Source: Eubacterium limosum (GTDB lineage: Bacteria; Bacillota; Clostridia; Eubacteriales; Eubacteriaceae). Taken from it: 64,000 bases of DNA. The stretch is from positions 1,116,001 through 1,180,000 of the forward strand of contig NZ_CP019962.1 of assembly GCF_000807675.2 (NCBI RefSeq). Direction: 5' to 3'. Positions 1-64,000 of the stretch are shown piece after piece. The notes below the pieces were generated by a model. It was not told where the DNA came from and ran no database searches. It saw only the letters and a list, made by a program, of their open reading frames with translations. The stretch's first letter is position 1, and each line of letters opens with the position of its first letter. The translations under genes were made by a program, and so were the position numbers.

Positions 1-489
1 CTGGACGTCCAGGGCCCCTTCTCCATTCTAGCGTCGCTCATGGACACAGCAGTGCTTTTCAGACAGCTGAAGCCTGAGAGGGAAATAATCGGCCAGATAC
101 TGGAAAAGATGGTCTGGTTTCTGGTGGACTACATCATGATCGCTGTGGAGCGGGGCGTCAAGGTCATTTCCCTTGCCGATCCGGCAGGAGTCATGGAGAT
201 GACCGGCCCGGCGGTTTACAGAGCCTTCAGCGGGAAAGCGGTGCACCGGCTGTTCACAGAGCTCACACCATTTCTGGATAAGGCGGTGGTGCATCTCTGC
301 GGAAAGGTGGCCGTGTCTATGAAAAAGGCCGGCTACCTGAGGTCTCATCCCCGGAGGCTTGCCCAGAGCGATTACCTTGAAAACCTGCTGGCTCTGGCAG
401 GCGATCCGTCGATCCGGTTTGTGGGCGGCGGCTGTATCAATGTCCGGAAGCGTCTGCCGCTCATCAACTGCTATGAAATAATGGAATAA
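1..489 (+). CDS. URO-D family corrinoid methyltransferase, C-terminal part (cut by window edge)
   Basis: The frame is open from base 1, so the gene starts outside the window; the first ATG (40) is internal. The visible 162 residues begin with a GPFSILASLMD stretch and contain CGKVAVSMKKAGY, both typical of the uroporphyrinogen-decarboxylase fold used by MtbA/MtaA-type methylcobamide methyltransferases. Such enzymes move a methyl group between a corrinoid protein and a thiol or tetrahydrofolate. The stop lies only 15 bases before pylSc, so it is probably cotranscribed with the pyl operon. The zinc-ligand region cannot be fully judged because the N-terminal half is missing. Family assignment is fairly safe; the substrate is not known. 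Confidence 0.7.
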   Translation: MDVQGPFSILASLMDTAVLFRQLKPEREIIGQILEKMVWFLVDYIMIAVERGVKVISLADPAGVMEMTGPAVYRAFSGKAVHRLFTELTPFLDKAVVHLCGKVAVSMKKAGYLRSHPRRLAQSDYLENLLALAGDPSIRFVGGGCINVRKRLPLINCYEIME

Positions 490-504
490 ACTCAGGAGAT
501 AAAA

Positions 505-1353
505 ATGAACCAAGCACAGAATATTACCTTTACCCCGGCCCAGGCGGACCGCCTGCGGGAGCTGGGACAGGATTTTGACGAACCCCTCACCTTTGACACC
601 GCAGCCCTGCGGGAGACGGCTTATAAAAAATTTGAGCGGGAGCAGATCGCCCGAGGCAAGAGGCGGCTGGCGACCATGAAGGCCGAGAAAGGACGCCCCG
701 CCCTCCCGCAGCTTCAAGAGGCACTGGCCCGGGCTTTGACCGCCGAGGGCTTTGTCCAGGTCATGACGCCCACCATCATCCCCCGGAAATTTCTGGAGCG
801 AATGACCATCGACGACGCCCACGCCCTGCACTCACAGGTGTTCTGGGTAGATCACAACAAATGCCTGCGCCCCATGCTGGCCCCAAACCTGTATGAGGTG
901 TCAAAGAATCTGCTGGGCATCTGGAAGACACCTGTCCAGATTTTTGAGATTGGCTCATGCTTCCGGAAAGAGTCCCAGGGCAGACGCCATCTCAATGAGT
1001 TCACCATGCTCAACCTTGTGGAGTGGGGCACCCCCATGGATGAGCGGGATGAGCGGATACGGCAGCTGGCAGCAGTGGTGATGAAGGCCGCAGGCATTGA
1101 GGATTACAGCTTTGAACAGGAGGACTCCGTGGTCTATGGTGATACCATCGACGTGGTGCAGGGCGATGTGGAGCTTGGCTCAAGTTCCAAGGGCCCGCAC
1201 GCGCTTGACCCGGCCTGGGGGATTATGGAGCCCTGGGTGGGCATTGGCTTTGGTCTGGAGAGGCTGATCATGACAAGAGACAAAGCACCCAACATCCATT
1301 CCGTAGGGCGTAGCGTCTCTTATCTGGACGGCGTGCGGTTAAATATCAAGTGA
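505..1353 (+). CDS. pylSc: Pyrrolysyl-tRNA synthetase, catalytic C-terminal domain (PylSc)
   Basis: Class II aminoacyl-tRNA synthetase domain of 282 residues that charges tRNA-Pyl with pyrrolysine. Bacteria split this enzyme, and the tRNA-binding half is encoded separately at 4346. Visible motifs are LRPMLAPNLY (121-130), motif 2 FRKES (153-157), TMLN with Asn170 (equivalent to Asn346 of the Methanosarcina mazei enzyme), VYGDT with Tyr211 (equivalent to Tyr384) and motif 3 GIGFGLERL (247-255 region). The position matching Cys348 is Val172. AGGAGAT precedes the ATG by a normal distance. First pyl gene of a tight operon; pylB starts 7 bases after the stop. Confidence 0.96.
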   Translation: MNQAQNITFTPAQADRLRELGQDFDEPLTFDTAALRETAYKKFEREQIARGKRRLATMKAEKGRPALPQLQEALARALTAEGFVQVMTPTIIPRKFLERMTIDDAHALHSQVFWVDHNKCLRPMLAPNLYEVSKNLLGIWKTPVQIFEIGSCFRKESQGRRHLNEFTMLNLVEWGTPMDERDERIRQLAAVVMKAAGIEDYSFEQEDSVVYGDTIDVVQGDVELGSSSKGPHALDPAWGIMEPWVGIGFGLERLIMTRDKAPNIHSVGRSVSYLDGVRLNIK

Positions 1354-1360
1354 GGAACTT

Positions 1361-2413
1361 ATGAAAACAACGAAAGAAATTTTAAATAAATCCTTGGAAG
1401 GGCGCAGGCTGGACCGCGACGAGGTGGTTTTGCTTTTAAATCAAAGGGAGCCAGAGGTGGTGAATGAAATTTTCACAGCGGCGCGGACGCTGCGGGGGCG
1501 CTATTTCGGAAATCACATTTTTGCTTACGGCTTTGTGTATTTTTCCACCTACTGCCGCAATGAGTGCAGCTTCTGCTTTTACAGAAAGAGCAACACCGAG
1601 CCGCCCCGCTACCGGAAGACTACAGAGGAGATCACCGCCCTGTCAAAGGCTCTGGCAGATTCCGGCGTGCATCTCATCGACCTGACCATGGGTGAGGACA
1701 ATGCTTTTTTAAAGAAACCGCAGCGGCTCATAGAGGTGGTGGACAGGGTGAAGACTGCCACCGGCCTGCCGGTGATGATCTCGCCGGGCCAGGTGAGCGA
1801 GGCGACCATCGATGCCCTTAAAAAAGCAGGTGTTACCTGGTATGCCCTGTACCAGGAAACCTATGACCGAGCCCTGTATAAGAAAATGCGGCTGAAGCAG
1901 GACTACGACGCCCGAATGAACATTAAAAAATACGCCCGCTCCCGCGGGCTGCTGGTGGAGGAAGGCCTGCTGACCGGCATCGGCGACACGGTGGAGAGCC
2001 GGGCGGACGCAATGATGGCCATGGGAGACATCGGGGTGTCCCAGGTGCGGACCATGACCTTTGTGCCGCAGAGAGGCACGCCCCTCGAAAAGCGCCGCAC
2101 CGGCGGCAGCGTCAATGAGCTGCTGAACATCAGCGTCATGCGTCTGCTCTACCCCGACAAGCTCATCCCCGCCTCGCTGGACGTGGAGGGGCTCGTGGGG
2201 CTGAAGGAACGGCTCATGGCCGGGGCCAATGTCATCACCTCGCTCATCCCGCCCAAAACCGGGCTGGCGGGCGTTTCCCAGAGCGAGCTGGACATTGACG
2301 ACGGCAGCCGGTCCGTTGACGGGGTGCTGCCAGAGCTGGAAAAATGCGGGCTGCGCCTGGCGACAAGGGACGAATACCAGGCCTATATTGATCGGGAAAT
2401 GGCGGTGTCCTGA
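1361..2413 (+). CDS. pylB: Methylornithine synthase PylB (radical SAM)
   Basis: 350-residue radical SAM enzyme that rearranges L-lysine to (3R)-3-methyl-D-ornithine, the first step of pyrrolysine synthesis. The CxxxCxxC iron-sulfur motif is C65-RNE-C69-SF-C72. The rest fits a TIM barrel with a biotin-synthase-like C-terminal region (GLVGLKERL, GANVITSLIPP). A GAGGAA site precedes the ATG. The stop and the pylC start overlap as TGATG at 2411-2415, indicating translational coupling. Length agrees with the family. Confidence 0.96.
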   Translation: MKTTKEILNKSLEGRRLDRDEVVLLLNQREPEVVNEIFTAARTLRGRYFGNHIFAYGFVYFSTYCRNECSFCFYRKSNTEPPRYRKTTEEITALSKALADSGVHLIDLTMGEDNAFLKKPQRLIEVVDRVKTATGLPVMISPGQVSEATIDALKKAGVTWYALYQETYDRALYKKMRLKQDYDARMNIKKYARSRGLLVEEGLLTGIGDTVESRADAMMAMGDIGVSQVRTMTFVPQRGTPLEKRRTGGSVNELLNISVMRLLYPDKLIPASLDVEGLVGLKERLMAGANVITSLIPPKTGLAGVSQSELDIDDGSRSVDGVLPELEKCGLRLATRDEYQAYIDREMAVS

Positions 2414-3552
2414 TGGTTGTTTTAATCATTGGAGGAAAGCTCCAGGGAACAGAAGCCGTTTATCTGGCAAAAAAAGCCGGGTATAGAACTTGGCTGGTGG
2501 ACAAAAATGTCATGGCGCCGGCCTCGAAGCTGTGCGATAAGTTTTTCTGCATCGACGCCCTGGAGCGGCGGACCATGCTGAAGCTTTACAGAAACGCGGA
2601 CATCGTGATCCCTGCTGTGGAAAACAAGGCGGTGCTGGAGGCCCTCGGCCGTTACAGCGCCGCGGCGGGGACGCCCTTGGTCTTTGACGCGCAGGCCTAC
2701 GCCTTGTCCTCGTCCAAACGAAAGTCGGACCGGTTCTTTATGGAAAACAAAATCCCGGCGCCAAAGCCCTATCCCGGCTGCGCTTACCCGGTCATTGTCA
2801 AGCCCAGCGGCAGAAGCGGCAGCGAGGGCGTGGCAAAGCTCTACTCAGAAAAAGAGCTGGAAGCCTGCCCCTGTTATCTGAGCGGCGATTACGTCATTCA
2901 GGAATATCTGGAGGGGCGTTCCTTTTCAATTGAGGTCATCGGCCGCGGCTCAAGCTACAATATGCTCCAGGTGACAGAGATCATCGTGGACAGCCGCTAC
3001 GACTGCAAGCAGGTGGTGGCGCCGGCCATGATCTCCGAAGAGATCGAGGCGTCCTTTTACCAGATCGCCTTAAATCTGGCCGAGGCCCTCAAAATAAACG
3101 GTATTTTTGATATCGAGGTTATTCTGGACAATGGGCAGCTCAAGGTGCTGGAAATCGACGCCCGGCTGCCAAGCCAGACACCCATCAGTGTTTATCACTC
3201 CACCGGCGTCAACATGGTCGGGCTGATGGCCGACGCTGCTCTGGGCCGGGTGAAGCCGGTGCACGTCAGGGCGCGGCGGGTTTGCCTGCTGCAGCAGGTG
3301 ACCGTGACCCCAGACGGCGCCACAATCCTCGGCGAAAGGATTATGGCGGACGCCGGGCCGCTGAGTGTGATCAGGGGCTTCTTTGGCGCAGATGAAGCGC
3401 TGACAGATTACAGTGCGGAAAAAAACTGCTGGGAGGCAACCCTTATAATCACGGGAAAAACAGAAACGCATGCCCGTGCCCGGCTGGCACAGGTCATGAA
3501 AAATATCAGAAAAAGTACACGCGAAAGCGAATTGCAGGAGGCCATCGGATGA
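2413..3552 (+). CDS. pylC: Pyrrolysine biosynthesis ligase PylC (ATP-grasp)
   Basis: 379-residue ATP-grasp ligase that joins 3-methyl-D-ornithine to the epsilon-amino group of L-lysine. The N-terminal Rossmann-like part begins VVLIIGGKLQG; the ATP-grasp core carries VIVKPSGRSGSEGVAKL and the metal-binding part FDIEVILDN...KVLEIDARLPSQ. It starts inside the pylB stop and its own stop overlaps the pylD start by four bases (ATGA at 3549). All of this is the expected bacterial pyl order. Confidence 0.95.
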   Translation: MVVLIIGGKLQGTEAVYLAKKAGYRTWLVDKNVMAPASKLCDKFFCIDALERRTMLKLYRNADIVIPAVENKAVLEALGRYSAAAGTPLVFDAQAYALSSSKRKSDRFFMENKIPAPKPYPGCAYPVIVKPSGRSGSEGVAKLYSEKELEACPCYLSGDYVIQEYLEGRSFSIEVIGRGSSYNMLQVTEIIVDSRYDCKQVVAPAMISEEIEASFYQIALNLAEALKINGIFDIEVILDNGQLKVLEIDARLPSQTPISVYHSTGVNMVGLMADAALGRVKPVHVRARRVCLLQQVTVTPDGATILGERIMADAGPLSVIRGFFGADEALTDYSAEKNCWEATLIITGKTETHARARLAQVMKNIRKSTRESELQEAIG

Positions 3553-4334
3553 CACGTTTAGCGGAATCAGATATCAATACCATCAGCCACAGCTTAGAGA
3601 GCTGCGATAAAATTCTAAAAAAACAGACAGGGAAAGGTCTTTTTGAGCTGGGCTGCTACGCGGCCGGCAGAGCGCTGGATTTCTCCAGACTGAAGGTGGC
3701 GGCTGTTCCCGTGACCACGGGAATCGGAATTATCAGCGGATTCTGTGACACCGTGGCGAGCATTCTCCGCTATCTCGGCGCAAAGGCCTATGTCACGGAG
3801 AAAAGCGATGTGGCGGGCATGGAGGAGGCCTGTTCCAGGAGGACGGATATTCTCTTCATGGCGGACGACGATGCCTTTGGGGCTTTCAATGTAAAAAAAG
3901 GAATCCACTCTGACAACGGCAGCGCCACGGGAAGGAGCTTTGCGGCGGCGCTGGAGCTCGCGGCCGGCATCTGCGGCGAGCCGGTGCTGGTGCTGGGCGC
4001 AGGGCCGGTAGGCCGCGCGGCGGTCCAGTATTTCCTGGAGAAAAAGGCCAGAGTCTTCATCTATGATTTGGATATTTACAGAGCCGGGCGGCTGAAAGAG
4101 GAATTTCCGACAGTCATTATGCTGGATGAATGGCAGAATCGCACCTGGACCCGGATTCTGGACGCCACCACTGCCGGCCATTTTATTCCTCGGGCTGCCG
4201 TCAACGGCGAAACCGTCATCGCAGCTCCGGGCATGCCCCTGGGCGTGCCGCCAGAGACCGCCGGAAAATGCGCAAAGGTGATCCACAACACCCTGGAGCT
4301 GGGCGTGGCGGCCATGCTGTGCGAGGTCGTGTAG
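3549..4334 (+). CDS. pylD: Pyrrolysine synthase PylD
   Basis: 261-residue dehydrogenase that oxidises lysine-N6-methylornithine so that the pyrroline ring can close. The Rossmann motif VLVLGAGPVGRAAVQYF lies near residues 145-160, and the N-terminal part carries the PylD signature TGIGIISGFCDTVASIL. It ends in UAG (4332-4334), the codon this operon recodes as pyrrolysine elsewhere; readthrough would add only seven residues. pylSn begins 11 bases downstream. Confidence 0.95.
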   Translation: MTRLAESDINTISHSLESCDKILKKQTGKGLFELGCYAAGRALDFSRLKVAAVPVTTGIGIISGFCDTVASILRYLGAKAYVTEKSDVAGMEEACSRRTDILFMADDDAFGAFNVKKGIHSDNGSATGRSFAAALELAAGICGEPVLVLGAGPVGRAAVQYFLEKKARVFIYDLDIYRAGRLKEEFPTVIMLDEWQNRTWTRILDATTAGHFIPRAAVNGETVIAAPGMPLGVPPETAGKCAKVIHNTLELGVAAMLCEVV

Positions 4335-4345
4335 AGAGGAGCGCT

Positions 4346-4705
4346 ATGGAAGAAATAAAAAATACAGCGGAAAAGAAAAATCCCAGCGACCGGGAAAAGC
4401 TGAAAAAGCGTTATATCCAGAAAAGCCAGAGTATCTACCGGACCGTCTCGAAGATTAAGCTATGGCCCGCGCGTTCCGGGGTGCTGCACAGCGTGAAGGC
4501 CATTGAGCGCAGGGGAAGCCTGACCACCATCACCACCTACTGCGGCGAGACCTTTACCGTCTGGGATTCCAAAAACAGCCGTAGCGCCCGGTGGCTCAGA
4601 AACCGCTGGTATAAAGAGCCCTGCCCCAGATGCGGCATACCGGACTGGAAGCTGTCCAAGTACTTGACCACGGTTTTCAGCCATATGAAAAACGGAAAGA
4701 TATAA
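4346..4705 (+). CDS. pylSn: Pyrrolysyl-tRNA synthetase N-terminal tRNA-binding protein (PylSn)
   Basis: 119-residue protein homologous to the N-terminal domain of archaeal PylRS. It binds tRNA-Pyl and partners with PylSc. The start is the ATG at 4346 behind GAGAGGAG; a longer open frame from 4130 is only an out-of-frame overlap with pylD. The zinc-binding residues expected for this family are in place: His48 (VLHSV), Cys66 (TYCGE), Cys93 and Cys96 (CPRC). It is the last pyl gene, and an AT-rich promoter region for the next unit follows. Confidence 0.93.
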   Translation: MEEIKNTAEKKNPSDREKLKKRYIQKSQSIYRTVSKIKLWPARSGVLHSVKAIERRGSLTTITTYCGETFTVWDSKNSRSARWLRNRWYKEPCPRCGIPDWKLSKYLTTVFSHMKNGKI

Positions 4706-4740
4706 AATAATTCTATTTTAAAACAATAAAAAATAAATAT

Positions 4741-4769
4741 TTGACTATAAAATAAATGTATGTTATTAT
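4741..4769 (+). promoter_or_regulatory. Strong sigma-A promoter with extended -10
   Basis: TTGACT at 4741-4746, 17-base spacer, TATTAT at 4764-4769, with TG at 4761-4762 giving an extended -10. The predicted start (about 4776) lies just upstream of the 4785-4819 hairpin and 85 bases before the methyltransferase gene at 4861. It separates the pyl operon from the next unit. Confidence 0.75.
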
Positions 4770-4784
4770 ATAAAACAAGTTATC

Positions 4785-4819
4785 AAAGGCGATAAACGGA
4801 TTATCCGTTTATCGCCTTT
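4785..4819 (+). terminator. Perfect 35-base inverted repeat in the leader (attenuator or stabiliser)
   Basis: Seventeen bases pair perfectly around a single central T (AAAGGCGATAAACGGAT and its complement), followed by TACTTTTT. It could terminate pyl transcription, but because it lies downstream of the promoter at 4741-4769 it would also form at the very 5' end of the next mRNA. It may therefore act as an attenuator, an operator or an mRNA cap-like stabiliser. Confidence 0.7.
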
Positions 4820-4860
4820 TACTTTTTGCAAAAAAGCAAAGCTTATTTACGGAGGAAAAA

Positions 4861-6213
4861 ATGAGTAAAGACCTGATTTTAAAAACCCTGAAACATGAAA
4901 AAATCGATGCGGTGCCGTGGGTGCCTTTTTCCGGAGTACACGCCGGATTTTTAAAGGGCTACACGGCCAGAGAAGTGCTGACTGACAGGGATAAGCTGTT
5001 TGAATCCCTGCAGGAGGTGCATAAAATGTACACACCTGACGGCATGCCCATTATGTTTGATCTTCAGATAGAGGCCGAAATCATGGGGTGCGGCCTGCTC
5101 TGGGCAGAGGACAATCCGCCATCTGTCACTACCCACCCCTACGAAGGCAAGGAAAAGAAAATTCCCTGTGCCTGTAAAATTCCAAAGAAAACCGATGGCC
5201 GTATCCCCATGGTGCTGGACGTCATGCAGCGGTCAAAGGAGGCCTTTGGCGGCGACACAGCCCTGTACGGCTTGATCTGTGGCCCGGCGACCCTGGCCTC
5301 GCACCTCCGAGGCAACGACTTTTTTATGGATATCATCAAGGATAAGGAATTTGCAGCGGAAATGTTTTCCTACTGCTGTGAGGTGGCCATCGCTATGGCC
5401 GGCTACTACATCGACGCGGGCATGGACGTCATCGCGGTGGTTGACCCCATCATCAGCCAGATCGCGCCAAAGGCCATCGAAAAGCTATTCCTAGAGGCTT
5501 ACCAGACCGTCTTTGACTATATCCGCAGCCGGGGCGCTCTCAGCAGCTTCTTTGTCTGCGGCGACGCCACCATTCAGCTGGATGTCATGTGCCGCACCCA
5601 CGCCGACGGCCTGTCGGTGGACGAGAACGTCGATCTGGCGGCGGCCAAAAAAATCACAGACGGTTACGGCATTGCCGTCGGCGGCAATATCCCGCTGACC
5701 ACGGTCATGCTCTTTGGGACACAGCAGGATAACATGAAATATGTGGTGGAGCTGCTGGACACAGTGGACCACGAAAACCTCATCGTGAGCCCGGGCTGCG
5801 ACATGCCCTACAACGTGCCCGTGGACAACACCATCGCCTGTGTGCAGGCGGTTAAAAACACCGATAAAGTCCGCGAGATGATCGCCAACTACGAGGCCGT
5901 CGACACCCTCGGCGATGTTGAGCTGCCGGATTACGGCAAGCTGGAAAAACCCTTCATCGAGGTCTTTACCCTGGACCCGGTACAGTGCGCGGCATGCACC
6001 TACATGACCTCAGCGGCAGAAGTCGCCAGAGAGGAATACGGCGATAAAATTGACTTCGCGGTCTACAAATACTGCGTAAAGGAGGACATCGCGCGAACCC
6101 AGAAAATGGGCGTCCAGCACCTGCCGTCCATCTATATTAACGGCGAGCTGAAATGGTCCTCCATCATTCCAAGCCGTGAGGAGATGCTGGCGGCTGTGGA
6201 AAAAGCCTTTTAA
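4861..6213 (+). CDS. URO-D-fold methyltransferase fused to a thioredoxin-like domain
   Basis: 450 residues. About 1-360 is a uroporphyrinogen-decarboxylase-type corrinoid methyltransferase; about 365-450 is a thioredoxin/glutaredoxin-like domain with a CxxC (Cys376-Ala-Ala-Cys379) and a probable cis-proline in HLPSIYING. In MtaA/MtbA the zinc is held by His-x-Cys and a later Cys. Here the later Cys is present (Cys313, SPGCD) and the HxCG motif reads FVCG, with Cys233 kept but Phe231 in the histidine position. GGAGG precedes the ATG. It sits directly before cobW with no gap, suggesting coupled synthesis with a metal chaperone. Methyl acceptor and donor are unknown. Confidence 0.8.
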   Translation: MSKDLILKTLKHEKIDAVPWVPFSGVHAGFLKGYTAREVLTDRDKLFESLQEVHKMYTPDGMPIMFDLQIEAEIMGCGLLWAEDNPPSVTTHPYEGKEKKIPCACKIPKKTDGRIPMVLDVMQRSKEAFGGDTALYGLICGPATLASHLRGNDFFMDIIKDKEFAAEMFSYCCEVAIAMAGYYIDAGMDVIAVVDPIISQIAPKAIEKLFLEAYQTVFDYIRSRGALSSFFVCGDATIQLDVMCRTHADGLSVDENVDLAAAKKITDGYGIAVGGNIPLTTVMLFGTQQDNMKYVVELLDTVDHENLIVSPGCDMPYNVPVDNTIACVQAVKNTDKVREMIANYEAVDTLGDVELPDYGKLEKPFIEVFTLDPVQCAACTYMTSAAEVAREEYGDKIDFAVYKYCVKEDIARTQKMGVQHLPSIYINGELKWSSIIPSREEMLAAVEKAF

Positions 6214-7131
6214 ATGAAGCTGGTACTGCTGACCGGTTTTCTGGGCGCAGGGAAAACGACTTTTCTAAACCATCTGTTCAAGGAATTTAAAGATCAGAAA
6301 ATCGGTGTTCTGATGAATGAGTTTGGCGAGAAAAGTGTGGACAGCGCCCTGATCCACGGCGAGAATTTTGATTTGCTGGAGCTGACCGGCGGCTCAGTTT
6401 TCTGCGCCTGCCTCAGGGAAAATTTTATCAGAGGGCTGGCAGAGCTCAGAGATTATGATCTGGAGTATGTCTTTGTGGAGTCCTCCGGCGTGGCCGATCC
6501 CTCCAACATGGGTGTGATTCTGGAAATGGTCAGAAAGCTGAGCGGCAAGAGCTATGATTACCGGGGCTCTCTGTGCATTGTGGACGCCCTGTATTTTGAG
6601 GAGACCTTCGAGGTGGTGCCGACACTCAAAAAACAGCTGGTCTGTGCCAGCGCGGTCATCATCAATAAGACAGATCTTCAGACAGGCGAAAAAATCAAAG
6701 CCGTCAGAGACAGAATAAAGGAGGTAAACCCCGGAGCTGAGCTGCTTGAAGCCGCCTTCTGCGACGTGCCCATCAAGCCCCTTCTGGAGCGCCGCAGAGC
6801 ATTCCCGGCGCCAGGGGAAACCGTGAATACCTGGGAATCCCGGCCAAAAACCATCATGCTGACAACAGAAGCTCAGGTGGATGACATAGCCCTTGAAAAT
6901 TTTCTGAATCGCGTCGTCCCCTCGGCCTACCGCGTCAAGGGCTTTGCGAAAACTAGACGCGGCCCCGTTGAGGTCAGCGGCGTCAACGATCGGGTAGAAA
7001 TTCACCTCTGGAATAAACCGGTCGAAAAGACAGAGATCGTCGTGATCTCGTCTGTTGGAATTAAAATAATCAGTCTGGCGTTGGCTGCATGGAAAGAATA
7101 TCTGGGCGGCGCGCCCCTTGATTTAAAATAA
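6214..7131 (+). CDS. CobW/P47K-family GTPase (metal chaperone)
   Basis: 305 residues, COG0523 family. The Walker A GFLGAGKTT is near residues 8-16, the guanine-specificity motif INKTD near 150, and there is a C-terminal CobW_C-like domain. The usual metal-binding CxCC motif reads CACL (GGSVFCACLREN), so the third cysteine is missing. The family loads zinc, cobalt or iron into client enzymes or helps cobalamin-dependent enzymes. The ATG follows the preceding stop immediately without a clear ribosome site of its own, so translation is probably coupled to the methyltransferase, a likely client. Client identity is inference. Confidence 0.88.
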   Translation: MKLVLLTGFLGAGKTTFLNHLFKEFKDQKIGVLMNEFGEKSVDSALIHGENFDLLELTGGSVFCACLRENFIRGLAELRDYDLEYVFVESSGVADPSNMGVILEMVRKLSGKSYDYRGSLCIVDALYFEETFEVVPTLKKQLVCASAVIINKTDLQTGEKIKAVRDRIKEVNPGAELLEAAFCDVPIKPLLERRRAFPAPGETVNTWESRPKTIMLTTEAQVDDIALENFLNRVVPSAYRVKGFAKTRRGPVEVSGVNDRVEIHLWNKPVEKTEIVVISSVGIKIISLALAAWKEYLGGAPLDLK

Positions 7132-7153
7132 ATAACGAAAAGAGGAAATTGAA

Positions 7154-8407
7154 ATGTTTAATACAGGAGATATCGCGTTTGTTCTGATCTGCACCATCCT
7201 TGTGTTTTTCATGACACCGGGCCTCAGCCTGTTTTACGCTGGAATGGTGCGCCGGAAAAATACGCTCAATACCATCATGTCCACGGTTTTTTGCTGCGGA
7301 CTGGCCATTGTCATGTGGTTTGTCTGCGGATACTCCCTGTCCTTCGGACCGGATGTCGGCGGTCTCGGGATCATCGGGGATTTCAGCAACGTCTTTTTTA
7401 ACGGCGTGTCCGCCTTTGAGGCTGGGCCTTATGTGGACAATATTCCCGGGGCGCTGTTTGCTTTTTTCCAGCTCATGTTCTGTGTCATCACCCCGGCCAT
7501 TATCGTGGGCTCTCTGTCCGGCAGAATGCGCTTTCCGGCAACCTTTGTCTTTGTGGGCGTCTGGCTGTTGCTGGTGTATTATCCGCTAGCTCATATGGTA
7601 TGGGGCGACGGCGGACTCATCGACGGCTTCGGCGCTGTGGACTTTGCCGGCGGCAATGTCATCCACATCAGCTCAGGTGTCTCCGGCCTGGTGGCTTGTA
7701 TCATTCTGGGCGCCAGAAAGGGCTACGGCATCAAGGAGTACCATCCCCACAACATCCCCATGTTTTTCACCGGGGCGGCTGTCCTGTGGGCCGGCTGGTT
7801 TGCCTTTAACGGCGGCTGCGCCTTGGGGGCAAATGAGCTGGCCATCCAGGCGGTTGTGAATACAGGAATCTCCTCAGCGGCGGCTATGCTGTCATGGATG
7901 TTCATCGAAGCCCTGCTCTACAAAAAAGTGACGCTCATGGGCTCTGTCACCGGCGCGATCGTCGGCCTGGTCGCCATCACGCCGGGTGCAGGCTTTGTGC
8001 CCTTTTGGTCCGCCATCATCATCGGCGCGCTGGTCAGCCCGATCTGCTACTTTGCCATGACGAAAGTCAAGGCAAAATTTGGCTATGACGATTCGCTGGA
8101 CGCCTTTGGCTGTCACGGTGTCGGGGGAATCTGGGGCGGCATCGCGACCGGTATTTTCGCCCAGTCCGCCATCAACCCCGTTGCCCAGTGGAACGGCCTG
8201 GCCTTTGGCGATTACCACCTGTTCCTAGCCCAGCTAGGCGCTATTCTGATCTCCGTGGCTTACTCCGCCGTGGTCACCGCCATCATCATGCTGGTGCTCA
8301 AGAAGGTCATGAAGGTCCGCGCATCCCTCGAAGACGAAGCCCTCGGCCTGGACATCACCGAACACGCCGAGCAGGCATATCCGGCCTTCTCAGGCATCGA
8401 CCAATGA
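7154..8407 (+). CDS. amtB: Ammonium/methylammonium transporter AmtB
   Basis: 417-residue membrane channel of the Amt/Rh family with 11 hydrophobic segments. The first is FVLICTILVFFMTPGLSLFYAGMV, and the two pore histidines appear in GNVIHISSG and FGCHGVGGIWGG. GAGGAAA precedes the ATG, 22 bases after cobW, so it probably belongs to the same operon. Amt channels also pass methylammonium, and location between C1 methyltransferase genes and the pyl operon makes methylamine or demethylation-derived ammonium plausible cargo. A PII gene follows after a long structured spacer. Confidence 0.95.
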   Translation: MFNTGDIAFVLICTILVFFMTPGLSLFYAGMVRRKNTLNTIMSTVFCCGLAIVMWFVCGYSLSFGPDVGGLGIIGDFSNVFFNGVSAFEAGPYVDNIPGALFAFFQLMFCVITPAIIVGSLSGRMRFPATFVFVGVWLLLVYYPLAHMVWGDGGLIDGFGAVDFAGGNVIHISSGVSGLVACIILGARKGYGIKEYHPHNIPMFFTGAAVLWAGWFAFNGGCALGANELAIQAVVNTGISSAAAMLSWMFIEALLYKKVTLMGSVTGAIVGLVAITPGAGFVPFWSAIIIGALVSPICYFAMTKVKAKFGYDDSLDAFGCHGVGGIWGGIATGIFAQSAINPVAQWNGLAFGDYHLFLAQLGAILISVAYSAVVTAIIMLVLKKVMKVRASLEDEALGLDITEHAEQAYPAFSGIDQ

Positions 8408-8772
8408 TCTGACCGTCGAAAATGGTTGAACTGCTGAGTTATTTGCTTTGTTTAGTTCGGTCACTTATGAGAAATAAGCTCCCTCACTAGCCAAAGCAGA
8501 CGCCTTGCATTTTAACCATTTTCTAGCTCAGAAAAGCTGAGTCCGGTTTCCAGTGGAAACCGGCAGCGAGTAAGGAGCGTAAGCGGACGAGTGATAACGA
8601 AGCAAACGCATTTTTCCCAGGAAGGTATCCTGTCAGAAGAGAAGAGCTTTTAGGGGAAAATGTGGTCCTTGCTTTTAATGGCGGAAATTTTCCCCATTAA
8701 TATAAATTCTAGTCTAGTCATTACCCGGCAATGGTGACTTAAAACCCACATTGCCGGAGAAAGGATGATGTT
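8408..8772 (+). ncRNA. Structured amtB-glnB spacer (candidate regulatory RNA)
   Basis: No gene. Perfect pairings are nested: 8418-8427 with 8514-8523 (10 bp); inside it 8444-8450 with 8492-8498 (7 bp); inside that a hairpin at 8464-8478. Then come hairpins at 8527-8541 and 8543-8563 (9-bp stem, AGT loop). Further downstream 8653-8661 pairs with 8687-8695 (9 bp), and 8725-8733 with 8749-8757 (9 bp) ends right before the glnB ribosome site. I do not recognise a known riboswitch. It may be a regulatory or processed RNA controlling PII synthesis relative to AmtB. Confidence 0.45.
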
Positions 8773-9111
8773 ATGAAACAGATTGAAGCCATTATCCGTC
8801 CAGAGAAGCTTGAGCCTTTGAAGGATGCGTTTTTTAAATATAAAATCCATGGAATGAATGTCCGTCAGGTCCTGGGCTGCGGCAGCCAGATGGGCTGGGT
8901 CGCCCATAACCGCGGGTCTAAGGTGATGATGAACATGCTCCCAAAGGTCGAGGTGAAAATTGTGGTGCCGGACGATAAGGTGGACGCGGTGGTCAGGGTC
9001 ATTCTAGAAACCGTGAGAACCGGAGAGATCGGCGACGGAAAGATTTTTGTCAAACCAGTTGAGGAGTGTATCCGCATCCGTACCGGGCAGCGTGACGATG
9101 ACGCACTGTAA
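8773..9111 (+). CDS. PII signal protein (GlnB/GlnK family) without the uridylylation tyrosine
   Basis: 112 residues. MKQIEAIIRP opens the typical PII fold, LPKVEVKIVV follows the T-loop, and TGEIGDGKIFV is the C-terminal signature. In the T-loop (about 37-55) the sequence GCGSQMGWVAHNRGSK places Asn where Tyr51 of E. coli GlnB is uridylylated, so that modification is not possible. PII proteins bind ATP/ADP and 2-oxoglutarate and plug AmtB or tune nitrogen enzymes. Pairing with amtB fits a GlnK-like role. AAAGGATG is the ribosome site. A terminator follows. Confidence 0.88.
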   Translation: MKQIEAIIRPEKLEPLKDAFFKYKIHGMNVRQVLGCGSQMGWVAHNRGSKVMMNMLPKVEVKIVVPDDKVDAVVRVILETVRTGEIGDGKIFVKPVEECIRIRTGQRDDDAL

Positions 9112-9120
9112 ATGATAGTG

Positions 9121-9147
9121 ACTACCGCTTAATGCGGTAGTTCTTTT
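9121..9147 (+). terminator. Terminator of the amtB-glnB unit
   Basis: 8-bp perfect stem ACTACCGC/GCGGTAGT with loop TTAAT, followed by TCTTTT, ten bases after the PII stop codon. Confidence 0.85.
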
Positions 9148-10391
9148 AAATTACTAAAAAAACAGTACGGCGTTCATTATCGTTTGTTAAGATAAGGTAG
9201 CTGGTAAAAAGTAGAGATGCTGCATTGGCAGACTAAGGCTACAGCATGGAAAGCAAAAAGTTTATTTAAATATTGAATGGTGATAAAAAGATTTGTAGTT
9301 AAAGGATAGATTGATTCTCAGTGAAAATTAGATGAATCACAAGGTCTAAAACATAAAACACACAAGCAACAAACCCTAAAGAAAAGCAAGCATTTCAAAG
9401 CATTCACAATTTTTCAAGAACAAACGAATAAATATATGTATGAGATTTATTATTTTAATATTAATATTTTTTGGGGGTTTAAAAATTTTATAATTTATGT
9501 ACATTATTAGAAATTATCAAAGACAAAAAAGTGGATTGTCTTTTACGCATAAGTCAATTAAATATATAGTAAATTGGAATTGAGTATAGTATAATATGGA
9601 TATAAAAAAGAAAAAAATATGATACTAGATTGATACCAAAAAGAGAAATACTAGAAAATTAGTAGATGAGGAAACGCTAGATATTGCTTTTAATAGAGAT
9701 AATGCACACGATATATAGTAAAGAGTATGTTGGTTTATTGAATGGGAATAAAAAAGAATAGCGAAAGACTTTGTGTAGAATGTAAATTAGTTTATTTAAG
9801 ACATAAGTACTGCTTGATAAATTATTGTTCGAATTTTATTTAATATAGTAGCTTATTATTCAGGCTGTCTGTTAATTTACATGCAGAACACAAAACCGTG
9901 AAAAGGCGTGAAAAGAAGGGAAGAAACGTGGAAAGGCTGAATATAAGCGGGGTTATGGTGTAAAGGAAAGTGAAAAAGTGGGAGAAGTGAAAAGGGCGAT
10001 TGTAAAAAAAGGCGAGCATTTGAACGGTCAAGAAATTGGCCGATTTTTTATTTTTTGTAAAGTATTTAAATAGCGTTTAAATAATGATAAAAAAACGCTG
10101 AAATGTTGTTAAAATGGGCAAGTACAGAATGCGAGATAGGCCAACGATGTTAAAATTCTGATAGAAATCACTATTAAAATCAACAGTATGCCTCGATAGA
10201 AGAAAGAAATTTTGATTTGTTAAGATATAGAAGCATTCAAAAGCCCTTAAATAGGCGTTTAAAGGCTTTTGATAAACGTAAAAAATAGTGGCGCAACCAA
10301 GCAACTAAAAGCAAAATTACAAACAACTGGTTGCGTGTTCATACTTATGAACAAAATATCAAAAAAAATTATTTGTTTGGGTTAAAGCATA
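9148..10391. other. AT-rich gene-free region containing the prophage left end
   Basis: I see no convincing gene in either strand. From about 9895 onward GTGAAAA-like motifs cluster (9896-9910, 9927, 9967, 9984), resembling the GCGTGAAAA and TGCGAAAA motifs at the right prophage end (43911-43940), so transposase end sites probably begin near 9.87-9.90 kb. Inverted repeats occur at 10238-10271 (14 bp, one mismatch, a possible repressor-transcript terminator) and about 10292-10340 (8-bp arms CGCAACCA/TGGTTGCG). The exact left terminus and a target duplication could not be found. Confidence 0.4.
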
Positions 10392-10766
10392 TTATTCGGC
10401 CACCATGAAATTTTCATATTCATAACTAGAAGTTTTATCACGTAACAGTTTATAAAGGTCTCCTTTTAAGATAACTTTATCTTCATAGGATAGCTTTCTC
10501 CATTGAGTAATAATTTCTTTTTCCTCAGTACTTAAAGAAAAACCGATATCGGTAGTTTTGCTGTCATCCTCTCCAAAAAGAAGAAAATTTGGTGATACTG
10601 CGAAAATATCGCATAGTTGCATTATTTGTTCTAATGTAGGTTTTGATTTATTATTTTTCCAATCAGTTAAAGGACTTTTTTTCAAGTTTAATAGTTTCCC
10701 CAGCTCCTTTCCAGTCATGTTCCTTTCATCTATTAAATTCAAAATTCTGTTAATAATTTCATTCAA
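10392..10766 (-). CDS. Phage repressor, XRE-type helix-turn-helix
   Basis: 124 residues with an N-terminal HTH (GKELGKLLNLKKSPLTDWKNN region) followed by a domain typical of small lysogeny repressors (SLSTEEKEIITQWRKLS). The start codon is TTG at 10766 behind AGGAGG; the nearby ATG is out of frame. It is divergent from the early operon, and both promoters contain 15-bp TGCG...CGCA operators. An exact copy of the second operator lies inside this gene at 10599-10613, so the repressor may bind its own coding sequence. Confidence 0.85.
   Translation of the reverse strand: MNEIINRILNLIDERNMTGKELGKLLNLKKSPLTDWKNNKSKPTLEQIMQLCDIFAVSPNFLLFGEDDSKTTDIGFSLSTEEKEIITQWRKLSYEDKVILKGDLYKLLRDKTSSYEYENFMVAE
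10599..10613. promoter_or_regulatory. Intragenic repressor operator O3
   Basis: TGCGAAAATATCGCA, identical in all 15 bases to the early-promoter operator at 10814-10828 and located within the repressor coding region. Confidence 0.6.
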
Positions 10767-10783
10767 TATTAAAACCTCCTAAA

Positions 10784-10798
10784 TGCGAATTATACGCA
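10784..10798. promoter_or_regulatory. Operator O1 over the repressor promoter
   Basis: TGCGAATTATACGCA, an imperfect inverted repeat with the same TGCG/CGCA arms as O2. On the minus strand it contains a TATAAT box (10789-10794), probably the -10 of the repressor promoter. Its centre is 30 bases, about three helical turns, from that of O2. Confidence 0.6.
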
Positions 10799-10806
10799 AA
10801 TACAGC

Positions 10807-10835
10807 TTGACATTGCGAAAATATCGCATTATAAT
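10807..10835 (+). promoter_or_regulatory. Early promoter with embedded operator O2
   Basis: Consensus TTGACA (10807-10812), 17-base spacer, TATAAT (10830-10835). The spacer holds the 15-bp inverted repeat TGCGAAAATATCGCA (10814-10828), so repressor binding would block polymerase directly. It drives the early operon that starts at 10949. Confidence 0.9.
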
Positions 10836-10948
10836 ATAGTCATACTAATGAACTGTTGAATTCATTATACCGAATTTTTTAAGAAATGTATATGAAAACA
10901 AAATGAAAGGTAGGCAGATTTAAGACTGCCAGTTAGGGAGGTGTTAGG

Positions 10949-11161
10949 ATGCCGAAAACAACCAATCAATTAACTGATTTTGGAAAATGGGTTAAAAAGG
11001 TTTTAATTGACAAAGAAATGACTGTTTCAGAGCTTGCAAAAGCCATAGGGTATTCTCAAACAATGGTTTCTAAGGTGATTCATGGAGAACGTCCTGGGCA
11101 TCGTTGTCGTGCGGAAATTACGAAATATTTATCTTCTTTAGATATTGACAAAGTATCGTGA
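10949..11161 (+). CDS. Small HTH regulator (Ner/Cro-like position)
   Basis: 70 residues, first gene of the early operon. The segment VSELAKAIGYSQTMVSKVIHG is a clear helix-turn-helix. GGGAGGTG precedes the ATG. By position it may play the role of Mu Ner or Cro and damp early and repressor transcription; no sequence evidence shows which. Confidence 0.75.
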   Translation: MPKTTNQLTDFGKWVKKVLIDKEMTVSELAKAIGYSQTMVSKVIHGERPGHRCRAEITKYLSSLDIDKVS

Positions 11162-11174
11162 AGGGAGGGAGAAC

Positions 11175-11381
11175 ATGAAGGGAAAAACAATTTTTATCAG
11201 TCTCGTTCTTGGTTTAATCCTTTGGATACCAGCAGTACAGTACGCATGTAATCAGAGAGCTGTTTTTGGCATCGGCTCAGAAATCCTCCTGCCTTTCATG
11301 TTCGTGGGTGGGGCCTATTTTATGCTTGATGTTTTTGACACGGTGAAGAATTGGTACTGGTATTACCGAAAAAAGAAGTAG
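11175..11381 (+). CDS. Small membrane protein, unknown function
   Basis: 68 residues with two hydrophobic stretches (IFISLVLGLILWIPAVQYA and ILLPFMFVGGAYFMLDVF) and a basic tail YYRKKK. The start is the ATG at 11175 behind AGGGAGGGAG. The UAG stop codon overlaps the first bases of the first hammerhead-like element, so cleavage would occur 24 nucleotides after the stop. I do not recognise the family. Confidence 0.6.
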   Translation: MKGKTIFISLVLGLILWIPAVQYACNQRAVFGIGSEILLPFMFVGGAYFMLDVFDTVKNWYWYYRKKK

Positions 11382-11438
11382 TCGAAACGGCGGGAAATCG
11401 CCGTCTGTCGGGAATGGCCGCCCGGCACTGAAGAGACA
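11380..11438 (+). ncRNA. Hammerhead ribozyme candidate 1 (type II)
   Basis: Core in circularly permuted type-II order. GAAA at 11384-11387. Stem III is 11388-11393 with 11398-11403 closed by a GAAA tetraloop, and A11387 pairs with U11404. C11405 is at the cleavage position. Stem I is 11406-11412 with 11421-11427 (one G-U). CUGAAGA is at 11428-11434, where the variable core position is A. Stem II is 11381-11383 with 11435-11437, only 3 bp. Predicted cleavage after 11405 leaves a 50-nt leader before the gene at 11456. Confidence 0.85.
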
Positions 11439-11455
11439 GGCTAGAAAGGATAAAA

Positions 11456-11740
11456 ATGTTTTTTAAAACAGGTGATTTTGTGCAGCTAGCGAATAAGCAT
11501 GTATTTGAAGTGGTGTACGCTGATGAAAAAAAGGCTGTTTGCTTATTTCTGCACGGGGGTAAAAAGCGTGGATATTTTTATAGCGATCATACAGCGGTTA
11601 TCGCAAATGAGGTTCGATATTACAAAAATGCTCATTGGCTAAAAAAGATTCCCAAAATAGATAAAATCAACGAACTATCTTGGGAACCTTTAGAGACACA
11701 ACTTAATTATACAATTGGTCAAGAAACTTTGTGGGCATAA
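11456..11740 (+). CDS. Hypothetical early phage protein
   Basis: 94 residues, soluble, beginning MFFKTGDFVQLANKHVF. A GAAAGGA ribosome site lies just downstream of the first hammerhead element. The N-terminal part resembles a small beta-barrel (KxGDFVQL...FEVVYADEKKAVCLF), but I cannot assign a family. Its 3' end overlaps the opposing gene 11719-11925 by 22 bases. Confidence 0.55.
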   Translation: MFFKTGDFVQLANKHVFEVVYADEKKAVCLFLHGGKKRGYFYSDHTAVIANEVRYYKNAHWLKKIPKIDKINELSWEPLETQLNYTIGQETLWA

Positions 11741-11925
11741 ACTTCCACTTCGTAATCGCAACCGTCTTTAAAAAAGTTGTGAAGGAGTTGATCCACTTCA
11801 TAAACAGGGCCACCAGCACTTAAGGATACTTGTTCGCCAATTTTTGGCAGGCGCTTAACAGAGCGCGATTTGTTCACAGATTTTTTACCATCTTTAAGAT
11901 GAAAAAATACTTTTGTACCAGACAT
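11719..11925 (-). CDS. Small antisense-oriented phage gene, unknown
   Basis: 68 residues, basic N-terminal half (VFFHLKDGKKSVNKSRSVKR) and acidic C-terminal half. AAAGGAGT precedes the ATG on the minus strand, which supports it as real. It is transcribed against the early operon and overlaps the tail of the preceding gene by 22 bases, so its mRNA would be antisense to the early transcript. No family recognised. Confidence 0.55.
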   Translation of the reverse strand: MSGTKVFFHLKDGKKSVNKSRSVKRLPKIGEQVSLSAGGPVYEVDQLLHNFFKDGCDYEVEVYAHKVS

Positions 11926-12009
11926 TTTCCAGACTCCTTTCCTGTTATTTCAGCGTTGCAGGCTGATACTATTAGTGTAACAGGATCTAAGCGGAATGTA
12001 AAATAACAT

Positions 12010-12068
12010 AGTCGAAACGGCGGGAAACCGCCGTCTGCCGGGAATGGCCGCCCGACACTGATGAGACT
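12010..12068 (+). ncRNA. Hammerhead ribozyme candidate 2 (type II)
   Basis: GAAA at 12014-12017. Stem III is 12018-12023 with 12028-12033 (6 bp, all Watson-Crick, GAAA loop). A12017 pairs with U12034, with C12035 at the cleavage site. Stem I is 12036-12042 with 12051-12057 (one C-A mismatch). CUGAUGA is at 12058-12064. Stem II is 12010-12013 with 12065-12068 (4 bp). Cleavage after 12035 leaves a 50-nt leader before the gene at 12086, the same length as for copy 1. Confidence 0.88.
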
Positions 12069-12085
12069 GGCTAGAGAGGATAAAA

Positions 12086-12301
12086 ATGATTAAAGAAGGA
12101 CACATCCATTTAGACTACAAGGAAAACAGTGATCCAACATTAGACCTCGATGCGGATAGCATGGAAGAAATTGTCGTAATGGTTGGAATTATTTTAGAAA
12201 AGGTCGGAGCCTTATTCAGCGATGACCGTGCGTCTTTTGACATTTATAAAGATTTTATACTTGGGAAAATTTATTCACTTGAAGAGGGTGAACATATGTA
12301 A
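12086..12301 (+). CDS. Hypothetical acidic early phage protein
   Basis: 71 residues, strongly acidic, with a predicted helical middle (MEEIVVMVGIILEKVGALF). GAGAGGA lies 6 bases before the ATG, directly behind the second hammerhead element. Unknown family. A third hammerhead element follows 18 bases after the stop. Confidence 0.55.
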   Translation: MIKEGHIHLDYKENSDPTLDLDADSMEEIVVMVGIILEKVGALFSDDRASFDIYKDFILGKIYSLEEGEHM

Positions 12302-12319
12302 AAAGAGGTAGCCCCCAAA

Positions 12320-12379
12320 TGTCGAAACGGCGGGAAACTGCCGTCTGCCGAGGGCTGACCACCCGGTACTGATGAGACA
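12320..12379 (+). ncRNA. Hammerhead ribozyme candidate 3 (type II)
   Basis: GAAA at 12324-12327. Stem III is 12328-12333 with 12338-12343 (one G-U, GAAA loop). A12327 pairs with U12344, with C12345 at the cleavage site. Stem I is 12346-12350 with 12364-12368, then a bulged A and two more pairs. CUGAUGA is at 12369-12375. Stem II is 12320-12323 with 12376-12379 (4 bp). The stem I sequence differs from copies 1-2 yet still pairs. It precedes the transposase start at 12404 by a 58-nt cleaved leader. Confidence 0.85.
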
Positions 12380-12403
12380 GGTCGATGAAAGGCAGGTGAT
12401 ACA

Positions 12404-14416
12404 GTGGAATGTTTAACGGTCAAACAAGTTGCAGATATTAAAGGCTGTTCACAACAATACATTAGAAAAATAATCGGGCAAGGAAAAATAACTGCTATTG
12501 AAGCTGAAGAGCCAATTAACCATCGTGTTCAATATCTGATTCCCATTGAAACATTGCCTGAGGATATTCGTCAGAAATACTATACCAGTATTGCCACAGA
12601 TGGCCCGCCGGTTCCGATTCCGAAAGAAAAGGCGGAAAAGAAGGAGAAGCCCAAAGCCAATAAGCCTTTTGAAGCCTATAACCAGAAAGAGCGTGAGGAA
12701 ATTATGCAGTGGTGTGAGATTTTGGAATTATGGCAGCAAAAGCGTAACTGCTTTGAATCAAAGGTAGAGGGAGATCGAAACGTGGTCGGGTACCTGAAAT
12801 GTGAGTACCCGGACAAGCAGATTTCTGTGGATATTCTCTACCGGAAATATGCGGCGTACAAAGCCGGTGATTTCGGCGGTCTTCTGGATGGCCGGGGCGG
12901 CTGGAACCGCGGTAAGAGCGCAGTACCAGAAGTCTTATTTCTCCAGTTTCTCTACTTTTATCTTGATGATCGGCAGCCAGCAGTGAGCGTTTGCTATCGG
13001 GCCACCGTTGATGCAGCTAAAGAACTGTATCCGGAGATGGTGGCTCAGTTTCCAAGTGAACAGAGCTTTCGGCGCAAGCTGAAAAAGGAAGTACCAGAAG
13101 CCGTAGTACGATATATGCGCTTGGGCGAAAAAGAATGCTTCGATAAAGCGGCACCATATATTGAACGTTGGTATGATGATACTGAAGCCAATGACGTCTG
13201 GATCGCGGATAACCATACCTGGGATGTGATGGTGATGCGGGATGATGGCAGCGAGGTCGTGCATCGCATGTACCTGACGGCTTTTCTGGATGCCAAGAGC
13301 GGCGTCCTGACCGGCTGGAACGTAACCGACAATCCCTGCTCGGACAGCACGATCTTTGCCCTGCGTCATGGAATACTGCGGCACGGCATTCCCAGGGTCT
13401 GCTACTTTGACAATGGGACCGAGTTCCTGACCTACGACATCGCAGGCCGGGGACACCGGACCCGGAAAAGCCAGCGGGATGTACCCAAGCCGGAAACCAT
13501 TCTGGCAAAGCTGGGCATTGAGATGAAAAACGCCATTGTCCGAAACGCCAAGGCCAAGCCCATTGAGCGGACCTTCTCCACCTTAAAGGAGCATATTTCC
13601 AAGCTTCTGACCGGGTACTGCGGCGGGAAGCCATCGGAACGGCCTGAAAGCCTGAAGCGCCAACTGAAAAACGGCAATATCCCGGTTGACAGTGAATTCC
13701 GAGAGATTATTGACACGTTGATTGAAGGCCAGTACAATCAGGAACCTTACGGAGGAACTGAAAAAGCGTATCAAGGCATGAGCCGCCTGGAAGTCTGGAA
13801 CGAAAGCATCCAACATACCGTCCAGCGCATTGCCAGCGAAGAGGATCTGAACCTGATGCTCATGCGAAACACAAGGTACCAGACTGTAGGGCGTAACGGG
13901 GTCAAGGTTGAGATCGCCGGAGAAAAACTTTGGTATAGCAACGCAGAAACCTGGCAGCATGTCGGCGATAAAGTCTACGTGCGCTATGATCCAACGGATT
14001 TAAAAACCGTCCGAGTTTACGATCTGGAAGACCGTTTCCTTTATACCTGCGAACTGGAACGCGAGCTGCTGCTGAACTTCATTGAAGATGATGTGGATGC
14101 GCTGGCCGATGCCAATGAAAAAGTCCGCGCCAGAAAGAAAGCCATCCGGAACTATGCCAAAGGCATCACGGATCGGCTGCCCGCAGAATATAAAATAGAC
14201 ATGCTTGATCTGAGCATCCGTAAGGCCAAGCTTGCCCGCGAGGGTGTGAACATTGCACAGTCCAGCGTGATTGAACCCATCCGGATTGATCCGGCCAAGG
14301 AAACCGACCATCTGCAGGAGCTGCCCATGGCCTCCGGTGCGGACAACGTGGTATCCATTGATATCGAGCGCATGAACGCCCGGGCAGAAATGCGAAAAAG
14401 AAATAAAAGAAGATAA
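12404..14416 (+). CDS. Mu-type DDE transposase
   Basis: 670 residues. An N-terminal winged-helix/HTH (TVKQVADIKGCSQQYIRKIIG) binds the phage ends. The RNase-H-fold catalytic core carries the acidic residues in IADNHTWD and CYFDNGTEF and a downstream Glu in AKPIERTF. A Mu-transposase C-terminal beta-barrel (YDPTDLKTVRVYD) follows. GTG start behind AGGCAGGTGAT. It catalyses integration and replicative transposition together with the ATPase at 14449. Confidence 0.93.
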   Translation: MECLTVKQVADIKGCSQQYIRKIIGQGKITAIEAEEPINHRVQYLIPIETLPEDIRQKYYTSIATDGPPVPIPKEKAEKKEKPKANKPFEAYNQKEREEIMQWCEILELWQQKRNCFESKVEGDRNVVGYLKCEYPDKQISVDILYRKYAAYKAGDFGGLLDGRGGWNRGKSAVPEVLFLQFLYFYLDDRQPAVSVCYRATVDAAKELYPEMVAQFPSEQSFRRKLKKEVPEAVVRYMRLGEKECFDKAAPYIERWYDDTEANDVWIADNHTWDVMVMRDDGSEVVHRMYLTAFLDAKSGVLTGWNVTDNPCSDSTIFALRHGILRHGIPRVCYFDNGTEFLTYDIAGRGHRTRKSQRDVPKPETILAKLGIEMKNAIVRNAKAKPIERTFSTLKEHISKLLTGYCGGKPSERPESLKRQLKNGNIPVDSEFREIIDTLIEGQYNQEPYGGTEKAYQGMSRLEVWNESIQHTVQRIASEEDLNLMLMRNTRYQTVGRNGVKVEIAGEKLWYSNAETWQHVGDKVYVRYDPTDLKTVRVYDLEDRFLYTCELERELLLNFIEDDVDALADANEKVRARKKAIRNYAKGITDRLPAEYKIDMLDLSIRKAKLAREGVNIAQSSVIEPIRIDPAKETDHLQELPMASGADNVVSIDIERMNARAEMRKRNKRR

Positions 14417-14448
14417 TCGGCGGGGGTGCCGAAATGAAAGGAGCAATA

Positions 14449-15369
14449 ATGAAACCACTGAGTGAGGAACAAAAAAAGGTATTGGAACAATTTGACCAGC
14501 TTGCAAAAACCGAGGGAAGCCAGAACAAGGCCTGCCAGAAGGTTGGCATCAGTAGTGCCATTATATCCGGCATCCGCAGCGGGAAATATGAGGGCGATGC
14601 GGATAAGCAGATACAAAAGCTGCAGGACTATTTTTCCGTGAAGGATGAAGCCGTTGAAAGCTACGTCAACAGCGGCTACGTGGAAACCAGCATCTCAAAA
14701 AAGGTGTATGGCTATATCCGAAACGCACAGATCAAGGGCGGCCTGATCGCCCTATCCGGGGACGCCGGGATTGGAAAGACCCAGGCGATCCGGAAATATG
14801 TACACGATCATCCCTATGATACGATCTGGATCACCGCAAACCCCTGTTTAAACAGCGTTAAACCCGTTTTAAAAGCCCTTTGCCGGGAGTTGAACGTCAT
14901 CGCCCGAACCAATGATGATATGTACATTGGCATCCAGGACAAGCTGCGGGACGGGATGGTGCTGGTATTCGATGAGGCCCAGCATCTGCACCTGAAGACC
15001 ATTGAGGTGCTGCGGGGCTTTTCAGACTATTTCTCAGATAACGGCATGACCCTGGGGATCATCTTTATCGGGAATGTCGAAACCATTAATAAGTTTGGCG
15101 GCAAGCAGGAGGCCGTATTCCACCAGATCAGCAACCGCACCAAACAGAAACCCGTGCTCAAGGCCACGGACATCACTCGGGAAGACATTGAGCAGCTTTT
15201 TCCAGAGATTGCGGCGGAAGCATCCTCCGTGGATTTTCTCTGGGGCATTGCCCAGAGCGCCCAGGCGATCCGTGGGGCCACCAACCTGTACAGCAACGCC
15301 TTTGACAATGGGGATACCAGCTATGAAGGGCTGGTTGCCATGGCGAAACATATGGAAATGCGCTTATAA
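14449..15369 (+). CDS. MuB-like AAA+ transposition ATPase
   Basis: 306 residues from the ATG at 14449, chosen because AAAGGAG lies seven bases ahead; an upstream in-frame ATG at 14434 overlaps that site. The N-terminal HTH (QNKACQKVGISSAIISGIRSGKY) resembles MuB. Walker A is GDAGIGKTQ and Walker B is VLVFDEAQHL. MuB selects target DNA, stimulates the transposase and gives target immunity. It follows the transposase gene by 32 bases, as in Mu. Confidence 0.92.
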   Translation: MKPLSEEQKKVLEQFDQLAKTEGSQNKACQKVGISSAIISGIRSGKYEGDADKQIQKLQDYFSVKDEAVESYVNSGYVETSISKKVYGYIRNAQIKGGLIALSGDAGIGKTQAIRKYVHDHPYDTIWITANPCLNSVKPVLKALCRELNVIARTNDDMYIGIQDKLRDGMVLVFDEAQHLHLKTIEVLRGFSDYFSDNGMTLGIIFIGNVETINKFGGKQEAVFHQISNRTKQKPVLKATDITREDIEQLFPEIAAEASSVDFLWGIAQSAQAIRGATNLYSNAFDNGDTSYEGLVAMAKHMEMRL

Positions 15370-15373
15370 CGGA

Positions 15374-15389
15374 TGGGGCTTCGGCCCCA
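15374..15389 (+). other. UUCG-capped hairpin after the MuB-like gene
   Basis: TGGGGC-TTCG-GCCCCA, a 6-bp stem with a very stable cUUCGg tetraloop, five bases after the stop codon at 15369. No T-tract follows, so it is more likely an mRNA 3' stabiliser or processing site than a terminator. Confidence 0.5.
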
Positions 15390-15478
15390 CCCCTATCAAA
15401 TGCAGGCAAGGCCGGTCACAACCCCGGAAAAATGCAGAGTGGATAGAGGTCTTTAAAAATGGAATAGGAGGTGCAAAA

Positions 15479-15733
15479 ATGACGATGCACAAAAAAGTAA
15501 CCAGTAAGGGCGGTCTGACCATTCCGAGAGAAGCAAGGGCGGAGCTTGGGCTTTTTCCAGGCCAGGCTCTTGACCTGGAGATTGAACAGGATCGCCTGGT
15601 GTTGAAAAAACACATCAAAACCTGTCGTTTCTGCGGCAGCCCCGAGGATATCCGGACAGCGATGGGCATTGATTTCTGCCGGTCCTGTGGCCTTGAACTG
15701 GCGGATTGTATTTATTTAGAATCGGGGGATTGA
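15479..15733 (+). CDS. SpoVT/AbrB-type swapped-hairpin protein with zinc ribbon
   Basis: 84 residues. The first half (KKVTSKGGLTIPREARAELGL) is an AbrB/MazE-like DNA-binding swapped hairpin. The second half holds a CxxC...CxxC zinc ribbon (CRFCG and CRSCG). The start at 15479 follows AGGAGG; the longer open frame from 15074 overlaps the ATPase gene and is not used. Probably a phage transcription regulator or a transposition accessory. Confidence 0.75.
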   Translation: MTMHKKVTSKGGLTIPREARAELGLFPGQALDLEIEQDRLVLKKHIKTCRFCGSPEDIRTAMGIDFCRSCGLELADCIYLESGD

Positions 15734-15734
15734 C

Positions 15735-16385
15735 ATGGAAGATATGACAAAAGTAATCGACCAACTGGCCGAGATAAAACGCACCATCGCCCGGCTGAAT
15801 GAGAAAAAAGCCGTGCTGGAGTCTGTGATCCTCACAGCGGCAGAGCAGGACCTGAAAAACACCAAGTATAAAACCGTACACTACAATGGCACCCTGGGGG
15901 ATCGGGTGACCGCCACCAAGGCGGCCAGCGTCAAAGTGATCTATCCCAGCTATCTGGTTTCCATTTTTGGCGATGCCTACAAGGATGTTGTGAAGGAGGA
16001 AACCAGCTACAAGCTGTCCGAACCGGCAAAGCGTATGATGGCGGGGTTATACCTGAACGAATATTCTGAGCTGTCCATTGAGGATGTGCTCCGGGATATC
16101 GAAGCGCCGCCGGAAAAGAAGGAGCTGCTGAAAAAGAAGATCAAGGGCCAGCGCTTTGCGACCGACAAGAAAAATCTGATGGATATTGCCGGGCTGGACG
16201 AAAAAAATGCAGAGATTTTTGCCTACTTTGCCGCAGAGGCGGCTGTCTGGAATGATTTTCTGAAGCTGATGGCCGTGAATGGGAAGAATGATCCGGCCAG
16301 CATTGACCGGGCGTTGGAACTGATCGACAGCGCCGTGATGGTGGATGAAAGCACCAAAATTGCCGTGGAGGTCCGGGATGCTTGA
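15735..16385 (+). CDS. Phage protein of unknown function, host-nuclease or replication region
   Basis: 216 residues beginning with a likely coiled coil (IDQLAEIKRTIARLNEKKAVLE). The middle reads as a globular domain and no catalytic motif is visible. It starts one base after the preceding stop (TGACATG). In Mu this interval holds Gam and other early accessory genes, but I cannot assign it to Gam. Confidence 0.6.
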   Translation: MEDMTKVIDQLAEIKRTIARLNEKKAVLESVILTAAEQDLKNTKYKTVHYNGTLGDRVTATKAASVKVIYPSYLVSIFGDAYKDVVKEETSYKLSEPAKRMMAGLYLNEYSELSIEDVLRDIEAPPEKKELLKKKIKGQRFATDKKNLMDIAGLDEKNAEIFAYFAAEAAVWNDFLKLMAVNGKNDPASIDRALELIDSAVMVDESTKIAVEVRDA

Positions 16386-16509
16386 GATGATCCGGACCTT
16401 TTCATTGGCGTTGTTGGTTTCTGAACCGCTGCAGGCCATTGTGACCATGCTTGCCATTGGTCTGGTCTGCGCGATCTGCGTTGATGGAAAGGATGAAACA
16501 AATGGATGA
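16378..16509 (+). CDS. 43-residue single-span membrane peptide
   Basis: The ATG at 16378 overlaps the preceding stop by eight bases. The peptide has one hydrophobic segment (LQAIVTMLAIGLVCAICV) and ends at 16509, overlapping the next start. It is shorter than standard gene-finding cut-offs. Supported only by overlap architecture and membrane character. Confidence 0.4.
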   Translation: MLEMIRTFSLALLVSEPLQAIVTMLAIGLVCAICVDGKDETNG

Positions 16510-16792
16510 AACCGAAGTAAAGGCCGCGGAGACCGCCATGCGGGATAAGCGCCGAGGGATTAAAGGCAAGGAAAAGTGGGGCGAAAGCGCCTATACCACT
16601 GCGATTAAAGCTCTGGAAAAGCAAATGCCGGTAGAAGCAAGGGTACAGTTAAGTGCCTATGGAACATTTGAACCGCATTGCCCGGTGTGCAGCTGCCGTC
16701 TGGAAGATTATGGGTACTCAGATGATCCAGAAGAAAGTGATCTGCGGTATTGCCCAGAATGCGGAAAGCGGCTCAAGGTGGAATGTCGATGA
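16502..16792 (+). CDS. Small zinc-ribbon phage protein
   Basis: 96 residues from ATG 16502 (GAAAGGA seven bases upstream). The N-terminal half is basic and helical; the C-terminal half has paired CPVC and CPEC knuckles that should bind one zinc. Unknown role. It overlaps the next gene by four bases (ATGA at 16789). Confidence 0.55.
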   Translation: MDETEVKAAETAMRDKRRGIKGKEKWGESAYTTAIKALEKQMPVEARVQLSAYGTFEPHCPVCSCRLEDYGYSDDPEESDLRYCPECGKRLKVECR

Positions 16793-17127
16793 CAAGTAAA
16801 ATACAAACGGATCGGGAAGCGGCCAGGGTAATTCTGGAACAGTTCAGAGGTGTTGGGCTCGTTTTTACATTACAGATGGTCAGTGATCTTGAATATATCG
16901 TTGCAAAATTTGCTGAAGGGGAAAAATATACGGATGCCCACTTTGCAAGAAAAATATTGAATGTTATGGAAACAATCTGCTGGCATAAAGATTTATCGGA
17001 TAAAAAAATTACCAAAGAAGAGCTTTTAAAAAGAATTGATCAGCGTGAACAGAAAATTATAGAACGAAAACTGATTGCCTTTGAAAAAAAGCTAGATAAA
17101 GCGATGAAGCCCAAAAAGAAACGATAG
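16789..17127 (+). CDS. Hypothetical lysine-rich phage protein
   Basis: 112 residues. Start placed at ATG 16789, which overlaps the upstream stop as ATGA with AAGGTGG eight bases ahead; ATG 16783 is also possible. It is helical and ends in a lysine-rich tail (KKLDKAMKPKKKR). No recognised domain. Codon use is more AT-rich than in the neighbours. Confidence 0.5.
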   Translation: MTSKIQTDREAARVILEQFRGVGLVFTLQMVSDLEYIVAKFAEGEKYTDAHFARKILNVMETICWHKDLSDKKITKEELLKRIDQREQKIIERKLIAFEKKLDKAMKPKKKR

Positions 17128-17149
17128 TTTAACGCAAGGGGGTGTTAAA

Positions 17150-17662
17150 ATGCCTGAACTTTCTAAAAGTATGACCAAACGGATCTACGCGCTGGCGGCA
17201 GTAACCGGGGTGCTGGAGTCTGGCAACAAGAACGATCTGCTGCACAACCTGGTCCGCGGCATTTCCGGCAAGGATTCCGTGAAAGCGCTGACCGGTGAGG
17301 AGGCCCTGCAGGTGATCCGGAAGTTGGAGCAGCTTCCGAAAAAGCCCAGAAAGAAGCAGAAAAAGGTTGAGCCGCCCGATCCTGGAGCTCAGCCGGGGAT
17401 GATGTCCGTCCCAATGCAGGAAAAGGCCTGGGCGTTGATCTATGAGCTGATCGATCTGGATAAAAAGGATGGCGTGCCCAGCCGGGGCACTGCCGGTGAG
17501 CGCATGGCTGGTGCCATCCGAAAAATCCTGTATATGGACGTGGAGCTGTCCGATCCCTTTCGCTGGGTCGACGATGAACAGGCCTGGCTCTTGATCGAAC
17601 AGCTGAAACGGTACGTGTCCTCTAGAAAAGCCCAGCGCCGGAAAAGGCAAAAGGGAGCCTGA
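17150..17662 (+). CDS. GemA/Gp16-like regulatory protein (DUF1018)
   Basis: 170 residues resembling Mu Gp16/GemA. The opening IYALAAVTGVLESGNKNDLLHNLV followed by SVKALTGEEALQVIRKLEQL is the DUF1018 pattern. GemA alters host supercoiling and gene expression during early Mu growth. AAGGGGGTG is the ribosome site. It lies directly before Mor, the same order as in transposable phages. Confidence 0.75.
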   Translation: MPELSKSMTKRIYALAAVTGVLESGNKNDLLHNLVRGISGKDSVKALTGEEALQVIRKLEQLPKKPRKKQKKVEPPDPGAQPGMMSVPMQEKAWALIYELIDLDKKDGVPSRGTAGERMAGAIRKILYMDVELSDPFRWVDDEQAWLLIEQLKRYVSSRKAQRRKRQKGA

Positions 17663-17663
17663 C

Positions 17664-17975
17664 ATGGATCTGATGGACAAGCTGGTCCTGGAAGACCTGA
17701 CGGAGGAGCAGCGTCAAATGGCTGAGCTGATCGGGCTGGAGAATTATAAAAAGCTTGTCCATGTGTTTGGCGGCAGCAGCGTGTATATTTTCAAGGAAAG
17801 TACGCTGATCAAGACCTTGCGGGACAAGGAAATTAAGGATAAGTTCAATGGCAGAAACATTACCGAGCTGGCTAAAATGTACGATCTTTCAACCAAGCAG
17901 GTGCGGAATATCTTAAATGGTGTGGATGCAGTCGATTCTGGTCAACTCTACATTACCGATTTTTTAAATGGATGA
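17664..17975 (+). CDS. Mor-type middle-gene transcription activator
   Basis: 103 residues. FGGSSVYIFKESTLIKTLRDKEIKDKF followed by NITELAKMYDLSTKQVRNIL matches the Mor/C activator family: a dimerisation segment and a C-terminal HTH. It begins one base after GemA ends. In Mu, Mor turns on the middle promoter. A strong terminator follows, so middle or late genes from 18079 on probably need a promoter nearby. Confidence 0.85.
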   Translation: MDLMDKLVLEDLTEEQRQMAELIGLENYKKLVHVFGGSSVYIFKESTLIKTLRDKEIKDKFNGRNITELAKMYDLSTKQVRNILNGVDAVDSGQLYITDFLNG

Positions 17976-18016
17976 AAAAATCTTCCGAAATACTTCATTA
18001 GAAGACCAGAATCATA

Positions 18017-18056
18017 ATAAGGTATCATTGTGACAACGATGATGCCTTATTTTTTA
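18017..18056 (+). terminator. Early-operon terminator
   Basis: 15-bp stem (two G-U pairs) 18017-18031 with 18036-18050, loop GACA, then five T. It lies 42 bases after the Mor gene. Confidence 0.88.
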
Positions 18057-18078
18057 TGGCATGGGAACGGAGCTAAAC

Positions 18079-18426
18079 ATGACAACTGGAATATCCCCGC
18101 AAGTAATCAGCGTTTTTTTATCAATTGGAACATTGATACTGGGTGTTATTGGCTATTTTTTACGAAGGACCATCAGTGATGCCGATGCCTGCCGGGCAGA
18201 CATCAACGAAATGAAAGAAAAATTTGCCACCAAAGAGTCTGTGGAAAAGTTTCAGGAAGATGTTTCCGGGAAGCTGGATATTATCCAGCGTGATTTAAAT
18301 CAAGTTCAATTAAATTACATACCTAAAGATGATTTTTTTAAAGAAATGTCGAAAATAGATAATAAAATTGATCGTATTCAGGATTTGATTATTGAGAATA
18401 TCAAGGGAGAAAAAAGGAATGACTAA
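18079..18426 (+). CDS. Membrane-anchored coiled-coil phage protein (DUF2730/Gp25-like position)
   Basis: 115 residues from ATG 18079 (CGGAG upstream; the ATG at 18061 lies before that site). One transmembrane segment (VISVFLSIGTLILGVIGYFL) is followed by a long coiled coil. Mu-like phages carry DUF2730 proteins of this design between Mor and the terminase genes, so that is the probable family. Function unknown. Confidence 0.6.
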   Translation: MTTGISPQVISVFLSIGTLILGVIGYFLRRTISDADACRADINEMKEKFATKESVEKFQEDVSGKLDIIQRDLNQVQLNYIPKDDFFKEMSKIDNKIDRIQDLIIENIKGEKRND

Positions 18427-18745
18427 AGATGAATTGGAAATGAAGCGTCGCCTCGAGGTGGGCAACTTTGCCAGAGACAATGGCCGCGTAATCCGGGCCA
18501 TCAACGTGCTGCAGGGCAAATGGGTGTCCCTGGGCTCTGTCCGAGAGGCGCTGGATGAGGTTGAGAATCTGGAGCGCTCTCTAATCTACCTGGAGCGGGC
18601 CGAGTATATGGTGTGTCGCCACGCTGAAACCAAAGAAGCGGTTGAGATCGAGGACGCCGATGACCAGAACTGCGAAGTGACCCTGACCCACAAGGGCATA
18701 CAGCTGGCGCTTTACTTCATCGAGGACCCCGCAGTAAAGGTGTGA
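18419..18745 (+). CDS. Winged-helix phage protein (Mu Gp26-like position)
   Basis: 108 residues, ATG 18419 behind AAAAAGGA and overlapping the previous stop by eight bases. The content (NGRVIRAINVLQGKWVSLGSVREALDE, then EVTLTHKGIQLALYF) reads like a winged-helix domain. Position matches Mu gp26 between gp25 and the small terminase. Role unclear. Confidence 0.6.
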   Translation: MTKDELEMKRRLEVGNFARDNGRVIRAINVLQGKWVSLGSVREALDEVENLERSLIYLERAEYMVCRHAETKEAVEIEDADDQNCEVTLTHKGIQLALYFIEDPAVKV

Positions 18746-18749
18746 TTAT

Positions 18750-19298
18750 ATGGCAAAGAAAAATCGAAAACACAGCAAAATTGATAAACTCCCCGCCGAC
18801 ATCAAGGAAACCGTCGAACAGATGATGCAGGCGGATTTTACATATGCAGAAATCGCGGACTACATCCGGGACTGTGGTTTCGAGATTTCCGTGACCAGCG
18901 TCTGGCGGCATGCCACCAACCTGAACGCCACCGTGGAGACCCTGCGCATGGCCCAGGAGAATTTTCGTGTCATTATGGATGAAATCGCGCGCTATCCGCA
19001 GCTGGATACCAGCGAGGGGATCATCCGGCTGTTGTCTCACCATGTGCTGGAAGCCATTAATAACATGGATGAAGAGCAATGGCAGAACATTGATCCGATC
19101 AAGCTGATTAATCAGAGTAACGCGCTGATCCGTGCCGCCAGCTACAAGAATAACATGGATCTGAAAAACAAGGATATTATGGAAGCTGGGATGGAACAGG
19201 TCAAAACCCTGGTTTTTGAAGCCATGGCAAGGGAGAACCCCAAGCTGTACGCTGAGGTTACCAAGTTCCTATCCGAAAAGCAGGAGGACCTGAAATGA
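18750..19298 (+). CDS. Small terminase-like protein (DUF3486/Gp27)
   Basis: 182 residues. The N-terminal half holds an HTH (KETVEQMMQADFTYAEIADYIRDCG, then SVTSVWRHA) and the C-terminal half is helical, as in DUF3486 proteins of Mu-like phages, which recognise the packaging start. The large terminase follows after the NusG-like gene. The stop overlaps the next ATG by four bases (ATGA at 19295). Confidence 0.78.
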   Translation: MAKKNRKHSKIDKLPADIKETVEQMMQADFTYAEIADYIRDCGFEISVTSVWRHATNLNATVETLRMAQENFRVIMDEIARYPQLDTSEGIIRLLSHHVLEAINNMDEEQWQNIDPIKLINQSNALIRAASYKNNMDLKNKDIMEAGMEQVKTLVFEAMARENPKLYAEVTKFLSEKQEDLK

Positions 19299-19786
19299 GA
19301 GAAATCTATGTGCTGCACGTGATGAGCGGTATGGAGCTGGCGGTGCAGGAGCGCCTGAAGTGTGAAGGCCTGACCGAGACCATCATCCCCATGGAGGAAC
19401 GCCTGGAACGTTTCCGCGGGGATTGGATCACCCGAAAGCGGCTGCTCATGCCAGGCTATGTGTTTGTCTATCTTGAAATGAACACTGATCAATATTACAA
19501 AGCCTGGAACATTCCGGGCGTGATCCGGTTCCTGGGCGTGGGAAAGCCCAGCGCACTTTCTGAAGATGAAAAAATGCAAATATTCTGGCTTTACGGAGAT
19601 CGTGGGTTGTTTAAACCATCAACCATACGCAGTAGGCCAAACGGTCAAATTGAAGTAATGGACGGCCCGCTGGTGGGACATGAAAAAGACATTGTGAAGC
19701 TTGACCGCCACCGGAAAAAGGTGAAGGTGCGGATGACCTTTTCCGGAGAACCGATTGAACTTACCGTATCCGCATATTTTGTATAG
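19295..19786 (+). CDS. NusG/LoaP-family processive antitermination factor
   Basis: 163 residues. An N-terminal NGN domain (IYVLHVMSGMELAVQERLK, then RKRLLMPGYVFVYLEM) is followed by a C-terminal KOW domain (IEVMDGPLVGHEKDIVKLDRHRKKVKV). Length and sequence fit specialised NusG paralogues such as LoaP, which let RNA polymerase pass terminators in one long operon. It is the last gene before a 328-base leader that contains intrinsic terminators, then a 23-kb late operon. No Mu C-like late activator was seen, so this protein may be the late switch. That role is inference. Confidence 0.85.
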   Translation: MREIYVLHVMSGMELAVQERLKCEGLTETIIPMEERLERFRGDWITRKRLLMPGYVFVYLEMNTDQYYKAWNIPGVIRFLGVGKPSALSEDEKMQIFWLYGDRGLFKPSTIRSRPNGQIEVMDGPLVGHEKDIVKLDRHRKKVKVRMTFSGEPIELTVSAYFV

Positions 19787-20114
19787 GTGTTCTGGCCGTT
19801 TTTTCTACCTTTTTCGGCCTTAACATAAAGCTACACCCCCATTCTTACTTTTGCAAGGGGAACCCGATTGATGCGTCTCGGGTTCTTCTTTGCAGAATGA
19901 CATACGAACCCGGAGCAGTCTTTTTTTAAAAAAGTCTGAATGGCGCAGCATGCCCTGAAACCGGTGGGTGGTGTTCTCTGAAAGCGTTCAAAAACGTTAA
20001 AACGGCGTTTAAAAATGTTCAAGAAATAAAATTTGATACGATGTTTATGTGCAAGGCCAAAACTCCGATACGGGGCAATTTGAGCCTTATTTTTGATGGA
20101 AGGAGGCATGGCCT
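19787..20114 (+). promoter_or_regulatory. Late-operon leader with terminators
   Basis: No gene. A terminator at 19860-19890 has an 8-bp GAACCCGA/TCGGGTTC stem plus TTCTTT. A branched hairpin at 20053-20088 (AAGGC/GCCTT outer stem, inner CTCC/GGGG) is followed by TTATTTTT just before the terL ribosome site. Between them, around 19985-20020, two related GCGTT...AAAA segments form a loose repeat. This layout is what a LoaP/NusG-type antiterminator would act on. Confidence 0.6.
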
Positions 20115-21590
20115 GTGATCAACACCCAAAAGAAAAGCATTGAAGCCCTGAATGACGCCATTTCCGGGGTGCGAACCGTGAAGGATGATGCCCTGGATAC
20201 ACAGATTGAGCTGGCTCGGAAGGAATTTTTCTGGTACTGCAATCTGCGGGCACCGAAGTTCTATAAACGGGACCGGGCCTTTCTGGTAGAATTCTGCGAA
20301 GATCTCCAGGACTTCTATGAATCCAATGATGAGGTCATGGTGGTCAACATGCCGCCGCGGCACGGGAAGTCCCGGACCGCGGGCCTGTTTGTGGAGTGGG
20401 TCCTTGGGCAAAGCCAGGAAGAAAAAATCATGACCGGCTCTTATAATGAAACATTATCCACGAGCTTTTCTAAAAATGTCCGAAATGCCATCCAGGAGCA
20501 GAAGGCGGACAGCAGCCGGATCGTGTACTCCGATGTTTTCCCGGGCGTAAAAATCAAAGCAGGCGATGCAGCCATGAATCTCTGGAGCCTGGAAGGCGGC
20601 TACAACAATTACTTGGCGACCAGCCCGACCGGGACGGCCACGGGCTTTGGTGCGTCACTTTTAATCATAGATGACTTAATCAAGTCGGCTTCTGAAGCGT
20701 ATAACGAAACCGTTCTGGAAAAGTACTGGGACTGGTTCACGAATACCATGCTGTCCCGGCTGGAAGAGGGAGGCAAGATTATTATCATCATGACGCGCTG
20801 GGCAAGCGGTGACCTGGCAGGCCGGGCCTTAGAATACTATGCAGAACAAAGCATCAAAGTCCGCCATGTCTCCATGAAGGCCAAGCAGGATGATGGCACC
20901 ATGCTCTGTGAGGAAATTCTGAGCCACCGCAGCTATAAGAACAAGGTTCGGGCCATGGGTGAAGACATTGCCAGCGCCAACTACCAGCAGATTCCGATTG
21001 ACATCAAGGGACGGCTCTATACCGCTGAGTTCAAGACTTATGACACCATCCCGGTCAATGACCACGGGAAACCGCTGTTCCAGGGCATTATGGCCTATTG
21101 CGATACCGCGGATGAAGGCGCGGATTATCTGTGCTGTATTATCTATGGCGTGTATAACCTGGAGGCCTACGTCCTGGACATTGTCTACACTCAGGAGCCC
21201 ATGGAGGTGACGGAAAAGAAGGTTGCCAAGGCGTTCTACGAGCAGGCCGTGAACAAGGCAAAGATCGAATCCAACAACGGGGGCCGTGGCTTTGCCCGGG
21301 CTGTGGAGCGCATCCTGAAGGAACGCTACCGCAGCAACCGAACCCGGATTAAATGGTTCCATCAGAGCCAGAATAAAAAAGCGCGCATCCTGACGCATGC
21401 CAGCTGGGTCATGGACCATGTGTATTACCCGCGAAACTGGCGCGACCGTTTCCCGGACTACTACAAAGCCATGAACAGCTACCAGCGTGACGGCAAAAAC
21501 GCCCATGACGATGCGCCCGATGCGACCACGGGCATTGCCGAGAACATGGAACGTGGCGGCATCCGGACATTTAGAAAGCGGGGTGTTTAA
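20115..21590 (+). CDS. Terminase large subunit
   Basis: 491 residues, GTG start behind GGAAGGAGG; an ATG at 20108 gives only a very short frame. The ATPase motif PPRHGKSRTAG (Walker A) and LLIIDDL (Walker B) lie in the N-terminal half. The nuclease half has acidic residues in AYCDTADEGADY and the C-terminal DDAPDATTGIAE. It translocates phage DNA into proheads. First gene of the late operon; portal follows with no gap. Confidence 0.93.
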   Translation: MINTQKKSIEALNDAISGVRTVKDDALDTQIELARKEFFWYCNLRAPKFYKRDRAFLVEFCEDLQDFYESNDEVMVVNMPPRHGKSRTAGLFVEWVLGQSQEEKIMTGSYNETLSTSFSKNVRNAIQEQKADSSRIVYSDVFPGVKIKAGDAAMNLWSLEGGYNNYLATSPTGTATGFGASLLIIDDLIKSASEAYNETVLEKYWDWFTNTMLSRLEEGGKIIIIMTRWASGDLAGRALEYYAEQSIKVRHVSMKAKQDDGTMLCEEILSHRSYKNKVRAMGEDIASANYQQIPIDIKGRLYTAEFKTYDTIPVNDHGKPLFQGIMAYCDTADEGADYLCCIIYGVYNLEAYVLDIVYTQEPMEVTEKKVAKAFYEQAVNKAKIESNNGGRGFARAVERILKERYRSNRTRIKWFHQSQNKKARILTHASWVMDHVYYPRNWRDRFPDYYKAMNSYQRDGKNAHDDAPDATTGIAENMERGGIRTFRKRGV

Positions 21591-23078
21591 ATGGGCATTA
21601 AAACATTTTTTAATCGTGTTAAAAAGGGGGTTATGGCAGGAATGACGGTAATGAAAGAGCAAGAACAAACGCTGACTGATGGCCGGATTTTATATCTGAT
21701 TGACCAGTTCAACCGGAGTGCCCGGCGGGCCTGGATGTTTGTGGGGCGGCAATACTACCAGGTAGACAATGATATTCTCAACCGCCGGATCACAAAAATG
21801 GTAGAGGGCCAGAAGGTCGAGGAAACCGGAAAGGCCAACAACAAGCTGGCCCACGGCAAGTACAAAACCCAGGTAGACGAAAAGGTGTCCTACCTGCTGT
21901 CAAAGCCCTACACGCTTAAATGCGAAGATGAGCGATATGCAGATAAAGTCAAAGACACGCTGGGAAGCAAGTTTGGGTATAACCTAAGTCTTTTGGGCTA
22001 TGAAGCATCCAACTGCAGCATTGGCTGGCTGCTGCCCTATATTGATGAACAGGGGCATTTTCAGACCATGGTGGTGCCATCGGAGCAGTGTATACCCGAA
22101 TGGACAGACAGCAGCCACACGGAGCTGGCTTCTATGATCCGGGTCTATGATACCCAGGTCTGGGAATATAACCGAAAAAAAACCATCCACAACGTGGAGT
22201 ATTGGACGCCAACCAGCTATAAACGCTTTGTGAACCAGAGCAATCTGCTGGTGCCCTATACCTATGATGGCGAGCCGGAGAACGGGCCAGTGGCCCACTT
22301 CCAGCGTGGACAGCAGTGGCAGGGATGGGGCCGGGTACCGTTCATCCCGTTCAAGAACAACCATGTTGAGATTCCAGACATTAAGTTTGTGAAAAGCTTG
22401 CTGGATCAGTATGACCTGTCCCGATCCGAGGCCGCCAACTACGTGGAGGAGGTTAAAAACCTGATCTTTATCCTGAAGGGTTATGGCGGCGAGGATATCC
22501 ATGAGTTCATGAAAATTCTGAACGAGGATCGCGCCATCCCGATTGATGATCCGCAGGAAGGCGGCGTGGAGGCATTGACACCGACCATGGATATCACGGC
22601 ACTGCGGGAGCACTACGAGCAGCTGAAGCGGGATATTGTGGAGGATGGGCAGTCCATCAACAAGGACCTGGATAAATTTGGGAACAATCCTTCTGGTGTG
22701 GCATTAAAGTTCATGTACGCCGGTCTGGACCTGAAGGCCGATGCCCTGGAAACACAGTTCCGCCAGGGCTTTGAGCAGCTCCTCTACTTTGTGAACCGCT
22801 ATCTGGAGCTGACCGAGGGCAAAAATTACGATGATCAGGATGTTGAGATTCTCTTCAACCGCAACATGAAGGTCAATGAGGCCGAGATCATCAATAACTG
22901 CGTGGTCAGTAAGACCCTGATCTCTGAGAAAACCATTCTGGCCCATCACCCTTATGTGACGGATGTGGAGGAGGAGCTTCAGGAACTGGAAAAACAAGAA
23001 GAAAAGCAGGCGAATGATGAAATCCCAATCCAGCCGCTGCCCATAGACGAGGACGCTCATGAACAAGCGGACGGGTGA
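21591..23078 (+). CDS. Portal protein, SPP1 Gp6-like
   Basis: 495 residues of the SPP1-type portal family (KANNKLAHGKYKTQVDEKVSYLLSKP segment, and GNNPSGVALKFMYAGLDLKA near the C-terminal crown). It forms the dodecameric DNA channel. Mu itself uses a different portal (DUF935), so the head module has been exchanged. The 3' end overlaps the minor-head gene by 20 bases. Confidence 0.9.
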   Translation: MGIKTFFNRVKKGVMAGMTVMKEQEQTLTDGRILYLIDQFNRSARRAWMFVGRQYYQVDNDILNRRITKMVEGQKVEETGKANNKLAHGKYKTQVDEKVSYLLSKPYTLKCEDERYADKVKDTLGSKFGYNLSLLGYEASNCSIGWLLPYIDEQGHFQTMVVPSEQCIPEWTDSSHTELASMIRVYDTQVWEYNRKKTIHNVEYWTPTSYKRFVNQSNLLVPYTYDGEPENGPVAHFQRGQQWQGWGRVPFIPFKNNHVEIPDIKFVKSLLDQYDLSRSEAANYVEEVKNLIFILKGYGGEDIHEFMKILNEDRAIPIDDPQEGGVEALTPTMDITALREHYEQLKRDIVEDGQSINKDLDKFGNNPSGVALKFMYAGLDLKADALETQFRQGFEQLLYFVNRYLELTEGKNYDDQDVEILFNRNMKVNEAEIINNCVVSKTLISEKTILAHHPYVTDVEEELQELEKQEEKQANDEIPIQPLPIDEDAHEQADG

Positions 23079-24516
23079 GTATTGGGAAGCGCGGATCGCA
23101 AACAGCACCTGGCGAAAATACAATGACATTGAGAAGCAGAGCCGGGATATTCTGCAGATGTACCGCAAGGCCGCCTATGACATCAACGCCGAGCTCTACG
23201 CCATTGAAAAGCAAATCTGCAAGGATGGTTTTCTGGACGAGGCGCTGCTGAACCGATATGGCCGCCTGAAAAAGATCAACGCCTCCTTTGCCAAAGTGTT
23301 AAAAGGCCTGGAAAAATCGACGACCAAGGAATTTTTCAAGAAGGTTTCCAAAGGCATGCAGGACAACTACAAAAGCATCGCGGGCGAGCTGGGCATTGAC
23401 TTAAACCTGCCAAATCTCCGGTTTTTTGAAGAGCTGGCAAAGGAGCCCTGGCGCGGTGAGGATTTTTCAAAGCGGATCTGGCGAAATATGGACAAGCTGC
23501 TGGTGAATCTTAAAAATACGCTGGTGTCGGGCATGATCCGGGGGAAATCCATCACAGAGCTGGCGTTGGAGCTGGATGCGCTCATGAATCAGGGGTTTCA
23601 CAATGCCCACCGTCTTGTCCGAACCGAGACCATGCATTATCTCAACGCGGCATCCCTTCAGGCATATAAAGATAGTGGCGTAAAATACGTGCAATTCTGG
23701 GCCGCCCTTGATGAGCGGACCTGTCCGCAGTGCGGAGCGCTGCATGGCCGGATTTTCAAGGTTGATAAAGCGCCGGTGTTGCCGATCCACGCGAACTGCC
23801 GCTGCTGTTATCTTCCAGTTACGGATAAAGATGAGATTGCAAAATTCCTTAAAATGGGTAATAATGGAGGTATACAGAGCGTTAACAGTTCAGCGTTATC
23901 CCGTTTAGTCAATTATGCTGAACAGAAATATGGTATAAAAAATGCTAACTTAACTGGGCTTGATGCCAAAGCAGTTCTTGGAAATTTCCGGACGCTTAAT
24001 CAATTGCTTAAGGACTACCCGCAATTAGACGGCTATATCAAACATATGGATTTAAGCCGAAGTGGCGCCATGGCAGCTGGACCGAGCAAAAACTTTCAAG
24101 GCGTTAAACTGACCTTTAATCCGGATCTGTTTTCGGATTTAAGTGACTTTGAAAAATATTGTGATGATTCGGTAAAACAGCATTTTAATCCTGACGGATT
24201 GACCCCAGAGAACATCATCGCTCATGAGTTTGGACATGTGATTGAATCCTATCTGATTAAAAACAATATTAAGGGGTTACAAAACAGGGCCAATGCATGG
24301 CATGGATGCTTAATAGCAGAAAAGATTGTTCGGGACGCTGCGTCTCAGGTGACGAATGGCAAATCATTGGACGTTCTTTGTATGGAAATATCCAATTACG
24401 CAACAACTGACTTTTCCGAAACGTTGGCAGAAGCTTTTTTAGACTATTACGCAAATAGAAATAAAGCGAAAGAGCTGAGTCTAAGGATCATTGAGGAGGT
24501 AAAAAAATGGCTTTAG
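23059..24516 (+). CDS. Minor head protein (SPP1 Gp7/MuF) fused to an HExxH metallopeptidase domain
   Basis: 485 residues. About 1-262 is a MuF/SPP1 Gp7-type minor head domain ending in the cysteine/histidine cluster CPQC (222-225), His229 and HANCRCC. About 263-485 is an unrelated domain with the zincin motif HEFGH (389-393, in NIIAHEFGHVIESYL) and a later SETLAEAFLDYY (Glu454/Glu458) that can give a third zinc ligand. MuF proteins are known carriers of toxin domains delivered with the capsid. The C-terminal half is more AT-rich than the N-terminal half, which supports module swapping. Substrate unknown. Confidence 0.85.
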   Translation: MNKRTGEYWEARIANSTWRKYNDIEKQSRDILQMYRKAAYDINAELYAIEKQICKDGFLDEALLNRYGRLKKINASFAKVLKGLEKSTTKEFFKKVSKGMQDNYKSIAGELGIDLNLPNLRFFEELAKEPWRGEDFSKRIWRNMDKLLVNLKNTLVSGMIRGKSITELALELDALMNQGFHNAHRLVRTETMHYLNAASLQAYKDSGVKYVQFWAALDERTCPQCGALHGRIFKVDKAPVLPIHANCRCCYLPVTDKDEIAKFLKMGNNGGIQSVNSSALSRLVNYAEQKYGIKNANLTGLDAKAVLGNFRTLNQLLKDYPQLDGYIKHMDLSRSGAMAAGPSKNFQGVKLTFNPDLFSDLSDFEKYCDDSVKQHFNPDGLTPENIIAHEFGHVIESYLIKNNIKGLQNRANAWHGCLIAEKIVRDAASQVTNGKSLDVLCMEISNYATTDFSETLAEAFLDYYANRNKAKELSLRIIEEVKKWL

Positions 24517-24692
24517 AAAAGAACTGTATGCTTATGCCCCGTTGGCTCCCTTATGTCATTCGTGATAAAGAAGGTTTTTGGGGGCGAGAAAAGCTTGGCC
24601 TGACCGAGGATGCCCCGGAATGGGCCAAAGAAGAATATGAAAAATGGTGGCAGGAAGAGCTGCTGCGAAGAGAACAGTTAATTAAGCTATAA
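24507..24692 (+). CDS. Small tryptophan-rich protein after the MuF-protease gene
   Basis: 61 residues, overlapping the preceding gene by ten bases; GAGG ribosome site inside that gene. Acidic and rich in Trp and Glu (EWAKEEYEKWWQEELLRRE). Its tight link to the effector-bearing gene would fit a partner or immunity protein, but similar small proteins also occur in head modules without toxins. No family recognised. Confidence 0.5.
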   Translation: MALEKNCMLMPRWLPYVIRDKEGFWGREKLGLTEDAPEWAKEEYEKWWQEELLRREQLIKL

Positions 24693-24747
24693 AGAGTAAG
24701 CCATGTGGTGAGCTCTTTTTTTAGTGCATAAAATTTAAGGAGGCTAT

Positions 24748-25506
24748 ATGTTTAATCAAGAAAAAATCAGAGATTTAGAAAGTCGTGTAAAGCGATTAGA
24801 GGATCAACCCAATTTAGTACCAATTAAGCAAGGTCGTTTGAAGATCGAAGACGCATTAATCAAAGATGCCGATTTTGGCGTTTCGATTTCAGTCGATGCC
24901 ATTGCCAAACGTTTGAAAAACATTGTGCAGAGCGAAATGACGGAGCTCAAGCCAAAAATCTGTGAAGTGGTAGAGGAGTTAAACTACGAAAAAAAAGGCA
25001 CCTTTGGCTGGGCATTGCAGCAGCTTAAAAAGGGAAATGCGGTCACACGTCAAAATTATCTTAAAAAAGATGCACAATGTTTCATTGAGCCAGCCTATAA
25101 TGATAAAGAACTTTTATTCTTTGCCTTGATTGATCGTAAGCAACATAATATTTTCAAACCCAATACGGATGATTTATTGGCTGAGGATTGGTTGTTAGTT
25201 GATCGGTACAACGTGAACAACTACTTCGATGAGACAGTTAAAACATACATCATTCCAGACACATCCGAAAAGTTGCTCAATTTCCAGGAAGCTTTTAAGC
25301 TGATGCGCCAGGAAGATCTGCCTGTAAAACGTAAATGCTGGAATGGTTATTGGAAGTGGGATGGGGAAACGATCTTAATTTTTACTGCCGATAACCGTAT
25401 TGTCAATATCCGGGAGACGAGATTTTTAGCCAATACAATCAAAGAAATTCTGGCTGATGATTGGGAAATCGCAACAGAAGAAAACTGTTCAGTGCCCATT
25501 GTTTAA
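24748..25506 (+). CDS. Double DUF2829 protein (Tad2-like anti-Thoeris candidate)
   Basis: 252 residues. A short coiled coil (1-20) is followed by two copies of a DUF2829-like domain. About 85-153: TFGWALQQLKKGNAVTRQN ... LLAEDWLLVDR. About 178-243: NFQEAFKLMRQ ... KRKCWNGYW ... ILADDWEIA. DUF2829 proteins include Tad2, which sequesters the cyclic ADP-ribose signal of Thoeris defence. Tad2 is normally a single short domain that oligomerises, so a tandem form inside the head operon is uncommon. AAGGAGG precedes the ATG. Binding activity is inference. Confidence 0.7.
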   Translation: MFNQEKIRDLESRVKRLEDQPNLVPIKQGRLKIEDALIKDADFGVSISVDAIAKRLKNIVQSEMTELKPKICEVVEELNYEKKGTFGWALQQLKKGNAVTRQNYLKKDAQCFIEPAYNDKELLFFALIDRKQHNIFKPNTDDLLAEDWLLVDRYNVNNYFDETVKTYIIPDTSEKLLNFQEAFKLMRQEDLPVKRKCWNGYWKWDGETILIFTADNRIVNIRETRFLANTIKEILADDWEIATEENCSVPIV

Positions 25507-25529
25507 ATATTATTAAATGGAGGTTTAAC

Positions 25530-26114
25530 ATGAAATTAAAAGAGTTTTTAAAAAGTAAAGGTCTTTCAGATGAGCAGATTGCAGACATTTTGAAGGCTAC
25601 TGGTGAGGACGTCATGATTGATGATGGGAAGGCTGCTGCCAGAACAACAGAATTAGAGGAGCAGCTCAAAACCGCCAATGATACCATCAAGGGGCTGAAG
25701 AAGGACAATGTTGACAACGAGGCCCTGCAGCTGAAGGTGACGGAATATGAGGAACAGATTAAGACACTGGAAAAGGATAGTAAAGAAAAAATCCGCAGCA
25801 TGGCCCTGGATAATGCCATTTCTGGATTCCTGAAAGAGAACAAAGCCAAGTACCCCGATTTGTTGGCAAGCAAATTTGACCGTGACAAGCTTGTGGTGGA
25901 TGAGCAGGGCCAGGTTAATGGACTGGGAGAACAGGGCAAGCAGCTCATGGATCAGTACAAGGAAATGTTTCAGGAAAGTATTTCCGGATTTACGCCGCCG
26001 AGCCCAGATACAGGTTCCCAGGCATCCGGCAGCACCTATGAAAATTTGGTTAAAAACGCGGATAACATGTCCGTTGAAGAGATTCAGGCCCAGCTGGGCG
26101 AAATGAAATTTTAG
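25530..26114 (+). CDS. Scaffolding protein (phage GP20-like)
   Basis: 194 residues from ATG 25530 behind TGGAGG; the longer frame from 25461 overlaps the preceding gene. Long coiled coil (TELEEQLKTANDTIKGLKK ... QLKVTEYEEQIKTLEKD) and a glycine/serine-rich linker near the end match GP20-type scaffolds, which organise coat assembly and are lost on maturation. Directly upstream of the coat gene. Confidence 0.85.
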   Translation: MKLKEFLKSKGLSDEQIADILKATGEDVMIDDGKAAARTTELEEQLKTANDTIKGLKKDNVDNEALQLKVTEYEEQIKTLEKDSKEKIRSMALDNAISGFLKENKAKYPDLLASKFDRDKLVVDEQGQVNGLGEQGKQLMDQYKEMFQESISGFTPPSPDTGSQASGSTYENLVKNADNMSVEEIQAQLGEMKF

Positions 26115-26127
26115 GAGGTAACACAAT

Positions 26128-27012
26128 ATGGCAGTAACAAGTTTTAAACCAACACTCTGGGAAGCGGCTTTGCTTCTCAATTTTCATAACGTTTCGATTG
26201 GGGACGCGATCACAACTGCACCGACCAGTGTCCAGGGTGAAACTTGTCGTTTCAACCGGATCGGAGCAGGCACGATTAAGGATTATAGTGGATCGGTCGA
26301 GTGGGATGAGATCACGACCACTCCTGAGGACATGACCTTTGACCAGCAGAAATACTTTGCTTTCAGCCTGGATGACTGTGACGCGGTACAGCTGAAGGGG
26401 CCGGTGATCCAGGAAACCACAGCCGAGCATTCTGCAATTCTGGCAGAAAGCTATGACCGCTATATTTTGGCACAGGCCGGAGCGTTGACCAAAGCCGCCC
26501 AGAACATTGGCAGCGCGTCTTCTAAGAAGCTGGTAACGCCGAAAAATGCCTATGACTATATTGTTGATCTGGCGACGCTGCTGAACAAGCTGAAGGCACC
26601 AAAGGTCAACCGCTTTGTGGTCGTGACCGCGGATATGCTGGGCGTTCTCTCCAAAGACCCACGCTTTACATCCAATCCGAATGTACTGGCAAACGGCATT
26701 GTTGAAGGCCAGACCATCAGCACACTACAGGTGGTTCAATCTGAAGAGCTGCCTGCGAACAAAATCATCGCGCTGCATAAGTCCGCTATTGGTGCAGCGA
26801 AACAGCTTTCTGAGATTGAAGCCATGCGGCTTCAGGATTCTTTCTCAGATGGGGTCCGTGGTCTGTGCAAGTATGGCGCGAAGGTATTGCGGGAAGATGC
26901 CATTGCAGTTCTGAACTGTACCATTGGTACCATCGAAGATGTGCCGCCGACCAAGGTTGAAGTCGCTAATACTGATGCCAATCCGGTTAAAACAAAGGAA
27001 GTCACCGCATAA
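26128..27012 (+). CDS. Major capsid protein
   Basis: 294 residues. Starts MAVTSFKPTLWEAALL, a common opening in coat proteins that follow GP20 scaffolds; the middle (NRFVVVTADMLGVLSKDPRF) and end (GVRGLCKYGAKVLREDAIAVL) fit this coat family. Strong GGAGG site and position after the scaffold support it. A terminator-like hairpin follows at 27021. Confidence 0.87.
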   Translation: MAVTSFKPTLWEAALLLNFHNVSIGDAITTAPTSVQGETCRFNRIGAGTIKDYSGSVEWDEITTTPEDMTFDQQKYFAFSLDDCDAVQLKGPVIQETTAEHSAILAESYDRYILAQAGALTKAAQNIGSASSKKLVTPKNAYDYIVDLATLLNKLKAPKVNRFVVVTADMLGVLSKDPRFTSNPNVLANGIVEGQTISTLQVVQSEELPANKIIALHKSAIGAAKQLSEIEAMRLQDSFSDGVRGLCKYGAKVLREDAIAVLNCTIGTIEDVPPTKVEVANTDANPVKTKEVTA

Positions 27013-27020
27013 AGCTTGTG

Positions 27021-27047
27021 GGCAGGGATCACCCTGCCTGCCTTTTT
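27021..27047 (+). terminator. Hairpin after the capsid gene
   Basis: GGCAGGG-ATCA-CCCTGCC then TGCCTTTTT. A partial terminator here would lower expression of downstream connector and tail genes relative to coat, and is one of the sites an antiterminator would have to pass. Confidence 0.75.
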
Positions 27048-27061
27048 AGATTGGAGCAAGA

Positions 27062-27370
27062 ATGGAAGAACGATTATTACTAGAGCTGTCCCATTACCCC
27101 GGTTTTGGAGATTTGGATGAACCCTTGCAGAAATGCCTGATAGAGGATGCTATTGCCGAAGTAAAGAGCTATGTCAATTGTCCAGCAAAGACAGAGCTTC
27201 CGATGGAAATGAAAGCAGTTGTCAAAGAGATTGCACTCATTCGCTTTAATAAGATGGGTGCTGAAGGCATTGCCGCAACCAGTCAGAGCGGTGTCTCTGA
27301 AAATTATATTGAAGATTTGCCCGCTGGGCTTCGCAGACAGCTTAGACGTATACGAAAGTTACCGAGGTGA
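27062..27370 (+). CDS. Head-tail connector (adaptor) protein
   Basis: 102 residues, helical, with the pattern of small Gp15/Gp6-type adaptors (EDAIAEVKSYVNCPA ... VVKEIALIRFNKMGAEGI). First of four short genes between coat and tail tube, the usual place for neck proteins. Confidence 0.7.
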   Translation: MEERLLLELSHYPGFGDLDEPLQKCLIEDAIAEVKSYVNCPAKTELPMEMKAVVKEIALIRFNKMGAEGIAATSQSGVSENYIEDLPAGLRRQLRRIRKLPR

Positions 27371-27373
27371 CAA

Positions 27374-27694
27374 ATGAGCATTAACAGTAAAATGGAAGAC
27401 TACATGGTTGAAACACTGGTCAAGGTTCGAACAGCCAGCGGCTCGGATCGGCGGGAATGGACACCCAGCCGACCGATAAAGGTGTCGGTCTTTAAGATTA
27501 ACGAGCAGCGCCAGACCTTAAGTCTTAAATACAGTGAAAGCACCCATACCGGGTTAACACGATGTAAGTATATCAAAGCGAATACCAATCGCCTTAAAAA
27601 CACTAAAACGGGTGCCCTTTATAACATTTTAAGCGCCGCAAACGATGGACGCATGACAAATTTGCTGCTGGCTTCGGTGGAAACCGATGTCTGA
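27374..27694 (+). CDS. Head closure (stopper) protein candidate
   Basis: 106 residues, predicted beta-rich (ETLVKVRTASGSDRREWTPSRPIKVSVFK). Assigned by size and order between adaptor and HK97 Gp10-like genes. It begins three bases after the adaptor stop and overlaps the next gene by eight bases. Confidence 0.6.
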   Translation: MSINSKMEDYMVETLVKVRTASGSDRREWTPSRPIKVSVFKINEQRQTLSLKYSESTHTGLTRCKYIKANTNRLKNTKTGALYNILSAANDGRMTNLLLASVETDV

Positions 27695-28103
27695 TAATCG
27701 TGGCTTTGAGGCCAGCATTGATCATGCAACCCTTGAAATAATTCAACGCGTGGCACAGAACATGGATAAGGCCTGTCTTGTGGTTGAACGTTCAGGCAAG
27801 CAGAACTGCCCTGTTAATTTTGGGGCTTTGCGGGCAGATATCCACCATGAAGTTACAACGACAGCCAGTGAAATTGTCGGTGTGGTTGGTAACAGCCTGG
27901 ATTATGCACCAATGGTGCATGAGGGAACAGGTATCTATGAAAGAAATGGACGTGGCCGAAGGACACCCTGGAGGTTTAAGGTAGCCGCTGGAAAATATAA
28001 AGGCTGGCATACCACAAAAGGCCAAAAGCCACAGCCTTATCTGGAAGATGCCAAGCAACAGAATTTATCTAAAATTCGTGGAATTTTAGCAGGAGAATCA
28101 TAA
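27687..28103 (+). CDS. HK97 Gp10-like neck/tail completion protein
   Basis: 138 residues. The signature NSLDYAPMVHEGTG with a basic linker and KPQPYLEDA near the end is typical of HK97 Gp10-family proteins, which join head and tail. One-base overlap with the next gene (TAATG). Confidence 0.8.
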   Translation: MSDNRGFEASIDHATLEIIQRVAQNMDKACLVVERSGKQNCPVNFGALRADIHHEVTTTASEIVGVVGNSLDYAPMVHEGTGIYERNGRGRRTPWRFKVAAGKYKGWHTTKGQKPQPYLEDAKQQNLSKIRGILAGES

Positions 28104-28486
28104 TGGAAAATGATCTGATCGCTTATATTGCAGAACACGTTCCGGCATTAAAAGATAAAATCAAGCCGGTTTACACAAGTGAGCTTGAACAACCCAGTAT
28201 GGTTTACGGTACCACACCAATGACCACAGGCGTGGTCAACCAAACCCAGTTAAACTTAAAAATACTGGCAAAAGACTACGATGCCTGCAAAGCAATGATT
28301 GATGCCGTCATCTGTGCATTGGATATGTCGAGCGATATGACTTATCGTCTTTACAGAGGTATCCGCTTTCGGGCAACGTTAGCAGGCGGCGGTGAACCAG
28401 TAGCCCCAGAGGCCGGTGGTTCCGAATATTTTGAAGCAACCTTATATTTTATAATCAATTGGAGGAAACGAAATGTCACTGGATAA
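28103..28486 (+). CDS. Tail terminator/completion protein candidate
   Basis: 127 residues, compact alpha/beta (ENDLIAYIAEHVPALKDKI ... SEYFEATLYFII). Size and place between Gp10-like and tube genes match tail terminator proteins that cap the tail tube. Overlaps the next start by 14 bases. Confidence 0.65.
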   Translation: MENDLIAYIAEHVPALKDKIKPVYTSELEQPSMVYGTTPMTTGVVNQTQLNLKILAKDYDACKAMIDAVICALDMSSDMTYRLYRGIRFRATLAGGGEPVAPEAGGSEYFEATLYFIINWRKRNVTG

Positions 28487-29054
28487 TCAAGAAATTATAT
28501 TAGGCGCTGGTGAAGTCTACATGTACGAATGCCCAGCGTTAACCGATGGTGATCTGCCTGCCGACGCCGTCATTGAGACCGACGATCACAACGTTGGTCA
28601 CTGCTCCGGCGGGTTCTCCATCGACTACAAACCTGAAAAGTACGATGTAAAGAACCAGTATGGCAAAACCGTCAAGAGTTTTATCACCAAAGAAGAAATC
28701 ACTGCTAAAACCGGTATTCTGCGCTGGAAGTTGTCAAATCTGGCCCTACTCAGCTCTGCCATCTTTGCGGAGGATAAGCAGAAAAAAGCCCGAACCCTGA
28801 CCTTTGGCGGAGGCGGCAGCCTGAAAACCGTGCTGCTTCGCTTTGTGCACGTCAAGGAGAACGGCAAAAAGATCCGGTTCACCATGATCGGCCAGGGCGG
28901 CAACGGCTTTGCCATTGAGTTCACCGACAAAGAGCTGACCGTGGACGCAGAGATCACGGCCATCGAATACCTGAAGAACTTTCTGGCTGTTTTCGAGGAG
29001 GAACTGACCGATGAAGAGGCATCAGCACTCCCAGCACCGACAAGCGACAGCTAA
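28473..29054 (+). CDS. Major tail (tube) protein
   Basis: 193 residues, beta-rich (GAGEVYMYECPAL, then FSIDYKPEKYDVKNQYGKTV). GGAGG before the ATG and position just upstream of the tail chaperone genes fit a siphovirus tube subunit. Acidic C-terminal tail. No sheath gene accompanies it. Confidence 0.8.
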   Translation: MSLDNQEIILGAGEVYMYECPALTDGDLPADAVIETDDHNVGHCSGGFSIDYKPEKYDVKNQYGKTVKSFITKEEITAKTGILRWKLSNLALLSSAIFAEDKQKKARTLTFGGGGSLKTVLLRFVHVKENGKKIRFTMIGQGGNGFAIEFTDKELTVDAEITAIEYLKNFLAVFEEELTDEEASALPAPTSDS

Positions 29055-29057
29055 GGC

Positions 29058-29086
29058 TTGTTATTTCCTTCTGAATGTTGTATGAT
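29058..29086 (+). promoter_or_regulatory. Promoter of the lipoprotein cassette
   Basis: TTGTTA (29058-29063), 17-base spacer, TATGAT (29081-29086), four bases after the tube-protein stop. It would allow expression in the lysogen independently of the late operon. Confidence 0.6.
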
Positions 29087-29116
29087 AAATCTATAATTTT
29101 TAGGGGGGAAAGAAAA

Positions 29117-29593
29117 ATGAAAAGAATCATATCTTTATTTACTATTGTCCTTGTTTTACTTGTTTGCATGTCGGGGTGCGGGAATAGCGAGACGACAACT
29201 ACAGAGCAAAAAACGTCACCGAGCACTACACCTACAGCTACCCCGTCACCATCTACCGCTGATGATACAGTAAACATAAAAGAAGTAGCAGTACCTGCAG
29301 ATTTTATTGAAATAAACGCAGGTAATTGGAAGGGGAAAAAAGTCGTCGTTACCGGAGAGATTAATGCGATAGACAAAGAGGGAAAACTGGATGTTTTTCC
29401 AAATTGCATGATATCGCAGGAAGAAGGGGATGGTTACATCGTTTATATGCTGAGAGTTCCAGAGGGGCTTGAGAATAATACGCTTCAAGATAAAAATGAC
29501 GGCGACATAGTAACTGTATATGGCGTTGTTGATAAACCACAGGAAAATACACATTGGCCAACAATTGTATCGATAATAATGGAAAAGCAATAG
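29117..29593 (+). CDS. Secreted lipoprotein, phage moron candidate
   Basis: 158 residues from ATG 29117 (AGGGGGGAA upstream). The signal peptide ends in a lipobox (VCMSGC, lipidated Cys near residue 22), followed by a Thr/Pro/Ser-rich spacer and an OB-fold-like domain (WKGKKVVVTGEINAIDKEGKL ... DIVTVYGVVDKP) similar to tRNA_anti-like lipoproteins. It has its own promoter and terminator, is AT-rich and interrupts the usual tube-chaperone order. Surface-displayed prophage lipoproteins can block superinfection; that role is inferred. Confidence 0.75.
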   Translation: MKRIISLFTIVLVLLVCMSGCGNSETTTTEQKTSPSTTPTATPSPSTADDTVNIKEVAVPADFIEINAGNWKGKKVVVTGEINAIDKEGKLDVFPNCMISQEEGDGYIVYMLRVPEGLENNTLQDKNDGDIVTVYGVVDKPQENTHWPTIVSIIMEKQ

Positions 29594-29598
29594 TTTTT

Positions 29599-29624
29599 AG
29601 CACTCTCGATTGAGAGTGCTTTTA
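29599..29624 (+). terminator. Terminator of the lipoprotein cassette
   Basis: Perfect 9-bp stem AGCACTCTC/GAGAGTGCT, loop GATT, followed by TTTTATAA; five bases after the lipoprotein stop. Confidence 0.88.
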
Positions 29625-29648
29625 TAATACTCAAAACAGGAGAAAAAC

Positions 29649-29999
29649 ATGATCAACTTAAATCAATACATTGATAAAACAGCAGATTTTCAGATCGGGG
29701 ACGAGGTTATCTCAGTAAAGTTACCATCTTGTAACGTTATGGCAGAGATTGCCAAGATTGAAGATACAAACACAAAAGAGGATACCAGCCTGTACTATAA
29801 AAATCGTCAGAAGGTCGCAAAAGCCCTGTTGAATTTTAATACAGCGAACCGCGCCTTTACAGATGAAGAAATGGATGAAATTCCACTGCAGGCCATTGAT
29901 GATATCATTAAAACGGTCATGAGTGCGAGAATTGAGGTGGGCGCTGACCCAAACTCAAACTCCCAATCCCAGACGGAGACATCGGCGAAGCAGTCGTAA
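29649..29999 (+). CDS. Tail assembly chaperone, short form (gpG-like)
   Basis: 116 residues read in frame. Contains the slippery heptamer C-CCA-AAC at 29948-29954, exactly in phase for a -1 shift about 45 bases before its stop. The short form would correspond to lambda gpG. It lies between the lipoprotein cassette and the tape measure. Confidence 0.75.
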   Translation: MINLNQYIDKTADFQIGDEVISVKLPSCNVMAEIAKIEDTNTKEDTSLYYKNRQKVAKALLNFNTANRAFTDEEMDEIPLQAIDDIIKTVMSARIEVGADPNSNSQSQTETSAKQS

Positions 30000-30256
30000 A
30001 AAAATACTTCAAACAAGAGGATTGGGAGAAAAACTATATTCTTTCCACAGCCGAAATTAAGCGCATTGCATACTATACCGGTCTCAATTTTATGCAGGTC
30101 CTGAATCTTCCATTCGGGGCTTATTTAGTTTACCGGAAAGAGTCCTGGATTGACGCGCTTAATAAAACAGAGGATGGCCGGGAACTTCTTAAAAATCTCT
30201 GGCGTCTCAGTCAGACAAAAGCGGATTTAACGGCTGTCCGGCAGAAAACGAGGTGA
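29949..30256 (+). CDS. Tail assembly chaperone frameshift extension (gpT-like)
   Basis: No start codon of its own. The -1 frame opens immediately after a TGA at 29945-29947 and reads PKLKLPIPDGDIGEAVVKKY and onward to TGA 30254-30256, five bases before the tape measure. The continuous, normal-looking protein sequence and the correctly phased C-CCA-AAC heptamer show that ribosomes probably shift here to make a GT-type fusion, as in most long-tailed phages. Such a product binds the tape measure during assembly. Confidence 0.8.
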
Positions 30257-30261
30257 TTTAA

Positions 30262-33200
30262 ATGCCAGGATTGACAGGCGGTATCTCTCTTGCGCCTCTT
30301 AAGGTAGAGCTCAAAGCAGATATTACCGGTTTTAAGTCCGATATGGAAAAAGCCAGGGTAACGGGTGTTACTGAGGCCGAAAAAATTAGCAAATCCCTCG
30401 AAAATACGGCTAAAACAGGTGAACGCTTATCCAGTGTCGGCAGCAATCTGACGAAATACGTATCACTCCCACTTGCTGGGGTTGCGACAGTGGCTGGAAA
30501 AATGGCAATGGACTTTGAAAAATCCATGGGGATGGTTTCCACACTGTTAGACGGCACAACAGAACAGGTCAAAGACCGTACAGCGGAGCTGTCTGAAAGT
30601 GTGTTGAATGTTTCCAAAGATACCGGCGTTGCCGCTAAAGACATATCCGGAGGGCTTTATGAGGTTATTTCGGCTTATGGAGATACTGCGGATAGCGCTA
30701 AAATTCTGGAGGTTGCGGCCAAAGGGGCCAAAGCCTCTGGAGCCAGCACGACCGATACCATTCGTCTCTTATCTAGCGTTACTAAGGGTTATGGAGATAC
30801 CAGCTTCGAAGCCAACCAAAAAGTGGCGGATCTGGCGTTCTTGACCGCCAAGCTTGGGCAGACCACTTTTCCAGAACTTGCAAGTTCAATTGGTCAGGTA
30901 GTTCCACTTTGTGAGAATTTAAAAGTTAGTCAGGAAGAGCTTTTCGGCGTAATGGCCACGGCAACGGGCGTCACAGGAACCGCTTCCGAAGTAAGCACGC
31001 AGTTAAAAGGCGTTTTACAAGCGCTTATGTCTCCAACTGAAAGTATGATCGTTCTTATGAATGATCTTGGTTATGCTAACGGGCAAGCCATGATGGAATC
31101 TCTTGGGCTTCAAGGATCAATCAATACGATCGTAAAAGCAGCAGAGGATTCAGGTAAGCCGCTTCAAGATTACATCGGAGAAATTAATGGGCAGATAATT
31201 GCTCTGGCGCTTGCCGGAGCTCAATCCGAAAACCTGACAGAAAAAACCAAGGCGATGATGGAAGCCAACGGCGCAGCAACCGAGGCTTATGAAAAAAGCC
31301 AGGATAACATGGGCGCTAAGTTTGAGAAGGCCATGAATAAAATCATGGTTTCACTCATTGAACTTGGCGATGCGGCAGCACCCACCCTGGAAAAAATTGC
31401 GGACATGATCTCAGATGTGGCGGACTGGTTTGGAAGTCTGAGCGATGAGCAGCAGGAGAATATTTTAAAATGGGGCGGTCTTGCAGCAGCAGCCGGTCCG
31501 GTCTTGAAGCTGTTCGGCGATGGTATCCAAATGTTCACTAAACTGACACCTGCTATAGCTGGTTTATCAAAAGGTTTTGATGTCCTAAGTGGCGCCGGAA
31601 AATCTGTAACCAGAACGGTGCCGAAGGCAACCTCGGTGGCTAAAGACCTTGCTAAAGAGGTTGGTGGCCTACCAGCGCTTTTAAAACCGGCGGCCAAAGA
31701 AGCCACGGAGTTAGCTACAGCTGGCGGTAGTATTGCCAAAGCCTTACCGGATGCTTCAAAAGTTATTGAAGGGGTCGAATACGCCATTGATGGGATACCA
31801 AAAGCAGCTGCACCAGCTGCGGAGTCCTTAACAACGGTTGCGGGTGCTGCCGGTGAAGCAGCAACAGCAGTCGGCGGTGGTTCTGGGTTAGCCGGGACGC
31901 TCTCCAATGTTTTAGGCTCTTCTCTTGGAACAGCAGCTATTGGAGTGGGCGCATTTGCCGTTGCCGCAGCAGGGATTGGTGTGGGCATTGCAGAAGCATA
32001 TAAACAGATGAATGCGGATGTGGTGCCAGAGGTAGATCTGTTCAGCGAAACCATTGATACTGCGACCAAACGCATTGCAGACAGCTCAGGGATGGGCGCG
32101 TCCATTGCGGCTGAAAACACCGTTAAAATATCCGATGCCACCAAGGAAGCCCTGGGGGCCTATATGGAGCTGGATGACGGTGTCACGCAGTCCCTTTACA
32201 ATATCGGATTGAATTCTGAAAATATTACTGCTGAGACCACCAACACTATTTTTACAAATTTTGCATCCATGAGTCAGATGCTCATTGACAAGGAAAATGA
32301 AACGTACAATACACGCATTGAAGCTTTAAGCACTTTTTTAACCAGCAGTTCAACCATGGAAGCCGCCAGTGGTCAGGCGATCCTTGATCAGATCAACCAA
32401 AGGCATTCTGACAGAATTTCAAGTACCGAGGCTATGCAGGCCCGGCTGACCGAATTACAGACGATTGCGGCAGCCAATAACGGGCAGCTCTCCCGAGAAG
32501 AACAAGCAGAGCTTAAGAGCATTCAGGATCAGATGCGTGAGGACGCTATCGGTGCCTTAACGCAGACAGAACAGGAAGCCGCGGTCATCCGTGCCCGTAT
32601 CAAGGAATACCAGGGGCGCTTAAGCGCAGAAATGGCCTCCGAATTAATCATCAAAGCCAATGAAGCCCGTGACGGTGAAATCAAGGCCGCCCAGGAAAAA
32701 CGGGATGGCATTATTGTTCAGGCTGAAGGGCTCAGACGGGCCGGAGATATCACACAGGAGCAATACGATGAGATGGTACGCGCAGCCCAGGAAGGCTGTG
32801 ATCAGCAGATCAGCGAGGCAGAAAGAACCTGTGACGGCGTCAAAAAAGAAATCGAAGAAGGTACGCCTGGTATCTTGAATGCTCTTAACATCCAGACAGG
32901 AGAAATGTTATCCCCATTTGAAATATTCAAGGAAAATGTACTCGGTATTTTCAATAGCATAGCTGCTTGGTGGGATAATTTACCCTTTAATAAAGGTGTT
33001 TCAGTTACAGATCGGATTAAAAATAGTTCAGGCTATTCTCATAGCTATAATGGCGTTGAGAACGTCCCCTATGACGGATACCGCATCTATGCCCATAAGG
33101 ATGAGCGTTTGCTGACAGCTGAAGAAAATGCCGCCTACACCCGGATGCTCTCTGGTAACTCAGGCGGTATTCATCAGGAATTCAACTTCTACGGCGACAA

Positions 33201-33267
33201 TAACAGCCCATCCGAAATTGGACGGGCAGCTGAAAAAGCCATGCGGGATATCCCGACAACACCTTAA
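30262..33267 (+). CDS. Tail tape measure protein
   Basis: 1001 residues. N-terminal TP901-type core (GERLSSVGSNLTKYVSLPLAGVATVAGKMAMDFEKSMGMVSTLLDGT), then Ala/Gly-rich hydrophobic segments about 510-580 and long coiled coils about 690-880. Its length sets tail length, roughly 150 nm by the usual 1.5 angstrom per residue rule. Follows the chaperone genes as expected. Confidence 0.93.
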   Translation: MPGLTGGISLAPLKVELKADITGFKSDMEKARVTGVTEAEKISKSLENTAKTGERLSSVGSNLTKYVSLPLAGVATVAGKMAMDFEKSMGMVSTLLDGTTEQVKDRTAELSESVLNVSKDTGVAAKDISGGLYEVISAYGDTADSAKILEVAAKGAKASGASTTDTIRLLSSVTKGYGDTSFEANQKVADLAFLTAKLGQTTFPELASSIGQVVPLCENLKVSQEELFGVMATATGVTGTASEVSTQLKGVLQALMSPTESMIVLMNDLGYANGQAMMESLGLQGSINTIVKAAEDSGKPLQDYIGEINGQIIALALAGAQSENLTEKTKAMMEANGAATEAYEKSQDNMGAKFEKAMNKIMVSLIELGDAAAPTLEKIADMISDVADWFGSLSDEQQENILKWGGLAAAAGPVLKLFGDGIQMFTKLTPAIAGLSKGFDVLSGAGKSVTRTVPKATSVAKDLAKEVGGLPALLKPAAKEATELATAGGSIAKALPDASKVIEGVEYAIDGIPKAAAPAAESLTTVAGAAGEAATAVGGGSGLAGTLSNVLGSSLGTAAIGVGAFAVAAAGIGVGIAEAYKQMNADVVPEVDLFSETIDTATKRIADSSGMGASIAAENTVKISDATKEALGAYMELDDGVTQSLYNIGLNSENITAETTNTIFTNFASMSQMLIDKENETYNTRIEALSTFLTSSSTMEAASGQAILDQINQRHSDRISSTEAMQARLTELQTIAAANNGQLSREEQAELKSIQDQMREDAIGALTQTEQEAAVIRARIKEYQGRLSAEMASELIIKANEARDGEIKAAQEKRDGIIVQAEGLRRAGDITQEQYDEMVRAAQEGCDQQISEAERTCDGVKKEIEEGTPGILNALNIQTGEMLSPFEIFKENVLGIFNSIAAWWDNLPFNKGVSVTDRIKNSSGYSHSYNGVENVPYDGYRIYAHKDERLLTAEENAAYTRMLSGNSGGIHQEFNFYGDNNSPSEIGRAAEKAMRDIPTTP

Positions 33268-33280
33268 GATCGGAGGAAAA

Positions 33281-34174
33281 ATGAAATACGAAAGCATTGA
33301 ACTCATCAACGAAAATAACGGACACCATGTGCTGTTTGAAAGCTTTGTCCGGGACACCGGTTTTCTCCTCCAGGACTTTGATCCGGGGGTGGCACCAGCA
33401 AGCTTTAAAACGGCGAAAGGCTACGGACAGGACGGGGTAACGAAATACTCGGCCCCCCTGGATATTCGCAATCCTCGTTTTACGGCCTCCATTATCGGGA
33501 ACGGCCTAGCAGAGATTGAGATTCTGAAACAGGAGCTTGACTTTGTCATGAACCCCAAAGATACGCTAACCCTGAAAGTCAACTATGAAACCCATGGCAC
33601 GCATCCGGAATCCAAGATCATTCACGGATCACCGGATCAATCCGTGGACTACTCCACCAACTATAAAACCTCCAATGACTTCCTGCAGGAGTTTAAGGGT
33701 GGCCTTGACTGTTTTAATCCGTTTTATACGGACCCGGCAGACAGCCGGATTGCACTGACAAGCTGGGAAGGCGGTTTAACCTTTCCTTTTACACCGCCTT
33801 TTACCCTGGCCCATCGCGGCGCACCCACCATATCGGTTTTTAATGATGGGCATGTAAAGACACCCGTACTGATTATTTTTACCGGCCCGGCAGTCTATCC
33901 AAAGGTTACAAACCAGACTACCGGTGAGTTTGTGGCCGTGCGAAAAGAGTTGCTGGAGGATGAAACCCTCTATATCAACACAGCCTACAGCGAGAAGTCC
34001 ATTGAAATTGAAAAAAACGGTGTCCGGCGTAATGGTTACAACTATATCGACCAGAACAGCTTTTTATCCTTTAATCTGGCAGTGGGTGACAATATTTTAG
34101 AGTACAGTAACGGGCGTACCGATTTAACCAATGCCGTCGAGGTAAGGTATCGGCGGCGCTATTTAGGCATATGA
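33281..34174 (+). CDS. Distal tail protein (Dit-like)
   Basis: 297 residues from ATG 33281 behind GGAGGAA. N-terminal part (YESIELINENNGHHVLFESF) and the C-terminal jelly-roll-like part (VRYRRRYLGI end) fit phage tail family/Dit proteins that link the tube to the baseplate hub. Located right after the tape measure. Confidence 0.8.
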   Translation: MKYESIELINENNGHHVLFESFVRDTGFLLQDFDPGVAPASFKTAKGYGQDGVTKYSAPLDIRNPRFTASIIGNGLAEIEILKQELDFVMNPKDTLTLKVNYETHGTHPESKIIHGSPDQSVDYSTNYKTSNDFLQEFKGGLDCFNPFYTDPADSRIALTSWEGGLTFPFTPPFTLAHRGAPTISVFNDGHVKTPVLIIFTGPAVYPKVTNQTTGEFVAVRKELLEDETLYINTAYSEKSIEIEKNGVRRNGYNYIDQNSFLSFNLAVGDNILEYSNGRTDLTNAVEVRYRRRYLGI

Positions 34175-34192
34175 CAGAAAGGAGGAAACTCA

Positions 34193-34822
34193 ATGGCAGA
34201 AAGAAGCGGATTTTTTAATCTAAAAGAATATACACAAGATGACCTGATGGCTTATTACAAGAACAGCTTTATGTCCGGCATCCGGGTCGAGGAAGACGGC
34301 ACCATGAGCTATAAGGTAACCGCGGGCAGTGGCAATGTTTCGGTTGCGCCAGGGTACGCGAACGTCTGCGGTATTTTTAATGAATTGACCACCCCAAAGA
34401 CGTTGACAGTGCCCAAACCTACAAACTATATGCGCATTGACCGCGTTGTGGTTCGCCTGGACTACAGCGCCATGAACTGCCTGGTGGAGCTCAAACAGGG
34501 TACTGAGGCCAGCAGCCCGCAGCCGCCTACACTGCAGCGGGACGGTGTGCGCTATGAACTATCTCTTGCACAACTAAAGGTGGGATTGACCGGCGCCATC
34601 ACAGTGTTGGATGAACGTCCCTATAAAGCTCTTTGCGGCGGCATGGGGCCGAGAAATCCCACGGAGATGAACACCTGGTTTCAAAATTTCCAGGAGGTCG
34701 TGGAAAAATGGTTCCGTACCCAGCAGGGAACCGGATGGCGGCAGATTTTTGAGATTAACGAAGGCGAAAGCTTTCCGGACGAAGCGGAGGCGGGTGCCTT
34801 ATGCCGGGTTTACAAGAAATAG
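34193..34822 (+). CDS. Baseplate/receptor-binding accessory protein
   Basis: 209 residues. Opens AERSGFFNLKEYTQDDLMAYY, contains SGNVSVAPGYANVCGIF and MRIDRVVVRLDY, a pattern common in upper-baseplate or fibre N-terminal proteins of Firmicutes phages. Strong GGAGG site. Overlaps the next gene by 22 bases. Confidence 0.6.
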   Translation: MAERSGFFNLKEYTQDDLMAYYKNSFMSGIRVEEDGTMSYKVTAGSGNVSVAPGYANVCGIFNELTTPKTLTVPKPTNYMRIDRVVVRLDYSAMNCLVELKQGTEASSPQPPTLQRDGVRYELSLAQLKVGLTGAITVLDERPYKALCGGMGPRNPTEMNTWFQNFQEVVEKWFRTQQGTGWRQIFEINEGESFPDEAEAGALCRVYKK

Positions 34823-37800
34823 AACAGCCAACCAGTATCCGTTTTTATAACGAAGAACGCGAGTTTATCGGTGAGATTGATAATTTCACATCCGCCGTTT
34901 ATGTCAGACGCTGGGAGACCTTTGGGAATTTTGAAATACATTTCACCGAAGATCGTCCGGATCTGTTTGTTCCAGGCTACTATATCATGATCAACAATGA
35001 TCGTTATCGAAACGGCATTATCCAGTATTACAAAAATGACAGCGATGGCTATGAACCCAAAAGTTTAAAAGACATTGTCATCAAGGGCTTTTCCCTACTT
35101 TATCTGCTTTATTGGCGGCTGACAGAGCCGCCTGCTACCAATAACGGTTATTGGGTCTGGAATAACAAACCGGTTGAAGATATCATGTGTGATCTGGTTA
35201 ATGAACAGGTGGTGCATCCAGCCGATCCTGCACGAACCGCCAAAGAAATGCGTGTGCTCCAAAGTCAGCACCGGGGCATTAAAATAACGTTTCAGTCCCG
35301 TTTCAAATATTTAACAGATGAACTCTTTGAATTGTCCAGACAGTCCGGCCTGGGGCCGGTTATCTGGCTGGATACGGATAATAAGCAGTTTGTGTTTGAA
35401 GTGCTCGAAGGCAAAGACTGCACACACCGCATCGATAACCCCAATAGCTATATTTTTTCCAAGGGGAGCGGAAAAGTCACAAAACGTACCTACACCTATT
35501 CTTGTGAAGGTGAAAAAAACATGGCCTATATCGGAGGACAGGGTGATGGAGATGAGCGGGAAGTCGTTAAAATCAATGCGCATCTGACAGGCCTTCAACG
35601 AAAGGAAATGTTTATTGATGCCCGTGATATTGCCGAAGGCGAAACGGACTCTTTGTTGGACCGTGGAAAACTTAAGCTTTCAGCAGCCGCAGCGACTGTT
35701 TCCTATATATTTGATGCAGACACTCAAGATTACGGGCGTTCCTGGGACTTAGGCGATCTTGCCACCTACGTGGATGAAAATGGTTTTGTTGAGGATAACC
35801 GCATCACCCAGGTCCGTGAAGTCTATGAAAACAGTGTCCTGAAAATAGCCCCTACCTTTGGCTATGGCAAGCAGACCTTTGTGGATAACCTCCATGCGAA
35901 CACGGTCACCATGACCAATGAACGGGTAGGGATTTCAGGGAAGTTTAAAGATTTATACGCAGAAAATGCCACCATCAAAAACGCCATAATCGAAAAGGCG
36001 GACATCAAAGACCTCAACGCGGTTACGGCCACCGTTGAAACCCTACGAGCCCAAACCGCAGAAATCCAAGTGCTGGTGGCAGACAAAGCCAGTATCGGCG
36101 ATCTGAATGCCGCCACGGCCCGGATCACCGAGCTGGAGGCCGACACGGCCGATATCCGAAAAGCCATCATTGACGTGGCCCACATCGGGGACCTGACCGC
36201 CATTACCGCGGATATTACAAGCCTTAAAGCTGATGTCGCGGACATTGATACGGCCATGATCGGCAAAGCCGACATTGACCTTGCCAACATTAAGAATGGT
36301 TGTATTACTACGGCGATGATCGGTACAGGTGTTATAGGCACCACGCAGATCGCAGATGGAAGTATCACCGATGCGAAAATCGTGGGGTTAACCGCGAATA
36401 AAATTACCGCTGGGCGGCTTGATGCTGCCCAGATCGAGGTTGTGAACTTGAACGCGGCGAATATCACGGTTGGTACCATCAACGGGGTGCAGATCGCACC
36501 CGGGGCCATCACAGGAGACAAATTAGCACAGCAGGTCAACGACCAGATCACAGGCGCTGCTAACGCCGCGCAGCAGGCCCAGACTACCGCTGACGGTAAG
36601 AACAAGATTTACTACCAGGCTACCCAGCCCGGACTTACGGGCAATAAGGAAGGAGATACCTGGTTTGACACCGCTAATGGCTATCGGGCGTATATATGGA
36701 ACGGCACAGCGTGGAGCTTAAGCCCGTTTGGAAGCGCAGCGATTGCAGACGATGCGGTAACCCTGGCGAAGGTTGGGGCAGATTTGCAGTCCTTTATGGA
36801 TGGCATTAACAATAAAGCCTTAGCGGCCCAAACCAGCGCGGATGGTAAAAATACGGTCTTTTATCAGGCCACTCAGCCGCCGATAACCGGTCGAAAAACC
36901 GGCGATACCTGGTATAACACAGCTAAGGATAACGCTATTTCAAAATGGGATGGCGGCAAGTGGACCGAGATCACCTTTGGTGCTGGGGCAATCTCGGACA
37001 GTATTATATCTGCTGAGAAATTGTCAACGGATATAGCTAACAAGTTAAACACTGCCGCCAGTGATGCGGCGACAGCTAAGGCGACAGCTGACACGGCCAA
37101 AGCCAATGCCAGTGCTGCTCAGACAGCCGCCAACGCAGCAAAAGATGCGGCAGCGGCAGCGGATATCCTGGCAAAGGCCGCACAGACCAGCGCCAACTCA
37201 GCCCAGACAACCGCAGACGGTAAAAACACCGTCTTTTACGCAGCTACAGCGCCGCCTGTCACTGGGCGGAAAACGAACGATATCTGGTTTGATACAGCGG
37301 GCGACAACCGCATGTATTACTGGAATGGTACGGCCTGGACACTCAGACAATTCGGCACGAACGCCCTTGCGAATCTGTCCATTACCAATGCTTTAATCGC
37401 CAATGCGGCCATTGACAACGCGAAGATCGCTAACCTGGACGCCGGGAAGATCACAACGGGCATTATCAGCGCAGACCGTATTGGAGCGGGAAGTCTGACA
37501 GTAGGGAAACTCACAGAAGCGGCTCTGACCGAAATTCAGAAACCCGCGGTCGACGCCAAGGCCGCCGCCGATGCAGCAGCCAACGCGGCAGCGACCGCAC
37601 AGGGAACCGCCGATACGGCCAAGACCAACGCTGCCAGCGCCCAGAGTGCAGCAGACGCAGCCAAAGCGACGCTGGCAGCCTGGTGCTACAACAACAACCT
37701 AACTTATATCGATGGAGGTGATATTTATACGGGGACGGTCACAGCAGCGAAGATCGCAGCAGGGGCCATCAGTACCGAGAAATTAGCGGCGAACGCCATT

Positions 37801-39879
37801 ACGGGCGATAAGATTGCCGGTAAGACCATCTCCGCGGACAAGATTGTGGCAGGAACCATCACAGCCAACAGCGGTGTCATCGCCAACGGGGCTATTTTGA
37901 CTGCCATGATCGGTGATGCGCAGATTGGTACCGCGAAGATTGCGAATCTCGCAGTCACTGGCGCAAAAATTGCCAACGCGACCATCACCAACGCCCAGAT
38001 CGCGGACGCCACTATTCAAAGTGCGAAAATTGCGGCTCTGGATGCAGGTAAGATTACGACAGGTATCCTGGCAGCGGCCCGAATTGCAGCAGGTAGTATC
38101 ACAGCCGATAAGCTGGCAAGTAAAAGCATTACCGTGGGTCAGATCAACGATGCCGCCATCAAGGCCATCAATGACTTAATCACGATTGGTGCCAGAAACC
38201 TACTTCGAAACAGCGGCACGCCGACCACCAATACAACTTATGGCACACGCGTATTCAACACATCCGGTCTGAAGCCGAACACAAAGTACACCTTTGTAGT
38301 AAACGGCTTTACCAGCTCCGCCAGCCAGAAAATCGGTTTATGGTTTAACGGCGGGAGTTCGGGCGGATTCTTTGTCAATCCGACCACCACGGCCAAAACC
38401 CAGTTTGTGGTCTGTACAACGCCCGCAACGCTGACGACGACCAACGTCAATATCTACAACTACCCCAGCGGCTCCACCAGCTGTACCATCAACTGGGCCT
38501 GCCTTTACGAGGGCGAAATCAAACCGCCAATGGACTGGACACCCGCGCCAGAAGATGATACTACGGCTATCGCTGAAAATTCTATTGCAAACTGGTGCTA
38601 TAACAACAACCTGACCTATATCAACGGCGGAAAAATCTATACCGGAACCGTAACAGCGACCCAGATCGCCGCCAATGCCATTGTCGCAGGGAAGATTGCC
38701 GCCAATGCGGTAACAGCCAGTACCATTGTGGCCGGTGCAGTAACCCTTGATAAACTCGCCGCCAATTCTGTTAATGCCAGTAAAATTGTGGCAGGCAGTA
38801 TTACAGCGGCCCAGCTGGCGGCTAATACCATCACAGGGGATAAGATCGCAGCAACTACCATCGCTGCCGGAAACCTCGCAGCTAACAGTATCACCTCGGA
38901 TAAGATCGTTGCCGATGCCATCACGACAGCCAAAATCGCTGCGAAGGCAGTCACGGCCAATGAGATCGCCGCAGGGACCATCACCGCAGCCCAGATCGCG
39001 GCCAACGCCATCACAGCGACGCAGCTGGCAGCTGGTGCTGTTACAGCAGTCAAGATTGCAGCCGGACAGATCACAGCGGACAAAATTGCTGCAGGGGCTA
39101 TTACAGCCGATAAATTTTACGGGACGGCGATCACATCAAATAACTATGTAGCCAACAGCGCCGGGATGAAAATCAATCTGGCGAACGGCACCATCGACAC
39201 CAAGAATTTTAAGGTGGACAGCGCCGGAAACGTCGCAATGACTGGAACACTAACCATGCAGGGAGCGCAATCTATGACGGTTAAGAACGCTTCAGCAACA
39301 CTGGTTGGGACAGTAGCCTTCAAAGCCGTCAGCGGCCAGACCTGGAGTCCGGGGGCTTTAAACGTGCTTGGAAAAGACCTTTTGCACCTGGCTGCCGGAG
39401 ACGCTTCAACCACAAAAGCTTTCGTAGAAGGCTATGCTGGCGGTTATAATCTCTTTGAGATGGGCCGAGAAGGGAGCAACTATGGCGTATGGATAGGGAC
39501 AAGCCCAACCGCCAGAATCGGTGTGAGTAATGCGCAGTCCCCACAGGTCTATGCCGAGGGATGTACCAAAGAAGTGGACTTCACACCAGCGAGCGGCTTT
39601 TCGAAAATGTCTGGATACATGAACAAAATTATTTATAATGCTTTTGGGAAATTTTGTTTTTTAGCCTTTACCCTGTCAGGTAATATCACAGCGGGCCCTT
39701 GGGTAACGGTATTAACATTACCAGCAGGCTACCGCCCAAGCTTAGCGCTGACATACTCTGGTAACAATGGGATTCGGGGCTTGAGTCAGATTCGCATAAA
39801 TCCGAACGGAACTGTCCAGGCCTGGGGACAAAGTAATCTTTCGGATATTTCATATACTGCGTTTTATTATGTAGCATAA
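34801..39879 (+). CDS. Giant tail-associated fibre protein
   Basis: 1692 residues. About 1-370 resembles the siphovirus Gp37-like tail-associated (hub) domain. About 380-1450 is Ala/Thr/Ile-rich low-complexity sequence of repeated KIAAGTITAxxIA units with three copies of a domain reading ADGKNxxFYxATxPxxTGxKxxDxW (about 36585-36746, 36838-36996, 37207-37371). Two copies of WCYNNNLTYIxGGxIYTGTVTA occur at about 37680 and 38590. The last ~100 residues are a receptor-tip-like domain repeated in the separate gene at 40740. Probably a long trimeric fibre projecting from the tail tip. Confidence 0.8.
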   Translation: MPGLQEIEQPTSIRFYNEEREFIGEIDNFTSAVYVRRWETFGNFEIHFTEDRPDLFVPGYYIMINNDRYRNGIIQYYKNDSDGYEPKSLKDIVIKGFSLLYLLYWRLTEPPATNNGYWVWNNKPVEDIMCDLVNEQVVHPADPARTAKEMRVLQSQHRGIKITFQSRFKYLTDELFELSRQSGLGPVIWLDTDNKQFVFEVLEGKDCTHRIDNPNSYIFSKGSGKVTKRTYTYSCEGEKNMAYIGGQGDGDEREVVKINAHLTGLQRKEMFIDARDIAEGETDSLLDRGKLKLSAAAATVSYIFDADTQDYGRSWDLGDLATYVDENGFVEDNRITQVREVYENSVLKIAPTFGYGKQTFVDNLHANTVTMTNERVGISGKFKDLYAENATIKNAIIEKADIKDLNAVTATVETLRAQTAEIQVLVADKASIGDLNAATARITELEADTADIRKAIIDVAHIGDLTAITADITSLKADVADIDTAMIGKADIDLANIKNGCITTAMIGTGVIGTTQIADGSITDAKIVGLTANKITAGRLDAAQIEVVNLNAANITVGTINGVQIAPGAITGDKLAQQVNDQITGAANAAQQAQTTADGKNKIYYQATQPGLTGNKEGDTWFDTANGYRAYIWNGTAWSLSPFGSAAIADDAVTLAKVGADLQSFMDGINNKALAAQTSADGKNTVFYQATQPPITGRKTGDTWYNTAKDNAISKWDGGKWTEITFGAGAISDSIISAEKLSTDIANKLNTAASDAATAKATADTAKANASAAQTAANAAKDAAAAADILAKAAQTSANSAQTTADGKNTVFYAATAPPVTGRKTNDIWFDTAGDNRMYYWNGTAWTLRQFGTNALANLSITNALIANAAIDNAKIANLDAGKITTGIISADRIGAGSLTVGKLTEAALTEIQKPAVDAKAAADAAANAAATAQGTADTAKTNAASAQSAADAAKATLAAWCYNNNLTYIDGGDIYTGTVTAAKIAAGAISTEKLAANAITGDKIAGKTISADKIVAGTITANSGVIANGAILTAMIGDAQIGTAKIANLAVTGAKIANATITNAQIADATIQSAKIAALDAGKITTGILAAARIAAGSITADKLASKSITVGQINDAAIKAINDLITIGARNLLRNSGTPTTNTTYGTRVFNTSGLKPNTKYTFVVNGFTSSASQKIGLWFNGGSSGGFFVNPTTTAKTQFVVCTTPATLTTTNVNIYNYPSGSTSCTINWACLYEGEIKPPMDWTPAPEDDTTAIAENSIANWCYNNNLTYINGGKIYTGTVTATQIAANAIVAGKIAANAVTASTIVAGAVTLDKLAANSVNASKIVAGSITAAQLAANTITGDKIAATTIAAGNLAANSITSDKIVADAITTAKIAAKAVTANEIAAGTITAAQIAANAITATQLAAGAVTAVKIAAGQITADKIAAGAITADKFYGTAITSNNYVANSAGMKINLANGTIDTKNFKVDSAGNVAMTGTLTMQGAQSMTVKNASATLVGTVAFKAVSGQTWSPGALNVLGKDLLHLAAGDASTTKAFVEGYAGGYNLFEMGREGSNYGVWIGTSPTARIGVSNAQSPQVYAEGCTKEVDFTPASGFSKMSGYMNKIIYNAFGKFCFLAFTLSGNITAGPWVTVLTLPAGYRPSLALTYSGNNGIRGLSQIRINPNGTVQAWGQSNLSDISYTAFYYVA

Positions 39880-39893
39880 AGGAGGTGACCGTC

Positions 39894-40139
39894 ATGTTGT
39901 CTGGTAAAGATATTAAAATATACATTACTGAGTTTTCGCGGATTGATTTAGAAGACATCTGCGAGTTTCATGCGGTTCTAAACAAAAATAGCCCTTATGA
40001 TCTTGATATTGGCAGAAAAGTATTCGATTCAACACGGTATTATCAAAATCAGGAACAGATTTTAAAGGACGAATCTGAATTTACAGCATACGTTTATAGC
40101 GTTCAAAAACAATTAATCAATACAATGGAGGAAAATTAA
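39894..40139 (+). CDS. Small tail-region protein, paralogue A
   Basis: 81 residues from ATG 39894 behind a full AAAGGAGGTGA site; GTG 39885 lies within that site and is rejected. Clearly related to the next gene (ICEFHAVLN/ICQFYANTN, DIGRKVFD/DMGRSILN, YVYSVQKQL/YAYSVQDEM). Function unknown. Confidence 0.6.
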   Translation: MLSGKDIKIYITEFSRIDLEDICEFHAVLNKNSPYDLDIGRKVFDSTRYYQNQEQILKDESEFTAYVYSVQKQLINTMEEN

Positions 40140-40140
40140 A

Positions 40141-40401
40141 ATGTTAGACGGAAGAAATAGAACCATTAGTCTTGTTGAGTATTCAAAAATCGGGGATGAC
40201 CGCATCTGCCAGTTTTATGCCAATACTAACAGCGACGCTCCAGAAACAATGGATATGGGGCGTTCTATTTTAAACCAGGCCCTGTACAAAGCCAATCGGG
40301 GTCAGGCGATGAAAGACCAGGCGGACTTTGAAACTTATGCATACAGCGTTCAAGATGAAATGATTGCGGAAAAGAACAAAAAACAGGAGGTTACAGAATA
40401 A
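40141..40401 (+). CDS. Small tail-region protein, paralogue B
   Basis: 86 residues, tandem duplicate of the preceding gene with about one third identical positions. Begins one base after it ends and overlaps the next ATG by one base. Possibly fibre-assembly helpers; no family recognised. Confidence 0.6.
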   Translation: MLDGRNRTISLVEYSKIGDDRICQFYANTNSDAPETMDMGRSILNQALYKANRGQAMKDQADFETYAYSVQDEMIAEKNKKQEVTE

Positions 40402-40736
40402 TGAAAACTGTCAAAATGACCAATCAGGAAATCATCAATCACATCAACCAGATCGGTGAAATTATTGCCGTGCGTCTGCCCGCAAAGGCTTCATACGCTT
40501 TAAACAAAAACAGAAAGGCCTTTATTAAAGAATATGATTGCTATTTTGAGGAATTCACTAAGCTTCAGGAAGAGTACCCAGAGGGCGGCGATGCTTACCA
40601 AAAGGAGCTTATTGATCTATTGAGTATTGAAAATGAGGTACCCATCCACGCTGTCCCAGAAGCCATTTTGGAAACTGCCACCCATGACTTAAGTCTGGAA
40701 GTCTTTCAGGCCCTTGAGTTTATGCTGGAGGAATAA
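40401..40736 (+). CDS. Hypothetical fibre-associated protein
   Basis: 111 residues, helical, acidic C-terminus (LSLEVFQALEFMLEE). Located between the paralogue pair and the second receptor-tip gene, so a tail-fibre chaperone is possible. No motif seen. Confidence 0.5.
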   Translation: MKTVKMTNQEIINHINQIGEIIAVRLPAKASYALNKNRKAFIKEYDCYFEEFTKLQEEYPEGGDAYQKELIDLLSIENEVPIHAVPEAILETATHDLSLEVFQALEFMLEE

Positions 40737-40739
40737 AAG

Positions 40740-41150
40740 ATGCCCGTTAAACAGTATACCGAATATGAAAAACAGACAGACGGTTCATGGCTTGAGCAGC
40801 ATGCAAAAACAGATCCAGAACAGATTGATGGAACAATAAAACAGCTGGATTTCACATTGGCATCAGGCTTTTCAAAAGTATCAGGCTATGTCAATAAATT
40901 AATCTATAATGCCGTCGGCCATTTTTGCTGGCTTTCTTTTACCCTTTCGGGGCTTATTCAAGCTCAAACGTGGACAAAAGTATTGACAGTTCCTTCGGGA
41001 TATCGACCGGAAGCAAGTATCGTAACCCCAGGGGCGCAGGGAGTACGTGGCGCTTTCCAATCACGTATTGATGCAGATGGAAACGTCTATGTTTGGGCAG
41101 AAAGCACGTTGACGGATGTCAGCGGATGGACATTGTATTATGTGAAATAG
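40740..41150 (+). CDS. Alternative receptor-binding tip protein
   Basis: 136 residues. From residue about 38 onward (LDFTLASGFSKVSGYVNKLIYN ...) it matches the last ~100 residues of the giant fibre (VDFTPASGFSKMSGYMNKIIYN ...), including WTKVLTVPSGYRP versus WVTVLTLPAGYRP. The short N-terminal part differs. It may be a free or exchangeable receptor-binding tip. The UAG stop overlaps a terminator stem. Confidence 0.7.
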   Translation: MPVKQYTEYEKQTDGSWLEQHAKTDPEQIDGTIKQLDFTLASGFSKVSGYVNKLIYNAVGHFCWLSFTLSGLIQAQTWTKVLTVPSGYRPEASIVTPGAQGVRGAFQSRIDADGNVYVWAESTLTDVSGWTLYYVK

Positions 41151-41167
41151 GGCCGAAAGGCCCTTTT
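41150..41167 (+). terminator. Terminator before the lysis genes
   Basis: GGGCC-GAAA-GGCCC then TTTT, starting on the last base of the preceding stop codon. Confidence 0.8.
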
Positions 41168-41257
41168 AAATTGCAAAGAGGAGGTACAGGCCAATGACCG
41201 AGTAGCAGGTTTTCGGCATTATTGTCGCATTTTAAGAATAAATCAAGAAGGAGAATC

Positions 41258-41590
41258 ATGATGAAAATTAATTTATCTAAAATTGATGTTGGTACAATTG
41301 TAAGAACAGGAGCAGCTTTTATTGCATTGATCAATCAGATTTTTGCAATCACCGGCTTACAGCAAATTCCGTTTGATGATCAAGCGGTTTATCAGTGGCT
41401 CTCTATGGGGGCTACAGTGATTACTTTCGCGATCAATTGGTGGAAAAACAACAGTTTTACAAAAGAAGCTCAATTAGGAGACCAGGTTAAAAAGGCAGCT
41501 AAGGAAGATATAGTAGTTGCAAACAAGATCGAAAAAATGCTGAAAGAAAATGAAGAGGCAGCCCAAGCGGCGGTCAGAAAGGCGGCTTAA
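41258..41590 (+). CDS. Phage holin (SPP1/LC3-like)
   Basis: 110 residues (ATG 41258, or 41261) behind AAGGAG. Hydrophobic segments TGAAFIALINQIFAITGL and WLSMGATVITFAINWW, then a charged tail with KKAAKEDIVVANKIEKML, match the SPP1-type holin family. Makes membrane holes so the amidase reaches the wall. Amidase starts one base after its stop. Confidence 0.85.
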   Translation: MMKINLSKIDVGTIVRTGAAFIALINQIFAITGLQQIPFDDQAVYQWLSMGATVITFAINWWKNNSFTKEAQLGDQVKKAAKEDIVVANKIEKMLKENEEAAQAAVRKAA

Positions 41591-41591
41591 T

Positions 41592-42602
41592 ATGGCATTG
41601 GAATACTACAATGCAATCGTAGAGTTTGGTGATATGAACGATGACGTTCTTTTTTTACAGAGACAACTTCATATCTGTGGATTTAATCCGGGATTAAAAG
41701 ACGGAGACTTTGGCAATGGCACTGGCAATGCATTGGAAAATGCTCAGATTTACTTTGGAATTGCAGCAGATCGGATTGCTGGTCCTCAAACCTGGAGAAA
41801 GCTGTACGACTACTGTGCAAAGATTCAGGAGCAGCTGAACCTTATTGGCGGCTTCGCGTTGGTTATCGACGGGAACGTCGGCAGCCATGGAACGGCTACA
41901 GTGGAAGCGTTCAAGACTTTCCAAGTTCGGGGAGGAAGAGAACCAGACTGGTGCTGTGGTCCGGTAGAGGAACAAGCGCTAAATATGGTAGACTTCATGA
42001 AAGCTATGCCGTCTGGAAATGCCAGTGTTCCATCATCCTCCAGCCTGATTGTACCAACTCAATCCGGCAGACTGGATGGGGTTAAAATCTATATTCCGGC
42101 AGGACATGGCGGCTCTGATCCAGGCGGTGTTGGAAACGGTCTGCGAGAATCAGATGTTGCACTTGCCTATGCTACCATTTTAGGAAGCATCTTGCAAGGA
42201 TATGGCGCAACGGTCTTGCTGGGGCGTACAGGGGATTATTACAAATCCCTGGCGTCACGTGTTCAGGAGGCGAACAACTGGGGGGCAAACCTCTATGTGT
42301 CCTGTCATGAGAATGCTTATGGTGATCCAGCTGCCAATGGTTCAGAGGTTCTCTTTGTATCCGAAAGCGGAAATCAGCTGGCTGTATGCAGTGTCAATGA
42401 GCTGTCGGCGGGGCTTGGAACGACCAACCGCGGCGCAAAATATCAGGATGACTATGAAGTGGTCTATTCCGATATGACTGCGGTAATCTGTGAACCGGGC
42501 TTTATTACAAATGCTGGAAACGCCGGATTCATGAACAACGAGGTTGGCCTTCGAAATCAAGCTCAGTGTCTGGCAAATGGTATTGTAAAGTATTGTGCAT
42601 AG
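41592..42602 (+). CDS. N-acetylmuramoyl-L-alanine amidase (endolysin)
   Basis: 336 residues. Two N-terminal peptidoglycan-binding repeats (DDVLFLQRQLHICGFNPGLKDGDFG and the QEQLNLIGG...IDGNVGSHG unit) precede an Amidase_3 catalytic domain with IPAGHGGSDPGG, SCHENA and VICEPGFITN supplying zinc and catalytic residues. The stop is UAG (42600-42602). Beyond it the same frame stays open into the methylase gene, with a 10-bp hairpin six bases after the UAG. Start at 41592. Confidence 0.93.
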   Translation: MALEYYNAIVEFGDMNDDVLFLQRQLHICGFNPGLKDGDFGNGTGNALENAQIYFGIAADRIAGPQTWRKLYDYCAKIQEQLNLIGGFALVIDGNVGSHGTATVEAFKTFQVRGGREPDWCCGPVEEQALNMVDFMKAMPSGNASVPSSSSLIVPTQSGRLDGVKIYIPAGHGGSDPGGVGNGLRESDVALAYATILGSILQGYGATVLLGRTGDYYKSLASRVQEANNWGANLYVSCHENAYGDPAANGSEVLFVSESGNQLAVCSVNELSAGLGTTNRGAKYQDDYEVVYSDMTAVICEPGFITNAGNAGFMNNEVGLRNQAQCLANGIVKYCA

Positions 42603-42608
42603 AAAGGG

Positions 42609-42633
42609 AGGCTCTGGGCCTCCCCCAGAGCCT
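42609..42633 (+). other. Stable hairpin just after the amidase UAG codon
   Basis: Perfect 10-bp stem AGGCTCTGGG/CCCAGAGCCT with loop CCTCC, starting six bases after the amber codon. No T-tract follows (TATATGG), so it is a weak terminator candidate. Its place directly after UAG recalls pyrrolysine-insertion hairpins. Confidence 0.55.
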
Positions 42634-42647
42634 TATATGGTGAAAAT

Positions 42648-43403
42648 ATGAACAGTTTTATTCCATGGATTGGCGGGAAACGGCTCCTTAGAAAATCCAT
42701 CACGGAACTTTTTCCAAAGGATTTTTCCCGTTATATTGAAGTGTTTGGCGGTGCAGGCTGGGCTCTCTTTGCGAAGGAAAAGCATGCAGAATTAGAGGTG
42801 TGGAATGATTATGAAGGGCAGCTGGCGAACCTGTTTCGCTGTGTAAAATACCACCCGGACGCTGTGAAGCAAGAACTGTCCCTGGTCCTTAACTCCAGGG
42901 AGTTTTTTGAAGATTTCAAAACTCAACTCGATCTTAGAGGCTTAACCGATATCCAACGCGCTGCGCGGTATTTTATGATTATCAAGACTTCTTATGCAGC
43001 GGATCGGCGGACATATGGGGCTGTGAAGAAAAACATTCAAAAGAGTATCTCATATCTTAGTGATATCTCAGAACGCCTCAACACCGTTGTTGTTGAGAAC
43101 AGGGATTTTGAAAGTTTGATTCGTGTGTATGATCGACCGACGGCGCTTTTTTATTGTGATCCGCCTTACCACAAAACTGAACAGTATTATACGGCTGAGT
43201 TTAAACAGGAGGATCATGAGCGTTTAAAAGCCTGTTTAAAAGGCATAAAAGGGCGTTTTGTACTAAGTTATAATGATGATGAGTACATACGAAGTCTTTA
43301 TAAAGATTTCAATATTCATGAAGTATCCAGACGAAACTCATTGCTGGAAAGATACGATATTAAAAATAAAGAATATAAAGAATTGATAATTACAAACTAC
43401 TAA
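42648..43403 (+). CDS. DNA adenine N6-methyltransferase (Dam/D12 class)
   Basis: 251 residues. Motif I IEVFGGAGWALF, catalytic motif DPPYHKT and the opening FIPWIGGKRLL define a D12-class adenine methylase. It lies at the right end where Mu carries mom, so it may protect phage DNA from host restriction. Target sequence unknown. Its ribosome site (GGTGA) is modest, and its frame is continuous with the amidase through one UAG. Confidence 0.92.
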   Translation: MNSFIPWIGGKRLLRKSITELFPKDFSRYIEVFGGAGWALFAKEKHAELEVWNDYEGQLANLFRCVKYHPDAVKQELSLVLNSREFFEDFKTQLDLRGLTDIQRAARYFMIIKTSYAADRRTYGAVKKNIQKSISYLSDISERLNTVVVENRDFESLIRVYDRPTALFYCDPPYHKTEQYYTAEFKQEDHERLKACLKGIKGRFVLSYNDDEYIRSLYKDFNIHEVSRRNSLLERYDIKNKEYKELIITNY

Positions 43404-43459
43404 AATATTTTTTTTAACAGATAAATAACCTATTTAGTTATAATGCCACAGTTACCGTT

Positions 43460-43489
43460 ATGATATTATTCAAAGTGATAGAATATCAT
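43460..43489. promoter_or_regulatory. Inverted repeat before the right-end HTH gene
   Basis: ATGATATT and AATATCAT, 8-bp arms separated by 14 bases, just upstream of the GTG start at 43502. Operator-like; possibly bound by the HTH protein itself. Confidence 0.4.
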
Positions 43490-43501
43490 AGGGGTGATAC
43501 C

Positions 43502-43735
43502 GTGATTAAAATACATTTGTCCAGACTACTAGGAGAAAGAAAAATGAACCAGGCAGAACTGGCAAGGCTTACTGACATCAGGCCAACGACAATAAATGAA
43601 TACTATCATGAGTTGGTTGAGCGGGTAAATTTAGAATATCTGGATAGAATATGTGAAGTACTTGATTGCCCGATTGATGAGCTCTTAGAGTATTTGCCAA
43701 ATCAAGCAAAAAGACAGTGGAAAAAAGAAAAATAA
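43502..43735 (+). CDS. Small XRE/Cro HTH regulator at the prophage right end
   Basis: 77 residues from GTG 43502 (GGGGTGA upstream). An ATG at 43460 lies in the inverted repeat and lacks a ribosome site. The HTH segment is NQAELARLTDIRPTTINEYYH, then LDRICEVLDCPIDELLEY. Could regulate the methylase or lysogeny. Last phage gene. Confidence 0.75.
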   Translation: MIKIHLSRLLGERKMNQAELARLTDIRPTTINEYYHELVERVNLEYLDRICEVLDCPIDELLEYLPNQAKRQWKKEK

Positions 43736-43857
43736 AGAAGAAAATTAAAGTGTTTTAATGGTATTAAAAGGCTTTTTAAATAAATGAAAAATAGCGTTAA
43801 GCTATAAAAGATAGAAAACAGCAAAGAAACAACAATATATAATGATAAAACATTGAA

Positions 43858-43902
43858 GAGAAGCAATTACGTTCAATCATACGTGACCGCTTCTCTTTTT
43901 TT
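43858..43902 (+). terminator. Right-end prophage terminator
   Basis: GAGAAGC/GCTTCTC outer stem with an inner ACGT/ACGT pairing, followed by seven T. Insulates host genes from the late operon. Confidence 0.75.
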
Positions 43903-43910
43903 GTGTTTTG

Positions 43911-43946
43911 CGTGAAAAAGTTTTGTATTTTGTGCGAAAAGCTACA
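43911..43946. other. Prophage right end (attR)
   Basis: GCGTGAAAAA and TGCGAAAAG motifs, then GCTACA. The terminal CA is followed at once by host-like coding sequence (ISFCGAAAAGAYL). No matching 5-bp target duplication (ATATT) was found next to a TG on the left side. Confidence 0.5.
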
Positions 43947-44704
43947 ATATTTCCTTTTGCGGCGCGGCAGCGGCCGGCGCTTATCTCATGCGCAGGGGAA
44001 AGATGGAGAGCGGCGCAGATATCATCACGCCGCTGTGTAAATACAATGATGGCGCTGCGCTGCTGGTCGGCGGGGTGTTCGGCGTTTTCGGCTACCTTAT
44101 TGAGTTTGTGATCTCAGACCTGTTTGGGGTAAATGTGCTCAATCTGGCAGGCTGGACCGATACGGTTGCTATCACCGTTTTCCTGAACGGCCTGCTCACC
44201 CGTCTCACACTGGGGACGAGCGGTTTCTTTGGAAAATGGGAAGGGGAAAAGCATGTTTTCCTGCCGGATAAAAACAGGTTTACCTTTCTGCTGGTCCTGG
44301 GCGCCGGCAGCAGTCTGTTGGTAGGCTGTATCACGGTGGCGCTTGGACAGATGGGGCTTGACGGTTCCCAGGAAGCTATGTACCTGTTTAACAACATGGG
44401 GTCTTTTGCCTTTGGGATTGCGGCAATCTGTTTCCTATGGCTGCCGATGAAGCTGCCAATGGAAAACCTTCACCAGATCATTTTACCGGCGGCGACCACT
44501 GTCCTTACGGTTTTTGCGGTAACCCAGAACGCAGTTTTGTCGATTATCGGCGGTGTTATTATCGGTATGATCGGCGCAGTTCTCTGTGATATTGCGGCGC
44601 GTACTTTCAATACGAATACCGACAGCCATATCGACCCACCGGCTTTTACCATCGCTGTACTGCAAATTTTTAATTTTTCAATTTTGCCAATGCTTCTGGC
44701 ATGA
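43947..44704 (+). pseudogene. Membrane protein gene, 5'-truncated by the prophage
   Basis: The open frame begins in phage DNA (stop at 43913-43915) and reads into FCGAAAAGAYLMRRGKMESGADIITPL before the first good ATG at 43988, so the real N-terminus is missing. The rest has about six hydrophobic segments (e.g. ALLVGGVFGVFGYLIEFVI, FTFLLVLGAGSSLLVGCITVAL). It resembles large clostridial membrane proteins of unknown function, perhaps the DUF7973 group; this is uncertain. A shortened protein from 43988 (238 residues) might still be made. Confidence 0.6.
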
Positions 44705-44741
44705 TCATAATGCTCCCTAATTAAATTATCATATAAAGAGG

Positions 44742-44770
44742 AACGCCTGACAGCAGGCGTTTTTCTTTTT
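44742..44770 (+). terminator. Terminator of the truncated membrane-protein gene
   Basis: AACGCCTG-ACAG-CAGGCGTT followed by TTTCTTTTT. Confidence 0.88.
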
Positions 44771-44846
44771 GAGAGGAAAGATGTGCAGTGAGAATAGTAT
44801 AAAAATGGGTATAAACAAGAAAAAGTTGAAAATAAGGAGAAATACA

Positions 44847-45911
44847 ATGCTTATATATGCTGTTAATCTCATTTATCTCTTGTTTTTCCTACTTGTATAT
44901 CTACAGGATCGAAGAAGACTGATCAATGGGTTTCTGTTTTTTATTTTATTGATGATCAGCGGTCTTTCACTTGTCATGCTGGCGGGTGAAACAGGAAATC
45001 CGTTTTTATTTTTCCTGCTTGTTATTATCGCAATGGCAGCCGTCCTGCTTCTGTTTACAGGCGTGTTTATTATTCTGGCAATTTCTTTTTACAGCGCCGT
45101 GAACCTGCTGAGAAAGGAAGGGCGCAGCAAAGCCAATCTACTCAGTTTGCTGGTAGGCATCGGTATTCTGCTGTGGCTGGTTTTGGGAATGGTTTCCTTT
45201 AAAAATGTCGAGATCAACGATGTACTCTCAGTTATTATGCTGGTGGTCAACACAATCTTATTATACCTTCTGCTCGTGTTTTCAAATTTTATTTTGTCAT
45301 CCTTTATTTATGGGATTTACAGGCCGTTTTTCAGGCAGGATTACATGATTGTACTGGGTTCTGGCCTGATGGGCGGGAATAGAGTTACGCCGCTGCTGGC
45401 TGGCCGGATCGACAGGGCCCTCAAGGTTTACCGGCGGCAGGCGGATAAAAAAAAGAAACCGCCCATGCTTATCATGTCTGGCGGCAAGGGCGGCGATGAG
45501 CAGATTGCCGAGGGCGAAGCCATGAAGCGGTACGCCCTGGAGCAGGGGATTCCAGAGGATCGTATTCTGGTCGAGGATCAATCTGAAAATACCTATGAAA
45601 ATATGCTGTTTTCCAGACAACTCATCGAAAGCCGGGAAGCGGATATGAAACACCTGCACATTTTGTTCTCAACCTCCAATTATCATGTTTTCCGTGCAGG
45701 CATCTATGCCAGAAAGGCAGAGCTTAAGGCTCAGGGCATTGGCGCGAAAACAAAATTCTACTTTTGGTATAACGCACTGCTTAGGGAGTATGTGGCAATT
45801 CTGGCGATGCATAAGAAGACGCATATTGTCTGCATGCTTATTTTGCTGGTCATTGTGGGACTTGCAAGTCTTCTGATACACCATCCGGATATTGTTACCC
45901 AATTTATTTAA
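44847..45911 (+). CDS. YdcF/DUF218-family membrane protein
   Basis: 354 residues from ATG 44847 (AAGGAG upstream; earlier in-frame codons lack a site). Four to five transmembrane segments fill the first ~150 residues. A DUF218 domain follows (DYMIVLGSGLMGGNRVTPLLAGRIDRAL; IMSGGKGGDEQIAEGEAMKRYAL; ENTYENMLFSRQ). There is one final membrane span. Family members take part in envelope functions; the exact role is unknown. Single-gene unit. Confidence 0.85.
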   Translation: MLIYAVNLIYLLFFLLVYLQDRRRLINGFLFFILLMISGLSLVMLAGETGNPFLFFLLVIIAMAAVLLLFTGVFIILAISFYSAVNLLRKEGRSKANLLSLLVGIGILLWLVLGMVSFKNVEINDVLSVIMLVVNTILLYLLLVFSNFILSSFIYGIYRPFFRQDYMIVLGSGLMGGNRVTPLLAGRIDRALKVYRRQADKKKKPPMLIMSGGKGGDEQIAEGEAMKRYALEQGIPEDRILVEDQSENTYENMLFSRQLIESREADMKHLHILFSTSNYHVFRAGIYARKAELKAQGIGAKTKFYFWYNALLREYVAILAMHKKTHIVCMLILLVIVGLASLLIHHPDIVTQFI

Positions 45912-46064
45912 AAAATAGTGTTGCTTTTCTCCAAAGACTGTGCTAATATACCTATTAAAGAATTTACGTTATTATGTAATTACATTAAAACATGAGAGCT
46001 GCACATTATTTTCAGTAGGGGAAATATAATAGGGTGCAGGCGTGATCCAGAGGAGGAGTTAATA

Positions 46065-47096
46065 ATGAGAACATTCGTTGTTGGAAAAGACGGAAGCATG
46101 TCCCTTGAAGAGGTAAATAAGCCAAGATATGATGAGCACCAGGCATTGGTTAAAACAATTGCCTGCGGTATGTGCGGTACAGATGTCAAACTGCTTCACC
46201 GCACTTTTAAGGGCTTTCCAGAGTCGGTATACCCGATTATGCTGGGCCATGAAGGCGTGGGAGAGGTCGTTGAAGTCGGCGCAAAGGTAAAGGGCTTAAA
46301 ACCTGGCGATAAGGTGCTGCTGCCCTTTGTCGATCCAGACGAGGAAAATCTGCCTGGGCTTGGCTCAGGCTGGGGCGCGTTGAGCGAGTACGCTGTAGTA
46401 TGCGACCCGCAGGCTTACCCGGAGGGAGAAGCGCCGGAATGTGCTTATGCCCAGACTGTGCTTGATGACGACCTGGACCCGGTAGACGCGGTTATGATCA
46501 TCACCTTCCGCGAGGTTTTATCCTCCATCCGTTACTTCGGTATCCAGCCCACAGACTCTGTTGTGGTCTTTGGCTGCGGTCCGGTTGGGCTGACCTATAT
46601 GAAGTTCATGAGACTGCTTGGGGTTAAAAATCTGATTGCCTGCGACATTGTACCGGAAAAACTGGAACAGGCCAAAGCGCATGGCGCTACACATCTGATC
46701 AACAGCAAGGATCAGGATGTGCGTGAGGAAGTACGGAAGATTTTCCCAGAAGGCGTGGATTTTGTACTGGACGCCGCCGGTTCACCAGCCATTGTAAACC
46801 AGGGTATGGGGCTGATCAAGGACCGTGGGGCAGTACTGTGCTACGGCGTGCCAGAAAAAGAAGAAATCACCATTGATTTCAGCCAGGCTGACTACAACTG
46901 GCGTGTTATTTACCAGCAGATGCCAAGAAAGAGCGAAGAAGGAAAAGCCCATGAACAGGTTCTGGAATGGATGCGCTCCGGTCAGCTGGAAATCAAAGAC
47001 TTTATTTCGGATTACTTTAAGTTTGGTGACAGCATTGAAGCCTATGAAAAGCTGCTGGACCGCAAGGTGATGAAAAAAGGGATTATTACATTTTAG
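46065..47096 (+). CDS. Zinc-dependent alcohol dehydrogenase (MDR family)
   Basis: 343 residues. Catalytic zinc ligands appear in CGMCGTD and GHEGVGEVVEVG; the NAD(P) Rossmann motif is VVVFGCGPVGLTYMKFMRLLG. The four-cysteine structural zinc lobe of classical enzymes is not evident (region FVDPDEENLPGLGSG). AGGAGGAG site. Substrate unknown, possibly a sugar alcohol or amino alcohol. Convergent with mttB1 across a shared terminator. Confidence 0.9.
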   Translation: MRTFVVGKDGSMSLEEVNKPRYDEHQALVKTIACGMCGTDVKLLHRTFKGFPESVYPIMLGHEGVGEVVEVGAKVKGLKPGDKVLLPFVDPDEENLPGLGSGWGALSEYAVVCDPQAYPEGEAPECAYAQTVLDDDLDPVDAVMIITFREVLSSIRYFGIQPTDSVVVFGCGPVGLTYMKFMRLLGVKNLIACDIVPEKLEQAKAHGATHLINSKDQDVREEVRKIFPEGVDFVLDAAGSPAIVNQGMGLIKDRGAVLCYGVPEKEEITIDFSQADYNWRVIYQQMPRKSEEGKAHEQVLEWMRSGQLEIKDFISDYFKFGDSIEAYEKLLDRKVMKKGIITF

Positions 47097-47110
47097 ATAA
47101 CGCATTTGCA

Positions 47111-47150
47111 AAAAAGGCAGATGCCCTTTCACAGGGCCGCTGCCTTTTTT
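47111..47150. terminator. Bidirectional terminator between adh and mttB1
   Basis: AAAAAGGCAG pairs with CTGCCTTTTT, with an inner GCCCT/AGGGC stem. A- and T-tracts on both sides serve both strands. Confidence 0.88.
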
Positions 47151-47163
47151 TAGTCAGTTTTAA

Positions 47164-48603
47164 TTATAATATATTTCGATATTTTTCATGAATATAAGGA
47201 TTAAGGAGTTCGGCCTGTTCTTTTGTTATATCCGCAGGGATAAAGCTTTCCAGTCTTTTCTTAACCGCATCTTCGACCCGGTCGTTTACAGAGAGGCTGC
47301 CTTTATTTTGCCATTGGTTTGGGTCGTCCTTATTAAAATATTTTGGCAGATAAACTTCTTCCCGGTACATTTTTGGCGTGCGTCCTTTTAAGAAAACGCC
47401 ACGAGGACCTGTTTTTTTCAAAAGGTCAAAGCAGAAGTTTTCATCATTGCAGTTAATCCCCTCGGTCATCCGGCAGGCCATATGATGTATTTCTTCATCG
47501 ACTAAGAATTTTTCGAAATCAGATACATTAAAAGAACCCATACAGCCGCAGGTGTGGAAGACAATATCGGCACCGGCATTGCGTGTTGTCAAAATATTCA
47601 TCATTGACTCCGCGCCAGCCTGCACATCTAGCTCCTTCGCATCACTCAGGGAACCTCCTGTTCTAAAAGGCAGGCCATACCGGTCTGCCAGGCCGGCAAC
47701 AGCATAGATGACTAATGAGCACTCTGGGGAGCCGATCGCCAATTGGATGGTACGCATATCGGTTGCCGCAGAGGTATTTCCATAGACCACATTGGCATCT
47801 GGATTGACCAGCTTGGCGAGGGTGTAACCAGCCAGTATTTCAGCGTTTGTCATTGCGAGCATTGATGCTAATGAAGGAGGCGCTGTCATCAATGGCATTG
47901 CACAGGGAGTGATGATCATTGCCTGCTGTGTTTCGGCTAAAATAAAAATACGTTCGATAGGATCGTGGTCTAACGTTAAGGGTGATAGGGTGTTTACGAC
48001 ATAAGCGCTGTGAGTACCCTCTGTTCCCTCAAAACGGTTAACAAGCTCAAGGCTTTTTCGGTAAACCTCCGAGCCTTTTTCTTTACCATCGATGATAAAT
48101 GTGTTTGGGGCAGACATCAGCATGGGTTTTTGACTGTATTTTAAAACCATCGCGACATTGCCAAAGACTTTCTGATCTTCAGAATAAGAATCATCATAGC
48201 TCAGGAAGTAATTCATAGTAGATACCTTTGTAATATCGCTGGTGTCCGAAAGCTTGAATTGGTCAATGACATCCTGATTTGTCATTTTTTTAATACCACC
48301 GTGGTTATGATGTCTGTACACATTTCCTAAAATTGGAACACCGTATTGCTGGCCGCTCCCGATTTCAAGATCGCCCTTACAGGATTTGATGGTAAACTGT
48401 TTTTTTGCATATTTTAAAGCCTCGTTGAGAAGGGATTCGGGAATAAACACTGTTTCATTTTCGACCTTCGCGCCATATTTTTTGAAAAGCGACAGGGCAC
48501 CTTCGTGTTCAAATTTAATGCCTATTTCCGATAGAATGCGAAGCGTATATTCGTGAATTTTTTCAATTTTTGATTTGCTGATATAATTTTCATAATTTTT
48601 CAT
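47164..48603 (-). CDS. MttB-family methyltransferase without amber codon (mttB1)
   Basis: 479 residues with no internal UAG, so it is a non-pyrrolysine member of the trimethylamine methyltransferase superfamily (relatives act on glycine betaine, proline betaine, carnitine or butyrobetaine). Conserved stretches include PILGNVYRHHNHGG, LTLDHDPIERIFILAE, PDANVVYGNTSAATDMRTIQLAIGSPE and GAESMMNILTTRNAGADIVFH. It would demethylate a quaternary amine onto a corrinoid protein not encoded here. Follows BCCT1 by 23 bases. Its operon has lost its upstream promoter region (see 50898 junction). Confidence 0.92.
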   Translation of the reverse strand: MKNYENYISKSKIEKIHEYTLRILSEIGIKFEHEGALSLFKKYGAKVENETVFIPESLLNEALKYAKKQFTIKSCKGDLEIGSGQQYGVPILGNVYRHHNHGGIKKMTNQDVIDQFKLSDTSDITKVSTMNYFLSYDDSYSEDQKVFGNVAMVLKYSQKPMLMSAPNTFIIDGKEKGSEVYRKSLELVNRFEGTEGTHSAYVVNTLSPLTLDHDPIERIFILAETQQAMIITPCAMPLMTAPPSLASMLAMTNAEILAGYTLAKLVNPDANVVYGNTSAATDMRTIQLAIGSPECSLVIYAVAGLADRYGLPFRTGGSLSDAKELDVQAGAESMMNILTTRNAGADIVFHTCGCMGSFNVSDFEKFLVDEEIHHMACRMTEGINCNDENFCFDLLKKTGPRGVFLKGRTPKMYREEVYLPKYFNKDDPNQWQNKGSLSVNDRVEDAVKKRLESFIPADITKEQAELLNPYIHEKYRNIL

Positions 48604-48626
48604 GATGAGACTCCTTTGAATGAATT

Positions 48627-50138
48627 CTAAATTTTATTTTCCCTCTTTAAACTCAGGAACAGGCTGAGTAACAAGAGGAGTATGACGATAATATAAGGTA
48701 AGGTGAAGAAAACAGAGACCTGCTGCATTGCATTGATGCCGCCTGAAAAAATAAGCATACAGGCTAAAGCGCCGATCAGAATACTCCATAAAACCCTGAA
48801 AAAATGACTGCGGATTTCTTCTCCTTTGCAGCTCATGGTAACAAGCACCTGAGTAGATGCGTCTGCGGAGGTAATGAAGAAAATAGCCAGGCTGATCATA
48901 ATCAGTACACAGGATATCAGCGGTACTGGCAAATTTTGAAGCAATGCAAAGATACCGCCGGTGCTGTCCTTAAGAACCGCTTCGGCGATAAGGCCATTGC
49001 CGTCCTGGCTCATTTTTAAAGCGCTTCCCCCAATGACGGAGAACCAAATGCAGCTAAACAGCGTGGGGATTAATAAGACAACCGTGACAAATTCACGGAT
49101 GGTGCGCCCTTTGGAAATTTTTGCGATAAAGATTCCGACAAAGGGAGACCAGAGAATCCACATTGCCCAGTAAAAGATTGTCCAGTTACTCATCCAGTTG
49201 TAGCCTTTGGCTGTTTCTATAGTCTGCTGTGCATCAGTAAAGAAGGAGAGGCTGATAAAATGAGATAAGTAACCGCCAATGCCTTCAATAAGTGTATTTA
49301 CGCAATAGATGGTTGGTCCAAAAATAAAGACAAAAATAATGAAAGCTACTGCGAGCTGCATGTTAAAGTCGCTGATGCGTTTCATGCCTTTTTCAATACC
49401 GAGCATTGATGAAAGGGTAAATGCAACTGTTCCTGCAATAATGACGCAAATGGTAGTGAGCAGTGTATTGGGAATTCCAAATACAATGTTTAAGCCTGAG
49501 CTGATTTGAAGCGCTCCCATTCCAAAGGAAATTGAAATGCCCAAAAGTGTGATGATAATGGTGAGGGCATCAAGGGAGATATTCAGCAAGCGGTGTTTTT
49601 TGCCTGGAAATAAAGGGGCAATACAGGAACTGACCAGAGGGCTTGTCTTTTTCCGGTAATGGAAATAAGCGAAGGGCAATGCCACAGAGGTATAGATTGC
49701 CCAGGGATGAATGCCCCAATGAAAGAAAGTAATATGCATACTTTCAGTAGCCGCAGCGCCTGTCCAGGCCTGCGCAGTCAGCGGATCCATAAAATGAGAC
49801 ATGGGCTCGGTAACGCCGAAAAAGATAAGGCCAACGCCCATCCCAGCGCTGAACATCATTGCGAACCAGCTTAAATTACTAAATTCGGGTCGGTCTGTAT
49901 CTTTGCCTAAGCGGATACGCCCATATTTACTGAAAGCAATAAATAAACAGAAAACAATAATGATGTCAGCGGCTAAAACAAAGCACCATTTGAAGTTCTG
50001 CATAAGAAAATTAAATATTTTTTCAGAAATCTGACCCATTTGGACAGGTGCGATAAAAAAACTGAGGACTAAAAGTCCGCAGACCAGAAAAGCGGTCATA
50101 AATACAGGCTTGTCCATTTTTTTGAGTAATTCTTTCAT
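48627..50138 (-). CDS. BCCT-family betaine/carnitine/choline transporter (BCCT1)
   Basis: 503 residues, 12 membrane segments. The GMGVGLIFFGVTEPMSHF glycine-rich stretch and WAMWILWSPFVGIFIAKISKGRTIREFV are family hallmarks. It likely imports the substrate of mttB1. Transcribed after the MFS remnant with a 31-base gap and before mttB1. AAAGGAG site precedes the ATG. Confidence 0.93.
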   Translation of the reverse strand: MKELLKKMDKPVFMTAFLVCGLLVLSFFIAPVQMGQISEKIFNFLMQNFKWCFVLAADIIIVFCLFIAFSKYGRIRLGKDTDRPEFSNLSWFAMMFSAGMGVGLIFFGVTEPMSHFMDPLTAQAWTGAAATESMHITFFHWGIHPWAIYTSVALPFAYFHYRKKTSPLVSSCIAPLFPGKKHRLLNISLDALTIIITLLGISISFGMGALQISSGLNIVFGIPNTLLTTICVIIAGTVAFTLSSMLGIEKGMKRISDFNMQLAVAFIIFVFIFGPTIYCVNTLIEGIGGYLSHFISLSFFTDAQQTIETAKGYNWMSNWTIFYWAMWILWSPFVGIFIAKISKGRTIREFVTVVLLIPTLFSCIWFSVIGGSALKMSQDGNGLIAEAVLKDSTGGIFALLQNLPVPLISCVLIMISLAIFFITSADASTQVLVTMSCKGEEIRSHFFRVLWSILIGALACMLIFSGGINAMQQVSVFFTLPYIIVILLLLLSLFLSLKRENKI

Positions 50139-50169
50139 TTAAGCTCCTTTCACAATGAAGATAAGCTGT

Positions 50170-50898
50170 TTAGCCGGTTTGTTTTTTTGTGTGCTTTTTA
50201 TGAATCAGCAGGCAGGCGACAATGCCGAGAGCACTTGCTACGCCCAGTAAAATAAATATTTTATTAAAGCCCGCGTTAATGTTTCCGGCGGATGTGGCGG
50301 CGTCAATCCACGATCCCGCAATAGGGCTGACGAGAATCTGAGGAATAAAACCAATGCAGGAAATAACACCGGTACACATCCCGGTCATTTCGATGGGAAT
50401 GCCAGCTTCGCCCATAACAGACCAGTAGGTTGATTTGATGGCGTTAAAGCAGAGCGACAAAAACAGTGTAAGTGCGATGGATAAGGCGACTACTTTGCTG
50501 CTGAAAATGAGCGAAAGGCCAAGAATGCAGGTAAGAGCAAAGAAGATTGAGACGGCCTTACTTTTGGTCGACATTTTATCCGCAATGATGCCGCCAATAA
50601 TTCCTGAAAGAAAAACAATGATGTAATTTCTGAAAATAGAAATGGTACTTGCAATGCTTTCGGGAAGCTTGAGAATCTGCGTTGTATAAGTGCCCAGATA
50701 GCCGGTACAGCACATATAAACCGTAATGCCGCAGGCGATAACAAAGATGGTCAGCCAAGTTCCTTTAAGCTTAAGGGCGTCGATCATACGATAGCTTTTT
50801 TCGCCAGCGGAGGTCTGGTCAGGTTCTTTTGTATCTTTTGGCAGTACAATGGCCAGTGCAATTGCAATGATGATAAAGACCGCGACATTAACCCATAT
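50170..50898 (-). pseudogene. MFS transporter remnant, N-terminal half deleted
   Basis: The minus frame is open from 50898 (IWVNVAVFIIIAIALAIVLPKD) and matches the C-terminal ~235 residues of the intact transporter at 51463-52719, e.g. SLCFNAIKSTYWSVMGEAGIPxEMTG. About 180 N-terminal residues are absent, and sequence upstream of 50898 belongs to an activator gene on the other strand. A protein from ATG 50787 (205 residues) would have only half the helices and should not transport. Confidence 0.9.
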
Positions 50899-51372
50899 GA
50901 GGATCTATACTGGCGGATCAATGCAATTTCATCTACGATTCCACCTTTGAGGAAACGCAAAGCCGATATCGTGCCTCTGGCCTTCCATTTCCTGAAACTA
51001 AACAATAAAACCCATACCATACAGAAGTTTTTTGCGCCGGAGTTTTTACCCTTGCTGCTGCAGTATGACTGGCTGGGGAATGTTCGGGAATTAAAAAATG
51101 TGATTGACCGCTGTTATATTCTTTCCCCTGGGTACACGATCTATCCCGATAAGCTGCCGAAGGATATTTCACTTTTGGAAGACAGTTACTATGAAAGTTC
51201 CTCCAATGACTATGACTCAATTATGGATTCTTTTGAACGGCAGCTTATACGAGAGGTGTTTAAAAAAGAAAAAACCATCGCGAGTGTGCAAAGAGAACTC
51301 GGACTGTCCCAAAATAAGGCTTATCGGCTTGTTAAAAAATATTGTAGGGATTTGATAAAAAAAGACAGTTGA
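50899..51372 (+). pseudogene. Sigma-54 activator remnant, C-terminal third only
   Basis: From 50899 the frame reads EDLYWRINAISSTIPPLRKRKADIVPLAFHFLK and continues through the Fis-type HTH (TIASVQRELGLSQNKAYRLVKKYC). This matches residues 307-461 of the activator at 54518. The PAS domain and Walker motifs are lost. The junction with the MFS remnant is at 50898/50899. A product from TTG/ATG codons near 50947 would be a bare DNA-binding domain. Confidence 0.9.
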
Positions 51373-51381
51373 AAAATATAT

Positions 51382-51449
51382 CCGGGAACAACCCTTTGGA
51401 AGCTTTACGAACTGCTGACAAAGGGTTGTGGTGTTTATACTTTTCCCGG
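51382..51449. terminator. Nested hairpin between convergent remnant and MFS gene
   Basis: ACAACCCTTTG (51388-51398) pairs with CAAAGGGTTGT (51419-51429), and outer CCGGGA/TCCCGG arms enclose it. It can end transcription from both sides. Confidence 0.7.
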
Positions 51450-51462
51450 CTATTGTGTCTTA

Positions 51463-52719
51463 TCAATTATCAAATTTCTTTACAGCTTTTTTCCACTCTC
51501 TGTCAACCAAAAAGCTTGCAAGGATACCGAGAACACCGGCGACAGCAATTAAAATAAAAATTTTATTAAAACCGATTTGAAGATTGCCGGCAGCTGCAGC
51601 AGCATCAATCCAAGAGCCTGCAACAGGGCTTACAATAATTTCAGGGATAAAGCCAATACAAGAAATAACACCCGTACAGATACCGGTCATTTCCAATGGA
51701 ATGCCAGCTTCACCCATGACAGACCAATAGGTTGATTTGATGGCATTGAAGCACAGTGACAGAACCAGTGTTAGAATGATTGACAAGGCAATAATCTGAC
51801 TGCTGAAAATCAGGAACAGGCTAACAGCTGCTGAACAGGCAAAGAAAATGGCAACAGCCTTGCTTTTAGTCGATAACTTGTCGGCAATGATACCACCGAT
51901 GACACCAGACAGAAAAACAATGATATAATTGCGGATAATTGAAATAGCGCTGGCGATATTTTCCGGCAGGTTAAGGATTTGGGTGGTATAAGTCCCCAGA
52001 TAGCCTGTACATGCAATGTAAATGGTGATACCACAGGCGATGACAAAGATTGTCAGCCAGGTACCTTTTAATTTAAGTGCATCGACCAGTCGGAATTTTG
52101 CCACTGCTGAAGGGTTGGTATCTTCCTTGATATCCTTCGGCAGGATAAAAATAAGAGCGATGGCAATGAGGATGAAAAGGGCCACATTTACCCAGATTAC
52201 AGCCTGGAAGCCAAGGGTTTCGTTGGTAAAAACCCCAAGAACCCACAGACATAAGAATGAGATAACCGTGGCGATAACACCTCTGAAGGCTTCGCTCAAG
52301 CCGAAGATTTTCCCCTGTTCGGACTCATCACCGAGCATTCTTAAATATTTTAAATAGGGGGACCAGAACGTCAGAATGCTGAAAATCGAAAAGAAGCCAT
52401 GAATAATTAAAATGATGGTGTAGGAGGGCAGCAAAGAGTAAATAAGCGAAGTAGCTGCCATTCCGAAGGCGCTGACAACCAACAGGGCTTTAGAGTTGAA
52501 CTTGTCAGCCATATAACCGCTGGGAATATAGCAGATAAAATTGATAAAAGCCACAGATGTGCCGATAAAACCGAGCTGGGTATTGGTGAGCCCTAAAATA
52601 CGGATCATCTGGTCATAGTAGGATAAACGAAAATATGGAATGAAAAACACCATGCCGGCTAAGAAGCTCAGCAGTACCAGAATAAGATTGCGCTTACCTT
52701 TGGACATTGTCTGATTCAT
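51463..52719 (-). CDS. MFS transporter, module B
   Basis: 418 residues, 12 membrane segments; the loop 2-3 motif GYMADKFNSKALLVVSAFG is the MFS signature. Transcribed after mttB2 (gap 113 bases), so it probably moves a methylated amine or its demethylated product. Full-length counterpart of the remnant at 50170. Start behind GGAGG. Confidence 0.92.
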   Translation of the reverse strand: MNQTMSKGKRNLILVLLSFLAGMVFFIPYFRLSYYDQMIRILGLTNTQLGFIGTSVAFINFICYIPSGYMADKFNSKALLVVSAFGMAATSLIYSLLPSYTIILIIHGFFSIFSILTFWSPYLKYLRMLGDESEQGKIFGLSEAFRGVIATVISFLCLWVLGVFTNETLGFQAVIWVNVALFILIAIALIFILPKDIKEDTNPSAVAKFRLVDALKLKGTWLTIFVIACGITIYIACTGYLGTYTTQILNLPENIASAISIIRNYIIVFLSGVIGGIIADKLSTKSKAVAIFFACSAAVSLFLIFSSQIIALSIILTLVLSLCFNAIKSTYWSVMGEAGIPLEMTGICTGVISCIGFIPEIIVSPVAGSWIDAAAAAGNLQIGFNKIFILIAVAGVLGILASFLVDREWKKAVKKFDN

Positions 52720-52832
52720 GTGTGAAACCTCCTTTTAAGGTTAAGAAGGAACTGTATGAAAGACGGAGGCTTTCATACAGGTTCCCTGAAAGGCAGAATG
52801 ATCGAATGTGAAAAAATTTTTAGCAATAGACA

Positions 52833-54287
52833 TCAATAACGGAATTGCGGCGGCAGGTATTCGTTGAGCAGTTTTTGCTGGGCCTTTGTGGTTTCTGGAA
52901 GCTGGTAAGCCTCAAGACGTTCCTTTACTTCTCTGCCGGCCTTGTCTCTTAAGGTGCCGTTTTGTTCAATAAGAACCGTTGAGTTTCCGCCATGACGGTT
53001 GAAAATTTTTGGCAGATAGTGTTCCTCACGGTAATCTCTGGAGGTTCTACCCTTGAGATAATCTCCCCTTGGCCCCACCTTTTTCATCAGGTCAAAGCAG
53101 GCTTTTTTATCGGAGATCATAATCCCCTGATTCACGCGCTTCAGATAGCTGGCTGTTATCTCATCCAGAACATATTTTTCGTAGCTCCCCATATTATAAG
53201 TCGCCAGCGGCCCGGCTGCGTTAAGAATAAAGTCGGATTTTCCGACAAGGCCTGTGGTTAGCATCATCATGGTTTCTGCACCAGCCTGATAGTCGGCGTC
53301 CAGAGCGCTGGAAACGCCCACACCCGTCCGGATCGGCAGGTTGTAAAAACGTCCCATTGCCAGCAAGCCCATTTGAATAAGCATGGATTCAGGAGCGCCG
53401 ACAGCAAGCTGTAATGTACGCATATCCGTCGGGCCGCTGACGCTTCCGAACATAGCCGGCACACCTGGGTTAACAAGCTGTGTTAGTACGATGGCTGCGA
53501 GAAGCGTTGCGTTGCTCTGAATGATCGAGCCCATCAGGGTTGGTGGTGAGGTAAGGTTTGTCATGCCGCAGTCGATAAAAATAACCGGCTGATTTTCCTC
53601 GATGAGACCAAACATATTTGCGAGCACCTCACTGCCGACGGCCAATGGCGAAAGGAGGGCAAGATTCGACAGTACAACCGGCTTGTCCCAGGTGTCAAAG
53701 AATTTTTTATGAAAGGCAGCAATCTCTCTGGCCGCTTCGGTTAGGTCCTTATTTTTCCAATTTAGCGGAGTGACTGCGTTTGCCTGGTAAACTGGTTTAG
53801 AGCTGTATTTGAGGCCCAGGGCGACATAGGGCATATACATATTGTCTAATGTTTTATCAATATCATCTGTATCGTAGCCGACACTGGTACTCATGCGGAT
53901 GACTTCGCTGGTTTCTGCCAGCTTATGGAAATTGACAACATCATCCAGGGTAGTATTTTTTATGGAACCATCTGTATGGATGATTTGGAAGTGTGCTGGA
54001 TTTCCGACAGTGACAGGCTCATAGCGCTTGCCGATTTTGACAGAATTGTTCAGCGCAAACAATTCAAATTCTGAGGGTGCAGTTTTAAGCGCCTCGTGTA
54101 AAAGCTGTTCGCTGATATAAACGATTTCTCCATCAACGCGCGCGCCATGCTGCCTGAAGACATCCAGGGCGCGCTGGCTTTCAAAAATAACTCCGATTTC
54201 GTCCAGAACCTTCAGTGTGTATTCATGAACCATCTCGATGTCATTGGGGCTCATAAATTTTTCATGCAGATTACGATTTAGATACAT
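52833..54287 (-). CDS. MttB-family methyltransferase without amber codon (mttB2)
   Basis: 484 residues, no internal UAG. It shares HEYTLKVLDEIGVIFES, ALFGLIEENQPVIFIDCG-like and FGSVSGPTDMRTLQLAVGAPES elements with mttB1. Expected role: corrinoid-dependent demethylation of a quaternary amine. First gene of its unit, transcribed from a sigma-54 promoter (54351-54368), divergent from its probable activator. Confidence 0.92.
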   Translation of the reverse strand: MYLNRNLHEKFMSPNDIEMVHEYTLKVLDEIGVIFESQRALDVFRQHGARVDGEIVYISEQLLHEALKTAPSEFELFALNNSVKIGKRYEPVTVGNPAHFQIIHTDGSIKNTTLDDVVNFHKLAETSEVIRMSTSVGYDTDDIDKTLDNMYMPYVALGLKYSSKPVYQANAVTPLNWKNKDLTEAAREIAAFHKKFFDTWDKPVVLSNLALLSPLAVGSEVLANMFGLIEENQPVIFIDCGMTNLTSPPTLMGSIIQSNATLLAAIVLTQLVNPGVPAMFGSVSGPTDMRTLQLAVGAPESMLIQMGLLAMGRFYNLPIRTGVGVSSALDADYQAGAETMMMLTTGLVGKSDFILNAAGPLATYNMGSYEKYVLDEITASYLKRVNQGIMISDKKACFDLMKKVGPRGDYLKGRTSRDYREEHYLPKIFNRHGGNSTVLIEQNGTLRDKAGREVKERLEAYQLPETTKAQQKLLNEYLPPQFRY

Positions 54288-54309
54288 AGTGTTTTCTCCT
54301 TAAGCAAAT

Positions 54310-54323
54310 CATTACCGGTAATG
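54310..54323. promoter_or_regulatory. Perfect 14-bp palindrome in the mttB2 leader
   Basis: CATTACCGGTAATG, between the sigma-54 promoter and the mttB2 start. Possible operator or activator site. Confidence 0.4.
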
Positions 54324-54350
54324 TCATTGATTTGTACATGTCATTTAGTA

Positions 54351-54368
54351 AAGCAATAATTATGCCAA
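54351..54368 (-). promoter_or_regulatory. Sigma-54 promoter of mttB2
   Basis: On the minus strand TTGGCATAATTATTGCTT: GG and GC separated by ten bases, matching the -24/-12 consensus. About 64 bases upstream of the mttB2 start. Confidence 0.85.
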
Positions 54369-54467
54369 CTTGGTAAACGGCAGTTTTAAAGGGAAAAGAT
54401 GCAAAAAAATTAAGCGTTTAAACTAGAATTAAATTAAATAATGATTTTTTTCATCTAAAATTAACTA

Positions 54468-54496
54468 TTGTCTGTATAGGGTTGCAGTGGTATGAT
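54468..54496 (+). promoter_or_regulatory. Sigma-A promoter of the module B activator
   Basis: TTGTCT (54468-54473), 17 bases, TATGAT (54491-54496), 22 bases before the ATG at 54518. Confidence 0.7.
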
Positions 54497-54517
54497 AACG
54501 GAAAGGGGGGAGACAAC

Positions 54518-55903
54518 ATGGATAATGAATTTAAGCACAGCGCAAAATATATGGAATATCTGAACGCGCTTCCAAAGGAAATGTATATTAAAATACTTGA
54601 GAATATTTTTACCGGCGTTTTAGTAAATGACAGGGAAGGAAATACCATTTATGTTAATCCGGCGGTTACCAGGCATTATGGAAAGAAGCCGGAGGAGATG
54701 GTGGCTCTTCGAAACTGGGGAATCTGGCAAGGCGTTGTCAGCCCGCCTGCCTATAAAGAAATGCTTGAGGTCAAACGTACGCTTTTTTACAGGCAGATGC
54801 ATTTTAACTCACAGGAAGTTTTAACAACCATCATTAATCCGGTGCTTGGCGATGGTCGGGAGCTGGAACTGATGGTTTCGGTTATTCAGGAAAATATTGA
54901 AAGCTTTGACAAGGTTTATGAAGAGGATTCCGGGATTTCTGTTGAACAGGAGAGTCCCTTTAAAAATATTATCGGCGAGAGCCAGAATTATATGAAAGAG
55001 CTGGTGCTTTTGAGACGGGCAGCAAAATCAAAAACGCCGATTTTAATTTTGGGAGAATCAGGAGTAGGTAAATCTTTAATCGCTAAATTTATCCATGATG
55101 CCAGTGACCGAAAAGACCAGCCGTTTTGGGACATCAACTGTGCGGCGATTCCTGAAAATCTGTTGGAATCTGAGCTTTTTGGTTATGTACCTCATGCTTT
55201 TACCGGCGCCGGCGGAAAAGGGAAAAAGGGGCTGATCCAGCTGGCAGACCATGGAACACTGTTTTTGGATGAGATTGGCGATTTACCCTTGTCCTTGCAG
55301 GCAAAGCTATTGTATGTTATTGAATCGGGAAAATTTCTGCCCATCGGTTCAGAAAACTATGTGGAGGCAGATGTCAGAATTCTGACAGCAACGAACCAGA
55401 ATCTTGAGAAGCTCATTGAGGAAAGAAAATTTCGGGAGGATCTGTACTGGCGAATTAATGCCATTATATCAAAAATTCCGCCGCTTAGGGATAGGAAGGA
55501 TGATATTATACCGCTTGCCTTTCATTTTCTGAAAATAAATAATCAGAATAATACTATTCAGAAGAAGTTCTCTTCGCAGTTTTTACCTCTGCTTTTAAAA
55601 TATCACTGGCCCGGCAATATCCGGGAGCTGAAAAATGTCATTGATCGATGTTATATCTTGTCTCCTGGATATACCATACAACCGGATAAGCTGCCTGATT
55701 ATATTTTTAGAGAGGAAGACAAAGTAAGTAATTCGGACAGCCTGAACTTTGATGTGATGATGGAGGCCTACGAGCGGCAGGTTATCCGTGAAATGTACCG
55801 TGCTGAAAGAACAATTGCCAGCGTTCAGAAAAAGCTGAATATGTCGCAGAATAAGGCTTACCGTCTGGTGAAAAAATATTGTGCGGATTTAATTGAAAAA
55901 TAA
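54518..55903 (+). CDS. PAS-domain sigma-54-dependent activator, module B
   Basis: 461 residues from ATG 54518; an in-frame ATG at 54482 lies inside the promoter. The N-terminal PAS domain (about 20-130, GVLVNDREGNTIYVNPAV) probably senses the amine. The AAA+ domain has Walker A GESGVGKS and Walker B LFLDEIGDL. The sigma-54 contact loop reads HAFTGA rather than GAFTGA. The C-terminal Fis-type HTH is TIASVQKKLNMSQNKAYRLV. Divergent from mttB2, whose sigma-54 promoter it should activate. Confidence 0.93.
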   Translation: MDNEFKHSAKYMEYLNALPKEMYIKILENIFTGVLVNDREGNTIYVNPAVTRHYGKKPEEMVALRNWGIWQGVVSPPAYKEMLEVKRTLFYRQMHFNSQEVLTTIINPVLGDGRELELMVSVIQENIESFDKVYEEDSGISVEQESPFKNIIGESQNYMKELVLLRRAAKSKTPILILGESGVGKSLIAKFIHDASDRKDQPFWDINCAAIPENLLESELFGYVPHAFTGAGGKGKKGLIQLADHGTLFLDEIGDLPLSLQAKLLYVIESGKFLPIGSENYVEADVRILTATNQNLEKLIEERKFREDLYWRINAIISKIPPLRDRKDDIIPLAFHFLKINNQNNTIQKKFSSQFLPLLLKYHWPGNIRELKNVIDRCYILSPGYTIQPDKLPDYIFREEDKVSNSDSLNFDVMMEAYERQVIREMYRAERTIASVQKKLNMSQNKAYRLVKKYCADLIEK

Positions 55904-55904
55904 C

Positions 55905-55943
55905 AAAAAATCCTCGGAATCTGTGAAAGTCCGAAGATTTTTT
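55905..55943. terminator. Bidirectional terminator after the module B activator
   Basis: AAAAAATC-CTCGGA pairs with TCCGA-AGATTTTTT (one mismatch). A- and T-tracts serve this gene and the convergent BCCT2 gene. Confidence 0.85.
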
Positions 55944-55969
55944 GAATAATTTAAATGCTATAAAGTTTT

Positions 55970-57577
55970 TTAGACTTTTATTTTAGATAAATCGGGATCT
56001 GTTGCTTCTGCTTCAATCCTTTCATCAGAATCATTTTCAGAGGTCTTTTCTCCGGACAGCTGCCACCCGTTTTTCTTGATGTCCTTAAAAAAGGACAGAG
56101 CCATCAGTGCGATGATCACAAGGGCGGGGACGCCGCAGATGACGGTGATGGTCTGGAAGGGGCGGATACCGCCAATCATCAGCAGGGCGATGCTGATGAC
56201 GCCAATACATAACGACCAGAAAATTTTAATCCAGGAAGGCGGTTCCTGGCCGCTTTTTAATACCTTGGTCGTGGACATGGCCATGCTGTAGGCATTGGCA
56301 TTTAAGAGGGTCTGCATACAGATATTGGCAAAGACAAAGAGCACAGGCATGAGGATACCGGCAAATGGGAGGTATTTCCAGATTGCTGCAATGGCCGCGC
56401 CCTGGCCGCCTTCGGCGAGGATGCTGCCTAAATCCAGTCCCTGCTCCAGGAAGGTATTGATGGAGAAGCCCTGGAACACGATAAAGAACATATATGTACC
56501 GATGACTGTGGCGCCAAGAAGCCCCAGAACAAGCTCACGCACAGTACGCCCTTTGGAGATACGGCCATAAAATACCCCGTTTTGGATGGACATGGTAATG
56601 TACCAGGCGTAATAGAAAACAGTCCAGTTTTGGGGAATGCCGGATTTGGCATAGGGGTCTGTGTTGCAGACAAGGTGGAGGGTGTTCTGCATGAGCATGC
56701 CCAGACCGTCTGTAAAGCTGTTAAGCATGAAGAAGGACGGCCCAAAGAGCAGGACAAAAACCAGAATCCCAAAGCCCACGTACACACGGATATTGCTGAG
56801 CAGGCCAATGCCCTTTTTAAGCCCGGCGAACAGGAGAACCGCCATGATAATACTCCAGGCCATGATCAGGACAATAGAGACGATAAAGGGAGGCTCATAA
56901 CCGATAATATTGGTAATGATGGCGACAAGGGTAGGGACGTTGACGCCCACGCAGGTCACGACAGAGGAGAGAAGAGCCACAATATAAATAATGTCAATGG
57001 TTTTTCCAAGGCCGCCCCGGGCGCGTTTTTTACCGAGCAGAGAAATGCAGGCTGTACTTGGCAGGGTATCATCTACTTTTTTACAGTAGAACTGGTAGGC
57101 AAAGAGCACTGCGATCAGGGCATAGCCCAGGTAGAAAACAGGTCCCCAGTGAAACAGCGGCATCATGGCTGCCTGCTGGAGCGCTTCCACTGTGCCGGTC
57201 TCCACGCCCCACATAGGAGACTGGTAGGTGTACAGCCACTCCACGCTTGTCCAGGTGAGCACACCGAGTCCGGCTGCGCCGGTAAAGATCATGCCCAGCC
57301 AGGAGAGGGTAGAATACTCGGGCTTTTCATTACCGAAGCGTTTTTTGCCGAGCGGCCCAAAGGCTAGGATGAGCACAACGACGATGAGAGCCAGATAGTA
57401 CCAGTCGAACAGCCAGGCAAATTTATCCGTGATAAAGGAAAAGACTGTTTCCAGTACATTGCCGGCAACCGTCGGGTTGGACATAACCACAGCTGTCAGC
57501 AGTACGGTAAAGATGAGCGGCGGAAAAAAGGTCCAGCCGTTGACCATGGAAAAAGGTGATTTTTTGTCAGATTTCAT
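55970..57577 (-). CDS. BCCT-family transporter (BCCT2)
   Basis: 535 residues, 12 membrane segments, with GRISKGRTVRELVLGLLGATVIG as the family signature. The substrate-site region GAAGLGVLTWTSVEWLYTYQSP differs from BCCT1 and is closer to carnitine/butyrobetaine-type members. The charged C-terminal tail is about 40 residues. Divergently transcribed from mttB3, both from sigma-54 promoters. Confidence 0.93.
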   Translation of the reverse strand: MKSDKKSPFSMVNGWTFFPPLIFTVLLTAVVMSNPTVAGNVLETVFSFITDKFAWLFDWYYLALIVVVLILAFGPLGKKRFGNEKPEYSTLSWLGMIFTGAAGLGVLTWTSVEWLYTYQSPMWGVETGTVEALQQAAMMPLFHWGPVFYLGYALIAVLFAYQFYCKKVDDTLPSTACISLLGKKRARGGLGKTIDIIYIVALLSSVVTCVGVNVPTLVAIITNIIGYEPPFIVSIVLIMAWSIIMAVLLFAGLKKGIGLLSNIRVYVGFGILVFVLLFGPSFFMLNSFTDGLGMLMQNTLHLVCNTDPYAKSGIPQNWTVFYYAWYITMSIQNGVFYGRISKGRTVRELVLGLLGATVIGTYMFFIVFQGFSINTFLEQGLDLGSILAEGGQGAAIAAIWKYLPFAGILMPVLFVFANICMQTLLNANAYSMAMSTTKVLKSGQEPPSWIKIFWSLCIGVISIALLMIGGIRPFQTITVICGVPALVIIALMALSFFKDIKKNGWQLSGEKTSENDSDERIEAEATDPDLSKIKV

Positions 57578-57657
57578 TTTGTTTTCAGGCTGCTGCAGCT
57601 TAGGCCCGCAACAGCCTTCCCCCTTCTTATATTTTCTTACTTACTATCTATAAACAC

Positions 57658-57673
57658 GCAATAAACATGCCAA
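57658..57673 (-). promoter_or_regulatory. Sigma-54 promoter of BCCT2
   Basis: Minus strand TTGGCATGTTTATTGC, GG-N10-GC spacing, about 80 bases upstream of the BCCT2 start. Confidence 0.85.
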
Positions 57674-57717
57674 AGCAGTAAAGGGGAAAAAGGGGAAGAT
57701 TTCAAGGGTTTTAAAAT

Positions 57718-57765
57718 GATTTTCCGAAAAGTGACGAGTGAAAATCGCTCAAATGAATGATTTTC
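57718..57765. promoter_or_regulatory. Candidate upstream activator sites
   Basis: GATTTTC (57718-57724), GAAAATC (57740-57746) and GATTTTC (57759-57765); the last two lie in an inverted arrangement GTGAAAATC...GATTTTC, then CAC a few bases later. Located between the two divergent sigma-54 promoters, where a shared activator would bind. Confidence 0.5.
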
Positions 57766-57843
57766 GTTCACATCAAAGCAAATATGGACTGGTCTGTGTT
57801 TGAAAAAAAGCGTCCAAACGCCCTGCAATGGGCTTTTTTGATT

Positions 57844-57860
57844 TTGGCATAAATATTGCG
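57844..57860 (+). promoter_or_regulatory. Sigma-54 promoter of mttB3
   Basis: TTGGCATAAATATTGCG with GG (57846-57847) and GC (57858-57859) ten bases apart; 36 bases before the mttB3 start. Confidence 0.87.
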
Positions 57861-57895
57861 TTACCTAAACAGCATCAAATACTGGAGGTATTAAT

Positions 57896-59308
57896 ATGTA
57901 TAAACGGAATTTTACAAGAAGCTTTGTCACACAGGAATCCATTGAACTCATCCACGAAAAATCACTGTACTTATTAAAGAATAAGGGGATACGGTTTTGT
58001 TCGGAGGAGCTGCTGGAGATGTTTCGGGAAAAAGGGTTTAAGGTTGACGGCGAGCTTGTCTATATAACAGAGGAACAGGTCGACGACGCTTTGGCCTCCT
58101 GCCCGAGAAATTTTGATTATGTGTCCAGGGGACACAGGCACCGCGTTGGAACAACTCAGAAAAAAACCATTGGACAGTCCTCGCTTGGGCCTGTCAATGT
58201 GCTTAAGGAGGGAGAACACCGCCCGGCTGCCGCAGAGGATTTCGTCAATTTTGTGAAGCTGTTTCAGACAAGCGACGTGATCGACGTGATCGACTGCGAG
58301 CTGCTGCATCCAAATGATGTACCGGCCCAGTACAAAACGGATTTTATGACTCTGACACCTATGATCTACAGCGACAAGCCGCTGGCAGGCCTGAACGGAA
58401 GCCGGGAAACCTGCCGCAGAGCCATCCAGCTGGCTAAAGAATTCAATGATATTCACGACCAGGTGCTCATGTCAACTTTAATCACCAGTGCGCCGCCCTT
58501 CACCTGGGACCGTCTGATGTGTGAAACCATCATCGAATACGCGAAGAACGGACAGTGCAGCTGCATCGCAGGCGTTGGCCTTGCAGGCCTGACAGCGCCG
58601 CCGTCTCTGTCAGGCGCGATTATCCAGAATAATACTGAGCGCCTTGCGGGCATTGTGGCCACACAGGTGGTAAACCCCGGCGCGCCGGTTATCTATCAAT
58701 TCTGCGCTCTGGAAACAGACCTTCGCTACTCGCTCTGTGTATGCGGCGGGGCTGAAACCAGCGTGGAATGGTTTGTCGAAAATGAGCTCGCCAATTTCTA
58801 CGGCCTCCCCAAGAGATCCCACGGATGTCTTTCAGACGCCAAACAGGACGACTACCAGTCCGGCAGGGAATCCACCATGGTCGGCCTTTCCGCTTTAATG
58901 TGCGAGCCGGAGCTGGTCTACATGCTGGCCGGAATTATGGATTCCTTTAATACACTGGGCTATGAAAAATTTATGATGGATGAGGACACCTATAAAATCT
59001 GCGGGCGTTTCCTGAGAGGCGTCGAGTTTAAGGAAGAAAACCTCTATATGGATAAAATGGAAAAAATCGAGCACTCGGCTAATTACCTAGCCAGAACCTC
59101 AAAGATTTACCGGAACGATTTTGTCTTCCCTGAAATTGCCAATCGGAAGGCTTATTCAAACTGGAAAAAGGAAGACGGCGCCATCAGCGTGCAGGAACGT
59201 GCGACGCTTGCCTGGAAAAAACGCCTGGAAGAGTATGTGCCTCTGGCGTTAGATAAAAAGCAGCAGAAAATGGTCGAAGAACTGCTGCCAAAAGAATGGA
59301 GATTATAG
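57896..59308 (+). CDS. MttB-family methyltransferase without amber codon (mttB3)
   Basis: 470 residues, no internal UAG. More distant from mttB1/2: KTIGQSSLGPVNVLKEGEHRPA, TSAPPFTWDRLMCETIIEYAK, NPGAPVIYQFCALETDLRYSLCVCGGAE. Should demethylate the amine imported by BCCT2. GGAGG site, sigma-54 promoter upstream, activator gene downstream. The substrate cannot be read from sequence. Confidence 0.92.
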   Translation: MYKRNFTRSFVTQESIELIHEKSLYLLKNKGIRFCSEELLEMFREKGFKVDGELVYITEEQVDDALASCPRNFDYVSRGHRHRVGTTQKKTIGQSSLGPVNVLKEGEHRPAAAEDFVNFVKLFQTSDVIDVIDCELLHPNDVPAQYKTDFMTLTPMIYSDKPLAGLNGSRETCRRAIQLAKEFNDIHDQVLMSTLITSAPPFTWDRLMCETIIEYAKNGQCSCIAGVGLAGLTAPPSLSGAIIQNNTERLAGIVATQVVNPGAPVIYQFCALETDLRYSLCVCGGAETSVEWFVENELANFYGLPKRSHGCLSDAKQDDYQSGRESTMVGLSALMCEPELVYMLAGIMDSFNTLGYEKFMMDEDTYKICGRFLRGVEFKEENLYMDKMEKIEHSANYLARTSKIYRNDFVFPEIANRKAYSNWKKEDGAISVQERATLAWKKRLEEYVPLALDKKQQKMVEELLPKEWRL

Positions 59309-59322
59309 CCATCCCAGTTATC

Positions 59323-59353
59323 AGGCTGTCACGCATCTGCGGACAGCCTTTTT
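59323..59353 (+). terminator. Terminator of mttB3
   Basis: AGGCTGTC/GACAGCCT 8-bp stem with an 11-base loop, then TTTT. Confidence 0.85.
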
Positions 59354-59464
59354 GAATGGGAAAAAGCATTTAAGCTGTTCCAGCAGACTTCTCTAAGGTA
59401 TAATAAAAGGAGTAAAGCCTGAAAAGCGCTTAAGAAAAACTAAGTAAAGGATCAGTACAAGACC

Positions 59465-60844
59465 ATGCTGGATATATCAAAACCATCCCATTCCCAAGAG
59501 TATATTGACTATTTAAACGCCATACCCCGGGAGACATTGCTGACGATTCTGGAAAATGCTTTTTCGGAAATTTATGTTCTGGACAAAAATGGCCGCATCA
59601 TCTATATTAATCCCGCGGCCATACGTTTATATGGGGTACCGCCCGAAGATCTGATCAATAAAAACAGCAAAACAGCAAAAAAGGATCTGTGGGACCCTTA
59701 CAGCTTTGATATGACAAAGCAGGCCCACCGGGCGATCGTGACAGAGAGCATCTATTATAAAACAAACCGGAGTATGATCTGTATCAATGTCCCGGTCTAT
59801 AATGACAACGATGAGTTTGAGCTGATGGTGTCCACCTCCCTGGATAACATCCGCGCCGTGGATTTAAGCTATCGTGATCTGAGAAACCCCATTGAGTCCA
59901 TTAACCTGGATTTCTCAGATGAGATTATTGGAAAAAGCGTCTTGTTCGAGCAGTGCCTTGCAGACCTTGAGAAGGCGGCAAAGTTTGACTGCAATATCCT
60001 GATTTTGGGTGAGAGCGGTACAGGGAAGAGCTATCTGGCCCAGATGGTGCACGAGAGCAGCCCGAGAAACCACAAGCCCTTTGTGGCCATCAACTGCGGC
60101 GCCATACCGGACGGGCTGCTGGAGAGTGAGCTGTTTGGCTATATGCCGGGGGCCTTCACAGGCGCCAACGTTAAGGGGAAAATCGGCCTTCTTAAAAACG
60201 CGGACGGCGGCACCATTTTTCTCGATGAAATTGGGGAGCTGTCTCCAGCCATGCAGGTTAAAATTCTGGATGTTCTGGAAAATAAGCGGTTTTTTCCGGT
60301 GGGGAGCAATAAGCCTGAGTATGTCAATATCCGGATCATTGCCGCGACCAATCAAAATTTAATGAATGCCATCCGGGAGAAAAAGTTCAGGGAGGATCTC
60401 TATTGGCGGCTCAATACCGTAAAGGTTGTGCTGCCGCCTCTGCGCAAAAGAAAGGAAGATATTTTCTATCTGGCGACCGCTTTCCTGAACGACTTTAACA
60501 AGCGCTACAACACGAATAAAGTTTTCAATGAAAAAATACTTTCCTGCTTTAACAATTATGACTGGCCGGGCAATGTGCGCCAGCTCAGGAATGCTGTGGA
60601 GCGCATGATCATTTTATCCGACGGCATTATTATCAATGAGGAGCTGTTTTTCCGTTATCTGGACCAGGAGGAAGACCGGGAAGAGACCGACGGCGAAACC
60701 TACAATGTAGAGGAGTTTAAAAAGCAGACGGTCATCAAGCTCTATGCAAAGCACAAATCGAGCCGGGCAGTGGCCAGACGTATGGGCATCAGCCAGTCCA
60801 CTGCCAATCTTTTGATTAACAAGTACATTAGAAATAAAGAGTGA
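59465..60844 (+). CDS. PAS-domain sigma-54-dependent activator, module C
   Basis: 459 residues. PAS domain (EIYVLDKNGRIIYINPAAIRLYG), AAA+ domain with GESGTGKS, a canonical GAFTGA loop and TIFLDEIGEL, and an HTH end (SSRAVARRMGISQSTANLLI). A TATAAT box lies at 59399-59404 with a poor -35. AAAGGA is 14 bases before the ATG, rather far. Likely regulator of the BCCT2/mttB3 pair. Confidence 0.92.
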   Translation: MLDISKPSHSQEYIDYLNAIPRETLLTILENAFSEIYVLDKNGRIIYINPAAIRLYGVPPEDLINKNSKTAKKDLWDPYSFDMTKQAHRAIVTESIYYKTNRSMICINVPVYNDNDEFELMVSTSLDNIRAVDLSYRDLRNPIESINLDFSDEIIGKSVLFEQCLADLEKAAKFDCNILILGESGTGKSYLAQMVHESSPRNHKPFVAINCGAIPDGLLESELFGYMPGAFTGANVKGKIGLLKNADGGTIFLDEIGELSPAMQVKILDVLENKRFFPVGSNKPEYVNIRIIAATNQNLMNAIREKKFREDLYWRLNTVKVVLPPLRKRKEDIFYLATAFLNDFNKRYNTNKVFNEKILSCFNNYDWPGNVRQLRNAVERMIILSDGIIINEELFFRYLDQEEDREETDGETYNVEEFKKQTVIKLYAKHKSSRAVARRMGISQSTANLLINKYIRNKE

Positions 60845-60873
60845 TGCAGTGAAAGCTGAATGCTCTCGGAAGA

Positions 60874-60920
60874 AGAAACCTCCAGGCGGTCTCTGGCCGT
60901 GAAGGAGGTTTCTCTGCTTT
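60874..60920 (+). terminator. Terminator of the module C activator
   Basis: AGAAACCTCC (60874-60883) pairs with GGAGGTTTCT (60904-60913), followed by CTGCTTTT. Confidence 0.75.
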
Positions 60921-61017
60921 TGGAGGACGCCCGGACAAAAAGCGCAAGCAAGAGCAAGAAATATTAAAACACCTCCGATATAATGGGGTATAATGCTCTG
61001 AGAAAGGAGTGGCAATA

Positions 61018-61866
61018 ATGAACAACATCGAAAAAGTACAGGCCGCCATTGATTACATAGAGGACCATCTAACCGAAAAGCTGGATCTTGACATCATTGC
61101 CGGTGCAGTCCATTATTCAAAATACCATCTGCACCGCGTCTTTTCAAAAACTGTGGGGCTGACCCTGCATGAGTACCGGAACCGGCGGCAGCTGACAGAA
61201 GCTGCCAAGCTGCTGGTTTTTTCGGAGGGGCCCATACTCGACATTGCACTGTTGGCCGGGTATGAGAGCCAGCAGGCCTTTACCACAGCCTTTTCGACCA
61301 TGTATAAACAGTCGCCCAGCCAATACCGCGAAAATGAAAAATTCTATCCGCTGCAGCTGAGGTTTCAATTTGAAGGGAGCTATAATATGCGAAACAGCAC
61401 AGAAAAAACACAGTGGAAGATCACCTATGCTGATGAGAGCGATATCCCCTGCTGGATGGCCCTGGTCCGCCTGGTCATCGACGGATTTCCGCACCTGTAC
61501 GAGGAGGAATATGTCGGTGAGCTTAGACGCCGAATCCGCAAGCGGCAGGCATTGATCCTGAAGGATGGCGAGGCGGCTGTCGGCGCAATGCTTTTTTCCG
61601 GTGAAACCGGCAGTATTGATTTTATGGGGACACATCCGCTGTACCGCAGCCAGGGAATCCCCAGGGCGTTTCTTGATAAAATGATGGGTGAGCTGCTCAA
61701 GGGCAAGGATATCAGCATCACCACCTACCGGGAGGGTGACAAGGCCGACACCGGGCACCGGCAGGCCATTGTGGATCTGGGTTTTGCCGAAGCCGAGCTC
61801 CTGGTGGAATTTGGCTATCCTACCCAGCGCTTTGTTTTGCCAGGGGAGAGAAGCGATGAAGTATAA
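61018..61866 (+). CDS. AraC-type HTH fused to a GNAT acetyltransferase
   Basis: 282 residues from ATG 61018 (AAAGGAG upstream; GTG 61009 is also possible). About 1-105 is an AraC/XylS DNA-binding domain (IIAGAVHYSKYHLHRVFSKTVG, QQAFTTAFSTMYKQSPSQYR). About 120-280 reads as a GNAT N-acetyltransferase (MGTHPLYRSQGIPRAFLDKMM). Such fusions may link small-molecule acetylation or sensing to transcription. Overlaps the helicase gene by 11 bases. Confidence 0.82.
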   Translation: MNNIEKVQAAIDYIEDHLTEKLDLDIIAGAVHYSKYHLHRVFSKTVGLTLHEYRNRRQLTEAAKLLVFSEGPILDIALLAGYESQQAFTTAFSTMYKQSPSQYRENEKFYPLQLRFQFEGSYNMRNSTEKTQWKITYADESDIPCWMALVRLVIDGFPHLYEEEYVGELRRRIRKRQALILKDGEAAVGAMLFSGETGSIDFMGTHPLYRSQGIPRAFLDKMMGELLKGKDISITTYREGDKADTGHRQAIVDLGFAEAELLVEFGYPTQRFVLPGERSDEV

Positions 61867-63934
61867 GGAAAGATGCCAGCCAGAGCGCGGAACCAGCGCC
61901 GTCCCCTTTCCAGAAGAAATCAGCCATCTGGCAGAGGTTGCCAGTCATCTGGATACAGCGCTTAAAGCCGCAGAGGGCCGCGTGGGGCTGGCGGATGAGC
62001 ATTATATGGATACCAAGCGTTACATGGTTGAAAACCGGGGGGAAATCGACCCTCACGAAATGTTCCAAAATGAGCTGGCCTTAAAACAGCTGGACCAGAA
62101 AGGCGCTTTTGCAGTGGGCGTCCGGGAAAAGCTGGCACGGCTGAAGGCCTCCCCCTACTTTGCCCGAATTGATTTTCAGTATGAGGAGGGGGAAGACGCA
62201 GAAAAATTTTATATTGGGCCGGCGTCCTTTAATGATAACAATGAGCTGCTGATCTGTGACTGGCGCGCGCCTGTGGCAGGCATGTTTTATGACTGTGAGG
62301 TGGGGCCTGCAGGCTATGAAGCCCCCTCAGGTAAAATCGAAGGCCGTCTGACCCGAAAGCGGCAGTTTAAAATCAAAGATGGAAAAATGGAGTATGCTCT
62401 CGAAAGCTCGGTCAATATCCAGGATGATGTGCTGCAGCGTGAGCTGAGCCATACCTCTGATGAAAAGATGAAATCCATTATCGCGACGATCCAGAAAGAG
62501 CAGAATCAAATTATCCGAAACGAGAAGGCCGGAACGATGATCATCCAGGGGGTAGCGGGATCGGGTAAAACCTCCATTGCCCTGCACCGGATTGCCTTTC
62601 TGCTTTACCGTTTTAAGGATCAGCTGTCAGCGGCTGACATCAGCATTTTATCCCCTAACAAGGTGTTTGGGGATTATATTTCAAATGTTTTGCCAGAGCT
62701 GGGAGAAGAGCCCATCTGCGAAATAAGCTTTGAGGATATTGCCGAAGAACAGCTGGAAGGAAAATTTCGGTTTGAGAAGGAAAAAGATCCGCTGGAGACT
62801 GAGGATGAGCGCTGGGCAGAACGGACCCGGCTGAAGTCGAGCCTTGAGTTTAAAGGGAAAATGGACGCCTATCTGAAAAGCCTGCCCAAAAACATCCTTG
62901 CCCCTGAGGATTACTGCTTTGGTCGGTTTAAGGCAGAGGCGGCCTGGATAAAAACCATGTTTGAGGCGGCCAGCGGTCAGCCCTTTAAAAAACGTCTGAA
63001 GCTCATGGCGGAGACGATCCATGAGCGGTTTGAGGCGGATAATATCCGGGGTGAGGAGCTTCCAAAGCCGGGTGCCATCCTGAAAAGCCTCAATGCCATG
63101 CTCAGGGTGAAGAATACCTTTCCCCTTTATAAAGACTTTTACCGACAGGCAGAGCTGTCACATATGCTTGTCATGCCTGAAAAAAAGACCTTTGAATGGG
63201 CAGATGTCTACCCATATCTGTATTTTAAGAGAGCCTTTGAGGGCTTGAGGGAGAATAAGTCAACAAGACATCTGGTGGTCGATGAAATGCAGGATTATAC
63301 AGCGGTCCAGTATGCGGTGATCAACAGTATTTACAGCTGCCCTAAAACCATCCTGGGCGATTTTGGGCAATGCGTCAATCCAAATAATCAAAATACACTG
63401 GACGATATGAGAAGGCTTTACAGCGGCGCGGAATACGTGGCGCTTAACAAGAGCTACCGTTCCACCTGTGAGATCATACAATTTGCCGGGAAAATACAGC
63501 CGGTCAGCGCATTAGAGCCAATGGAGCGGCACGGTGAACCGCCAGAGGTTATTCGCTGCAGTAACCAAAAGGAAAAGCTTGAAAAGCTTGTGAATAAAAT
63601 CCGGGCTTTCGAAAAAAGCGGCTGGGCATCTCTGGGGATTATCCTGAAAACAAATCGCGAGGCGCAGGCATTGTATGCTCTGCTCTCAGAAAAACACAGT
63701 GTCCATCTGATCACGCCAGAGGGCACACGGTTTAAAAACGGCGTTTCCGTTACCTCTATCCAGATGGCCAAGGGGCTGGAATTTGACGCAGTCCTTATCC
63801 CAGACGCAGACAGCAGGCATTACAGCGACGCGTATGAGAGAAGCCTGCTGTACGTTGCCTGCACCCGGGCCATGCACAGCCTGACGCTTCTGTACAGCGG
63901 GGAGATATCTGCGCTGATCCCAGAAACGCTTTAA
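61856..63934 (+). CDS. HelD-like UvrD-family RNA polymerase-associated ATPase
   Basis: 692 residues from ATG 61856; the frame extends upstream only as an overlap. Walker A is IQGVAGSGKTSIALHR. Motif II is LVVDEMQDYT, with GDFGQCVN, ALNKSYRSTCEI and the terminal VACTRAMHSLTLLYSG also present. The helical N-terminal extension (TYMVEN-like coiled coil) and size fit HelD, which frees stalled RNA polymerase. Probably cotranscribed with the AraC-GNAT gene. Confidence 0.88.
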   Translation: MKYKERCQPERGTSAVPFPEEISHLAEVASHLDTALKAAEGRVGLADEHYMDTKRYMVENRGEIDPHEMFQNELALKQLDQKGAFAVGVREKLARLKASPYFARIDFQYEEGEDAEKFYIGPASFNDNNELLICDWRAPVAGMFYDCEVGPAGYEAPSGKIEGRLTRKRQFKIKDGKMEYALESSVNIQDDVLQRELSHTSDEKMKSIIATIQKEQNQIIRNEKAGTMIIQGVAGSGKTSIALHRIAFLLYRFKDQLSAADISILSPNKVFGDYISNVLPELGEEPICEISFEDIAEEQLEGKFRFEKEKDPLETEDERWAERTRLKSSLEFKGKMDAYLKSLPKNILAPEDYCFGRFKAEAAWIKTMFEAASGQPFKKRLKLMAETIHERFEADNIRGEELPKPGAILKSLNAMLRVKNTFPLYKDFYRQAELSHMLVMPEKKTFEWADVYPYLYFKRAFEGLRENKSTRHLVVDEMQDYTAVQYAVINSIYSCPKTILGDFGQCVNPNNQNTLDDMRRLYSGAEYVALNKSYRSTCEIIQFAGKIQPVSALEPMERHGEPPEVIRCSNQKEKLEKLVNKIRAFEKSGWASLGIILKTNREAQALYALLSEKHSVHLITPEGTRFKNGVSVTSIQMAKGLEFDAVLIPDADSRHYSDAYERSLLYVACTRAMHSLTLLYSGEISALIPETL

Positions 63935-64000
63935 TACAAACTGCGCTGGTTTCTTTTTTTTATGCGTTGTGCGCTGATGAGGAGAAAAGCGAAAAAGATA

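Follow-up and report, generated by a model that had tools for sequence, protein, structure and literature searches.

What do self-cleaving ribozymes do between the early genes of a transposable phage? The question arises in a 64,000-nucleotide stretch of Eubacterium limosum DNA (hereafter the window, to whose first letter all coordinates refer), where an initial annotation placed three type II hammerheads between early genes of a Mu-like prophage and proposed that they cut the mRNA between cistrons, thereby setting separate stability for the resulting units. Here we draw from covariance-model searches, folds and gene-family matches in the window, as well as from related Mu-like loci, to determine what these elements are, where they recur and which role best accounts for both.

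Gene map of the early region

The locus is that of a Mu-like transposable phage, as had been claimed: a MuA-type DDE transposase (12404–14416; PF09299, PF09039 and phrog_310, E 1.7e-111) is followed by a MuB-type ATPase (14434–15369; AAA_22 and the phrog_296 DNA transposition protein, E 2.6e-50). Both are encoded on the plus strand, as are all features below unless stated otherwise. Upstream, a probable early promoter (TTGACA-17 nt-TATAAT, 10807–10835) matches the consensus at 12 of 12 positions, in a scan that gave 17 sites overall against 13.6 (sd 3.7) in shuffles. It precedes a Ner/Cro-like regulator with a helix-turn-helix (10949–11161; phrog_1468 transcriptional repressor, E 7e-15) and a small ORF, hydrophobic by eye, with no Pfam family above cut-off (11175–11381). 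Two cargo ORFs lie before MuA: ORF 1 (94 aa, 11456–11740), which has no Pfam family and matches only phrog_20291 (function unknown) at E 0.044, and ORF 2 (71 aa, 12086–12301), which has no Pfam or PHROG family. Inside the early operon there is also a putative minus-strand ORF of 68 aa (11719–11925), overlooked by the initial annotation, with no family match and a promoter-like site at 12002–11974. Beyond MuB come an AbrB/MazE-like gene (15479–15733; PF04014, phrog_4681) and a 16-bp hairpin followed by a T run (18016–18051), a possible end of the early transcript found in a terminator scan that gave 12 sites overall against 12.3 in shuffles.

Three type II hammerheads and a twister-P1-like element

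When the window is scanned with cmscan against the 4227 families of Rfam 15, the sole matches at curated cut-offs are three plus-strand type II hammerheads (RF02276, Hammerhead_II, cut-off 37 bits), so that the covariance-model search proposed as a check by the initial annotation returns every element it had named. Hammerhead 1 (11380–11445) scores 52.1 bits, hammerhead 2 (12010–12075) 44.4 bits and hammerhead 3 (12320–12386) 38.1 bits, with E-values of 7.5e-8, 8.1e-6 and 3.6e-4 for the whole window and all 4227 families. Hammerhead 3 stands 1.1 bits above the cut-off; a near-identical counterpart precedes MuA in L019, a prophage of the same genus. An RF02276 search of the 4,422,837-base genome, in which 150 of 674 first-look candidates were scored, adds nothing to these three at E≤1; at that threshold 5 of 14 control genomes give matches, none above the cut-off.

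By sequence, all three copies carry the catalytic core (CUGANGA, GAAA, the A15.1-U16.1 pair and H17), and the cmscan alignment leaves stem II open with stems I and III closed by loops. Cutting is predicted 3' of C17, after 11405, 12035 and 12345, that is, at 11405^11406, 12035^12036 and 12345^12346. Single-sequence folds recover stems I and III in every copy and stem II in place only in copy 2. A pseudoknot, which the initial annotation had overlooked, pairs loop I with the 3' tail just 3' of stem II in each copy (11415–11419 with 11439–11443, 12045–12049 with 12069–12073 and 12357–12360 with 12380–12383), and between copies it shows compensatory change (GGCC/GGCU versus GACC/GGUC). Because the stem I loop pairs with this tail, which reaches 11443, 12073 and 12383, the elements extend 4–5 nt past the ends first given for them; the starts (11380, 12010 and 12320) hold. 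Folding energies of the single copies are unremarkable against shuffles (z -1.2, -1.0 and -2.3), and the case for hammerheads thus stands on the covariance model and on the relatives. On these sequence grounds we regard the claim as confirmed: all three are type II hammerheads, located among the early genes of a Mu-like prophage.

The predicted leaders of 50, 50 and 58 nt are reproduced by the downstream starts at 11456, 12086 and 12404. Hammerhead 1 overlaps the UAG stop of the small ORF at 11175–11381. The initial annotation put every element between the end of one gene and the ribosome site of the next, which does not hold for copy 2: upstream of it lies the minus-strand ORF at 11719–11925 and no plus-strand gene end.

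A further element, likewise overlooked at first, occupies 15393–15446, between MuB and the AbrB/MazE-like gene. It matches twister-P1 (RF03160) at 43.8 bits (E 2.3e-6 in the window), under the family cut-off of 67.2, and we therefore call it twister-P1-like and do not count it as a family member. P1, P2, P4 and most of the conserved loop letters fit the alignment, with no broken pair; unlike the family, it lacks P3 and has A instead of U just 5' of the cut. By homology the predicted cut is 15398^15399. Whereas the Rfam model starts at P1, in the window a stable hairpin with a UUCG loop (15374–15389, from a fold of 15370–15452) precedes the element, ending 4 nt short of P1 in the Rfam alignment. 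An intrinsic terminator at the twister hairpin was ruled out, as no T run follows.

Core and covariation among the relatives

Related loci were gathered by their proteins: of 50 related records 49 were found by MuA, 1 by MuB and none by RNA, and in the relatives list the best 80 of 108 were kept (79 loci). Rfam-family scans (RF02276, RF03160 and hammerhead types I and III) covered 50 of 83 records, the remaining ones being searched with models R1 and R2. The label count is 88 loci, leaving out same-contig repeats (L004, L021–L025, L050) and L018, a 6.5 kb locus with MuA on the other strand and no ribozyme match; with identical MuA rows merged (L015/L046, L017/L072, L083/L084 and L009/L075) there are 84 distinct rows.

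The 89 Mu-like stretches contain 81 hammerheads and 74 twisters. Among the hammerheads, GAAA is present in 81/81 and CUGANGA in 74/81 (with C replacing U in the remaining 7), position 17 is C in 77/81 and A in 4/81, and the A15.1-U16.1 pair is intact in 80 of 80 distinct rows. Pair cells are paired in 95.8% of cases, against 72.5% in shuffles, and 384 cells over the 81 sequences show compensatory change, which supports the identification made in the window. The pseudoknot, which is absent from the search model, is 92.5% paired and has both-sided changes in 4 of its 5 pairs.

Ribozymes at the junctions of related Mu-like operons

Every ribozyme (155/155) lies on the strand of MuA, with hammerheads upstream of MuA in 76 of 81 cases and twisters downstream of MuB in 71 of 74. 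At E≤0.01, 40 of the 50 related records have hammerhead II and 42 have twister-P1, 36 and 1 respectively being above the cut-off, so that in 41 of these 42 records the twisters fall below the RF03160 threshold, as in the window. Before MuA, 49 of 72 loci have a hammerhead within 600 nt, 2 a twister and 21 neither; before AbrB (within 80 nt), 26 of 48 have a twister, 1 a hammerhead and 21 neither. The classes exchange at these positions: a twister precedes MuA in L074 and L091, a hammerhead precedes AbrB in L029, and the MuA-MuB junction holds a twister in L064 and a hammerhead in L076, which makes 5 loci, of which L074 and L091 may represent one event. As the loci are related by descent, none of these counts are of independent events.

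A start codon with a loose Shine-Dalgarno-like site and an ORF of at least 50 codons lies between 25 nt inside and 60 nt past the ribozyme in 125 of 150 cases, a count made without a null and leaving out L016 and L017 (5 ribozymes); 5 of 130 ribozymes lie inside a longer Shine-Dalgarno-preceded ORF. With the exceptions of copy 2 and these five, placement is that of punctuation: intercistronic, on the sense strand and with intact ORFs on both sides. The genes that follow were listed over the relatives by eye only. Across a Mu-like phage clade the ribozymes thus keep their identity and core, covary, share one strand, sit at gene junctions, are conserved and exchange classes.

This clade was observed in hosts of the window's genus, in Fervidicella and elsewhere in the same class and phylum. 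Hammerhead II occurs in 2 of 67 genomes of the window's order, the window's own and a second from its genus, and twister-P1 in 2 of 398 genomes of the phylum (the window's own and G700, whose copy, L108, by eye likewise precedes an AbrB-like ORF). Loci that fall outside the group with ribozymes in the MuA tree are empty: the same models find 0 ribozymes in 24 such loci (348 kb). Neither class is present in 31 of the 88 loci, BalMu-1 among them; with so many related Mu-like phages lacking both, the function must be dispensable in the wider group.

Type II hammerheads, an abutting hairpin and other ribozyme classes

Only in the type II permutation of the hammerhead is the cut bordered immediately on either side by a closed hairpin (stems III and I), and type II is also the only one that passed: types I and III are above cut-off in 0 of 50 records, and one sub-cut-off match to each (E about 0.01) is taken as chance. 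The type III model was built on plant sequences and so may be weak for phages. Twisters have their own counterpart of this arrangement: a hairpin of varying sequence directly abuts the 5' side in 58 of 74 twisters, against 4 of 80 hammerheads and 780 of 10600 random positions (7%), and it recurs in both twisters of a genome not used before. The strict test is failed by 16 of the 74, some of which have a hairpin a few nt off, and the window's own twister is among them since its hairpin stops 4 nt short of P1; the second twister copies of L031 and L028 have no hairpin worth naming. A relaxed fold test, in which 4 of the 74 twisters without the cut-site motif were dropped, separates less well (60 of 70 against 505 of 1780 random positions).

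Among the 31 loci free of both classes, 9 were scanned with cmscan at cut-off (136,503 bases), with no match of any family. The Rfam scans left 6 of 50 records without both classes; L009 is among the 9, and the other 5 were scanned permissively, which gave RAGATH-28 in three and a Twister-P5 at L037 7539–7592 (48.4 bits, above the cut-off of 37.6). A sub-threshold microRNA match in these 5 records is taken as chance. Nine ribozyme-bearing loci, scanned at cut-off, have only hammerhead II, RAGATH-28 and one twister-P1.

Proposed cutting of the early transcript and its alternatives

We think it likely, arguing from sequence and its conservation, that type II hammerheads cleave the early phage RNA in cis at points between cistrons, during its synthesis, and that what is gained is the ends so produced. 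Together with the twister-P1-like element after MuB, they would split the early RNA into Ner with the membrane ORF, ORF 1 with the antisense stretch, ORF 2, MuA-MuB, and AbrB onward. A type II cut would leave closed stem III and stem I hairpins flush on both sides; a twister-P1 cut would give no upstream hairpin of its own, and a separate hairpin stands directly 5' of most twisters in these phages. Through hammerhead stems or an added twister hairpin, the 3' end of the upstream mRNA would either way be a hairpin with a 2',3'-cyclic phosphate, while the downstream mRNA would begin with a 5'-OH at a folded leader preceding the Shine-Dalgarno site. Each unit might then have its own stability without host nucleases, and the junctions might also permit gain and loss of cargo genes between ribozymes. 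The twister hairpin could alternatively stack on P1 and so help the ribozyme fold, without a role at the mRNA end. The intercistronic cutting of the initial annotation is partly supported by this pattern, as it fits both the anatomy and the comparison (gene junctions, one strand, class exchange), and its separate stability of units is plausible. Predicted cutters of two unrelated designs are kept at the same boundaries between genes, which suggests some use for cutting the message there; cutting in the cell, and a benefit from its ends, are what we infer. We give even chances to a broader proposal, that throughout the Mu-like clade the ribozymes are general early-operon punctuation and that selection acts on the pair of ends, each of which carries a hairpin after the cut: hammerheads are of type II only, twisters come with an abutting hairpin, the classes interchange at the same junctions, and the hairpin tracks the twister and not the gene.

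The ribozymes might instead be active mainly as borders of exchangeable cassettes, the DNA repeat recombining the cargo and RNA cutting serving only as insulation. L019, whose flanks are 89–93% identical to the window's, has one hammerhead where the window has three with their genes; its left flank is that of copy 1, and its right half and right flank are those of copy 3. L030/L071 and L007/L071 differ likewise. Of 21 close pairs picked by hand, 15 have, by our reading and without a null, a MuA homology block that starts at most 10 nt from a hammerhead or inside it, but in the other 6 the edge lies elsewhere, and conserved ribozymes beside fast-changing cargo would yield the same edges without being sites of recombination. 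Recombination repeats, moreover, need no catalytic core, yet both cores are kept and exchanged by twisters and hammerheads that share no sequence. We consider this reading unlikely, and more doubtful still a translation-coupled switch, in which a ribosome at the upstream stop unfolds the hammerhead so that cutting reports upstream translation. Of the 81 hammerheads 55 have a recognised upstream ORF, and in 33 of these the stop ends no earlier than 3 nt before stem II and no later than the first base of that stem; where it reaches that base, 13 of 14 stops are UAG, as in window copy 1. Tight packing of operon genes would give the same overlap, however, and the idea fails for copy 2, with its minus-strand ORF upstream, and for twisters, whose recognised upstream stops end 5–28 nt before P1 in 59 of 65 cases.

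Several hammerheads flank single genes in the window and its relatives, as they would if adjacent ribozymes excised gene-sized RNAs to be circularised or religated later; but 26 of the 50 hammerhead-bearing loci have a single hammerhead, and in the passages of Perreault et al. (PMC3088659) spliced or circular products of such arrays were sought and none detected, so we hold excision to be very improbable. It is hardly credible, finally, that the elements are decayed and inactive, or matched by chance: scores are low for copy 3 and the twister, and Rfam matches by themselves do not prove activity, but the compensatory changes, the near-invariant core, the restriction to one strand and the empty neighbouring loci speak against decay and against chance alike. 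Cutting for the sake of the ends thus remains our preferred reading. The junction map, class exchange, type II restriction and twister hairpin lead to direct predictions (the ends, the hairpin to remove and the resulting mRNA changes), and the ribozymes would offer natural parts, needing no ligand, with which bacterial operons could be divided into units whose ends are defined.

Comparison with known systems

The glmS ribozyme is controlled by a metabolite and sits in a host gene's 5' leader. The likeness, touched on in PMC6154101, is that of a ribozyme cut in a bacterial mRNA altering gene expression; the difference is that no ligand is suggested for the window's ribozymes. The role of prokaryotic hammerheads and related motifs is described as an open question of the field in part of a 2017 review (PMC6155905), and the reason for their association with Mu-like phage genes as still unknown in part of a 2023 paper (PMC10085705). 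An abutting hairpin or a junction map does not appear in the passages of PMC3088659, PMC4604425, PMC10085705, PMC6154101 and PMC6155905.

Hammerhead arrays in prophages are already published, according to the passages of Perreault et al. (2011; PMC3088659), where those of C. scindens, A. caulinodans and A. tumefaciens give the expected products in vitro and processing of phage transcripts is already proposed. As far as those passages describe them, these arrays resemble the window's in being type II, in having the loop I/3' tail pseudoknot and in several copies flanking varied small phage genes; unlike them, the hammerheads here are tied clade-wide to recurring junctions of one Mu-like operon, together with twister-P1. 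Hammerheads and twisters are likewise known to be enriched close to Mu-like phage genes and to one another (Roth 2014 and Weinberg 2015, as cited in passages of PMC10085705), and to that association, so far as it is summarised there, the present work adds class exchange at named junctions and a measured twister-abutting hairpin. The hammerhead array itself is ordinary; the comparative junction map is the addition made here.

Type II hammerheads of the prophage

A covariance-model search with Rfam 15 returned only three matches at curated cut-offs within the 64-kb window. All are plus-strand Hammerhead_II elements in the early region of the Mu-like prophage: copy 1 at 11380-11445 (52.1 bits), copy 2 at 12010-12075 (44.4 bits) and copy 3 at 12320-12386 (38.1 bits; cut-off 37). 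These are the three type II hammerheads that the initial annotation had proposed from sequence alone, and the search confirms them. No further Hammerhead_II was found at E<=1 in the whole genome (4,422,837 bases), and at E<=0.001 the family occurs in two of 67 genomes of the order, the window's own and one of the same genus. Cuts are predicted after C17 at 11405 (copy 1), 12035 (copy 2) and 12345 (copy 3); combined with the starts at 11456, 12086 and 12404, they reproduce the annotated leaders of 50, 50 and 58 nt. The elements had been correctly located but each is 4-5 nt longer than annotated, because it also contains a pseudoknot, omitted there, between the stem I loop and a tail that follows stem II on its 3′ side: copies 1 and 2 pair UGGCC with GGCUA, and copy 3 pairs GACC with GGUC.

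The first letters of copy 1 include the UAG stop of the preceding gene. The proposal that each element sits between a gene end and the next ribosome site fails for copy 2, which is preceded by a minus-strand ORF (11719-11925, from ORF analysis) with a promoter-like site between the two. Minus-strand ORFs also lie directly 5′ of a hammerhead inside the plus-strand early operon of the Fervidicella metallireducens prophage (L005; 6247-6696 and 7500-7895, minus strand) and of the Mu-like relatives L008, L036 and L060, so that ribozymes often split antisense stretches from the next gene.

Distribution and covariation among Mu-like relatives

A protein pattern search with the transposase MuA found one close relative, the Fervidicella prophage (56% identity in the best segment), which carries four above-cut-off hammerhead II matches ahead of MuA, two twister-P1 matches that follow the ATPase gene MuB (56.5 and 52.3 bits, under cut-off) and a RAGATH-28 match over cut-off. 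In its record the MuA gene is split over two overlapping frames (8017-10004). The window has its own twister-P1 match between the MuB-type gene and an AbrB/MazE-like gene (43.8 bits, E 2.3e-6), seen at a permissive threshold, the family cut-off being 67.2. A further 79 IMG/VR loci, from the best 80 of 108 relatives in a MuA alignment, were chosen irrespective of RNA content. Whole-record searches covered 50 of 83 wanted records (49 found by MuA, 1 by MuB), of which 40 contain hammerhead II at E<=0.01 (36 over cut-off) and 42 contain twister-P1 (1 over cut-off); neither class was found in 14 control genomes by either search. Our own models, built from 7 hammerheads and 3 twisters and searched over 89 sources (1.29 Mb), returned 81 hammerheads, none with E above 3.2e-7, and 71 twisters, none above 0.02, and Rfam alone added three twisters (total 74). 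All 155 ribozymes lie on MuA's strand.

Both classes occur in 46 of the 88 loci whose MuA match lies on the strand read, hammerheads only in 4, twisters only in 7 and neither in 31. On the MuA tree, a quick tree with long branches, ribozyme state changes 5 times versus 25.7 in shuffles (0/500 as low), and a single group, 64 rows in size (support 87, not starred), takes in all 57 ribozyme-bearing loci; no match came from the 24 loci that branch outside it, which span 348 kb. One Mu-like contig without hammerhead II or twister-P1, L037, has a Twister-P5 over its cut-off (7539-7592, 48.4 bits).

The 81 hammerheads were aligned to the model and the pseudoknot was added afterwards by hand, an alignment that is biased toward the model for the stems and not for the pseudoknot. 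Standard pairs fill 95.8% of pair cells, versus 72.5% in shuffles and 26-51% when slid by 1-3 columns, and both-sided changes occur in 19 of 22 pairs (shuffles 16.0) and in 384 cells (shuffles 111). Of the pseudoknot cells, 92.5% are paired, and 4 of its 5 pairs change on both sides. GAAA is invariant (81/81), 77 have C and 4 have A at position 17, and 74 have CUGANGA. The remaining seven read CCGANGA, a core U to C change in otherwise paired elements, at L008 3824, L051 3743 and 4613, L086 3479, L042 2, L017 13826 and L072 877, the last two being identical. An additional U between CUGANGA and stem II (column 93 of alignment A5) is present in 46 of the 81 and absent from the window's three copies. 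Sequence, placement, conservation and, by comparison, structure are the parts shown here.

Gene junctions and exchange of class

In most ribozyme-bearing loci the order is hammerhead(s), MuA (12404..14416 in the window), MuB (14434..15369), small genes, twister(s), AbrB-like gene (15479..15733) and Gam-like gene. Upstream of MuA lie 76 of 81 hammerheads (L065 would add another were its nearer start used), and downstream of MuB lie 71 of 74 twisters. The MuA start is in view, with more than 150 nt ahead of it, in 72 loci; the closest ribozyme in the 600 nt preceding it is a hammerhead for 49 of them and a twister for 2, and 21 have none. The 80 nt ahead of AbrB, compared in 48 loci, hold a twister in 26, a hammerhead in 1 and neither in 21. 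The MuA/MuB boundary has no ribozyme in 86 of 88 loci. The next gene was recognised for 125 ribozymes, and for 71 of them (34 hammerheads and 37 twisters) it is something other than MuA, MuB, AbrB or Gam.

The classes can nevertheless change places. In L074 (56.8 bits) and L091 (55.4 bits) a twister occupies the position of the others' pre-MuA hammerhead, and L064 has a twister at the MuA/MuB boundary (44.1 bits), all three scoring below the family cut-off. Conversely, a hammerhead in L029 (55.6 bits) lies where its sister L035 has the pre-AbrB twister, and L076 has one at the MuA/MuB boundary (53.5 bits by our own model, not an Rfam score). Since L074, L091 and L064 form one clade on the MuA tree with L073, which has neither class, the pre-MuA twister may be a single event; this clade is sister to the rest, so either direction of change would fit the tree.

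For 125 of 150 ribozymes, the stretch from 25 nt inside the element to 60 nt downstream of it contains the start of an ORF of at least 50 codons, with a Shine-Dalgarno-like site (loosely defined; a raw count with no null beside it). An upstream ORF was recognised for 55 of 81 hammerheads, and in 33 the stop codon of that ORF terminates in the stretch from 3 nt ahead of stem II to its first base. No stop lies past +21, the copy 1 cut being +25 in the same count; ORFs running through hammerheads are uncounted there because the stop search extended to +25 only. In a previous pass over 130 ribozymes, 5 appeared to fall within a longer ORF that follows an SD site.

A hairpin abutting the twisters

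By topology, type II is the sole hammerhead permutation whose cut has a closed hairpin on either side (stem III and stem I). It is over cut-off in 36 of 50 records, versus 0/50 each for types I and III, whose models gave one weaker match apiece. The cut of a type P1 twister leaves just the 5′ strand of P1, the first helix, upstream, and we therefore looked for a supplied hairpin, an idea that came from the UUCG hairpin of the window's own twister (15374-15389). The strict test asked for a perfect stem of at least 5 pairs, tolerating one G-U, whose end lies no more than 3 nt from P1; the window's twister is a miss because its hairpin lies 4 nt from P1 as Rfam-aligned.

Such a hairpin abuts 58 of 74 twisters (48 with at least 6 pairs; 41 if P1 is taken as model-aligned), and 55 of the 58 differ in sequence. 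When the tested places are moved by 20-150 nt the rate drops to 0-12%; hammerheads have such a hairpin in 4 of 80 cases, random positions in 780 of 10,600 (7%), and sites located 60-99 nt ahead of other gene starts in 3,098 of 34,400 (9%). A looser minimum-energy folding test gave 60/70 twisters, 16/80 hammerheads, 519/1,720 places before other gene starts and 505/1,780 random places, with mean energies of -10.7, -2.9, -4.9 and -4.6 kcal/mol, respectively. By eye, the hairpin is present at the displaced twisters of L074, L091 and L064, does not adjoin the displaced hammerhead in L029, and accompanies both twisters (2/2) found in a further genome by a later family search. The abutting hairpin tracks the twister rather than the gene.

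Gene cassettes at ribozymes

Up to 11440 the window and the same-genus prophage L019 are 92.6% identical, and from 12321 onward they are 89% identical; the single hammerhead of L019 joins the left flank of copy 1 to the right half and flank of copy 3. This composite indicates that 940 bp (two hammerheads and cargo ORFs) are present or absent at ribozymes, a difference that, as a sequence comparison, fits gain and loss alike. The pairs L030/L071 and L007/L071 have the same pattern, and in 21 hand-picked pairs the MuA homology block starts at or in a hammerhead in 15 and elsewhere in 6. Such presence and absence of cargo fits the observation, made in 2011, that the identity of hammerhead-flanked genes varies (PMC3088659).

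Other signals of the window

The Mu-like genes of the window include MuA (phrog_310), MuB (phrog_296), a Ner-like regulator and a divergent repressor-like gene. The early transcript could extend from a perfect-consensus sigma-70-type promoter (10807-10835) to a terminator-like 16-bp hairpin (18016-18051, plus strand); promoter and terminator scans of the window gave site numbers not significantly above shuffles. A long AT-rich hairpin lies between apparently the same two genes here (18016-18051) and in the Fervidicella prophage (13629-13703), where it weakly matches microRNA models while the window counterpart scores as a terminator.

At a permissive threshold, RAGATH-28 matches 19862-19949 (plus strand, 43.7 bits against a cut-off of 45.3), immediately after a phage NusG-like gene (19295-19786) and ahead of a terminase-like gene, as in the Fervidicella prophage (15528-15615). 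RAGATH-28 occurs at E<=0.01 in 39 of 50 Mu-like records (22 over cut-off), and a NusG-like match ends 9-206 nt upstream in 35 of these 39 and was not found in the sequence stretch examined for the other 4. One idea is that RAGATH-28 might serve as the RNA site at which a LoaP/NusG-type antiterminator acts on the late genes. Beside the prophage, at 47164-60844, ORF translations read by eye include several MttB-like methyltransferase genes, BCCT-like transporters and sigma-54-type regulators.

Proposed mechanism and relation to known arrays

We propose that each ribozyme would fold on emerging from the early transcript and cut it fast thereafter, as suggested by one published bimolecular type II construct, for which PMC3088659 gives cleavage at >1.2 per min in 0.5 mM Mg2+. 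The resulting units would end 3′ in hairpins with a cyclic phosphate and begin 5′ with hydroxyls on folded leaders directly before the ribosome site. Cutting in the cell would probably alter mRNA stability, and the new proposal here is that selection may act on the RNA ends so made.

Processing of phage transcripts to operon- or gene-length mRNAs was proposed in 2011, and prophage hammerhead arrays with in vitro cutting are already published (PMC3088659); the window's array belongs to this kind. Later reports describe the association with phage genes in general (PMC4604425) and the clustering of hammerheads and twisters near Mu-like phage genes, where structural class may not matter (PMC10085705). 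Three features set the present case apart from known arrays and were not found in the literature searched, a scope outside which key original reports lie: the composite with twisters, the exchange of class and the abutting hairpin.
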